Below, piece by piece: positions 1-35,014 of a DNA stretch of 35,014 nucleotides. Position numbers and translations under genes: made by a program. The stretch is from contig JAFURI010000033.1 of the NCBI GenBank assembly GCA_017471885.1, positions 1 to 35,014 on the forward strand, read 5' to 3'. Position 1 is the stretch's first letter; every line of letters begins with the position of its first letter. Origin of the DNA: Clostridia bacterium (lineage in GTDB: Bacteria > Bacillota > Clostridia > Christensenellales > Aristaeellaceae). The notes below the pieces were generated by a model. That model saw only the letters and a program-made list of their open reading frames with translations. It searched no databases and was not told the origin of the DNA.

Positions 1-10
1 ATAAAAAATA

Positions 11-16
11 TATAAT
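11..16 (+). promoter_or_regulatory. Possible -10 element upstream of iolE
   Basis: A perfect TATAAT lies at the left edge of the window. Any matching -35 would be outside it, so the call rests on one hexamer. If real, it would give iolE a leader of roughly 130 nt containing the hairpins at 22-122. Confidence 0.3.
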
Positions 17-21
17 TCCCA

Positions 22-122
22 GCGATGTGAAGCATCGCATTGTGAGGGTGCTTAGGGGAATTATTTCCCTAAGCAGAGCGCAGAGACAGCGTCTCTGCCG
101 GGGTTCAGGGGCAGAGCCCCTG
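22..122. repeat. Run of four short perfect hairpins in the iolE leader
   Basis: Four separate perfect inverted repeats follow one another: GCGATG/CATCGC (22-27, 33-38), GCTTAGGG/CCCTAAGC (50-57, 67-74), GCAGAGAC/GTCTCTGC (80-87, 91-98, loop AGC) and CAGGGGC/GCCCCTG (106-112, 116-122, loop AGA). None is followed by a T-tract, so they are not ordinary intrinsic terminators. They could be a structured leader, REP-like intergenic repeats, or the tail of an upstream unit outside the window. I do not recognise a known riboswitch class. Confidence 0.6.
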
Positions 123-154
123 GCATACCCACGACAAAAAGGAGGATGACACCA

Positions 155-1051
155 ATGCTGAATCCGGAAAAGGTCAAGCTGGCGATTGCGCCCATTGGCT
201 GGACCAACGATGATATGCCCGACCTGGGCAAGGAAAACACCTTTGAGCAGTGCATCAGCGAAATGGCGCTGGCGGGCTTCAAGGGCAGCGAAATCGGCAA
301 CAAGTATCCTCAGGACGTGGCTGAACTCAAGCACAAGCTGGACGTGCGCGGCCTGCAGATCTGCAACGCCTGGTTCTCCAGCCTGTTCACCTCCGAGCCT
401 TATGAGGTGACCATCCAGAACTTCATCAAGCACCGCGACCGCCTGCATGCGCTGGGCGCTAAGGTCATCGGCGCATCCGAGCAGGGCAACTCCATTCAGG
501 GAAAGCCTGACAACATCTTCGGCGACACCAAGCCCGTCTACACCAAGGAGCAGTGGGAAGTGATCGCCCGCGGCTACAATGAGATGGGCGCTCTGGCCCA
601 GGAAAAGGGCATGGTGCTGACCTGCCATCATCACATGGGTACCGGCGTGCAGACTATCGAGGAGATCGACACCTTCATGTCTCTGGTGGATCCCGAGAAG
701 GTCTTCCTGCTGTTTGACTCCGGCCACCTGACCTTCGCCGGTCTGGATCCCGTGCCGGTGCTGAAGAAGTACATTAACCGCATCAAGCACGTCCACCTGA
801 AGGACTGCCGCACCGCCATCCGCGATCAGGCCCGTGCCGAGGGCTGGAGCTTCCTGACCGCCGTGCGCAACGGCGTGTTCACCGTGCCCGGCGACGGCGA
901 CGTGGACTTCGCGCCTATTTTCGCCGTGCTGGAAGAGGCTGGCTACGAAGGCTGGGTCGTGGTGGAGGCGGAGCAGGATCCCGCCAAGGCCAATCCTTAT
1001 GAGTACGCCGTGAAGGCCCGCAAGTACATTGCGGAGAAGACCGGTCTGTAA
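155..1051 (+). CDS. iolE: Inosose dehydratase IolE (sugar-phosphate isomerase/epimerase TIM barrel)
   Basis: Dehydrates 2-keto-myo-inositol to 3D-(3,5/4)-trihydroxycyclohexane-1,2-dione in cytoplasmic myo-inositol breakdown. The 298-aa length is normal for the family. Family landmarks are visible: [12 protein letters not shown] near residues 14-25, GSEIGNKYP near 44-52, HHHMGTGVQ at 158-166, FDSGH at 187-191, HVHLKD at 212-217 and EAEQDP at 271-276. His, Asp and Glu side chains in these motifs normally bind the divalent metal in this fold. An ATG at 146 touches the Shine-Dalgarno sequence AAGGAGG (139-145), so the ATG at 155, nine bases downstream, is the better start. The other inositol genes (iolB, C, D, G) are not in this window; they may lie to the left. 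A different xylose-isomerase-like epimerase is possible but less likely given these motifs. Confidence 0.85.
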
Positions 1052-1054
1052 GCC

Positions 1055-1720
1055 ATGGATATGATGGAGCTGGCGCGCAGGTACGCGCCCATCATCCATG
1101 TGGATGAAAACGAGACCATTCCGCTGCTGGCCTACGGTATCACCGTGTTTGAGGAGACCCGCCGCAGCGGATCCTTCCCCAAGCGCGAGGTGTATGTGCC
1201 TCAGGGCTGCAGGGTCATCGAGTACGCCTGCTTCTGGGATTACGACATCCAGCACATGTACGATCTGGAGCATATCTGGGTCACCGTCGTCCCTGACGGC
1301 CATGTGGTGAGGGCGGAAGGCAGCTTCCACGGCAAGTATCTGAATCTGTACGATCCGGATATGCCCTTCGCCACGCCGCCTGCCGACGACCACGTGCATG
1401 CCTTCTGCCAGCCCGGCAAGCATGCCTTCATGGCGGACGGGCAGCAGTTCCGGCTGATTCCCGGCTGGTTTGAGAGCTGCAACGTTCTTGCCGGCGGCGA
1501 CGTGCTGGTGGGCGGCCCCTTCGGCGGGCGGTACAAGCCTACGGAAGAGGACAATATCCGCTGCAAGCGGTATCTGAAGGAAACGCTGACCTTCCGGCCC
1601 ACGCTGCGCTTCAAACCCATGGAGGGCGAGGTGCAGTACATGACCTGGGAAGCAATGGCTGAATGGATCCCCGAGCGTGTGGCGCAGGAGTGCCGCAGGC
1701 TGGAGGAAATGTACGGGTAA
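1055..1720 (+). CDS. Conserved-looking protein of unknown function
   Basis: A 221-aa soluble protein without signal peptide or membrane segment. It starts three bases after the iolE stop and has no clear ribosome binding site, so it is probably translated by coupling to iolE; ATG codons at 1061 and 1064 are alternative starts. It is rich in aromatic residues and histidines, with the stretches FWDYDIQHMYDLEHIWV, GSFHGKYLNLYDPD and HVHAFCQPGKHAF. The opening YAPIIHVDENE and the H-x-V-x-A...GKHAF pattern remind me weakly of the Vps62/DUF946 group; this is a fold-level guess only. Its position suggests a role with iolE, but no function can be assigned. The operon ends at the terminator 1732-1759. 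Confidence 0.75.
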   Translation: MDMMELARRYAPIIHVDENETIPLLAYGITVFEETRRSGSFPKREVYVPQGCRVIEYACFWDYDIQHMYDLEHIWVTVVPDGHVVRAEGSFHGKYLNLYDPDMPFATPPADDHVHAFCQPGKHAFMADGQQFRLIPGWFESCNVLAGGDVLVGGPFGGRYKPTEEDNIRCKRYLKETLTFRPTLRFKPMEGEVQYMTWEAMAEWIPERVAQECRRLEEMYG

Positions 1721-1731
1721 ACAGAAAAACA

Positions 1732-1759
1732 GGCCCCGGCAACCAATGTTGCCGGGGCC
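1732..1759. terminator. Bidirectional intrinsic terminator between convergent genes
   Basis: A perfect 12-bp stem GGCCCCGGCAAC/GTTGCCGGGGCC closes a CAAT loop. On the minus strand it is followed by TGTTTTTCTG, a good T-tract, and on the plus strand by the weaker TTCTGT. It sits between the stop of the plus-strand gene (1720) and the stop of the minus-strand flavin-reductase-like gene (1778), so it should serve both. Confidence 0.85.
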
Positions 1760-1777
1760 TTCTGTATGCTGCGGTTA

Positions 1778-2431
1778 TCAGCCTTCGTCAATCTCGCTCT
1801 GAGGAATCAGCCGGCGGAGCGTTGCTGCGTAGATCTCGCTTTCCTCGCCGGTGACGGGGTTGATGGGGGAGTGAATGTTGTACAGGTAGCCGGTTTCGCC
1901 GTAGCGGCCCTGCTGATGCTCGTCAAACCAGCGTTCGTCCATGACCACGTTGACTACCTTCACGCACACCACCATGCTGTTGCCGCCGGGGACAAGCTCC
2001 TTCTCCCACACAAACTCACACTCCAGATTCAGCGCGCATTCCCGGATACGGGGCGCGTCCACCATGCCGGCAGGCTCCGCCGTCAGCCCCGCAGCGATAA
2101 TCTCGTCGTCTTCCATCCGGTTGTGGCGGATGGTGCGGTAGCAGGCCTTGTAGTTGTCTGCCGAGGGGAAGTTGATCACCAGCGCACGGCGCTGCTTCAG
2201 GGTCTGGTACATGTGCTTGTGCCGGTTTACGCTGCCGAAGATGCAGTAAAACCCGTCCTCGTTGGTGAAGCACAGCCAGGACTGCATGGTGGCGTTGGTC
2301 TTGCCGTCGGGTTTGTAGGTGGTCACCGTCACCAGCGGAGCGGGAATGGCGCACACATGCTCCTTCCAGTCAAAACCGTACATGTTCCGGCCTTCAAGGC
2401 TGGCCGGGGCGGCGGAAAACTCCAGCTTCAT
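1778..2431 (-). CDS. Flavin reductase-like / FMN-binding split-barrel protein
   Basis: A 217-aa protein matching flavin reductase-like domain proteins, which bind FMN in a split beta-barrel and transfer electrons from NAD(P)H or ferredoxin. The features are an N-terminal strand PAPLVTVTTYKPDGKTNATMQSW, a central FGSVNRHKHMYQTLKQRRALVINFPS segment typical of the FMN phosphate/ribityl site, and the tail GYLYNIHSPINPVTGEE. The reading frame stays open upstream to 2605, but the ATG at 2431 has GGAGG seven bases before it and directly follows the ATPase stop (2434), so this start is preferred. It is the last gene of the minus-strand unit 4611-1778. The physiological substrate is unknown; similar proteins are often annotated only by domain. 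Confidence 0.75.
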   Translation of the reverse strand: MKLEFSAAPASLEGRNMYGFDWKEHVCAIPAPLVTVTTYKPDGKTNATMQSWLCFTNEDGFYCIFGSVNRHKHMYQTLKQRRALVINFPSADNYKACYRTIRHNRMEDDEIIAAGLTAEPAGMVDAPRIRECALNLECEFVWEKELVPGGNSMVVCVKVVNVVMDERWFDEHQQGRYGETGYLYNIHSPINPVTGEESEIYAATLRRLIPQSEIDEG

Positions 2432-2433
2432 GG

Positions 2434-3297
2434 TCAATCCTCCCTGAAAGCATCCGCATGATTGCGGAAGAAGTCGTAATACGCGCGCACGGCGGGCAGC
2501 TCCGTCCAGCGGCGGGGAATCACCGGATCCGCTTCCATGTCGTAGATTTTCGCACCCCGCATGCCCAGCAGGAAGGGAGAGTGGGTGGCAATGATGAACT
2601 GACACCCGAAGAACCGGGCCGATTCCTCCAGAAACTGCACCAGCTCCTGCTGCCGCGTGGGCGACAGGCTGTTTTCCGGCTCGTCCAGCAGGTACAGCCC
2701 GTTATCCTCAATCTTGCTCGTGAAGTAGAACTTCGCGCTCTCGCCGTTGGACAGCTCCCGGACGTTGTGCGCCAGCCGCGCTTTTACATACTTCGACTGG
2801 GTTCTGCTCTGGGCCAGATTTCTTTTTCGCAGTGCCTCGTAATCCTCCAGTGAGCGGAACTGATACCTGGCGTACTTGTCGTCAAAGTACTCCTGAAACA
2901 GCTCCTCCCGGCGGTTGTCCACGCCCTCGTTGATGGCGCGCACATTCAGCATATAATCAAACACGTCGTCGCTGGTGATCACCCGGCTGTGCTCCGGCGT
3001 CTCTCCACGAAGCTCGTACTCGCAGCGCTTCACATAATCTTCAAAGAAGGAAGACTGATTGTACAGCGTGTCCCGCTGAAGCTTCAGCGCCTGCGCGATC
3101 ACGTTCAGCGCGGTGGTCTTGCCGGAGCCGTTGCCGCCGTACAGGATGGTGACCGGCTCGAACTCAAGCTCCGTTGCGTCAAAGCGCGTCAGAGTGCCGA
3201 AGGGATATGCGGTATCATAGCAGGTGCGCTTGACCGTCATCATAAAGTCGGCTTCCTGATCCTGGGAAAGGAACCTGAACCTCGTCAGATACAGCAT
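2434..3297 (-). CDS. Predicted ABC-like AAA ATPase (COG3910-type)
   Basis: A 287-aa stand-alone ATPase with a complete ABC-type nucleotide site: Walker A GGNGSGKTT at 54-62, signature LSNGES at 182-187, Walker B LYLLDEPE at 201-208 and switch histidine in ATHS at 237-240. It has no membrane segments and no transporter partner. Members of this group resemble the head domains of SMC/RecF/overcoming-lysogenization-type ATPases rather than importers. The helical insert between Walker A and the signature (about 90-180) is charged and could bind a partner or DNA. GAGGAG precedes the ATG. It lies 17 bases after the dihydrouridine synthase and two bases before the flavin-reductase-like gene, so the three are probably cotranscribed. 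The cellular role is not established. Confidence 0.8.
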   Translation of the reverse strand: MLYLTRFRFLSQDQEADFMMTVKRTCYDTAYPFGTLTRFDATELEFEPVTILYGGNGSGKTTALNVIAQALKLQRDTLYNQSSFFEDYVKRCEYELRGETPEHSRVITSDDVFDYMLNVRAINEGVDNRREELFQEYFDDKYARYQFRSLEDYEALRKRNLAQSRTQSKYVKARLAHNVRELSNGESAKFYFTSKIEDNGLYLLDEPENSLSPTRQQELVQFLEESARFFGCQFIIATHSPFLLGMRGAKIYDMEADPVIPRRWTELPAVRAYYDFFRNHADAFRED

Positions 3298-3314
3298 CCC
3301 TGTGCCTCCTCACT

Positions 3315-4283
3315 TTACACAATCCAGCTGTCCGGCTCGTAGCCGGGATTCTCCCGCAGACGGAAGTCACGCAGCAGCCAGTCCACCGCCTGATGATGCT
3401 CCGCCAGATCCTTCGCCTTGCGGATGGCCTTGCGGGGCCTGGCGGCGTCCTCAAAGCAGCAGGCGGCGTACTTCATGACCTCCCGCACGCGGCTGTGCAC
3501 CTGATTGGCGGGGTACAGCCGTCCGTAGGCTTCGCAGAGCATGTCATGGAAGCGGCGCAGCGCGTCAGCGGTGAGAGCTTCGCCGCCGCACAGCGTCTGG
3601 GCCATGGCGGGATTGGCCATCAGGCCGCGGCCAATCATTACCGCCCGCAGCTGCGGATACTGCGCTGCAATATCCCGGCAGTCCTGCGCAGTAAACAGAT
3701 CGCCGTTGTACACCAGCGGGCAGCTGACCTGCTCCGCTGCCAGCGCGAAGGTCTGGGGATGCAGCGGCCCTTTGTAGAAATCCTTGCGGGTACGGGGGTG
3801 GATAATCAGCTCCGCCATGGGGTACTGCCGCAGGATCTCCAGAAGCGCGGGCCATTCCTCCGGATCAGCAAAGCCGATGCGGGTCTTGACGGACAGGGGC
3901 AGGAGCGTTTTCTCATACACGCCGTCCAGCACCCGGCGCAGGGAATCCTTCTCCCGCAGCAGTCCGGAGCCTTTCCCTTTGGCGGTTACTGTGCCGGAGG
4001 GGCAGCCCAGATTCAGGTTAACCTCTCCGTAGCCCATGTTCTTCAGTTCGCCGATGGCCCAGAGAAGCTGATCCGGATCCTTGCCCAGCAGCTGCGGCAC
4101 CGCCGGCACGCCCTCGTTCTCCTCCGGGGCGATGGCCCGCAGCTCGCGGCTGGTGAACAGCAGGTTCTGGGTGGGGCTGACAAAGGGGATATAATATTTC
4201 TCCACGCCGGTGAAGCATGCGTGATGCACCCGGCGGAAAATGGCGTCCGTGGCGCCCTCCAGCGGGGCGAACCATACCTTCAT
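3315..4283 (-). CDS. dus: tRNA-dihydrouridine synthase
   Basis: Flavoenzyme that reduces uridines in the tRNA D-loop using FMN and NADPH. The 322-aa TIM barrel shows the family hallmarks: start APLEGATDAIFRR, catalytic cysteine in NLGCPSG (C94), KTRIG, HPRT, YNGDL and IGRGLMANP for FMN phosphate binding. The frame stays open to 4487, but the extra N-terminal residues are low-complexity and lack a start signal; the ATG at 4283 has GGAG about nine bases upstream and begins exactly where family members begin. Length agrees with the family. It is the second gene of the minus-strand unit, 70 bases downstream of the 85-aa gene. Which D-loop position it modifies cannot be told. Confidence 0.88.
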   Translation of the reverse strand: MKVWFAPLEGATDAIFRRVHHACFTGVEKYYIPFVSPTQNLLFTSRELRAIAPEENEGVPAVPQLLGKDPDQLLWAIGELKNMGYGEVNLNLGCPSGTVTAKGKGSGLLREKDSLRRVLDGVYEKTLLPLSVKTRIGFADPEEWPALLEILRQYPMAELIIHPRTRKDFYKGPLHPQTFALAAEQVSCPLVYNGDLFTAQDCRDIAAQYPQLRAVMIGRGLMANPAMAQTLCGGEALTADALRRFHDMLCEAYGRLYPANQVHSRVREVMKYAACCFEDAARPRKAIRKAKDLAEHHQAVDWLLRDFRLRENPGYEPDSWIV

Positions 4284-4353
4284 ACCGTCTGACTCCTTGT
4301 GCTTTTTGGAATACGCCGCCATTGTACCATATCCGCGCTGCTCCTGACAACGC

Positions 4354-4611
4354 TTACGCTTCCACAAACCACCAGTTGCGGTCGTGGAACAGGAAAAACA
4401 GCTGCTCCCCGGCCCGGCAGGTATAGCGCATGCCCAGACCGCCCGCCTTGAGCGCCGCCGCCTGCCGCACGTCCAGAATCTGATCAATCACCACCGCAGG
4501 ACCGTCCTCGGTGCGGAACTTCAGCGGTACGATCCGCCCGTCCAGATGATAATCCACCCGTACCTTCACATACCGCTTGTGAAAGGTGCTGGGTCTGCGC
4601 TCCAGCTCCAT
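4354..4611 (-). CDS. Small conserved-looking protein under a LexA-type promoter
   Basis: An 85-aa soluble protein, beginning MELERRPSTFHKRYVKVRV. It is predicted to be a small beta-rich domain containing PLKFRTEDG, ILDVRQAAALKAGGLGMRY and a C-terminal NWWFVEA. Its start at 4611 has a near-perfect AAGGAGG eight bases upstream; the longer open frame to 4821 would run through the promoter and a terminator and is rejected. The promoter at 4657-4686 holds two LexA-like boxes, so the gene should respond to DNA damage. Its general layout recalls small proteins found beside ImuB/DinB-type repair polymerases (for example DUF6504), but that is memory-based and uncertain. It heads a possible four-gene SOS unit down to 1778. 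Confidence 0.7.
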   Translation of the reverse strand: MELERRPSTFHKRYVKVRVDYHLDGRIVPLKFRTEDGPAVVIDQILDVRQAAALKAGGLGMRYTCRAGEQLFFLFHDRNWWFVEA

Positions 4612-4636
4612 GTGCTTCCCTCCTTTGGAAATAGAG

Positions 4637-4648
4637 AACAACTGTTCT
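4637..4648. promoter_or_regulatory. LexA-type (DinR) box 1
   Basis: GAACAACTGTTC fits the Gram-positive LexA core GAAC-N4-GTTC and sits inside a longer perfect inverted repeat (ATAGAGAACA/TGTTCTCTAT, 4631-4652). It would overlap about +3 to +14 of the transcript from the promoter at 4657-4686, a blocking position. Confidence 0.7.
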
Positions 4649-4656
4649 CTATATCC

Positions 4657-4686
4657 ATCATACAACAGAACGGGTGTTCCTGTCAA
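4657..4686 (-). promoter_or_regulatory. Sigma-A promoter of the 85-aa gene, overlapped by LexA-type boxes
   Basis: Reading the minus strand: a perfect -35 TTGACA (4686-4681), an 18-bp spacer and -10 TATGAT (4662-4657). One LexA-type box lies inside the spacer and a second just downstream of the -10. The arrangement is that of a LexA-repressed SOS promoter. Confidence 0.75.
4668..4679. promoter_or_regulatory. LexA-type (DinR) box 2
   Basis: GAACGGGTGTTC lies between the -35 and -10 elements. It matches the Bacillus consensus CGAACRNRYGTTYC at every position but the first. Its centre is 31 bp (about three helical turns) from box 1, so both would be bound on the same face. A half-site CGAAC follows at 4689-4693. 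Confidence 0.75.
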
Positions 4687-4710
4687 TGCGAACATCTGGA
4701 AAAAAGCGCG

Positions 4711-4735
4711 AAAAAAACCTCCCCCGGAGGGGAGG
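4711..4735 (-). terminator. Intrinsic terminator after the secreted-protein gene
   Basis: On the minus strand the stem CCTCCCC/GGGGAGG with a four-base loop is followed by seven Ts. It lies just past the stop at 4751 and insulates that gene from the LexA-type promoter downstream. Confidence 0.85.
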
Positions 4736-4750
4736 TGGATAATACAGGCA

Positions 4751-5827
4751 TTACGCGTCGGTATCGGTAGCGGTGGCCGGAACGGTCTCCTCGACAAGAT
4801 CCGTGGTGGTAGCGTCAGCAATGTCGGTAGAGGTGGCTTCCTCAGTCTCCTCCGCAGCCTCCATCTTCTCCAGCAGCACGGTCAGGCTGGCACGGTAGTC
4901 CTTCCACTCGGGCTTGTTGGCGTAGTAGCGGACCAGGAAGTCACCGTAATTGGTGTAGGGCTGACGATAGGTGATGCGGTTGCAGACGAACAGCAGAGCC
5001 ACATCCGCGCCGCCCAGCTCGTCGGCGATGCTCACAGCCTGACCGAAGGCAGTCTCGCTGGAGGGATTGTTCACGAAATCCTCGGTGATATCACCCAGAT
5101 CGGTGAACCACTTCACGCACTCGCTCTTCACATAGCCGTGATAGCCGTTGCCCTGAGGAATTTCGTAGTTCACGGTCACAGCGCCGTCTTTGACGGTGAC
5201 GGTGGTCTCGCCCAGGAAGAACATGCCGGACACAGCCATGGGGAAGGTCTGCACGCCGTCCTTGGTCAGATCCACGGGCACCACGTTGTACCACTTGTTG
5301 CCGACGCCCAGCTCCTTCAGGGACAGGCCGATCAGGCTCTGGGTGTTCTTGGCATACCATTCCACCGGGCCCTTGTACAGCTGGCGGATCTTGATCAGGG
5401 CGGGCATGTCCTTGAAGTTCACGCCTTCAGGAGCGTCGCAGGCCATGAGATCGCCTGCTTCATCATCCCACTTCATCCAGCCGTCTTCCTCAGTGTACAT
5501 GTAGAAACTGTCGCCGTCGCCGTAGTAGTAGCTGCCCAGCGTATTGCCGGCGGGATCGTAAGTGACGCTCTTGGAGAAATCTTCGCTGTAGTACTCGTAA
5601 TCGGTCAGATCGCCGTCTGCGTCATAGTAGGCCCACAGGCGCTGATCTTCCGTCACAACTCGGTAATAGACAACTTCACCGGTCTCAGGATCGCTCCAGG
5701 CGGTCTTCTCGCCCAGCTTCTCCATGTCCTCCAGCTTTGCCTTGGGCTCAATGACGTCAGCCGCCATGGCGGGCACACAGCCCAGCAGCATCAGCAGCGC
5801 CAGCGCCAGCGCGATGATCTTCTTCAT
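4751..5827 (-). CDS. Secreted protein of unknown function
   Basis: A 358-aa protein with a clear Sec signal peptide: MKKI, a hydrophobic core LALALLMLLG, then CVPAMA before ADVIEP, so cleavage after AMA is likely. The cysteine after LLG raises a lipoprotein alternative, but the lipobox is imperfect. The mature part is acidic and tyrosine-rich, with consecutive segments like YYDADGDLTDYEYYSEDF and GNTLGSYYYGDGDSF resembling beta-strand repeats, a middle region of about 200 residues, and a low-complexity Glu/Thr tail (about 325-358). No family is recognised. The start has AGGAGG upstream and a strong promoter at 5874-5902. A longer open frame to 6724 is only the antisense of the aldo/keto reductase. 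It is probably transcribed alone and ends at the terminator 4711-4735. Confidence 0.8.
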   Translation of the reverse strand: MKKIIALALALLMLLGCVPAMAADVIEPKAKLEDMEKLGEKTAWSDPETGEVVYYRVVTEDQRLWAYYDADGDLTDYEYYSEDFSKSVTYDPAGNTLGSYYYGDGDSFYMYTEEDGWMKWDDEAGDLMACDAPEGVNFKDMPALIKIRQLYKGPVEWYAKNTQSLIGLSLKELGVGNKWYNVVPVDLTKDGVQTFPMAVSGMFFLGETTVTVKDGAVTVNYEIPQGNGYHGYVKSECVKWFTDLGDITEDFVNNPSSETAFGQAVSIADELGGADVALLFVCNRITYRQPYTNYGDFLVRYYANKPEWKDYRASLTVLLEKMEAAEETEEATSTDIADATTTDLVEETVPATATDTDA

Positions 5828-5848
5828 GATTGGTTCCTCCTTTATTTC

Positions 5849-5862
5849 CCTTATAAATAAGG
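5849..5862. promoter_or_regulatory. Inverted repeat in the leader of the secreted-protein gene
   Basis: CCTTAT-AA-ATAAGG is a perfect 6-bp inverted repeat between the -10 element and the ribosome binding site. It could be an operator or a small 5' mRNA hairpin. Confidence 0.35.
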
Positions 5863-5873
5863 TACTTTTTACC

Positions 5874-5902
5874 ATGATACCCCCGGTGTGAGTAAAAGTC
5901 AA
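5874..5902 (-). promoter_or_regulatory. Sigma-A promoter of the secreted-protein gene
   Basis: On the minus strand: -35 TTGACT (5902-5897), a 17-bp spacer and -10 TATCAT (5879-5874). It starts about 45 bases upstream of the start codon, in the 92-bp gap after the aldo/keto reductase. Confidence 0.65.
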
Positions 5903-5919
5903 GCGTTTGGGGGCAAGTG

Positions 5920-7110
5920 TTACTTCGCGGCTTCGGCCTTCTGCCGGGCTTTGATTTCTTCTCTCTGGCGGCACACGTCCGCCCATTTGGGCATCTCGCT
6001 CATCTTGTCGGCGAGGCCCTTCAGCTCTTTGGGGATGTTGATGTGCTGGGGACACATGCGGGAGCAGCGGCCGCAGCGGATACAGGCCGTGGGCTGCTTG
6101 TTCTGGGGGAGAGCCTCCATGCGCATGCCGATGTTCAGCGCCTTTTCCACCCGCAGCTCGTTGTAGGTGGCCAGCAGCATGGGAATATCCAGTCCCATGG
6201 GGCAGTGAGGCGTGCAGTAGCGGCAGGCGGTGCAGGGGACGGAATCCTTCAGCGTTTCGGCAATCTCCAGCAGCGTATCGATTTCCTGCTGATTGAGCTT
6301 CTTCCGCTCGGCAAAGGAGGCGGCGTTTTCCTGCATTTGCTGAAGGTTCGACATGCCGCTGAGCACCATCTGCACGCCCTTCACCGTCTGAAGGAAGCGG
6401 AAGCCCCAGCCGGGGATGCTCTCCTCCGGGCGCAGCGCCTTCAGCTTTGCCGCGGACGCTTCGTCCAGCTGACAGAGTTTGCCGCCGCGCAGAGGCTCCA
6501 TCACCCATACGGGAATGCCGCGCTCGATCAGCAGCCGAACCTTTTCCGCTGCTTCCTGCAGCGTCCAGTCCAGCCAGTTCAGCTGAATCTGGCAGAATTC
6601 CATATCGTCGCCGATGAGATCCAGCACCTCGCGCAGGTTGTCCAGCCGTCCGTGGGTGGAGAAGCCCAGATGTTTGATGCGGCCCAGCCGCTTCTGCTCC
6701 CGGAAATAGTCCAGAATGCCCCATTTGGGATCCATATAGGTCTGGATGGACTTCTCGTATACGTTATGCAGCAGGTAGAAATCAAAGTACTCCACGCCGC
6801 ACTTGCGCAGCTGCTCCTCGAAGATCTCCGCAGGATCGTAGCTGGACATGATCTGATGCCCGGGGAACTTGTCCGCCAGATACCAGCTGTCGCGGGGGTA
6901 ATCCCTGAGGATTTTGCCGATGGACACCTCCGCCAGTCCGTCATGATAGGGCACGGCGGTGTCAAAGTAGTTCACGCCGCTGTCCATGGCGGCGCGTACC
7001 ATCTGCGCCACATGCTTCTCGTCAATGCTGCCGTCCCCGCGCGTGGGCATCCGCATGGTGCCGAAGCCCAGCAGGGGCAGCTGCATGCCTTTGAAATCCG
7101 TATAAATCAT
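5920..7110 (-). CDS. Aldo/keto reductase with C-terminal 4Fe-4S ferredoxin domain
   Basis: A 396-aa cytoplasmic oxidoreductase. The N-terminal 270 residues form the aldo/keto reductase TIM barrel, with the expected tetrad D50, Y55, K82 and H115 (FDTAVPYHDG, ADKFPG, LLHNV). The C-terminal part carries two cysteine sets, CTACRYCTPHCPMGLDIP (C293, 296, 299, 303) and CIRCGRCSRMCPQHINIP (C343, 346, 349, 353), fit for two 4Fe-4S clusters. Such fusions are common in Clostridia and probably exchange electrons with ferredoxin rather than only NADPH. GGGAGG lies nine bases before the ATG. It is 31 bases downstream of the GH43-like gene and probably cotranscribed with it, which suggests a sugar or sugar-derived carbonyl substrate. 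The exact substrate is unknown. Confidence 0.88.
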   Translation of the reverse strand: MIYTDFKGMQLPLLGFGTMRMPTRGDGSIDEKHVAQMVRAAMDSGVNYFDTAVPYHDGLAEVSIGKILRDYPRDSWYLADKFPGHQIMSSYDPAEIFEEQLRKCGVEYFDFYLLHNVYEKSIQTYMDPKWGILDYFREQKRLGRIKHLGFSTHGRLDNLREVLDLIGDDMEFCQIQLNWLDWTLQEAAEKVRLLIERGIPVWVMEPLRGGKLCQLDEASAAKLKALRPEESIPGWGFRFLQTVKGVQMVLSGMSNLQQMQENAASFAERKKLNQQEIDTLLEIAETLKDSVPCTACRYCTPHCPMGLDIPMLLATYNELRVEKALNIGMRMEALPQNKQPTACIRCGRCSRMCPQHINIPKELKGLADKMSEMPKWADVCRQREEIKARQKAEAAK

Positions 7111-7141
7111 GGATAAAGCCTCCCTTTGCTGACCGTGGGGA

Positions 7142-8005
7142 TTATTCCCGCACCAGATGATCGCCCGCGTCCTTCACCCTGTGGAAGAAGGGTCGCTCCT
7201 CCAGATGTGCGTTGGGGGAGTGCAGGGTCAGATAGAGCTGGCCGTCCAGGGCGCGGAAGATCATGCCATGGCCGCCGTCGTCCATGAAGAGAGGATCAAT
7301 CTGGGTGAACACACCGTCGATTTCACCGTTGGAGGAGCGGGCCACCGCCTCGGTGTATCCGCCCTCGGAGAAGCTGGCCCACAGGCACAGCAGAGAGCCG
7401 TCGCTGGTGCGCCACATGAAGGGGCCGTCGGTGACGCAGCCGCTGACGCCGCTGGAGTGGTGCTTCACCTGACACCATGCCGCGTCGGAGGCGTGGAAGA
7501 GCAGCTTCGGCTCGCCGGCGGGAGCGGAAAGATCAGCCGTCAGCTGGACGGCGCACACCTCGCCGTCGCCGGCCTGCACCCATTCATGGCAGAACACCAT
7601 GTAGGGCGTGCCGGTTTTGCTGACGTAGAAGGTACCGTCCAGGCACTCCCAGTCCGGAGGGGTAATGCAGCCGTCCGAGTGCGGCACGAAGGGGCCCAGC
7701 GGGGTATCCGCCTTCAGGATGGCGGTGCCGCGGCGAACGTCAGGGTTCTTGAAGCTGGCAAACATGTAGAACTTGCCCTGATACACATGCACCTCAGGCG
7801 CCCAGTAGTTTCGGTCGGCCCAGAAGGTGCCGTCGTTCTCAAAGCAGACGATGGGATCGCTCCAGTTTTCCATATCCTCGCTGACGTATACGTCAAAGCC
7901 GGTGGCGGGGCCCCAGCAGGTAGCGCCGCGGGTGCCGTAGAGGTAGTACTTGCCGTCGTGCACCAGCACATAGGGATCGCGGATGTTGATATCGGTGCGC
8001 TTCAT
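7142..8005 (-). CDS. Glycoside hydrolase family 43-like protein
   Basis: A 287-aa five-bladed beta-propeller of the GH43 type, a family of arabinosidases, xylosidases and related enzymes. Visible motifs are IRDPYVL with the general base D10, WAPEVH at 69-74, the pKa-modulating aspartate in LDGTFYV (D123), and GGHGMIFR...LTLHSPN near the end. The usual general-acid motif EGP is replaced by TDGP (D193), a variant I have seen in unassigned GH43 members. No signal peptide is present, so it should act inside the cell on imported oligosaccharides. AAGGAGG precedes the ATG. It is the first gene of a two-gene minus-strand unit with the aldo/keto reductase, and divergent from the glycosidase at 8189. 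Specificity cannot be predicted. Confidence 0.82.
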   Translation of the reverse strand: MKRTDINIRDPYVLVHDGKYYLYGTRGATCWGPATGFDVYVSEDMENWSDPIVCFENDGTFWADRNYWAPEVHVYQGKFYMFASFKNPDVRRGTAILKADTPLGPFVPHSDGCITPPDWECLDGTFYVSKTGTPYMVFCHEWVQAGDGEVCAVQLTADLSAPAGEPKLLFHASDAAWCQVKHHSSGVSGCVTDGPFMWRTSDGSLLCLWASFSEGGYTEAVARSSNGEIDGVFTQIDPLFMDDGGHGMIFRALDGQLYLTLHSPNAHLEERPFFHRVKDAGDHLVRE

Positions 8006-8061
8006 AACGCGTCCTCCTTTTAATCAAACGGGCATGATCGTACAGAATCAATTCGCCGCAG

Positions 8062-8079
8062 CGGAGGCGTTTTCCTCCG
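8062..8079. promoter_or_regulatory. Small inverted repeat in the divergent intergenic region
   Basis: CGGAGG/CCTCCG with a six-base loop lies in the 183-bp gap between the divergent GH43-like and six-hairpin glycosidase genes. It may be a regulator site or chance; there is no clear minus-strand promoter next to it. Confidence 0.2.
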
Positions 8080-8129
8080 GGGAAGAATCTTTCTCCCTCC
8101 CCCTTGCAAAGAAAGAGGTTTTTGTTTAC

Positions 8130-8135
8130 TATAAT
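8130..8135 (+). promoter_or_regulatory. -10 element for the 8189-11109 operon
   Basis: A perfect TATAAT lies about 50 bases upstream of the start at 8189. I find no good -35 at 16-18 bp, so the promoter may depend on an activator. Confidence 0.45.
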
Positions 8136-8144
8136 AGCAAGGAT

Positions 8145-8160
8145 TTGTTTGCTGAAACAA
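8145..8160. promoter_or_regulatory. Candidate operator over the transcription start
   Basis: TTGTTT-GCTG-AAACAA is a perfect inverted repeat placed at about +3 to +18 relative to the TATAAT at 8130. Its position suggests a repressor site for the glycosidase/xylanase operon. The cognate regulator is not evident. Confidence 0.4.
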
Positions 8161-8188
8161 CCATATAGATGATCAGGAGGGATGAAAC

Positions 8189-9625
8189 ATGCTTCCCAGG
8201 ACCCGGATTACCTTCCGCACCCAGAACGAGAGCATGCAGAAGCTTTTTGACACCATCTCCGAGCGCTGCCTGCGCAACATGCAGGTGTTCGCAGGGCGCC
8301 CCGTGCTGGTAGAGGGCGGCGGCTATGAGAAGATCTGGCTGGAAACCCAGCCCATGGGCGGCGAGATGTACGCGGGCTTTAATCTGGAGGCGGCGCTGAA
8401 CAACCAGCTCTTCTTCATGGAGACCCAGCGTGAGGACGGCCGCCTGCCCGGCTCCATCCAGTCCTTCCCGGACGGCAGCATCGAAGCCCAGTTCAACAAG
8501 TTCCAGGGCTTCTGCTTTGCATGGCATGCGCTGAATATGTACTATCTGACCGGCCGGGATGCGCAGTATCTGGATCAGCTGGCCGGGTGTCTGGAGAAGT
8601 GGGACGAGTATCTGTGGAAAACCCGCGACTCCAACGGAGACGGCATTCTGGAGACCTGGTGCATCTACGATACCGGCGAAGATCGTGCGGAGCGCTTTGA
8701 GGGCGATCCCAACTACTGCACCACGGAGGTTCCGCTGCCGGACTGCAAGGTGCTGCCGGTGGCGTCCATGGACGTCATGTCCTTCTCCTATGCGGCCCGC
8801 AACACGCTGGCGGAGATCAGCCGGATCCGCGGCGACGGCCGTGAAGCGGAGTGGCGCGCCAGGGCGCAGGCTGTGGCGGACAAGATCAAAAGCGATCTGT
8901 GGGATGATGCAAAGGGCGCGTGCTTCGACAAGGACAAGCACGGCAACGTCATGCCCCAGCTGATCCACAACAACCTGCGCTGCATGTACTGGAAGTCCTT
9001 CGATCAGGCGATGGCCGACCGCTTTGTCAGCGAGCATCTGCTCAATCCTGACGAATTCTGGACGAAGCTGCCCCTGCCCAGCGTGGCGGTGAACGATCCC
9101 TACTTCCGCAATGCGCCGGAAAACAACTGGAGCGGCCAGTGCGAGGGCCTGACCTTCCAGCGGGCGATCATGGCGCTGGAGAACTACGGCTACGAGAAGC
9201 TTGTGACGAAAATCGGTCATATCTTCCTGCAGGCGCTCATCGACGGGGGCTATCACTATACCCAGCAGTTTGATCCCTTCACCGGCGCACCCACCATCGT
9301 GCCGATTCCCTCCCAGCAGGAGGGCGACGTGGAGGGCGAACTGATCATTCAGGAGGCCTACGGGCCCACCATGCTGGCGGCGCTGGAGTACATCGGCCAT
9401 ATCTGGGGCATTGATATCCAGATGGGCGAGGTGTGGTTCAGCCTTGGCCGCGGCCAGCGATACACCTATGAGTATGTGTGGGGCGAGCATACCTACCTGA
9501 TTGACAGCGACGGCGAGCACGCCAGCGTGTTTGTGGACGGGGAGGAGCGGTATCAGCTGCCCTGCGGTATCCGCCTGATCACCGACGAGGACGGAACCAT
9601 GATCCGCACCCGTCCCATTGAATAA
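8189..9625 (+). CDS. Six-hairpin ((alpha/alpha)6) glycoside hydrolase, GH63/trehalase-like
   Basis: A 478-aa protein without signal peptide. The first 400 residues look like an (alpha/alpha)6 barrel of the GH37/GH63/mannosylglycerate-hydrolase superfamily: ETQPMGGEMYAGFN, REDGRLPGSI, FCFAWHALNMYYLTG, WDEYLWKTRDSNGDGILE, VASMDVMSFSYAARN and NNWSGQCEGLTFQRAIM. The conserved acidic residues in the GDGILE and QCEGLT regions are candidates for catalysis. The last 80 residues, rich in Tyr, Val and Asp, probably form a small beta domain. GGAGGG lies upstream of the ATG (an ATG at 8182 is a weaker alternative in another frame). It is followed after nine bases by the GH10-like gene and likely acts with it on imported oligosaccharides. 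Substrate unknown. Confidence 0.78.
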   Translation: MLPRTRITFRTQNESMQKLFDTISERCLRNMQVFAGRPVLVEGGGYEKIWLETQPMGGEMYAGFNLEAALNNQLFFMETQREDGRLPGSIQSFPDGSIEAQFNKFQGFCFAWHALNMYYLTGRDAQYLDQLAGCLEKWDEYLWKTRDSNGDGILETWCIYDTGEDRAERFEGDPNYCTTEVPLPDCKVLPVASMDVMSFSYAARNTLAEISRIRGDGREAEWRARAQAVADKIKSDLWDDAKGACFDKDKHGNVMPQLIHNNLRCMYWKSFDQAMADRFVSEHLLNPDEFWTKLPLPSVAVNDPYFRNAPENNWSGQCEGLTFQRAIMALENYGYEKLVTKIGHIFLQALIDGGYHYTQQFDPFTGAPTIVPIPSQQEGDVEGELIIQEAYGPTMLAALEYIGHIWGIDIQMGEVWFSLGRGQRYTYEYVWGEHTYLIDSDGEHASVFVDGEERYQLPCGIRLITDEDGTMIRTRPIE

Positions 9626-9636
9626 GGAGAACAGTG

Positions 9637-11109
9637 ATGCAGACAGTGAAGATCCGGCTGGACGGCTCCGGCGGTCTGTCCATGCCCGAAAAGGTACTGA
9701 AGACTGTGTACGCCTCCGCCATGGATTTCGAGCCGGATGAGCGCCGCCTGCGCATTACCCCCGACGGCACGGTGGAGCTGCAGGTCAGCGCAAAGCCGTA
9801 TATGATCCACGCGAAAATCACCGTGCCGCTCTACGGCACCCTGTGGGTGATGGCGGATAATCTGGGCGAGGGCTACACCGGCGATTTTGTGGACTTTGTG
9901 TCCGAGGCCACCCGTACCTATATCGCCCATGCGAAGCGCTTTGCCCAGGGCATTGAATTGTCCCCGGAGACGGACGGGCATCTGCGCGCCGCCGTCGAGC
10001 TGGAGCACATGGCCAACCGCGGCGCGGATACCCCGGACAACCGGCTCTACGCCCTGTCCCACGCCATCTATGCCGCCGAGGGCGCGCTGGTGGAAAGATC
10101 CCGCCGCAAGGCCTTTGCTGCGCCGAGGAAGGATCTGAAGCTGGGCTGCAATTTCAGCCGGTTTGAATCCGCCTCCAGTCGCTACGCCAAGTTCTTTGCC
10201 GGGGCCTTTGATTTCGCCACGCTGCCCTTCTACGCAGGGCAGACCGTACCGGAGAGGGACAGGTACGCCTACGGCTATATCGACAAGTGTCTGGGTTTCC
10301 TGACGGAGAAGAACATCACCCCGAAGGGACATCCGCTGTGGTTCGGTCATAAGGAGGTCAATCCGGAGTGGCTTTTTGGCCTCGACTACCCGCAGCTGCG
10401 CCGGGAGGCGGCGAAGATCGCCTATCATCACGTCAGCGCTTATAAGGACAGCATTCAGGTGTGGGATTCCATGAACGAGGCCCACGACTGGGCCAACTGC
10501 TTTGAATTGAATCAGGAGCAGCTGATCGACCTGACCCGCGCCACCACCGACGCGCTTAGGGAGGCCAATGACAAGGCTACCTCTATCGTGAATATCTGCC
10601 TGCCCTTTGCGGAGTATGTGGCGGGCCGCTACAACTGCTACGGCGCGCTGCCGGAGCATCTGTGCTCGCCGCTGCGCTACTTCCGCAGGATTCTGGAAGC
10701 GGGCGTTGATTTCGACGTGGTGGGCATTCAGCTGTACTTCCCCGCCCGTGATATGGTGGCGGTATCGCTGATGCTGGATCAGTTCGCTGCGCTGGGCAAG
10801 CCCATCCACATCACCGAGATGGGCGTGAACGGCGGCTTCCGCGTGAAGGGCAGCGCCGGCAGCACCTGGAGCCAGATGGACATGAGCGAGGGCACCTGGC
10901 ACGGCGGCTGGAACGAGCGCACCCAGGCGGACTGGATGGAGCAGTTCTACACCATCGCGGCGGCGCGGGAGGAGATTCAGGCGCTGACCTGGTGGGACTT
11001 TATCGAGCCCAGCTTCTCGGGCAACGGGGCCTTCCTCTACGAGGATGAAAATCCCCGGGAGATGTACTTCCGCCTGCTGGCGCTCAAGGACAGAATCAAG
11101 GCAGAATAA
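9637..11109 (+). CDS. Cytoplasmic GH10-like endo-beta-xylanase / beta-xylosidase
   Basis: A 490-aa protein whose C-terminal 320 residues match glycoside hydrolase family 10: KLGCNFSRFES near 168-178, the acid/base glutamate in WDSMNEAHDW (E281), GIQLYFP near 363-369, the nucleophile in HITEMG (E394) and TWWDF near 451-455. The first 165 residues are a separate beta-rich region of unknown role. There is no signal peptide, so it probably degrades imported xylo-oligosaccharides. A GTG at 9634 directly precedes the ATG at 9637; the ATG has AAGGAG at better spacing. It is the second gene of a two-gene operon ending at the strong terminator 11116-11156. A related (non-xylan) beta-glycan substrate is possible because many residues around the active site cannot be judged by eye. 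Confidence 0.82.
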   Translation: MQTVKIRLDGSGGLSMPEKVLKTVYASAMDFEPDERRLRITPDGTVELQVSAKPYMIHAKITVPLYGTLWVMADNLGEGYTGDFVDFVSEATRTYIAHAKRFAQGIELSPETDGHLRAAVELEHMANRGADTPDNRLYALSHAIYAAEGALVERSRRKAFAAPRKDLKLGCNFSRFESASSRYAKFFAGAFDFATLPFYAGQTVPERDRYAYGYIDKCLGFLTEKNITPKGHPLWFGHKEVNPEWLFGLDYPQLRREAAKIAYHHVSAYKDSIQVWDSMNEAHDWANCFELNQEQLIDLTRATTDALREANDKATSIVNICLPFAEYVAGRYNCYGALPEHLCSPLRYFRRILEAGVDFDVVGIQLYFPARDMVAVSLMLDQFAALGKPIHITEMGVNGGFRVKGSAGSTWSQMDMSEGTWHGGWNERTQADWMEQFYTIAAAREEIQALTWWDFIEPSFSGNGAFLYEDENPREMYFRLLALKDRIKAE

Positions 11110-11115
11110 AATATA

Positions 11116-11156
11116 AAGCGCCGCGTACCGGAATCAAAGGCCGGTGCGCGGCGCTT
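11116..11156. terminator. Bidirectional terminator between convergent operons
   Basis: A long stem, AAGCGCCGCG/CGCGGCGCTT extended by ACCGG/CCGGT across a T-G pair, closes a nine-base loop. Short T-rich runs follow on both strands (ACTTTATG on plus, TATATTTTATT on minus). It separates the GH10-like gene from the stop of the regulator at 11170. Confidence 0.8.
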
Positions 11157-11169
11157 ACTTTATGTGCGG

Positions 11170-12960
11170 TTACGATTCCGCGGGGTTTTCCTTCTGCAGC
11201 ATGCGCCACAGGGTGGTGCGGCTGATGCCCAGCCTTGCAGCGGCGGCCCGCTGATTGCCGTTGCATTCGCCCAGCGCCAGATTCATGGCGATGCGGTCCA
11301 CCTCCTCCAGCGTCCTGCCCCGGAGCATGTCCGCCAGCTGCCCGCCGGCCTGGCTGGGGTACATCCGCTCCTCCCGCTGGAGGACGCGGCGCACCGTGTC
11401 TGCGGTGATGTAGGGCGTGTCGGTCAGCAGGGCCAGCTCCTGCAGCACCCGGCGGAACTGATCGTAATTGGCGGGCCAGTCGTAGTTTTCCATCAGGCGA
11501 AGGGCCTCTGGCTCAAGGCCTGCGATCTCGCGGGCGTCGCGCATGTTCAGCAGGCTGAGGTAGAGGCTGGCCAGATGGGGAATATCCTCCCGGTGGCTGC
11601 GCAGGGCGGGCAGATCCACCACCGTGCAGCTGAACCAGTCGATCAGCTTGCGGCAACGGGGGGAGAGGCCCTCGCTGCCCTGCAGCGTGCAGCAGAACAT
11701 CAGCCGGTTGCGCTGCTTGAAGTTGGTATCGCGGATGGTGCGGAACAGCTGCATGAACCATTCCTCCTCCAGCGCCTCCACATGAGTAAAGCTGACCGTG
11801 GCGCCGATGTCCGTCAGGGGCGAAAAATCGCTGCCCGTCAGATAATCCCAGCCCTTTTTCTGCAAAAGGGCGCAGTCGATGACGCACAGGGGCGCGTGCT
11901 GCAGAGGGCTGCGGCTGTAGATCAGCCGGGCGATCTGCTCCTCGCCGCTGCCGCTCTCGCCCACCAGCATCAGGGCGGCGGTGGAGGTGGCGTAGCGGTC
12001 GTAAAGCTGGGAGGCGTTGAGCTGGGTAGTGCCGTAGAAATTGTTGCTGGACAGATCCATTACCTCTTCCTTGTTCAGGAAGCGGATGCCGTGCTTCTCC
12101 AGCGCGGGGCGGGTACTGCTGGTCTGCACGGTGATGGAGGTATAGCGGCGGCGGGGCGTGTTGATCAGCCGGCCGCTGAGGATGTACTGCCTGTCCCTGA
12201 CCGTGGCGACGGTGCGGCGGGAGCCTTCCTCCTGCACCGTCCTGTGGCAGGCCTGCAGCCGGCTTCGGACAGCGGCGGGCAGCTCCTCCTGTACGCCGGA
12301 AAAGACCTCCCGGCCTTCCTCGTCCAGAATAATGACGTTCTCCGCGGCGGCGGACAGGGCGGCCTCCAGCATCCGGGTATGCTCCCGCTGGGCAAGGAAA
12401 GTCTGGCCGATGCTTACCGCCTGATGCAGCGCGGCCTCCACGCTCTCGCTGCCGGAGGTGATCAGCAGCGCGGGAATGCCGTATTCATGGGCAATGGAAT
12501 TGGTCACCATGTCGCACAGCACCATGGGGCAGCCGCCCTTTGCCAGCTCCTCCAGCGTGCGGCGGGCCTCCTCCTCGTGGTGGATGGTGTATAGCTCGGC
12601 GTCCAGCTTCAGCATATCGCACAGGATGTAGGCGTTGCGGGTGATGGCGGGAAAGCCCACGATGGCATAGCGGCTGTTGCTGCCCTCCGCCAGGCGGATG
12701 GCGCGCAGGATATCGTACATACTCAGCTCGATATCCACCACGGGCAGATTGGTTTTGCGGCGGAGCAGCTCCGCTGTGCCGCCCCGGGAGAGGATCACGT
12801 CGAAGTCGTGATCGGTATAGCGGCCGGCAATCTCCGCGCCGGGCTCCAGATCGCCCACAAAGGCGGTGAGCTCCACATTGTCCATACCGGAAGCCAGCTG
12901 CGTCATCAGATTCCGCATGGCCTCGTAGGGGGCAATGCCCAGAATACGTGTCACGGACAT
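11170..12960 (-). CDS. PrpR-N / Fis-type regulator with a degenerate sigma-54 activator domain
   Basis: A 596-aa transcription factor. Residues 1-190 resemble the PrpR N-terminal sensor domain; about 195-300 look PAS-like; about 310-530 align with the AAA+ sigma-54 activator domain; 550-588 form a Fis-type helix-turn-helix (NQRAAAARLGISRTTLWRML). The central domain has lost its machinery. Walker A is GESGSGEE (334-341), with Glu where Lys is needed. The GAFTGA loop is missing. The Walker B position reads GATVSFTHVEAL. The downstream VDLPALRSHREDIPHLASLYL and DWPANYDQFRRVL segments are kept. It should therefore bind DNA but not drive sigma-54. GAGAGG is nine bases before the ATG at 12960 (ATG 12966 is too close). 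It is divergent from the acid-sugar operon at 13178, which it probably controls. Confidence 0.85.
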   Translation of the reverse strand: MSVTRILGIAPYEAMRNLMTQLASGMDNVELTAFVGDLEPGAEIAGRYTDHDFDVILSRGGTAELLRRKTNLPVVDIELSMYDILRAIRLAEGSNSRYAIVGFPAITRNAYILCDMLKLDAELYTIHHEEEARRTLEELAKGGCPMVLCDMVTNSIAHEYGIPALLITSGSESVEAALHQAVSIGQTFLAQREHTRMLEAALSAAAENVIILDEEGREVFSGVQEELPAAVRSRLQACHRTVQEEGSRRTVATVRDRQYILSGRLINTPRRRYTSITVQTSSTRPALEKHGIRFLNKEEVMDLSSNNFYGTTQLNASQLYDRYATSTAALMLVGESGSGEEQIARLIYSRSPLQHAPLCVIDCALLQKKGWDYLTGSDFSPLTDIGATVSFTHVEALEEEWFMQLFRTIRDTNFKQRNRLMFCCTLQGSEGLSPRCRKLIDWFSCTVVDLPALRSHREDIPHLASLYLSLLNMRDAREIAGLEPEALRLMENYDWPANYDQFRRVLQELALLTDTPYITADTVRRVLQREERMYPSQAGGQLADMLRGRTLEEVDRIAMNLALGECNGNQRAAAARLGISRTTLWRMLQKENPAES

Positions 12961-13177
12961 GATCATCTTCCTCTCTTGTGCGGCGGTGGATGGGAAAAGC
13001 ATACCAAAACCGCAGCGAAAAATCAATATAATGCGAGATGTTTCAAAATTAAACGCAAAATGGTAAAAGACCTGTGAATTATGCGTTGAAATCTGACCAT
13101 TTAATCTGCTATTATAAAAGTGATCAAATGTGAGAAAAGCGTTGCAAAGAAAAATGAAAGGCGGGGTGGCGTCACAG
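12961..13177. other. AT-rich divergent control region
   Basis: This 217-bp gap is much richer in A and T than its surroundings and separates the regulator from the acid-sugar operon. It holds the plus-strand promoter at 13086-13115. TGTTTCA at 13039 and TGAAACA at 13189 form a widely spaced inverted pair that might be regulator half-sites. No convincing minus-strand promoter is visible. Confidence 0.4.
13086..13115 (+). promoter_or_regulatory. Sigma-A-type promoter of the acid-sugar/glycan operon
   Basis: -35 TTGAAA (13086-13091), 18-bp spacer and -10 TATTAT (13110-13115) predict a start near 13122, about 55 bases before the kinase ATG. There is no -24/-12 sigma-54 element, in line with the degenerate ATPase domain of the neighbouring regulator. 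Confidence 0.5.
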
Positions 13178-14446
13178 ATGTTGCAAAATGAAACAGCCGG
13201 GCGCGTAACGCCCCGTCTGGCGGTGATTGCGGACGATATTACCGGCTCCTTCGATACCGGCGTACAGTTCCAGATGCGCGGCGCAGCGGTGCGCTTTGCG
13301 CTGGGGACGCAGCTGCCGGAGCTGCTTGAGGGCGCGCAGGTGCTGGTGATCGACGCGGAAACCCGCCACGCCTCACCGGAAGAAACCTATGCGGAGATCC
13401 GTCGCCTGGCCCTGTGGACGGTGCAGATGGGTATTCCGCATCTGTATATCAAGACAGATTCCGGCCTGCGGGGTCACGTCGGCATGGCGCTGAAGGCCGC
13501 GCTGGATGCGACGGGCTGCAGATTGTGCGGCTTCGCGCCGGCGTATCCGGATATGGACCGCATCACCCGGGACGGTCAGCAGATCATTTCCGGCGTGCCG
13601 CTGCATTGCAGCGTGTTCGGGCAGGATCTGTTCGATCCCGTCCGGGGCTCGGGCATCCGGGATATGATTCTTCCCTCCGGCGCCACCGTCATGGAAATGG
13701 GGCTGGACGGGAACTGGGACACCCGGACCGCGGAGCCTGCCGTGGCGGTGTTCGATACGGTGTGCAATGAAGATTTCGACCGCATTGCGTTGCATCTGCA
13801 GGCCATGGGGCAGCTGAGGCTGACCGCGGGCTGCGCGGCCTTTGCGTCCCACCTGCCCGGCGTGCTGGGGCTGCCGGATCTCCCGGCTGTGCCCCCGGAG
13901 GTTACGGCGCCGCTGCTGGTGGTGTGCGGGAGTCTTAATCCCATTACCAGAGCGCAGATGGAATATGGCGAAAAGCAGGGCGGCGTACGCTGCTCCATGT
14001 CCATGGCGCAGCTGCTGGAGGAGGATTATCTGGACAGCGCGGAAGGCATGGTGTGGCTGGAGGGACTCCGCCTGCAGCTGAAGGCGCGCCGTACGCTGCT
14101 GGTGGATACGGGTCTGCAGCCCCCCTGCGGGAATACGGCCCCGGCGGATATGGACGGCGCGCGGGTGCGCATTGCCGCCCAGCTGGGACGGCTGATGCTG
14201 CGGTTGATCTCCATGGAGGAGTCCGAGGGCTGCATGCCCATGATGATCGGCGGCGATACGCTGATGGGCTTCCTGAACCAGCTGTCCTCGCCTGAGGTGA
14301 TGCTGGAGGGCGAGGCCGCGCCCGGGGTGGTGTGCTTCTCCATCGCGTGGCGGAACAGGCGGCTCCGCATGCTGTCCAAGAGCGGCGGCTTCGGCGGAGC
14401 AACCCTGCTGCAGGATATGCTTACAACACAGATGCTTTGCGTATGA
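13178..14446 (+). CDS. Four-carbon acid sugar kinase family protein (DUF1537)
   Basis: A 422-aa ATP-dependent kinase of the family that phosphorylates threonate, erythronate, 2- or 3-oxo-tetronate or 3-oxo-isoapionate. Motifs: ADDITGSFDTGVQF at 18-31, IKTDSGLRGHVG at 91-102, FAPAYPDMDR near 119-128, GGDTLMGFL and SKSGGFGG near the C terminus, the last two typical of the nucleotide-binding domain. In-frame starts exist at 13130 (GTG), 13154 (ATG), 13166 (GTG) and 13178 (ATG); the last follows AAAGGCGGGG by 11 bases and is chosen. The 13130 GTG is almost at the predicted transcription start and has no binding site. It is the first gene of the operon and partners a PdxA homologue four genes on, a pair known from D-threonate and erythronate breakdown. 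Exact substrate unknown. Confidence 0.88.
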   Translation: MLQNETAGRVTPRLAVIADDITGSFDTGVQFQMRGAAVRFALGTQLPELLEGAQVLVIDAETRHASPEETYAEIRRLALWTVQMGIPHLYIKTDSGLRGHVGMALKAALDATGCRLCGFAPAYPDMDRITRDGQQIISGVPLHCSVFGQDLFDPVRGSGIRDMILPSGATVMEMGLDGNWDTRTAEPAVAVFDTVCNEDFDRIALHLQAMGQLRLTAGCAAFASHLPGVLGLPDLPAVPPEVTAPLLVVCGSLNPITRAQMEYGEKQGGVRCSMSMAQLLEEDYLDSAEGMVWLEGLRLQLKARRTLLVDTGLQPPCGNTAPADMDGARVRIAAQLGRLMLRLISMEESEGCMPMMIGGDTLMGFLNQLSSPEVMLEGEAAPGVVCFSIAWRNRRLRMLSKSGGFGGATLLQDMLTTQMLCV

Positions 14447-14457
14447 GGTGACGGAAC

Positions 14458-15600
14458 ATGTATGCATGCAAAACGCCCAAGGCGGTTTATGCAGGTCAGG
14501 ACGCGCTGAACCAGCTGCCCGCGCTGCTTTCCGGCGTGAAGAAGGCCGTGGTGTTTTCCGATCGGGGGATTGAGAAGTCCGGCGTACTGGACAAGCCCCT
14601 GCAGCTGATGCAGAGCGCGGGCGTGGAGTATGCGCTTTTGACGGATCTGCCCGCCGAGCCCACGTATCATCAGGCGCAGGCGACGGTGGAGGCCTTCCGC
14701 GCGGCGCAGGGCGAGGTGATCGTCGCCATCGGCGGCGGCAGCGTGATGGACGCAGCCAAGCTTTGCTCCATCCTTGCGGACGGACGCTGGAGTGTGAAGG
14801 ATCTGCTGGACGATCCTTCCCGGGGCCGCAAGACCGTGCGCAGCGTGATGATCCCCACCACCGCGGGCACCGGCGCGGAGGCCACGCCCAATGCAATCGT
14901 GGCTGTGCCGGAGAAGGAGCTGAAGGTAGGCATCGTGTGTGAGGAAATGATCCCCGACGCGGTGATCCTTGACGGCGAAATGATCGCCCGGCTCCCGGCG
15001 CATATCGCCGCATCCACCGGCGTGGACGCGCTGTGCCACGCCGTCGAGTGCTATACCTCGAAGAAGGCGACCCCCTTCAGCAACCTCTACGCCATGGAGG
15101 CGCTGAAGCTGATTATCCCGAACATTGAAAAGGCCTGTCTGGATCCGGAGGCCATCGAAAGCAAGAATGCCATGCTGCTGGCAGCTTATTACGCCGGCGT
15201 GGCCATCACCTGCTCCGGCACCACGGCGGTGCATGCGCTGTCCTATCCGCTGGGCGGCAAATATCACATCCCCCACGGCGTGGCTAACGCTATGATGCTC
15301 ATGCCGGTGATGCACTTCAACTTTGACTGCATCCGCGCGGAGCTGGCGCAGGTGCACGACGCGCTGGGACAGACTGCGGCCGAAACCGAGGCGGACAAGG
15401 CCCGCTGGACGCTGGAGCGCATGGAGGAAATTGTCCGCACGCTGAAGATTCCCACCGACCTGAAGGCCTACGGCGTACCGGCGGAGGATCTGGAGGGCCT
15501 TGTGAAGGCCGGTATGGACGTGCAGCGCCTGCTGGTGAACAACAAGCGCACCGTGACGGCGGAGGACGCCCGGAAACTGTATCTGGAACTGCTTGCTTGA
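14458..15600 (+). CDS. Iron-containing alcohol dehydrogenase
   Basis: A 380-aa group III alcohol dehydrogenase using NAD(P) and a divalent metal. The nucleotide-binding motif GGGSVMDAAK is at 92-101 and the TTAGTGAEAT stretch at 134-143. Metal ligands by family position are D190 and H194 (GVDALCHAVE), H259 (TTAVHALSYPLGG) and H273 (IPHGVANA), all present. GAGGTG overlaps the stop of the kinase and precedes the ATG at 14458 by about eight bases. The ORF ends just before the next ribosome binding site. Within this operon it probably interconverts a hydroxy and a keto or aldehyde form of the sugar acid, or reduces an aldolase product. General butanol-type fermentation is less likely given the context. 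Confidence 0.9.
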   Translation: MYACKTPKAVYAGQDALNQLPALLSGVKKAVVFSDRGIEKSGVLDKPLQLMQSAGVEYALLTDLPAEPTYHQAQATVEAFRAAQGEVIVAIGGGSVMDAAKLCSILADGRWSVKDLLDDPSRGRKTVRSVMIPTTAGTGAEATPNAIVAVPEKELKVGIVCEEMIPDAVILDGEMIARLPAHIAASTGVDALCHAVECYTSKKATPFSNLYAMEALKLIIPNIEKACLDPEAIESKNAMLLAAYYAGVAITCSGTTAVHALSYPLGGKYHIPHGVANAMMLMPVMHFNFDCIRAELAQVHDALGQTAAETEADKARWTLERMEEIVRTLKIPTDLKAYGVPAEDLEGLVKAGMDVQRLLVNNKRTVTAEDARKLYLELLA

Positions 15601-15614
15601 GGAGGCGCATCCAC

Positions 15615-16508
15615 ATGAAGGACATTCGCGGCATTATCGTACCGATTATCACCCCCATGCATGAGGACGAATCCGTCAACGAGCAGGAGCTGCGCCGCCA
15701 GATCGACCGGCTGATTGACGCAGGTGTGCACGGCATCTTCCCCTTCGGCACCAACGGCGAGGGATATATCCTCTCCGAGAGCGAGAAGGAGCAGGTGCTG
15801 GCGGTGTGCATCGATCAGGTGAAGGGCCGCGTGCCGGTCTATGCCGGAACCGGCTGCATCTCCACCCGGGATACCATCCGCCTGTCGAAGAAGGCGCAGG
15901 AGATGGGCGCGGACGTGCTGTCCATCATCACCCCCTCCTTTGCGGCGGCCTCCCAGAATGAACTGATCGACCATTACAGGGCTGTGGCGGACAGCGTGGA
16001 GCTGCCCATCCTGCTGTACAACATTCCCGCCCGCACCGGCAACGCTCTGGCGCCCGCCACGGTGGAGAAGCTGGCTCAGGTGCCCAACATTGTGGGCGTG
16101 AAGGACTCCAGCGGCAACTTTGACAACATCCTGCAGTACATCGAGCGCACCCGCGGCGGCGACTTCACCGTGTTGTCCGGCAACGACTCGCTGATCCTGT
16201 GGACGCTGCTGGCAGGCGGCAAGGGCGGCATCGCCGGCTGCGCCAACGTGTTCCCCCGCAATATGGTATCCATTTATGAAAGCTGGAAGGCCGGCGATAT
16301 GGAAAAAGCCCGCTGGGCGCAGGACGCTATCCGTCCCTTCCGCAACTGCTTCCGCTTCGGCAACCCCAATACCATCGTCAAGACGGCTACCGCCATGCTG
16401 GGCTATCCCGTGGGCAAGTGCCGCGCCCCCTTCAACGGCCTGTCCGCCGAGGGCGTGGCTGCGGTAAAGGACGCGTTGACGCTGCTGGCGGGTCAGGGGG
16501 TGTGCTGA
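15615..16508 (+). CDS. DapA-family aldolase (dihydrodipicolinate synthase / N-acetylneuraminate lyase superfamily)
   Basis: A 297-aa class I (Schiff base) TIM-barrel aldolase or dehydratase. The Schiff-base lysine is K163 in GVKDSSG, the catalytic tyrosine Y135 in YNIPARTG, and the GTNGEG loop at 45-50 is the usual carboxylate-binding GTTGE variant. GGAGG at 15601-15605 is nine bases before the ATG at 15615; a TTG at 15597 overlapping the previous gene is rejected. The lysine-biosynthetic role is unlikely in this setting. It more probably cleaves or dehydrates a 2-keto-3-deoxy sugar acid. The gene overlaps pdxA by one base (TGATG), so the two are translationally coupled. Confidence 0.85.
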   Translation: MKDIRGIIVPIITPMHEDESVNEQELRRQIDRLIDAGVHGIFPFGTNGEGYILSESEKEQVLAVCIDQVKGRVPVYAGTGCISTRDTIRLSKKAQEMGADVLSIITPSFAAASQNELIDHYRAVADSVELPILLYNIPARTGNALAPATVEKLAQVPNIVGVKDSSGNFDNILQYIERTRGGDFTVLSGNDSLILWTLLAGGKGGIAGCANVFPRNMVSIYESWKAGDMEKARWAQDAIRPFRNCFRFGNPNTIVKTATAMLGYPVGKCRAPFNGLSAEGVAAVKDALTLLAGQGVC

Positions 16509-17542
16509 TGAAGCCCATTATTGGCATTACCATGGGCGATCCCGCCTCCATCGGCCCGGAGCTGTGCCTGCGGGCGCTGGCGGATGAGACGCTCTATGAC
16601 CGCTGCCGTCCCCTGATTGTGGGCGACGCTGCCATCCTTCAGCGGGCGATGCTGATTCCCGGCATGCCGCAGCTGAAGCTGAACCCCATCGCACAGGTGA
16701 AGGACGCTGTCTTCACCCCCGGCGTGATGGACGTGATCGACCTCGGATGCGTCTCCGCAGAGGAGGTGGAGGTGGGTCAGGTCAGCGCCAAGGCCGGCGA
16801 CGCGGCGTTCCAGTACGTCCGCAGGGTGATTGAGCTTGCCATGGCGAACGAGGTGGACGCTACCGTCACCAACGCCCTGAACAAGGAAGCCATGAATCTG
16901 GCGGGACATCACTTCTCCGGCCATACGGAGATTTACGCTCACTACACCGGTACCCAGCGCTACACCATGATGCTGGCCCACGAGGACGTGCGCATCGTGC
17001 ATGTATCCACCCACGTCTCCCTCAGGGAGGCCTGCGACCGGGCGAAGAAGGCCCGCGTGCTGGAGGTCATCCGCATTGCGGCAAAGGCCTGCCGGGACAT
17101 GGGCGTCGAAAATCCCCGGGTGGGCGTGGCAGGATTGAATCCCCACTGCGGCGAGGGCGGACTGTTCGGCCGGGAGGAGATTGAGGAGATCGGTCCCGCC
17201 ATCGAGGCGGCCCGCGCCGAGGGTATCGACGCGCAGGGCCCCGTGCCGCCGGATACCATCTTCTCCAAGGCCCGGGGAGGCTGGTACGATATCGTGGTGG
17301 CCATGTATCACGATCAGGGCCACATCCCGCTGAAGCTGATGGGCTTTGTGTTCGACCGGGATACGCAGAAGTGGCAGGCGGTCAGCGGCGTGAACATCAC
17401 GCTGGGGCTGCCCATCATCCGCACGTCGGTGGATCACGGTACTGCGTTTGATCAGGCAGGTCGGGGCACGGCCTCGGAAATCAGCCTGATGAACGCCATC
17501 CAGTACGCGATTGATTTTGCCCGGGTACGGGTGCAAGCCTGA
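16508..17542 (+). CDS. PdxA-family 4-phospho-sugar-acid dehydrogenase (PdxA2-like)
   Basis: A 344-aa NAD-dependent dehydrogenase/decarboxylase of the PdxA family. It opens with IGITMGDPASIGPEL, and the divalent-metal histidines are in place: H169 (STHVSL), H213 (NPHCGEGG) and H268 (YHDQGHIPLK). Next to a DUF1537 kinase, PdxA homologues are known to act as 4-phospho-D-threonate (or erythronate) 3-dehydrogenases that yield dihydroxyacetone phosphate and CO2, rather than in vitamin B6 synthesis; I infer the same here. The start overlaps the stop of the aldolase (TGATG) and has a G-rich AGGGGG binding site; the longer open frame from 16418 runs inside the aldolase gene. It is followed after 20 bases by the first permease. 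Confidence 0.88.
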   Translation: MKPIIGITMGDPASIGPELCLRALADETLYDRCRPLIVGDAAILQRAMLIPGMPQLKLNPIAQVKDAVFTPGVMDVIDLGCVSAEEVEVGQVSAKAGDAAFQYVRRVIELAMANEVDATVTNALNKEAMNLAGHHFSGHTEIYAHYTGTQRYTMMLAHEDVRIVHVSTHVSLREACDRAKKARVLEVIRIAAKACRDMGVENPRVGVAGLNPHCGEGGLFGREEIEEIGPAIEAARAEGIDAQGPVPPDTIFSKARGGWYDIVVAMYHDQGHIPLKLMGFVFDRDTQKWQAVSGVNITLGLPIIRTSVDHGTAFDQAGRGTASEISLMNAIQYAIDFARVRVQA

Positions 17543-17562
17543 CAAGCAAGGAGGTATGGCTT

Positions 17563-18519
17563 ATGACTGTTTTCAAACGGAAAAAGATGAATTCCGTCGT
17601 GGCGGGCCATGACTGGAAATCACAGCTGACGCTGCAGGCCTTTGTATGGCCGGCGCTGATCATCGTGGTGATGATCTCCTACTTCCCCATGTACGGCGTC
17701 AGCATTGCCTTCAAGGATTACAACATCTTCAAGGGCATCGCTGCCAGCCCCATCGCCAGCAACAACGGCTTTGAACATTTTATCGACTTCTTCTCCACGG
17801 AGAGCTGCGGACGAATCCTGTTCAACACCGTATACATCGCCTTCCTGAAGCTCATCTGCCTGACCTGGCCCCCCGTGGTGCTGGCCGTGCTGCTCAATGA
17901 GCTGAAGAACGCGCGGGTGATGAAGCTGTCCCAGACCCTGTCCTACCTGCCCCACTTCATCGGCTGGTCGGTGGCTTACGGCATCTTCTACAACCTGCTG
18001 AATCCCTCTGCCGGCGCCATCAACGTGCTGCTGCAGGACTGGGGACTCATCAGCAAGCCCATCAACTTCCTGTCTGAGGAAGTCTACTACCGCCCGATGA
18101 TCATCCTCACCGGTCTGTGGAAGAACATCGGCTGGAACTCCATTATCTATCTGGGCGTGATCTGCAGCATCGATCAGGGCCTGTATGAGGCGCTGGCTAT
18201 CGACGGCGGCAACCGCTGGCACAAGTTCCGCTACATCACCTGGCCGCACCTTAAGCCCACCTTCGCCATCCTGTTCATTCTGGAGTGCGGCAAGATCATG
18301 TCCGGCGGCGACGGCTTCGACCAGGCCTACGCCTTCGGCAACCCCAACAACCGTCAGGTGGCCGATATTCTGGATACCTACATCATGCGTACCGGCTTTG
18401 AAAACGGCCGCTACTCCTATTCCACCGCTGTGGGCCTGTTCAAGTCCGTGGTGAACCTGATCCTGCTGCTTGTGTCTAACAAGATCAGCAAGGTCATGAC
18501 CAACGAATCGCTGTTCTAA
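17563..18519 (+). CDS. Sugar ABC transporter permease, LplB type
   Basis: A 318-aa inner-membrane permease of the CUT1 carbohydrate importer class, with about six membrane segments (for example 25-45, 85-110, 130-148, 178-200, 230-245, 285-305). The cytoplasmic EAA loop that contacts the ATPase is at 209-232 (YEALAIDGG...WPHLKP). AAGGAGG precedes the ATG. Together with the next two genes it forms an LplB-LplC-LplA-like importer of the kind used by Bacillota for complex oligosaccharides. No ATP-binding subunit is encoded nearby, so a shared MsmX-type ATPase elsewhere in the genome is expected. The fixed position after pdxA indicates import of the substrate for the whole operon. Confidence 0.92.
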   Translation: MTVFKRKKMNSVVAGHDWKSQLTLQAFVWPALIIVVMISYFPMYGVSIAFKDYNIFKGIAASPIASNNGFEHFIDFFSTESCGRILFNTVYIAFLKLICLTWPPVVLAVLLNELKNARVMKLSQTLSYLPHFIGWSVAYGIFYNLLNPSAGAINVLLQDWGLISKPINFLSEEVYYRPMIILTGLWKNIGWNSIIYLGVICSIDQGLYEALAIDGGNRWHKFRYITWPHLKPTFAILFILECGKIMSGGDGFDQAYAFGNPNNRQVADILDTYIMRTGFENGRYSYSTAVGLFKSVVNLILLLVSNKISKVMTNESLF

Positions 18520-18532
18520 GGAGGTGACGAGC

Positions 18533-19432
18533 ATGATCAACAAGCAGACGGCAAAGCCCGGCAAGGCGTGGGACAAGCGCTACCAGGCCTTCGACTACCT
18601 GAACGTGTTCCTGATGATCGTATTGATGTTCGTCATCGTGTACCCGTTCTATTACGCAGTGCTTAACTCTTTCAACGCGGATCTGATCCGCAAGCCCTCC
18701 TTCATCTGGAACGCCAACTGGACGCTCCGCCCCTACCAGACGGTGTTCGGCGACGTGAGCATCATCAACGGCTTCATCAACTCCGTTTTGCGTACGGTGA
18801 TGGGTACTGCGCTGGCGGTGGTTACCTGCTCTCTGGCGGCCTTCGCGCTGAGCAAGAGCCACCTGAAGATGCGCGCCCTGTACCTGACCATCTTCATCAT
18901 CCCCACGTTCTTCGACGGTGGTCAGATTCCCGCTTACCTGAACCTGAAGAGCCTGGGCCTGCTGAATACCTTCTGGGTGTATCTGGTGCCCAAGATGTTC
19001 AGCTTCTTCTGGATGACCATCCTGATGACCAACTTCCGCGGTATTCCCAACGAGCTGGAGGAGGCCGCCTACATCGACGGCGCATCCACGGCGCGTATCT
19101 TCTTCGGTATCGTGCTTCCCATCTCGCTGCCCGCGCTGGCCACTATCGCGCTGTATGCTGCTGTCAGCCAGTGGAACTCCTGGTACGATACGGCTTACTT
19201 CACCAATAGTGAAAAGCTGACCACGCTGAGCTGGATCCTGATGCGTACCATCAAGAATCAGGCCTTCGCAGACATGGCCAACGACATGCATGCCTTTGAC
19301 AACCGCGCCTACAACCCCGAGGGTGTGAAGATGGCGACCATGGTGGTGGCGGCCGTGCCGATCATCATGATCTACCCGTTCCTGCAGCGTTACTTCGTCA
19401 AGGGCCTGATGGTCGGCTCCATCAAGGGCTGA
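18533..19432 (+). CDS. Sugar ABC transporter permease, LplC/MalG type
   Basis: A 299-aa inner-membrane permease, the partner of the preceding LplB-type protein. It has six predicted membrane segments and an EAA loop at 177-200 (EEAAYIDGAS...LPISLP). GGAGG at 18520-18524 is eight bases before the ATG at 18533; a GTG at 18524 inside the binding site is rejected. It lies 13 bases after the first permease and 67 bases before the binding-protein gene. Its family imports oligosaccharides; specificity comes from the binding protein. Confidence 0.92.
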   Translation: MINKQTAKPGKAWDKRYQAFDYLNVFLMIVLMFVIVYPFYYAVLNSFNADLIRKPSFIWNANWTLRPYQTVFGDVSIINGFINSVLRTVMGTALAVVTCSLAAFALSKSHLKMRALYLTIFIIPTFFDGGQIPAYLNLKSLGLLNTFWVYLVPKMFSFFWMTILMTNFRGIPNELEEAAYIDGASTARIFFGIVLPISLPALATIALYAAVSQWNSWYDTAYFTNSEKLTTLSWILMRTIKNQAFADMANDMHAFDNRAYNPEGVKMATMVVAAVPIIMIYPFLQRYFVKGLMVGSIKG

Positions 19433-19499
19433 CACACACTTTGGATTTAGCGTACCGGCTCAAGGTGCGTTGATCAATAACAGAAAGGAGACCCTCCCT

Positions 19500-21146
19500 A
19501 TGAAGAAGCTCGTTTCCCTGATGCTGGCTCTGCTGATGTGCCTGAGCATCGTGTCCTTCGGCTCTGCTGAGGACGTCCCCGCTTACCTGAGCGACACCTC
19601 TCCCGTGACCCTGAAGATGTACTACGACCGTCCCGTTGACGGCAACCTGGTGGCCCAGGCCAACGGCAACGAGCCCCTGTCCATCAAGTGGAAGGAAGAG
19701 ACCGGCGTCACCATCGACTTCCAGTACGCTGTGGACGACTCCCACACCAAGCTGAACATGATGATCACCTCCGGCGACTATCCGGACATCCTGATCTGCT
19801 ACAGCAACTATGACATGCTGCAGGATCTGGCCGACAACGGCGTGATCATCGCCTACAACAAGGTCGAGGAAGAATATGACCCCGGCTTCATGAGCCGCGT
19901 CATGTCCGCCAACACCATCCTGGCCATGCGTCAGAAGTTCGGCACCATGGACGTGTTCGCCGTGCCCACCTACTCCTTCAAGGTGGAAGACCTGCAGCGC
20001 GATGACATCGCCCGCTGCATGACCGGCATGATGGTCCGCAAGAACATCTACGAAGCCATCGGCTCTCCCGACATGTCCACCATCGAGGGCACGCTGGACG
20101 CCTTCCGCAAGGTGAAGCAGATGTTCCCCGACATCATCCCCGTTCAGGGCCATCGTAATTCCTCCAACGACGGCGACGGCAATCCCCGCATCATCGGCCG
20201 CGCCTTCCAGTACTTCGACCTGACCGGCAACTACTACTATGACGAGGCTGACAATACCTACAAGAAGTATTGGAACAGCCCCAACTACCTCGAGCAGCTC
20301 AAGTTCGTCAACACTCTGTACAACGAGGGCCTGATGGATCCCGCCGAGCTGACCGACTCCGGCGAGCAGCTGCAGGCCAAGCTGTTCAGCGGCCGCATCT
20401 TCTGCAACCTGAACAACGACGCTGACAACACCGACTGGTTCAACAACGAGTTCACTGCTGCGGGCGTGGATGACGAGTGGATCTTCATTGAGCCCATGTG
20501 CCTGGACACCGAGGAAGGCTACACCTACGACAACATCAACGGCGGCGTGGGCGACCACTGCATCGTCGTCTTCAACACCCCCAACGCCAAGCGCTCCATG
20601 ATGTTCGTCGACTATCTGATGCAGGATCAGCAGCAGATCGAAATCCTGATGGGCATTCAGGGCCAGACCTGGGACTACAACGAGGCCGGCGTTGCCAAGA
20701 CCTTCGACGAGTTCGTCTCCATGCCCGACGCTGACAAGAAGACCAAGTACGGCATCGGCCTGTGGTACTTCCTGCGTCAGGAGCTGCACAACAACATCAT
20801 GAAGAAGTATGCCGGCACTGCCGCTCAGACCGCCAACATCGAGTTCATGAGCCAGTTCTACAAGGACTACTCCTTCATCACCAACGGCAAGGCCGAGAAC
20901 TACGCCGCCGATTCCGAGGAGATCAAGATCTTCACCAACATCAAGGAATACTATGAGGTGCAGGTCCGCAAGATCATCATGGCTGATCCTTCCCAGGTTG
21001 AGCCCATGTACAAGGAAATGATGGCGAAGATCTACGATCTGGGCCAGGCCAAGCTGGACGCCTACATCGACAACTACTACAAGAACAAGGCTGAGGCCGC
21101 CAAGGAGTACGGCTCCGATCTGGATCTGTCCTTCATGGGTCTGTAA
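19500..21146 (+). CDS. Extracellular solute-binding protein (LplA-like, family 1)
   Basis: A 548-aa substrate-binding protein. The N terminus MKKLVSLMLALLMCLSIVSF is a Sec signal; cleavage after GSA before EDVPAY is likely. A cysteine lies inside the hydrophobic core, but without a proper lipobox, so membrane anchoring is uncertain. The mature region has the two-lobed binding-protein pattern (SPVTLKMYYDRP at the start, an aromatic-rich sugar-site region including TGNYYYDE and WKEETGVTIDFQYAV). AAAGGAG precedes the ATG at 19500; a TTG at 19470 upstream is rejected. Its size is typical for LplA-type proteins that bind large glycans. It is followed by the hairpin at 21172-21202, which may stabilise its mRNA and raise its level over downstream genes. 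Confidence 0.9.
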   Translation: MKKLVSLMLALLMCLSIVSFGSAEDVPAYLSDTSPVTLKMYYDRPVDGNLVAQANGNEPLSIKWKEETGVTIDFQYAVDDSHTKLNMMITSGDYPDILICYSNYDMLQDLADNGVIIAYNKVEEEYDPGFMSRVMSANTILAMRQKFGTMDVFAVPTYSFKVEDLQRDDIARCMTGMMVRKNIYEAIGSPDMSTIEGTLDAFRKVKQMFPDIIPVQGHRNSSNDGDGNPRIIGRAFQYFDLTGNYYYDEADNTYKKYWNSPNYLEQLKFVNTLYNEGLMDPAELTDSGEQLQAKLFSGRIFCNLNNDADNTDWFNNEFTAAGVDDEWIFIEPMCLDTEEGYTYDNINGGVGDHCIVVFNTPNAKRSMMFVDYLMQDQQQIEILMGIQGQTWDYNEAGVAKTFDEFVSMPDADKKTKYGIGLWYFLRQELHNNIMKKYAGTAAQTANIEFMSQFYKDYSFITNGKAENYAADSEEIKIFTNIKEYYEVQVRKIIMADPSQVEPMYKEMMAKIYDLGQAKLDAYIDNYYKNKAEAAKEYGSDLDLSFMGL

Positions 21147-21171
21147 TCAGTCTGAATTCCCGCTAATCACC

Positions 21172-21202
21172 GGGGGCAGCTCGCACAAGCGGGGCTGCCC
21201 CC
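21172..21202 (+). terminator. Hairpin after the binding-protein gene (partial terminator or mRNA stabiliser)
   Basis: A 9-bp perfect stem GGGGGCAGC/GCTGCCCCC with a long loop is followed by TTTCTGTG, a weak T-tract. Because the next genes follow closely and have no promoter of their own that I can see, partial termination or RNA stabilisation is more likely than a full stop. Confidence 0.6.
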
Positions 21203-21239
21203 TTTCTGTGCTGTGCATGGTTATGAAAGGAGCATGGTT

Positions 21240-23336
21240 ATGACCCATGAGGATATCCGCCGTCTCCTGACGGTGATGAACCGTTCGCACCAGCATCTGC
21301 CCGGAAAGCAGCTGCTGGGCCCCACCGGCGCAAGGCTCTGGATGGACTATCTGGATCCGCTGCCCGGCTTTGCCGGACGGGCTGATTTCATCCACAAGAT
21401 CAATCTGCCCATGCTCTTTACCGTTGCGGCGGAGGGTCAGCCTTTGCAGCTGATTCCCGCACAGTCCCGCTGGACGCCGGACGAAACCCGCGTGCATTAC
21501 GAGAATGATCTCCTCTGCTTCGACGAGCGCAAGACCATCACATGGGACGATTGCGCCGTCAGTTTGCAGCGCTGGGAGAATCGCTCCGACAACACGGTGA
21601 CGTTGTCGCTGTCCCTGCCGGATGGCGCAGCGGAGGGCGAAGTCTTTGCCTTCCCGGTGTGCAATCACGGCGTGGAGCCGGTGATGCTGTGCCGCGCGCA
21701 GGGCTTCGGCGAGGGCGGAAGCATCACCCTTGCACCCGGCGGAAAAGCAGAAGTGCTGATCGCGGCCGCCGTGGCGCTCCGGGGCGAAGAAGATCAGCTG
21801 GCGCCCCGGCTGGAGCGGCTGATGGACGGCCGTGAGCCGGAGCTGCTGCTGGATCAGCTGTGCGAAAGCTACATGCGCTGGTTCGACGACGTGCCGGAGT
21901 TCCGCTGCAGCGATCCCATGATCAGCGCCTGCTGGTATTACCGTTTCTACATTCTGCGCAAGAATCTGGCCTGCCCCGGCGTGGGAAGGCTGCCTATCCG
22001 CACCTTCTACGAGGGCCGCTCCCACCTGATGGACAAGCGTCCCGGCGGACCGCCCAGCGGCTGGGAGTTCTGTCGGCTGATTCCCCTGTCCACGCCCATG
22101 CATGTGCAGGACGTGCGCTGGATGAAGGACCTGTCCCTCGGCGCGGACGCGCTGGAGACGCTGACCCATGCCATGGACGAGAACGGCGTCTTCGCGGTGA
22201 CCAGCATCGAGAAGTCCAATCTGGAGTATGCCAACTACGCCTCCTGGGCGCTGTATCTGTGGTATCAGTGCAGCGGCGATCTGGAGACGGTGAAGAAGCT
22301 TCTGCCTGCCTTCAAGCAGGACGCGAAGAGCGTCTTCAGCATTACCGGCTGCAGCTGGGACGCGCTGCAGATTGAAGCCACCCACGCCCGCACGGGCAAG
22401 GAGTATCAGCCCAGCTACTGGTTCTTCGGCAAGGATTGCTTCCCGCAGAAGGTACGCCCTGCCAAGGAGGGCTATTCGCCCTTGAAGCGGGTGGATCGCT
22501 CCATTTACAGCTACCTGAACTTTTCCGGCCTTGCAGAGCTTTGCACGCTCGCAGGGGATCCGGATGCGGAGTGGTTCCGCAGCAAGGCTGCGCAGATGCG
22601 CAGCGACGTGCTGGGCAAGATGTGGGACGAGCCCTCGGGCTTCTTCTACGACCTGCACCATCAGACGGACGCCAGGGCGTATGTGAAGAACATCGTGGCG
22701 TTCTACCCCTTCTGGGCGGGCATTACGGAGGAGAAGCATCTGCGGGCGCTGAGCTACCTCTTCAGCGCGGATTACTTCTCTCTGGGCTCCGGCTATGCAT
22801 CCACCGCGAAGGACTGCGCGCTCTTCTCGCCCAACGGCGGCTGGCGCGGGGATTACTTCAAGGGCCGCAACGGCTGTATGTGGAACGGCCCCTCCTGGCC
22901 CTATACCACGGGCATTGTGCTGGATGCGCTGGCAAAGCAGTCCAAGGAGCGCGGTCATGCCTACGACGGCGAGTTTGCCCGGGGTCTGCACGAGTACACC
23001 ATGGAGCATTTCCGCGGCGGCAATGTGAACGATCCCTTCCTGGTGGAGCATTACAACAGCGTGACCGGTGAAAACATCAGCACGGAGCCGGATTACAACC
23101 ACTCCTACTATGTGGATCTGGTGGTGCGCCATCTGGCGGGTATCGAGCCGGATGATCAGGGCGTGCGGTTCCATCCGGTGGACGCTGGGCTGCGCAGCCT
23201 GTGCATCAGGGACGTGCGCGTGCGGAATCACCGCTTCGACGTGGCGCTGGAGCGGGGCGTTTATACCGTGCACATGGACGGCGAAATGGTTTATGAGGGC
23301 GCGGGCCGGGAGGACGTGCGCCTGATTGCGTGGTGA
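21240..23336 (+). CDS. Large six-hairpin glycoside hydrolase-like protein
   Basis: A 698-aa protein without signal peptide. The N-terminal 190 residues look like a beta-sandwich; the rest fits an (alpha/alpha)6 barrel of the trehalase/GH63/MGH1-like superfamily, with NYASWALYLWYQCSGDLE, SITGCSWDALQIEATHAR, MWDEPSGFFYDL and the signature-like CMWNGPSWPYTTGIVLDAL, followed by HYNSVTGENISTEPDYNHSYYVDLV. Aspartates and glutamates in these segments are candidate catalytic residues. AAAGGAG is seven bases before the ATG at 21240; ATG 21234 and GTG 21213 are poorer starts. It probably cuts a glycosidic bond in the imported oligosaccharide. Substrate unknown; it is not closely similar to the shorter enzyme at 8189. 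Confidence 0.78.
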   Translation: MTHEDIRRLLTVMNRSHQHLPGKQLLGPTGARLWMDYLDPLPGFAGRADFIHKINLPMLFTVAAEGQPLQLIPAQSRWTPDETRVHYENDLLCFDERKTITWDDCAVSLQRWENRSDNTVTLSLSLPDGAAEGEVFAFPVCNHGVEPVMLCRAQGFGEGGSITLAPGGKAEVLIAAAVALRGEEDQLAPRLERLMDGREPELLLDQLCESYMRWFDDVPEFRCSDPMISACWYYRFYILRKNLACPGVGRLPIRTFYEGRSHLMDKRPGGPPSGWEFCRLIPLSTPMHVQDVRWMKDLSLGADALETLTHAMDENGVFAVTSIEKSNLEYANYASWALYLWYQCSGDLETVKKLLPAFKQDAKSVFSITGCSWDALQIEATHARTGKEYQPSYWFFGKDCFPQKVRPAKEGYSPLKRVDRSIYSYLNFSGLAELCTLAGDPDAEWFRSKAAQMRSDVLGKMWDEPSGFFYDLHHQTDARAYVKNIVAFYPFWAGITEEKHLRALSYLFSADYFSLGSGYASTAKDCALFSPNGGWRGDYFKGRNGCMWNGPSWPYTTGIVLDALAKQSKERGHAYDGEFARGLHEYTMEHFRGGNVNDPFLVEHYNSVTGENISTEPDYNHSYYVDLVVRHLAGIEPDDQGVRFHPVDAGLRSLCIRDVRVRNHRFDVALERGVYTVHMDGEMVYEGAGREDVRLIAW

Positions 23337-23350
23337 AAGGAGAAATGATA

Positions 23351-24670
23351 ATGCTGCCTTATCCCAAGGAGCCTGTACGCCTTGCGCTGATTGGCGCAGG
23401 ACACCGGTCGAATACCATCTACAAGCCTCTCTTTGAGGACTTGAAGCCGTGGATCAGTCTGGTGGCGGTGTGTGATCCCATCAGGGAGCATGCGGACGCG
23501 CTGGCGCAGGAGCTGGGCGCGCGGCCTTATTATGATATCCAGACCATGGTGCGTGACGGCGGTATTGAGGCAGCGGTGGTGGTTGCGCCCATTCCGCTGC
23601 ATCACGCCTACAGTGTGTACCTGTCACAGCATAAGATTCACAACCTGATTGAAACCATGTGGTGCAATACCCTGTCCCAGGCGCGGGACATGGTGAAGCA
23701 GGCAAAGGAAAACGGCGTGGTGACCGGTGTATGCGAGAACTTCTACCGCTATCCCATCGACCGCTTTGCCCAGACGCTGAAGAAGCATGGCTACATCGGC
23801 GATATCAGGCGCATCTTTTCCTATAACGACCATACCGGCTATCATTCCAACTCCCGCTGGCTGGTGTTTGCGCAGGAGGATCCCCAGTGGATCAGCGCCA
23901 TGGAGCATGACATGCAGGTCACGCCCTACTATGAATCAAAGGAGCGCTACTGGGATCACGAGCTGTTCCGCTCACGGTTTATTTCCTTCCCGTCCGGACT
24001 GATGGTCATCGACCAGGCGGCGAACATCAAGGGCATGCTGGGCCGTCAGGTGAGGCCGGGTTATACGGAGTGGCACGGTACCCGCGGCGCGCTGGTGCAG
24101 CAGGGCGGACGCTACGAGGCGCCCCATTACCGCGTGCTGGACAACAACCACCGCACGGAGGTGGGCACGGGCGTGCACAGCGAGTGGACGGCGGAAATCC
24201 GCTGCTGCGATTATGAGGATTCGCTGGCTTTTACGGATGATATCCGTCCCGCCAAGCCCAACGTGATCTCCAAAGTGGAGCGCTATTACAATGACGAAGG
24301 CGCGTATGCCGGCATCCGTGCGGCTATTCCCGGCGGTACGATCGACTACGCCAACCCGATCGTGATGAAGAACAGCGGCAGCCACTACTTCAAGGAATAC
24401 GGCGTGTGCGTGGCGGGTCATCTGGTGGACTTTGCCCTGCGCATCCGCGGTCTGAAGGACAGCGAGTTTGACGAGAAGAAGGCCCTCATGTCCATGATGA
24501 TGGAGGTGGCGGCCCGCGAGTCCGTGCTGCAGAAGGGCGCGCAGATCGCCCTGCCGCTGGAGGGCGAACAGGAATCGGACGAGCTGACCCTGAAGCGGCT
24601 GCGCAGCCTTTACGGCGTGGATCCCATGGACGTGGAGGCTGTCATGGCCCTGAAGCTGGGCAAGCCGTAA
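23351..24670 (+). CDS. Gfo/Idh/MocA family oxidoreductase lacking the usual EKP lysine
   Basis: A 439-aa NAD(P)-dependent oxidoreductase. The N-terminal Rossmann fold is clear: LALIGAGHRS at 11-20 and AVCDP near 39-43. Where family members have the catalytic EKP motif this protein reads ETMW (101-104), so the lysine is gone. The C-terminal part, with VCENFYRYP and a long beta-region to 400, is the dimerisation domain; GHLVDFALRIRGL near 360 is typical of family ends. AAAGGAG lies eight bases before the ATG at 23351; ATG 23345 and GTG 23330 are less favoured. It may oxidise, epimerise or cleave (as some NAD-dependent glycosidases do) a sugar or uronate. The missing lysine makes normal hydride-transfer chemistry uncertain. 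Confidence 0.82.
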   Translation: MLPYPKEPVRLALIGAGHRSNTIYKPLFEDLKPWISLVAVCDPIREHADALAQELGARPYYDIQTMVRDGGIEAAVVVAPIPLHHAYSVYLSQHKIHNLIETMWCNTLSQARDMVKQAKENGVVTGVCENFYRYPIDRFAQTLKKHGYIGDIRRIFSYNDHTGYHSNSRWLVFAQEDPQWISAMEHDMQVTPYYESKERYWDHELFRSRFISFPSGLMVIDQAANIKGMLGRQVRPGYTEWHGTRGALVQQGGRYEAPHYRVLDNNHRTEVGTGVHSEWTAEIRCCDYEDSLAFTDDIRPAKPNVISKVERYYNDEGAYAGIRAAIPGGTIDYANPIVMKNSGSHYFKEYGVCVAGHLVDFALRIRGLKDSEFDEKKALMSMMMEVAARESVLQKGAQIALPLEGEQESDELTLKRLRSLYGVDPMDVEAVMALKLGKP

Positions 24671-24684
24671 CGGAGGAACAGACC

Positions 24685-25770
24685 ATGCTGGAGAGAATGC
24701 CCTCGGAAAGCCGGTGGACAAGGGACGAAAAGACAGGCAGGCCTGTGCGGCAGGTTACCTGCGCGCCCGCCATCAGCCATCACCCCTTCTTTCTTGCTCC
24801 GGCCTATGACGGCAGCGGGCGGTATCTCATCTTTGTGTCGTTCCGTACGGGCAGCGGACAGCTGTATGCGGAGGACAGCCGGGAGGGGGGCATCCTGCGC
24901 CTGACGGACGTGGAGGCGCTGGACGAATGGTCGGTGTACCCGTCGGGGGAGCATGTGTATTTTGCCGCGAACGGCGGCGCTATGCGGGTGAGCCTTGCGG
25001 ACGGCACGGTGGAAACGCTGCTGTGCGCGCAGGCATGCCGGGAGCGCTTCGGCGGCCCGGTGGGAGAGGGTACCACCGCCCTGACGAAGGACGGACGCTT
25101 CTGGGCTGTGCGGGTGAAGCAGGAAAAGGGTTTTGCCATCATCATCCGCGATAATGCAAGCGGCGAATGGTCACTCAGCTATGAGGGCCCCATGGTGGCG
25201 CACCTGCAGTTTTGCCCGGATGACGACAATCTGCTTTTCTTCGCCGGCCTCCTGACCGATCGCGTATGGGTGCTGGACAGGAAGAGGGGACAGGCGCGGC
25301 GGATTTACACCCGGAATGCGGCGGCGAAGCAGTGGATCACCCATGAATCATGGATTCCCGGGCGGCGGGAGCTGTCGCTGGTGGACTGGCCCCATGGTGT
25401 GCTCGGGGTGAATGTGGATACGGGCGCTGTGCGCCGGATTGCGGACTTCAACGCATGGCACGCCGTCTGCAATGAGGACGGCACGCTGATGGCGGCGGAC
25501 ACCAACTTCCCGGACAGGGGGATCTTCCTCTTTGATCCCCGCAGGGAGGGCGACGCGCCCCGGCTGCTGTGCTGCCCGGAGGCCTCCTGCATGGGCGCGC
25601 ACTGGGCAGAGCCCTTCCCCTATGACAACGGGCCTGTCCGTGTCTACGCGCCCCAGCATACCCATCCGCATCCCCGGTTTTCGCCGGACGGAAGCAAGCT
25701 TGTTTTCACCTCGGACAGGAGCGGTACGGCTCAATTGTACGAGATCAATCTGAAGGATAAAGGAGATTGA
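24685..25770 (+). CDS. Oligogalacturonate lyase-like beta-propeller (PL22 type)
   Basis: A 361-aa seven-bladed propeller resembling oligogalacturonate lyases, which split short oligogalacturonates by beta-elimination inside the cell. The metal site of that family (Gln and three His) seems kept: QHTHPH (Q324, H327, H329) near the C terminus and H259 in AWHAVCNEDGTL. The catalytic histidine region is THESW (H220). The tail HPHPRFSPDGSKLVFTSD is characteristic. No signal peptide. GGAGG precedes the ATG. It is slightly shorter than usual for the family. It lies between the Gfo/Idh gene and the propeller protein, with only 14 and 2 bases between. The family could also include relatives acting on other uronates, so the substrate is uncertain. 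Confidence 0.78.
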   Translation: MLERMPSESRWTRDEKTGRPVRQVTCAPAISHHPFFLAPAYDGSGRYLIFVSFRTGSGQLYAEDSREGGILRLTDVEALDEWSVYPSGEHVYFAANGGAMRVSLADGTVETLLCAQACRERFGGPVGEGTTALTKDGRFWAVRVKQEKGFAIIIRDNASGEWSLSYEGPMVAHLQFCPDDDNLLFFAGLLTDRVWVLDRKRGQARRIYTRNAAAKQWITHESWIPGRRELSLVDWPHGVLGVNVDTGAVRRIADFNAWHAVCNEDGTLMAADTNFPDRGIFLFDPRREGDAPRLLCCPEASCMGAHWAEPFPYDNGPVRVYAPQHTHPHPRFSPDGSKLVFTSDRSGTAQLYEINLKDKGD

Positions 25771-25772
25771 CC

Positions 25773-27545
25773 ATGAAGAAGATTGCCTATCGCGGAGCCG
25801 AAGCGGCAGATATCCGCTTCCACGACGGCGCGCTGCGCATGGTGAACGGTGCGTGCCATATTCAGGTGATGCGCGCCAACCGTGAGCATCCTGAGCTGTC
25901 GCAGGGTACGGATTACACCTACAACCATGCGCCCATGCTCTGCCGCTGGCACGGCATGCTGTACCTCATGTACCTCTCCAGCCCCGTGCACGAGCATGAC
26001 GGCCATGCCAACGCGCTGCTGATGAGCAGTCCCGACGGCTTCACCTGGGGTCAGCCGAAGGTGATTTTTCCCACCATTCCGGTGCCGGAAGGAATCTACT
26101 GCGGCAAGGATGCGGACAAGCTGACTTATCCCGCCCAGTCGGTGGTGCATCACCGCATGGGCTTCTACCGTGCGCCCAACGACGTGCTGCTGGTGATGAC
26201 CCATCACGGCGTGAGCCCGCACATCCATGTGATCCCCAATTCTGGCTACGGCATGGGCCGCGTGGTGCGCCGCATCCATGAGGACGGCACGCTGGGCGAT
26301 ATCTGCCTGCTGCGGGTCAATACGCAGGCAGGCTGGAGGAAGGTGCATTTCCCCTATCCGTGGTATGAGGACAGCGGTGATAAGGACTTTGTGGAGGCCT
26401 GCCGCGCGCTGATGGCGGATCAGCCTGCCAATGCTGCGTGGTGGGAGGAGGAGCGGCTGGATACCGACTTCTTCCCGCTGAAAAACATGCGCGCGCCCAG
26501 CATCTGCCCCCTGCCGGACGGCAATCTGGCGGCGGTGGGCAAGGTAGGCGTGGCCTCCGTCAGCGAGGACGGCGGCAAAACCTGGGCTCCGGTGGAGAAG
26601 GCGGAGGGAATCCATTCTGCCGGCGGCAAGAGCGCCATCACCCGTACCGGCGACGGCAAATATGCCATCGTGTACAATCCCTCGCCTGACGGACAGCACC
26701 GCTGGCCTCTGGCGGTCATCACCTCTGAGGACGGCTATACCTATGATCATATGTGCTGCGCAGGCGGCGAGGTACCTCCCATGCGCTACGGCGGATACAT
26801 GAAGGACTATGGCCTGAACTACATCCGCACCATCATGCCCGGCAACGACGACGCACCCGACGGCTACACCTGGATGGCTTATTCCATGAACAAGGAGGAT
26901 ATCTGGGTGATGCGCCTGCCCAGGGCCATCACCGCCGTGGAAACCGAGCCTGTGCGGGATCGCTTTGCGGACATGACCGGCCCCGTGCCGGAGAAGTGGC
27001 ACATCTACAGCCCCCTGTGGGCGAAGGTGGCGCTGGAGGACGGCTGCCTTGTCCTCCGTGACAGCGAGCCCTGGGATTATGCCAAGGCTGTGCGCAACTT
27101 CCCTGAGGCAAGGAAGGTCGCCGTGCGTGCGAAAATCACCGTGCAGGGCGGCGCTAACGGTATGCTGCACATGGAAGTTTCCGACGGAAAGAGCATGAAC
27201 GCAGCGCGCGTGGTGTTGGCGGAGGACGGTACCATCCGTGCCCGCGGCGGCGAAGGCGAGAAGTTGATCGGCCGGTATCAGGATGGTGAGGAGCTGGAGA
27301 TCAGCCTGCAGGTGGATTGCGTCCGTCAGCGCATGCAGGTGGAGATCAACGGGCAGCGGGCAGGCGAATGGCCCGTGATGTGTCCCGTGCTGACGCTGGA
27401 GCGCCTGACCCTGCGTACCGGCGCGGTTCGCACATGGCCCACGCCGGAAACCGAGCTGAAGGACGTATGCACTCCGGACTTTGAAAACCCCGGAGAGCGC
27501 ATCCCGGAGGCCGTGTACCGCGTGGTCAGCGTGGAAATCGAATAA
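25773..27545 (+). CDS. Sialidase-fold (Asp-box) beta-propeller protein with C-terminal beta-sandwich
   Basis: A 590-aa cytoplasmic protein. Asp-box motifs SSPDGFTW (85-92) and SVSEDGGKTW (262-271), plus a looser TSEDGYTYD, mark a six-bladed propeller of the sialidase superfamily; the final 170 residues look like a lectin-type beta-sandwich. Histidine-rich stretches HEHDGHA and THHGVSPHIH line what may be the active site. Propellers of this kind include glycosidases and polysaccharide lyases acting on rhamnose/uronate linkages, but I cannot choose between them. AAAGGAG is eight bases before the ATG at 25773, which is two bases after the stop of the lyase gene. It is the last gene of the operon, which ends at the palindrome 27556-27589. 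Confidence 0.75.
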   Translation: MKKIAYRGAEAADIRFHDGALRMVNGACHIQVMRANREHPELSQGTDYTYNHAPMLCRWHGMLYLMYLSSPVHEHDGHANALLMSSPDGFTWGQPKVIFPTIPVPEGIYCGKDADKLTYPAQSVVHHRMGFYRAPNDVLLVMTHHGVSPHIHVIPNSGYGMGRVVRRIHEDGTLGDICLLRVNTQAGWRKVHFPYPWYEDSGDKDFVEACRALMADQPANAAWWEEERLDTDFFPLKNMRAPSICPLPDGNLAAVGKVGVASVSEDGGKTWAPVEKAEGIHSAGGKSAITRTGDGKYAIVYNPSPDGQHRWPLAVITSEDGYTYDHMCCAGGEVPPMRYGGYMKDYGLNYIRTIMPGNDDAPDGYTWMAYSMNKEDIWVMRLPRAITAVETEPVRDRFADMTGPVPEKWHIYSPLWAKVALEDGCLVLRDSEPWDYAKAVRNFPEARKVAVRAKITVQGGANGMLHMEVSDGKSMNAARVVLAEDGTIRARGGEGEKLIGRYQDGEELEISLQVDCVRQRMQVEINGQRAGEWPVMCPVLTLERLTLRTGAVRTWPTPETELKDVCTPDFENPGERIPEAVYRVVSVEIE

Positions 27546-27555
27546 GGAGCAAAGC

Positions 27556-27589
27556 AACGCCCGGCATGATCATGATCATGCCGGGCGTT
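27556..27589. terminator. Perfect 34-bp palindrome between convergent operons
   Basis: Two perfect 15-base arms (AACGCCCGGCATGAT and its complement) flank CATG, so the whole 34 bp is an exact palindrome. It lies between the stops at 27545 (plus) and 27612 (minus). No T-tract follows on either strand, so it is an unusual terminator; it may act as a stable RNA end or a protein-binding dyad. Confidence 0.7.
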
Positions 27590-27611
27590 ATGGTATAAGC
27601 AGGCGGGAATA

Positions 27612-28265
27612 TCAGCAGCGGCACAGGAATTCACCGACCAGCTCGGCGAGGATCCGCTGCCCCTCATCGTTGGGATGCAGTCCGTCGGGGACGTACTTTT
27701 CCTGAATCACCGGCACGGCGGGCTGCAGGCCGGAGCAGGCGAACAGATCCAGCACCGGGAGGCTGTAGTATTCCGCAGCCTCGCGGATGATCTGCACATA
27801 TTCCTTCAGCGTGCCCACGGGCGCGGATTTCTTCGACCCGCAGGGGTTGTCCTCATTCAGGCGGTGGAGGGGTGTGAGGATGACGATCTTTGCGGCGGGA
27901 TATTTCTCAATCAGGCTGCGGTACAGTACATGCAGGCCGCCCCAGAAGGTGTCGCAGGTGCGGTCGGAGGGCTGACCGATGGGCGCATCGCCGTGGCCGT
28001 AGTCGTTGGTGCCGCCGAAAACCACCACGATATCCGCATCCGGATCCATCTCTGCCACGCGGGAGGGGAAGTCCAGGTCATGCCGGGGATCCTCGGAGGG
28101 GGTGTGCTGGCGGGCGATGCGGGTGCCGCTGATGCCGTAGTTGCGGCAGATTGCGCCGTACTTAGCCGCGATGCGGTCAGGATACCGGGCCTGTGCGCAG
28201 CTGACGCCGTAGCCCTCGGTGATGCTGTCGCCAAGGAAATTGATCTTCTTGCCCTGCAGATTCAT
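27612..28265 (-). CDS. SGNH/GDSL-family hydrolase
   Basis: A 217-aa esterase or lipase-like hydrolase. The SGNH blocks are complete: serine in FLGDSITEG (S14), glycine in NYGISGTR, asparagine in GGTND (N87) and the DGLHPND pair D194/H197. No signal peptide, so it should act in the cytoplasm, for example removing acetyl groups from imported sugars. AAAGGAG is eight bases before the ATG at 28265; the frame is open to 28334 but that extension overlaps the preceding gene. It is the last gene of the MATE-esterase-SGNH unit and ends before the palindrome at 27556. Confidence 0.85.
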   Translation of the reverse strand: MNLQGKKINFLGDSITEGYGVSCAQARYPDRIAAKYGAICRNYGISGTRIARQHTPSEDPRHDLDFPSRVAEMDPDADIVVVFGGTNDYGHGDAPIGQPSDRTCDTFWGGLHVLYRSLIEKYPAAKIVILTPLHRLNEDNPCGSKKSAPVGTLKEYVQIIREAAEYYSLPVLDLFACSGLQPAVPVIQEKYVPDGLHPNDEGQRILAELVGEFLCRC

Positions 28266-28282
28266 ATGGTTCGCTCCTTTTA

Positions 28283-29104
28283 TCAGTCGTGCTTGCGCCA
28301 GCCCTCCAGCCATGTGCGCACCAGCGGAATCCACTGCTGTGCAGGCGGTTCCACACAGGCGCCGCTGCGGGACTGGGTGACCCAGTTGGCCAGACCCAGA
28401 CCATGCTGGCCGTGCTGGAAGATGTGCAGCTCGGCGGGGATCTTCTTCTCCGCCAGCGCGGAGGCGAGGAGGATGGAGTTTTCCACCGGTACAGCACCGT
28501 CCTCCCAGGTATGCCAGATGAAGGCGGGAGGCACGTCTTCGCTGATGCAGTTCTCCAGCGACACAGCGGCCTTCTTCGCATCGTATTCGTCGCCCAGCAG
28601 ATTGTGGAAGGAACCGTGATGTGCCTTCTCGCCGCTGGTGATGACGGGGTAGCCCAGAATCATACCGTTGGGGCGCAGCTGCTCTGTTTCAGCGTTCAGC
28701 TTTTCGGCCACCCATTTCTGACTCCACAGGCAGCCGTAGCTGCAGGCCAGATGTCCGCCGGCGGAGAAGCCCACCACCGCGATGCGGTCGGGATCAATGT
28801 GCCACTTTTCGCTGTTGGCGCGGGCCTGAAGCACCACCTGTCCCACCTCCAGCAGCGCGGTGGGGAAGCGTGCAGGCGCTACGGAATAGCGCAGCACGGC
28901 GGCATGGTAGCCCATGGCGTTGAACTGCAGCGCCACCACCTCGGCCTCGCGGTCGGAAGTAAAGCCGTAGCCGCCGCCGGGACACACGATGATCAGCGGA
29001 CGGACGTTGGTCATGAATTCGTCGGATGCGTCGATCAGGTACAGGGTGGCATTGGCATAGGGCTGGGAGCCCTCGGTCAGCACGTTGATTTTTTCCAGCG
29101 TCAT
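28283..29104 (-). CDS. Alpha/beta hydrolase, acetyl-esterase-like
   Basis: A 273-aa alpha/beta-fold esterase similar to sugar or xylan acetyl-esterases of the lipase/esterase (Aes-like) group. The nucleophile is S114 in GFSAGGH, the oxyanion hole lies in PGGGYGF near 42-48, and the acid and base are probably D202 (WEDGAVPVENS) and H234 (HGQHGLGL). No signal peptide. GGAGG lies upstream of the ATG at 29104, which is 12 bases after the MATE gene; 17 bases separate it from the SGNH hydrolase. Two different cytoplasmic esterases in one operon suggest removal of ester groups from imported oligosaccharides, in keeping with the glycan genes nearby. Confidence 0.85.
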   Translation of the reverse strand: MTLEKINVLTEGSQPYANATLYLIDASDEFMTNVRPLIIVCPGGGYGFTSDREAEVVALQFNAMGYHAAVLRYSVAPARFPTALLEVGQVVLQARANSEKWHIDPDRIAVVGFSAGGHLACSYGCLWSQKWVAEKLNAETEQLRPNGMILGYPVITSGEKAHHGSFHNLLGDEYDAKKAAVSLENCISEDVPPAFIWHTWEDGAVPVENSILLASALAEKKIPAELHIFQHGQHGLGLANWVTQSRSGACVEPPAQQWIPLVRTWLEGWRKHD

Positions 29105-29116
29105 GGGATGACCTCC

Positions 29117-30496
29117 TCAGGATACTTTCTTTTCTTCAAGCATGTGCTTTGCGTTGCTGCGGATTTCCTTCCAACGGGGAGAGCAATAGAACAGAGACAT
29201 ACCGATCATGCCCGCGACAAAGCTGGCAGGGAAGCTCAGCGGCAGATAATGGCCGTTGCCAAAGGTGCAGATGGCCCACGCCACAGGAATACGCACTACC
29301 CAGAGCATCATGATGCTGATGGCGGTGGGATACTTCATCACGCCCAGACCGTACACGGTGTTCTGCATGGAGCTGAAGACGGCGTAGCACCAGACCATGG
29401 GCAGAGTCAGGTGGCAGTACAGCCGGGCCATCTCCAGCACGGCGGGATCGCTGTTGAACAGGCGCAGCAGCGGATCCAGGAAGATCAGCGCGATCATGCA
29501 GCCGGTGAAGGACACAAGACCTGCGAACAGAGGGATCAGCCAGCCGCCCTTAGCAAGGCGATCGTAGCGGCGTGCGCCCAGATTCTGTCCGGCGAAGGAT
29601 GTGCAGGAGGAAGACAGGGACTGCACGGCGATGGTAGCAAGGCTGTTGACCTTACCTGCCACGGAGCAGCCAGCCATAAAGATGGAGCCCTGTGCGTTGA
29701 TGAATGCCTGAAGGAACAAATGTCCTACGGAGAATATGGAGCTGTTGATGCCCAGCGGCAGCCCCACGCGGATGATCTCGCCGACGCCTGCTTTGTCAAA
29801 GGATCGGGGGAAGGGTACATAGCCGCTTTCGGGATACTTGCGGCGGATATAGAACATGCTGGTAATCCAGCTGACGTACATGGCGATAATGGTAGCCCAT
29901 GCTGCGCCGCTGACGCCCATGCCGAGTACCGGCACGAACAGCAGATCCAGCACGATGTTGGTGATACAGGAAATAATCAGGAAATTCAGTGTGGAACGGC
30001 TGTCGCCCATGCCGCGCAGGATACCGGCGTTGACGTTGTAGCCCAGATTGCCCAGCGTACCCAGGAACAGGATCCGCGTATAATCTACGGCCAGATCCCA
30101 TGTGTCGGCGGGAGTCTGCATCAGCGCAAGCAGCAGATGACCAAACAGCAGTCCCAGAATGGTCAGCGGGATGCCGCACAGGTAAAGGAAAGAGACGGTG
30201 CTTTGCACAGCGCTGCGCAGCCGCTGGGTATCGCCGCTGCCCACCGCCTGGGAGACGAGGATGGTCACGCCCGTGCCAAGGCCTGTGAACAGGCACAGGA
30301 ACATCTCCACCGGCAGGGAGCTGGTGCCGACGGCTGCCAGCGAGATGGGGCCGCAGAAATTGCCCACTACCAGCGTATCCACCATACCGTACAGCTGCTG
30401 GAGGATACTGCCCAGACAGATGGGCAGCGCAAACATCAGTACGCGGGAGGCAATCGGGCCCTGAGTCAGATCAATCTTTGAGTTGGTACGTGCCAA
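29117..30496 (-). CDS. MATE family cation-coupled exporter
   Basis: A 459-aa membrane protein of the MatE family with twelve predicted helices. Family features: the opening DLTQGPIASRVLMFALPICLGSILQQLYGMVDT, the GMGDSRSTLNFLIIS segment near 170-184, and the second half beginning LPLGINSSIF. The start codon is TTG at 30494-30496; GAGGTG is seven bases upstream and no suitable ATG lies near, so the TTG start is well supported. It is driven by the promoter at 30580-30609 and is the first gene of a three-gene unit with two esterases. MATE proteins usually export drugs or metabolites with Na+ or H+; what this one carries is unknown. Confidence 0.9.
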   Translation of the reverse strand: MARTNSKIDLTQGPIASRVLMFALPICLGSILQQLYGMVDTLVVGNFCGPISLAAVGTSSLPVEMFLCLFTGLGTGVTILVSQAVGSGDTQRLRSAVQSTVSFLYLCGIPLTILGLLFGHLLLALMQTPADTWDLAVDYTRILFLGTLGNLGYNVNAGILRGMGDSRSTLNFLIISCITNIVLDLLFVPVLGMGVSGAAWATIIAMYVSWITSMFYIRRKYPESGYVPFPRSFDKAGVGEIIRVGLPLGINSSIFSVGHLFLQAFINAQGSIFMAGCSVAGKVNSLATIAVQSLSSSCTSFAGQNLGARRYDRLAKGGWLIPLFAGLVSFTGCMIALIFLDPLLRLFNSDPAVLEMARLYCHLTLPMVWCYAVFSSMQNTVYGLGVMKYPTAISIMMLWVVRIPVAWAICTFGNGHYLPLSFPASFVAGMIGMSLFYCSPRWKEIRSNAKHMLEEKKVS

Positions 30497-30579
30497 AGAG
30501 AATCACCTCATTTCAATGTGAAGGATTCGGTTTCCGGAAGGGAAATCCTGCCATTGGCAATAAAAGAGAAGCTGCATCC

Positions 30580-30609
30580 ATTATAGCCTGAAAGAACTGA
30601 CAGCGTCAA
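30580..30609 (-). promoter_or_regulatory. Sigma-A promoter of the MATE-esterase unit
   Basis: On the minus strand: -35 TTGACG (30609-30604), 18-bp spacer and a perfect -10 TATAAT (30585-30580). It lies back to back with the plus-strand promoter at 30622-30650, with 12 bp between the two -35 elements. Confidence 0.7.
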
Positions 30610-30621
30610 TGCCGGCAAGGC

Positions 30622-30650
30622 TTGCAGCAAAGGGAAAAGCAGGATATAAT
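30622..30650 (+). promoter_or_regulatory. Sigma-A promoter of the ParB-like/BMP gene
   Basis: -35 TTGCAG (30622-30627), a 17-bp spacer and a perfect -10 TATAAT (30645-30650). The predicted start lies about 28 bases before the GTG start codon. Confidence 0.7.
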
Positions 30651-30684
30651 AAAAGAAGGAGTACGCATTTGCAGGAGGTTTCCA

Positions 30685-32640
30685 GTGAGCAGAGCAGAAG
30701 CAATCAAGCAGTTCGACCGCGCCTACAAGGCGGGTGTGAAATATTACAATAATTGCGTGGCACAGGATATCCATCCCTATCCACAGGTGCTGGACGACGT
30801 GCTGAAGGATGCGCAGAACGCAGGACGGGTGCAGATCGGTCTGGTGGATATTCCGCTGGATCTGGTGGTGGGCACCACCACGGCGGGACGCATGTCCGCC
30901 TTCGCGGGCAATTTCATGCCTCTGCTGTCGGATGATACGGAGTTCGGTGCGAAGTGGATCAACCTGTGCGCCGCGCATTTGGATATCTCGGGCACCGGTA
31001 TCCACGAGCCCATCGTGTGCAACGAGTATATGGGCAAGTTTTACATCACGGAGGGCAACAAGCGCGTCAGCGTGTTCAAGAGCTTCGGCGCGGCGACGAT
31101 TCCCGGCGTGGTGACGCGCATCGTGCCCGTCCAGTCGGACGAGACAGAGGTGCAGATCTACTACGAGTTCATAGAGTTTTACAAGTACGCTCAGGTGTAC
31201 GGCGTAACCTTCCGCCGCACAGGCGGCTACGCCCGGCTGACGGCGGCGCTGGGCTACTCCGCCACGCACAAATGGACCACGGAGGAGAGACGGGATTTCC
31301 TTCACGGCTTCCGCAAGCTGCAGGAGAGCTTCCGCAAGCTCAACAGCGTGGAACAGCTGCCCCTTGAGGCGGGCGACGCTCTGCTGGAGTGGCTGGAGAT
31401 TTACCCCTTCAGCGATCTGGATATGGCGGGCGAGGCGGAAATTACCAAGCGGCTGACTGCCATGTGGCCTGATCTGCGCGTGCAGGCCAAGGGTACGCCC
31501 ATTGTGGTGGATACCGAGCATGAGGAGGGCGAGCGGCAGAGTCTCCTGCGTACGCTGGGCATCGGCAAGGTGAATCACCTGAAGGTGGCCTTCGTACATG
31601 CCTTTGATCCCATGAAGAGCGCATGGACGGCGGCGCATGAGCTGGGCAGGCAGTATCTGGAGGAGGCGCTGGCGGAGAAGGTGTCCGTCAGCTCCCATGT
31701 GTGCAGTCTGGAGGATGCGGACAAGGTGATGATGGGGCTGGCGCAGGACGGCGTGCAGGTGATCTTTACCACCACGCCGCCGCTGATCGACGCCTGCCGC
31801 AAGGTGGCAGCGCAGTATCCGCAGGTGCGCTTCCTCAATTGCTCCCTGTCCATGCCCTACACCGGCGTGAGAACCTACTACAGCCGCATCTACGAGGGCA
31901 AGTTTATCACCGGCGCCATTGCAGGTGTGATGGCCAGGAAGGGGAAGATCGGCTACATTGCCAACTATCCCATTGCAGGCACGCTGGCGGCGATCAACGC
32001 CTTTGCGCTGGGCGTGCGCATGACCAATCCGGAGGCACGGGTGTCGCTGCGCTGGAGCTGCCTGCCCGGTGATCCGGTGGCGGAGTTCCTGGAGGAGGGC
32101 GTCAACATCATCTCCAACCGCGAGAACGCCTCCGGTGAAAGCCACTATGCATGGGAATGGGGTACCTACAAGGTGGAGGAGGACGGGCAGCTGGCGCCTC
32201 TGGCGTCTCCCTGCTGGAACTGGGGCAAGTTCTATGAGAACGTGATCCGCTCCATCTTTGCCGGCACGTGGGAGGACACCGGCGACAGGGACGCCGCCAT
32301 CAACTACTGGTGGGGCATGAACAGCGGCGTGGTGGACGTGGTCATCAGCCACAGCCTGCCCGCGGGTGTGCGTCAGCTGGGCGAGGTGCTGAAGATGGGG
32401 CTGATCAGCGGCGATATCGAGCCCTTCCGCTGCGAAATCTTCGATCAGGCGGGCGTTGTCCGCAACGAGGGCTTGCGCTCCCTTTCCCCTGAAGAACTGA
32501 TGAACATGGACTGGCTGTGCGACAATGTGGATGGCACAATCCCTGCCTTCGAGGAGCTCCTGCCCGCATCCCGGCCTCTGGTGCGCCAGCTGGGCCTGTA
32601 CCGCGATCAACTCCCCCCGGAGACGGAGGTTAACAAATGA
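30685..32640 (+). CDS. ParB-like domain fused to a BMP (PnrA-like) ligand-binding domain
   Basis: A 651-aa cytoplasmic protein. Around residues 55-150 it resembles ParB/sulfiredoxin-type domains, with YITEGNKRVSVFKSFG at 120-135. Residues 298-575 match the basic membrane protein family, periplasmic-binding-type proteins that bind purine nucleosides: KVAFVHAFDP at 300-309, FTTTPPLIDACRKVA at 361-375, YEGKFITGAIAGVMARKGKIGYIANYPIAG at 403-432 region. Unlike normal BMP proteins it has no signal peptide, so the ligand would be sensed inside the cell. AGGAGG is six bases before a GTG start at 30685; the TTG/ATG-opened frame from 30622 overlaps the promoter. The next gene, a phosphoesterase, overlaps its stop by four bases (ATGA). 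Function unknown; it could be a nucleotide-linked sensor. Confidence 0.8.
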   Translation: MSRAEAIKQFDRAYKAGVKYYNNCVAQDIHPYPQVLDDVLKDAQNAGRVQIGLVDIPLDLVVGTTTAGRMSAFAGNFMPLLSDDTEFGAKWINLCAAHLDISGTGIHEPIVCNEYMGKFYITEGNKRVSVFKSFGAATIPGVVTRIVPVQSDETEVQIYYEFIEFYKYAQVYGVTFRRTGGYARLTAALGYSATHKWTTEERRDFLHGFRKLQESFRKLNSVEQLPLEAGDALLEWLEIYPFSDLDMAGEAEITKRLTAMWPDLRVQAKGTPIVVDTEHEEGERQSLLRTLGIGKVNHLKVAFVHAFDPMKSAWTAAHELGRQYLEEALAEKVSVSSHVCSLEDADKVMMGLAQDGVQVIFTTTPPLIDACRKVAAQYPQVRFLNCSLSMPYTGVRTYYSRIYEGKFITGAIAGVMARKGKIGYIANYPIAGTLAAINAFALGVRMTNPEARVSLRWSCLPGDPVAEFLEEGVNIISNRENASGESHYAWEWGTYKVEEDGQLAPLASPCWNWGKFYENVIRSIFAGTWEDTGDRDAAINYWWGMNSGVVDVVISHSLPAGVRQLGEVLKMGLISGDIEPFRCEIFDQAGVVRNEGLRSLSPEELMNMDWLCDNVDGTIPAFEELLPASRPLVRQLGLYRDQLPPETEVNK

Positions 32641-33245
32641 AGCTGCTGCTGATTTCGGACGAGGAATCCCCCTTCCTGTGGGAATACTTCAAGCCCGGTA
32701 TGCTGGACGACGTGGACGCCATCATCTCCTGCGGCGACCTGAACCCTCATTATCTTTCCTTTCTGGTCACCATGGGTAAGGCGCCGGTGTACTATGTCCA
32801 CGGCAACCATGACGGCCGGTACGACAAGGATCCGCCGGAAGGCTGCGAGTGCATTGAGGATCAGATTGTGAACATAGGCGGTCTTCGTGTGCTGGGACTG
32901 GGCGGCTGCCTGCGCTACGGCCCGGGACCGCACCAGTACACAGAGAAGGAGATGCGCAGGCGCATCCGCCGCCTGTGGTGGCAGCTGCTTCTCCACAAGG
33001 GCGTGGACGTGATCGTCACCCATGCGCCGGTGCGGGGCATCGGCGATGAGGATCACATCTCCCACCGCGGCTTTGAGGTTTTCCGCGAGCTGCTGGAGAA
33101 GCATAAGCCCCGGTACTGGTTCTTCGGCCATGTGCATACCCGCTACGGCGGAAACACCAAAAGGGTATTCTGCCAGGGAGAAACCACGCTGATCAACGCC
33201 TGCGAGCGGTTCATGCTGGACACCGAAACCAGCGAACGGCAGTAA
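32637..33245 (+). CDS. Metallophosphoesterase (calcineurin-like)
   Basis: A 202-aa cytoplasmic phosphoesterase with the binuclear-metal motifs GDLN (33-36), GNHD (56-59), THAP (128-131) and GHVH (164-167). The first motif, normally D-x-H, reads SDEES (D8, E10), so one metal ligand is changed; Glu could replace His. Its ATG overlaps the stop codon of the ParB-like/BMP gene (ATGA), which indicates translational coupling and a shared function. The substrate could be a nucleotide or cyclic nucleotide in view of the partner, but this is inference. The transcript may end at the hairpin 33311-33346. Confidence 0.85.
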   Translation: MKLLLISDEESPFLWEYFKPGMLDDVDAIISCGDLNPHYLSFLVTMGKAPVYYVHGNHDGRYDKDPPEGCECIEDQIVNIGGLRVLGLGGCLRYGPGPHQYTEKEMRRRIRRLWWQLLLHKGVDVIVTHAPVRGIGDEDHISHRGFEVFRELLEKHKPRYWFFGHVHTRYGGNTKRVFCQGETTLINACERFMLDTETSERQ

Positions 33246-33310
33246 CGGTATATGGAGCGTCCGGTCTGAAAACTGAACCGAACCAGCAAAACCGGATAAT
33301 AGACAAAGAG

Positions 33311-33346
33311 CCCCCTGATGTAGGATAAAAGAACTACGTCAGGGGG
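33311..33346. terminator. Stem-loop after the phosphoesterase (possible terminator or element end)
   Basis: CCCCCTGATGTAG and CTACGTCAGGGGG pair over 13 bases with one G-T mismatch and a ten-base loop. No T-tract follows on the plus strand, so termination is not certain. Its position just upstream of a transposase relic means it could also belong to that element. Confidence 0.5.
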
Positions 33347-33365
33347 TAATTATCTGGAGAAACGA

Positions 33366-33575
33366 AAATGGACAGATGTATCAAAGTGTGGCGAAGTCAT
33401 CGAACAGAAGCGGCGAGAAGGAAAGACCTGACAAGAGATAACTGACACACTTGGTCTGGAGAAGATCCAAATCAAGAATTGGATCAATCGCTACAACCGC
33501 GCTCAGGAGAAAGCCAACAAAGGGATCATTCCCAAGGCGAAGGGGCGTCCAAGGAAAAACCACTCACAAGGATAG
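33366..33575 (+). pseudogene. Relic of an IS3-type transposase OrfA (helix-turn-helix part)
   Basis: Read from 33366 the frame gives KWTDVSKCGEVIEQKRREGKT, a TGA at 33429-33431, then QEITDTLGLEKIQIKNW, INRYNRAQEKANKG and KGRPRKN before a stop at 33573. This is the helix-turn-helix plus linker of an IS3/IS150-like OrfA. The internal stop, the absence of an in-frame start and the missing OrfB show that the element is dead. An ATG at 33368 is in the wrong frame. Confidence 0.65.
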
Positions 33576-33785
33576 AAGCCTGTCCGGGCGAAGGATGGTT
33601 TGGCAGACTTCCTTCACCTTGGCGATGACTGCTTGCATCACCGGCTGTTCCTTGATGAAGTAGCAGCTGCACACACCCGCCTTGGTGAATCGCTGGCAGG
33701 TACGGCAAACGAAGAACAGCCTTTCTTCTCCGGCAGTGTTGGGGCGGTTCATCACCGCCATGGAGTATGCGGACTGGATTCCGAT
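33564..33785 (-). pseudogene. Possible relic of a serine recombinase zinc-ribbon segment
   Basis: On the minus strand the frame encodes FFVCRTCQRF, then TKAGVCSCYFIKEQPVMQ, followed by AVIAKVKEV. The Cys-x-x-Cys...Cys-x-Cys pattern and the following YFIKE...AVIAKVKEV helix are like the zinc-ribbon and coiled-coil of large serine recombinases (TnpX/TndX type). Only about 70 residues remain, bounded by stops, and the catalytic domain is absent. The C-terminal end runs into the transposase relic, so the two fragments are joined back to back. Identification by eye only. Confidence 0.45.
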
Positions 33786-33999
33786 TCACGGAGATGCAAT
33801 TCAAAGCGTTTTATCAACCTGTCGTTGATTGTGATCATTTGACCCTCCTTCTTCTACTCTCTATTCTTTTTTACGAACTTGGCGAAGAAATGCATAGGGG
33901 AACACTCCAAATTGATGCAGTAAAAGATACTCTGAATAAAAAGCCTCCTTTACATGAAAAAACAATACATATCTCCCTGATGCCCTATAGACACGGATG
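33786..33999. other. AT-rich non-coding stretch
   Basis: I see no gene in this interval. Base composition changes here to clearly A/T-rich, unlike the GC-rich genes on both sides, which fits remnant mobile DNA. The promoter for the sigma-factor gene lies at its right end. Confidence 0.5.
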
Positions 34000-34008
34000 T
34001 GGTATACT
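34000..34008 (+). promoter_or_regulatory. Extended -10 promoter of the sigma-factor gene
   Basis: TGGTATACT is an extended -10 element (TG-N-TATACT) about 45 bases before the start codon. No good -35 is present, as is usual for extended -10 promoters. Confidence 0.5.
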
Positions 34009-34053
34009 GTTACAAACAGCATTTCTTATTGCTAATTATGGGAGGGGATGGTC

Positions 34054-34587
34054 ATGTGGCTGATTCCGCAAAAGGAAACAACGACGTCACCGGATCACTG
34101 GGAGTGGTTCAAGGAACGCTATACCCAGCGCATGCAGAATGTGCTTTTTGCGGAGGCCGTGCGCATACTTGGATCACGCGACGATGCGCAGGATGTGATG
34201 CAGGAAGCTATGCTGCGCGGCGTCACATATTGCTGGCAGCTGCGCGATGAGGAGAAGCTTTTTCAATGGATGTTCACCATTGTACGCAATCTGTGCTTTG
34301 ATATGAAAAGACAGCGTTTTCGGGCGAAGATGTGTACGCTGCAGCTAAAGACGGGCTTGGTACAAACCACGGTGAGTCTGGAGGACAGAGCCATATCGCA
34401 GGAAAACGAAGCGGCGATCAAAGCATATCTGAAGCAGCTGAAGTCGCCTGAAAAGGAGATTGTGCATCTGAGAATGAGTACGGATAAGACGCTGAAGGAG
34501 ATTGCAGAAGAGCTGGGACTGAACTATCACACCACAAGATTCAAATACAACCGTCTGATGAAGAAAATCATGAAGATCGTGAGGTGA
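34054..34587 (+). CDS. RNA polymerase sigma factor, sigma-70 family (ECF-like)
   Basis: A 177-aa sigma factor. Region 2 spans about 25-92 (LFAEAVRILGSRDDAQDVMQ, then FQWMFTIVRNLCFDMKRQRF, the -10 recognition helix). Region 4 spans about 125-177 (LKSPEKEIVHLRMS, TLKEIAEELGLNYHTTRFKY, the -35 helix-turn-helix). The G-rich GGAGGGG at 34041-34047 is six bases before the ATG at 34054; the ATG at 34048 abuts the binding site and is less likely. The gene after it starts five bases past its stop and encodes a membrane protein, a classic sigma/anti-sigma arrangement. Target genes are unknown. Confidence 0.85.
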   Translation: MWLIPQKETTTSPDHWEWFKERYTQRMQNVLFAEAVRILGSRDDAQDVMQEAMLRGVTYCWQLRDEEKLFQWMFTIVRNLCFDMKRQRFRAKMCTLQLKTGLVQTTVSLEDRAISQENEAAIKAYLKQLKSPEKEIVHLRMSTDKTLKEIAEELGLNYHTTRFKYNRLMKKIMKIVR

Positions 34588-34592
34588 AACAT

Positions 34593-35014
34593 ATGAAGAA
34601 GCTGAATAGAAGAATACTGGAAGCCCAGCTCCGGAACATGGAGAATCAACCTACCGCAGAAGATATGGCCCGCATGGCAGAGGGAGAGCAGCTTGCTTAT
34701 GCGGAATACCTGCGCAGACAGGCCGCGGAAGCACAGGATGCAGCAGCAAAGCGGCAAAAGAAAAAAAGCCGCCGCCTGCGCACGGTGGTGGTGTGCGCGC
34801 TGGCGGCAGCCTTCCTTGGGTTACCCTTGCTGTATACCATGCTGATGCCCGTGACCGTGAGCAACGCCAACAGCTTCATGCGTCAGGCAACAATCTGGAT
34901 CAACGACACGCTGCACCTGAACATCAAGATCGAGGAGCCCGTGCAGGGGGATGGGCGCGTCTATGATACAGAAACCGTTGAAATGACGTTCCCAAGCGTT
35001 GCGGATGCGGAAGC
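34593..35014 (+). CDS. Membrane protein, probable anti-sigma partner (DUF4367-like), cut by the window end
   Basis: 140 codons are present and the frame is open at the window edge. Residues 1-60 are cytoplasmic and charged (MENQPTAEDMARMAEGEQLA, then a KRQKKKSRR cluster), 64-84 form one membrane helix (VVVCALAAAFLGLPLLYTML), and the rest faces outside. The stretch EMTFPSVADAE resembles the F-x-S-x-x-E-A motif seen at the start of DUF4367 domains in clostridial anti-sigma-like proteins. GAGGTG lies upstream of the ATG. It directly follows the sigma-factor gene and is probably cotranscribed and antagonistic to it; that is inference from context. Confidence 0.7.
   Translation, partial: MKKLNRRILEAQLRNMENQPTAEDMARMAEGEQLAYAEYLRRQAAEAQDAAAKRQKKKSRRLRTVVVCALAAAFLGLPLLYTMLMPVTVSNANSFMRQATIWINDTLHLNIKIEEPVQGDGRVYDTETVEMTFPSVADAE

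Follow-up and report, generated by a model that had tools for sequence, protein, structure and literature searches.

BT1020 of Bacteroides thetaiotaomicron, which we take to be the protein in PDB entries 5mqr and 5mqs, is presumably a two-part enzyme for side chain D of RG-II: its N-terminal half a GH143 Dha hydrolase, its C-terminal half a GH142 β-L-arabinofuranosidase. Dha is a 2-keto-3-deoxy C7 diacid. Catabolism of a smaller acid, D-threonate, by a DUF1537 kinase (DtnK) and PdxA2 was reportedly described by Zhang et al. in PNAS in 2016. A DUF1537 kinase also belongs to the pathway for D-apiose, another RG-II sugar. In the account of Carter et al. (2018; PMC6302742), D-apiose catabolism involves a RuBisCO-like protein, and a further paper (PMC12282258) lists Kdo among the RG-II sugars as well.

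How does the present locus compare with these systems? In the window, the whole stretch of 35,014 nucleotides of Clostridia DNA analysed here, positions 13178-27545 make up one operon of eleven plus-strand open reading frames, probably served by a single promoter; a regulator gene of the PrpR_N type diverges from it.

11170-13026, minus strand: PrpR_N-type regulator with a Fis-type HTH (Pfam PF06506, E 6.6e-49, and HTH_8)
13086-13115, plus strand: predicted sigma-70 promoter of the operon (TTGAAA-18-TATTAT, 10/12 matches, TG before the -10)
13178-14446, plus strand: gene 1, DUF1537 kinase, predicted D-threonate 4-kinase (SBD_N, E 2.4e-34; SBD_N/NBD_C architecture)
14458-15600, plus strand: gene 2, iron-type alcohol dehydrogenase, predicted reductase of D-threuronate, a C4 aldehyde-acid (Fe-ADH, ADH_Fe_C)
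15615-16508, plus strand: gene 3, DapA-type class I aldolase, predicted Dha aldolase (DHDPS, E 1.8e-78)
16508-17542, plus strand: gene 4, predicted PdxA2-type 4-phosphothreonate dehydrogenase/decarboxylase (PDB sequence scores, tree)
17563-18519, plus strand: gene 5, LplB-type sugar ABC permease (BPD_transp_1, E 4.6e-12)
18524-19432, plus strand: gene 6, LplC-type sugar ABC permease (BPD_transp_1, E 7.1e-9)
19500-21146, plus strand: gene 7, extracellular solute-binding protein (SBP_bac_8, E 1.1e-7; hydrophobic, signal-like N-terminal stretch by eye)
21240-23336, plus strand: gene 8, six-hairpin glycosidase (MGH1-like GH), GH142-related, predicted cytosolic β-L-arabinofuranosidase (family profile against PDB)
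23351-24670, plus strand: gene 9, Gfo/Idh/MocA oxidoreductase (GFO_IDH_MocA, E 2.4e-13)
24685-25770, plus strand: gene 10, tentative PL22-like oligogalacturonate lyase (PD40/Pectate_lyase22)
25773-27545, plus strand: gene 11, GH143-type (BT1020 N-terminal) enzyme, predicted cytosolic Dha hydrolase (PF24067, PF22585, 5mqr)

With the start codons judged most plausible, the intergenic gaps are, in order, 11, 14, -1, 20, 4, 67, 93, 14, 14 and 2 bases, and the one-strand operon with a single promoter proposed in the initial annotation is borne out. The promoter is the sole plus-strand sigma-70-like site between 11000 and 28700; both strands of that interval hold three promoter-like sites where shuffling predicts 5.5, so the scan alone is little proof. 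Homologues of the regulator gene are divergent to the same kinase gene at two other loci (L111 and L116). Control by sigma-54 was considered for this PrpR-like protein and rejected because GAFTGA, the motif of sigma-54 activators, is absent from it and a sigma-70-like promoter is present. Profile searches agree with the initial family assignments (DUF1537, Fe-ADH, DHDPS, PdxA, permeases, SBP_bac_8, glycosidase, Gfo/Idh, PD40/Pectate_lyase22, propeller), and a four-carbon-acid route is indeed joined to glycan import and glycosidases in one operon.

The identity of the glycan is suggested by gene 11. Its product had been called a sialidase-fold propeller; the propeller stands, and the family is specifically that of the BT_1020 N-terminal domain. 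It matches PF24067 at E 7.6e-77 (258.5 bits; cut-off 27) and PF22585 at E 2.8e-36, and it aligns over its full length with residues 27-608 of 5mqr (E 2.6e-125). Across 87 family rows, 77 columns show conservation of 95% or more, and gene 11 retains 76 of these. Together with four apiosidase-family matches elsewhere in the same genome, two of them near 1e-100, this gene makes the pectin origin proposed earlier hold up, the glycan probably being the RG-II domain. The family profile of gene 8 has its top PDB match, a distant one, in residues 648-1099 of the same 5mqr (E 1e-24), followed by 6m5a (E 6e-22), which we take to be a GH121 enzyme; its predicted structure is so poor a model (mean pLDDT 50) that we drew nothing from it. 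At four Clostridia loci (L011-L014), a homologue 54-56% identical to gene 8 lies immediately before GH143. Genes 11 and 8 thus resemble the two halves of BT1020, the former end-to-end and the latter distantly, but unlike BT1020 they are two separate genes, gene 11 has no signal peptide evident on inspection of its sequence by eye, and an oligosaccharide ABC importer accompanies them. The PL22-like reading of gene 10 fares less well by sequence: the Pfam Pectate_lyase22 match spans 35 residues only, and a PDB search finds 3pe7 (E 6.1e-10, residues 165-356) slightly behind TolB chains (up to 1.2e-11). Oligogalacturonate lyases (3pe7, 3c5m) are nevertheless the top two fold matches, albeit of a low-confidence model (mean pLDDT 53.5) that we count as supporting evidence only.

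The first four genes resemble the D-threonate system, with the same kinase and dehydrogenase families. The better of the two NCBIfam DUF1537 models matched by the kinase is D-threonate kinase (NF047819), at 138.7 bits, under the 450-bit equivalog cut-off, which places the protein in the family and outside the equivalog. PdxA scores 304-306 bits to 2hi1, 4jqp and 6e85, the last a D-threonate 4-phosphate dehydrogenase structure, against 186 bits to PdxA 1ps6, and is nearer to PdxA2 than to biosynthetic PdxA; it too falls under its equivalog cut-off (NF002891, D-threonate 4-phosphate dehydrogenase; 356.3 against 583 bits). Both shortfalls speak against the D-threonate reading. In the PdxA tree, a split with support 100 separates it from 14 Bacteroidota sequences that are second PdxAs of their genomes, and a single clade of 34 rows (SH-aLRT 86) takes in 31 of the 32 PdxAs that have DapA as a neighbour. 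The solved structures closest to Fe-ADH are NAD(P)-dependent methanol dehydrogenases. The DapA-type protein, which aligns to DapA structures and carries the motifs YNIPARTG and GVKDSSG, passes the equivalog cut-off of TIGR00674 (4-hydroxy-tetrahydrodipicolinate synthase; 229.8 against 206 bits). We nonetheless read it as an aldolase of the pathway and reject an ordinary role in lysine biosynthesis, because of its operon context and because a second DapA elsewhere in the genome (C50) scores higher, 295.9 against 263.4 bits. Unlike the DtnK/PdxA2 route, the operon thus adds an aldolase and Fe-ADH, and its C4 acid would arise in the cell from Dha instead of being imported.

We consider it likely that the operon serves to take up a piece of side chain D of RG-II and to degrade its Dha in the cell through the aldolase, Fe-ADH, DUF1537 kinase and PdxA2. 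The fragment would be β-L-Araf-Dha, perhaps still galacturonate-bound, taken up by LplBC and the binding protein. Inside the cell, the GH142-like enzyme would remove L-arabinofuranose, the GH143 enzyme would release Dha (3-deoxy-D-lyxo-hept-2-ulosaric acid), and the PL22-like enzyme may handle pieces of the galacturonate backbone. The DapA-type enzyme would cleave Dha to pyruvate and D-threuronate (2,3-dihydroxy-4-oxobutanoate), giving the C4 acid directly, a point that the initial annotation missed. Fe-ADH would then use NAD(P)H to reduce D-threuronate to D-threonate, the kinase would make D-threonate 4-phosphate, and PdxA2 would oxidise and decarboxylate this to DHAP and CO2. The net conversion, Dha + ATP to pyruvate + DHAP + CO2 + ADP, would be redox-neutral if Fe-ADH and PdxA share one cofactor, and it needs no new chemistry. 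What the analysis establishes is the gene content, the homologies, the arrangement as an operon and the recurring linkage; the reactions, the substrates and the placement in the cytosol are all predictions. By Fischer bookkeeping, D-lyxo Dha yields D-threonate after retro-aldol cleavage and reduction; this predicted stereochemistry counts for the Dha route because independent family labels, those of the best kinase family and of a top PdxA2 structure, name the same acid.

Does the cassette travel with GH143 elsewhere? Genes for Fe-ADH, DapA, PdxA and DUF1537 occur within about 10 kb at 10 of 80 GH143 loci, whereas 12 other window proteins match 0-2 of the 80 each. Of the 50 GH143 genomes surveyed, 21 have DapA, PdxA and DUF1537 in a cluster. 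In 16 of these (Bacteroidota and one Verrucomicrobiota) the cluster shares a contig with GH143, and the kinase gene is 2.3-46 kb away from it. Against the Dha route, the cluster was not found in the other 29 of the 50, 15 of the 50 lack a DUF1537 match, and PdxA was not found in the genomes of L011-L014, though their GH142/GH143 pair resembles that of the operon. At an Opitutales locus (L110), Fe-ADH, DapA, DUF1537, PdxA and GH143 are consecutive. The order DUF1537-PdxA-DapA recurs in three further Bacillota genomes, which belong to a different family (f66). It lies 25-27 kb from GH143 in two of them; in G062 the trio is followed by an apiosidase-family gene, and GH143 by a GH142-like gene. 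Paenibacillus piri (L232) carries, in order on one strand, Fe-ADH, DapA, LplB, LplC, GH143 and a GH142-like gene. The nearest cassette (L116) reads PrpR, DUF1537, Fe-ADH, DapA, PdxA, a 520-aa gene, LplB and LplC, its genome carrying GH143 on a separate contig. The whole eleven-gene order was found at none of the other loci read.

It is reasonably probable, we believe, that these loci reflect a complete, redox-neutral and previously undescribed Dha catabolism common to Bacillota, Bacteroidota and Verrucomicrobiota, in which PdxA and a DapA-family aldolase are inherited together. RG-II degraders would then keep two separate DUF1537 branches, the one for Dha pairing the kinase with PdxA and DapA and the one for apiose pairing it with a RuBisCO-like protein, and cassettes with TRAP or TctA transporters would belong to free-Dha scavengers. 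If true, a widespread gene cassette would gain a function, the label dapA, probably wrong for its aldolase, could be corrected, and side-chain-D use of RG-II in Bacillota would have a candidate marker.

Could the cassette instead serve another 2-keto-3-deoxy diacid, or a plain tetronate, imported as the free acid, its RG-II neighbourhood being a local convenience? The initial annotation held that C4-acid cassettes usually accompany small-acid uptake, and TRAP or TctA transporters do occur with the cassette at four loci, three of them (L197, L200, L202) in genomes without detected GH143. The cassette is also missing from many GH143 genomes. Against the Dha route itself, GH143 was not found in genomes with full or near-full cassettes from the evenly drawn Bacteroidota sample (G797, G899) and the class sample (G539, G518, G562, G634, G593), and it occurs in only two of four cassette genomes of that Bacteroidota sample (kinase type with GH143, p = 0.026). 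Yet the cassette is linked to GH143 in several phyla, the fourth transporter locus (L111) combines cassette, TRAP permease and GH143 in one genome, which fits uptake of free Dha, and by our carbon count a C4 aldehyde-acid would need a C7 2-keto-3-deoxy diacid. This alternative is improbable.

The initial annotation offered apiose as an example, with 3-oxo-isoapionate as the kinase substrate, and this guess is probably wrong. In its favour, RG-II contains apiose, four apiosidase-family matches occur in the genome, and seven sampled Bacteroidota genomes have a long DUF1537 gene at a distance of 8-52 kb from GH143. However, all seven of these kinases (L149-L155) adjoin a RuBisCO-like protein, as in the apiose pathway of PMC6302742. 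That pathway has this decarboxylase in place of PdxA, and its DUF1537 genes form a separate set. Among 111 DUF1537 rows (some genes twice), a RuBisCO-like protein is a neighbour in 27, PdxA in 69 and both in 0; the operon kinase is of the PdxA and DapA type, and the window has no RuBisCO-like match. A 3-oxo-isoapionate kinase for RG-II-derived apiose would also leave DapA, Fe-ADH and PdxA without a role. We regard apiose as very unlikely for the operon because the RuBisCO-like partner is missing and marks another DUF1537 set.

Least probable of all is an aldolase acting on Kdo, found in RG-II side chain C, with the kinase/PdxA pair serving an unrelated tetronate. In its favour, Kdo is one of the 2-keto-3-deoxy acids, compounds that enzymes of the DapA family are able to cleave. 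But cleavage of Kdo would yield a C5 aldose where the downstream genes call for a C4 acid, which would leave Fe-ADH, kinase and PdxA unconnected to it; yet the four genes remain together across phyla, and the glycosidase pair is presumably of the side-chain-D type.

A further point against the Dha route concerns the aldolase: between the DapA of Bacteroidota cassettes and that of the operon, identity is no more than 23-29%, and the former has Thr at the position of the Arg in YNIPARTG, so this Arg fails as a universal cassette marker. DapA matches near GH143 at two further loci (L018, L119) belong, by the look of the alignment, to another subfamily and are not of the cassette type.

This ordinary-looking sugar operon most likely enables the cell to import the Dha-containing branch of RG-II and degrade it completely, Dha being 3-deoxy-D-lyxo-hept-2-ulosaric acid. 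What the analysis demonstrates is the gene content and its linkage; the reactions are predictions. The window is one contig (C102) of a 2.3-Mb genome in 145 contigs, 77% complete, and the eleven-gene operon proposed in the initial annotation is real: its genes lie on the plus strand at 13178-27545 neighbors being spaced by -1 to 93 bases, and the single promoter claimed for it corresponds to one predicted plus-strand sigma-70-like site (13086-13115). It is flanked by:

11170-13026, divergent from the operon: PrpR_N-type regulator
27612-28334, opposite strand, downstream of the operon: GDSL esterase-type gene
28283-29104, opposite strand, downstream of the operon: BD-FAE esterase-type gene

Because the two esterase-type genes run on the opposite strand, the operon appears to stop after the propeller gene. 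Upstream of the regulator, the stretch 7142-11109 probably adds further glycan genes to the region: one of GH43 type on the minus strand and, on the plus strand, another MGH1-like glycosidase with a GH10-like gene after it.

The last operon gene (25773-27545) is recognized by the Pfam family of BT_1020-like N-terminal propellers (PF24067, E = 7.6e-77; GH143) and aligns with residues 27-608 of PDB 5mqr (E = 2.6e-125), a structure named beta-L-arabinobiosidase in its record, which we take to be BT1020; it retains 76 of the 77 columns with at least 95% conservation in 87 such proteins. For the six-hairpin gene (21240-23336), a profile built with five relatives has its top match in residues 648-1099 of 5mqr (E = 1e-24), followed by 6m5a (E = 6e-22); the gene is thus a relative of BT1020's second half and may belong to GH142 or to GH121. 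The two genes adjoin each other in Clostridia (L011-L014), and Bacteroidota loci, among them L041, L054, and L062, encode the same two parts in a single reading frame. BT1020 presumably joins a Dha hydrolase (GH143) to a beta-L-arabinofuranosidase (GH142), acting on RG-II; Dha is a sugar of RG-II chain D. One paper places Dha and Kdo on chains C and D, with terminal beta-1,5-Araf on chain D and rhamnose on chain C (PMC12282258). The window's genome holds a second GH143-type gene (L119, G000:C89:21500-41110), 34% identical to the window's and accompanied by LplBC, a binding protein, and a sub-threshold GH106-like match, with an off-type DapA relative just upstream; this is possibly a second RG-II locus.

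How would such a sugar be broken down? Aldol cleavage of the pyruvate type would split Dha, a C7 2-keto-3-deoxy diacid, releasing a C4 aldehyde still carrying a carboxylate, and reduction of the aldehyde would give a tetronate; by Fischer bookkeeping, the D-lyxo configuration leads to D-threonate, as does D-xylo, while D-ribo and D-arabino do not. Independently of this bookkeeping, family matches appear to point to D-threonate: the kinase scores highest among NCBIfam models with “D-threonate kinase” (138.7 bits, under the 450-bit cut-off), and the PDB entries closest to the operon PdxA are 2hi1, 4jqp, and 6e85 (about 305 bits, compared with 186 for the PdxA 1ps6), of which 6e85 was deposited as D-threonate 4-phosphate dehydrogenase. 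DapA couples pyruvate to a C4 aldehyde-acid, and its family is thus chemically apt for Dha cleavage. The window's DapA-type enzyme (15615-16508) keeps the motif YNIPARTG, whose Arg is present in aligned DapA structures, and exceeds the dapA equivalog cut-off; the lysine-pathway DapA label that it would receive is probably a mis-annotation. Because aldolase chemistry, D-threonate stereochemistry, and the kinase and PdxA family matches concur, the front four enzymes fit a single predicted route, in which Dha would yield pyruvate, DHAP, and CO2. DUF1537 function is reportedly the subject of a 2016 paper by Zhang. PdxA2 is described in another paper as an organic-acid catabolic paralog of PdxA (PMC9997740); no title or abstract on Dha breakdown was found in a search thin on subscription journals.

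Linkage to GH143 recurs in other genomes. Among the best 80 of at least 466 confirmed GH143 relatives, taken as loci, 10, all from Bacteroidota, hold Fe-ADH, DapA, PdxA, and DUF1537 within about 10 kb (L022, L030, L034, L039, L042, L046, L049, L057, L075, and L078), nine of them in the order Fe-ADH-DapA-PdxA-DUF1537. By tblastn alone, DapA matches 17 of the 80 loci, Fe-ADH 13, PdxA 10, and DUF1537 9; twelve other window proteins, used as a control, match 0, 1, or 2 each. A survey of 50 of the 80 best-locus genomes (the 30 left out are mostly Pedobacter), all GH143-positive by construction, finds DUF1537 in 35 and PdxA in 43 (44/51 with the window's genome). In the regions read, DapA, PdxA, and DUF1537 are clustered in 21 of the 50: 16 clusters share a contig with GH143, which lies 2.3-46 kb from the kinase, and five (G691, G723, G674, G682, and G679) lie on other contigs. 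Under random placement, about 0.3 of 18 genomes would be expected to show a distance within 50 kb, kinship ignored and three later-found unlinked genomes omitted. Fe-ADH was sought beside the clusters of G714 and G716, and none was detected. Farther afield, an Opitutales locus (L110) has consecutive Fe-ADH, DapA, DUF1537, PdxA, and GH143; in Phycisphaerae (L024), GH143 adjoins a DUF1537 fragment at a contig end; and Paenibacillus piri carries Fe-ADH, DapA, LplB, LplC, GH143, and GH142-like genes on one strand, with other stretches in between (L232), and DUF1537-PdxA at a separate place (L228).

Against the Dha reading, 29 of the 50 surveyed GH143 genomes show no DapA-PdxA-DUF1537 cluster and 15 have no DUF1537 match. 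An evenly drawn sample of Bacteroidota (344 genomes besides the center) has strong GH143 matches in 19 genomes and the cassette-type kinase (E below 1e-80) in five, an association with p = 0.026; four of these five have the full cassette, and two of the four have GH143, one 10 kb away and one far. The cassettes of the other two adjoin an FGE-sulfatase/BNR_2 propeller protein, a sulfatase, and an SSF transporter (G797) or a GH127-type beta-L-arabinofuranosidase and a sub-threshold GH43 match (G899); given these neighbors, both may still meet Dha-like substrates, although this is a guess. Cassettes in class-sample genomes where GH143 was not found (G539, G518, G562, G634, and G593) include three with TRAP or TctA transporters (G539, G518, and G562), and the Bacteroidota cassette DapA is 23-29% identical to the window's, with a differing motif. 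Proteins combining FGE-sulfatase, BNR_2 propeller, and MORN_2 repeats (L193:10094-12388 and L146:1442-3937) lie upstream of GH143 in G062 and of the cassette in G797, respectively, separated from them by a single gene (Gfo/Idh in G062, a sulfatase in G797); they are candidates for a second hydrolase for Dha or Kdo.

The initial annotation had guessed, as one example, at an apiose-type residue and a kinase for 3-oxo-isoapionate. In apiose breakdown, a DUF1537 kinase step precedes RuBisCO-like proteins. In the Bacteroidota sample, 14 genomes have any DUF1537 match (profile A2, E up to 0.001) and eight of these are GH143-positive (p = 4e-8); in seven of the eight (L149-L155), a long DUF1537 gene lies on the GH143 contig, 8-52 kb away, adjoining a RuBisCO-like protein; in L149 and L152, Pfam identifies this neighbor together with an SBF transporter, and in L152 also an Asp/Glu racemase. 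These are probable apiose branches of RG-II loci; a review ties such RuBisCO-like proteins to 3-oxo-isoapionate 4-phosphate during the breakdown of apiose (PMC6302742). Within 4 kb on the same strand, 111 DUF1537 rows (some genes are counted twice where loci overlap, and some loci are shorter than 4 kb) have a RuBisCO-like neighbor in 27 cases, PdxA in 69, both in 0, and neither in 15. As the two neighbors never occur together, there are two C4-type kinases in RG-II loci, and the RuBisCO-linked one is not the type found in the window.

Within Bacillota, PF24067 is rare: 4/398 phylum genomes (the window's own counted) and 4/291 class genomes (the window's own and one weak match counted). DUF1537-PdxA-DapA is present in three family f66 genomes: G062 and G165 carry it 25-27 kb from GH143 on one contig, and G135 has the two on different contigs. 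In G062, an apiosidase-family gene comes after the cassette and a GH142-like gene after GH143. Of the two other strong GH143 genomes in the class sample, G629 was searched for PdxA and none was found, and G474 has a PdxA without cassette partners within the 19 kb read. G682 (L116: PrpR, DUF1537, Fe-ADH, DapA, PdxA, an unassigned 520-aa gene, LplB, LplC) is arranged much like the window's operon. Of the GH143 proteins in the best 80 loci, that of G674 (L111) is closest to the window's (65%); in this genome a BNR_2 sialidase-like propeller gene (7044-8204) sits within the cassette, which runs DUF1537, BNR_2, Fe-ADH, DapA, PdxA and is followed by a TRAP permease. Both G682 and G674 carry GH143 on a contig separate from the cassette. 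DUF1537 genes of 488-495 aa also occur near GH143 in Clostridia G675, G676, and G677 (L011-L013; 31 kb each) and G699 (L121; 3 kb); PdxA was sought in these four genomes, and a RuBisCO-like neighbor of the L121 and L109 DUF1537 genes, and none was found.

Do these cassettes share a history? In a quick tree built from 74 PdxAs (SH-aLRT support, no bootstrap; DapA-neighbor labels for L168 and L176 set by hand from wider regions), one 34-member clade (SH-aLRT 86) holds 31 of the 32 PdxAs with a DapA neighbor, and DapA neighborhood therefore largely tracks PdxA descent across phyla. The exception is L110, on a long branch; of the three clade members labeled as lacking DapA, L170 (G593) carries a fragment of it where the region read ends (L199). 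Fourteen PdxAs that are second copies in Bacteroidota group apart, with support of 100.
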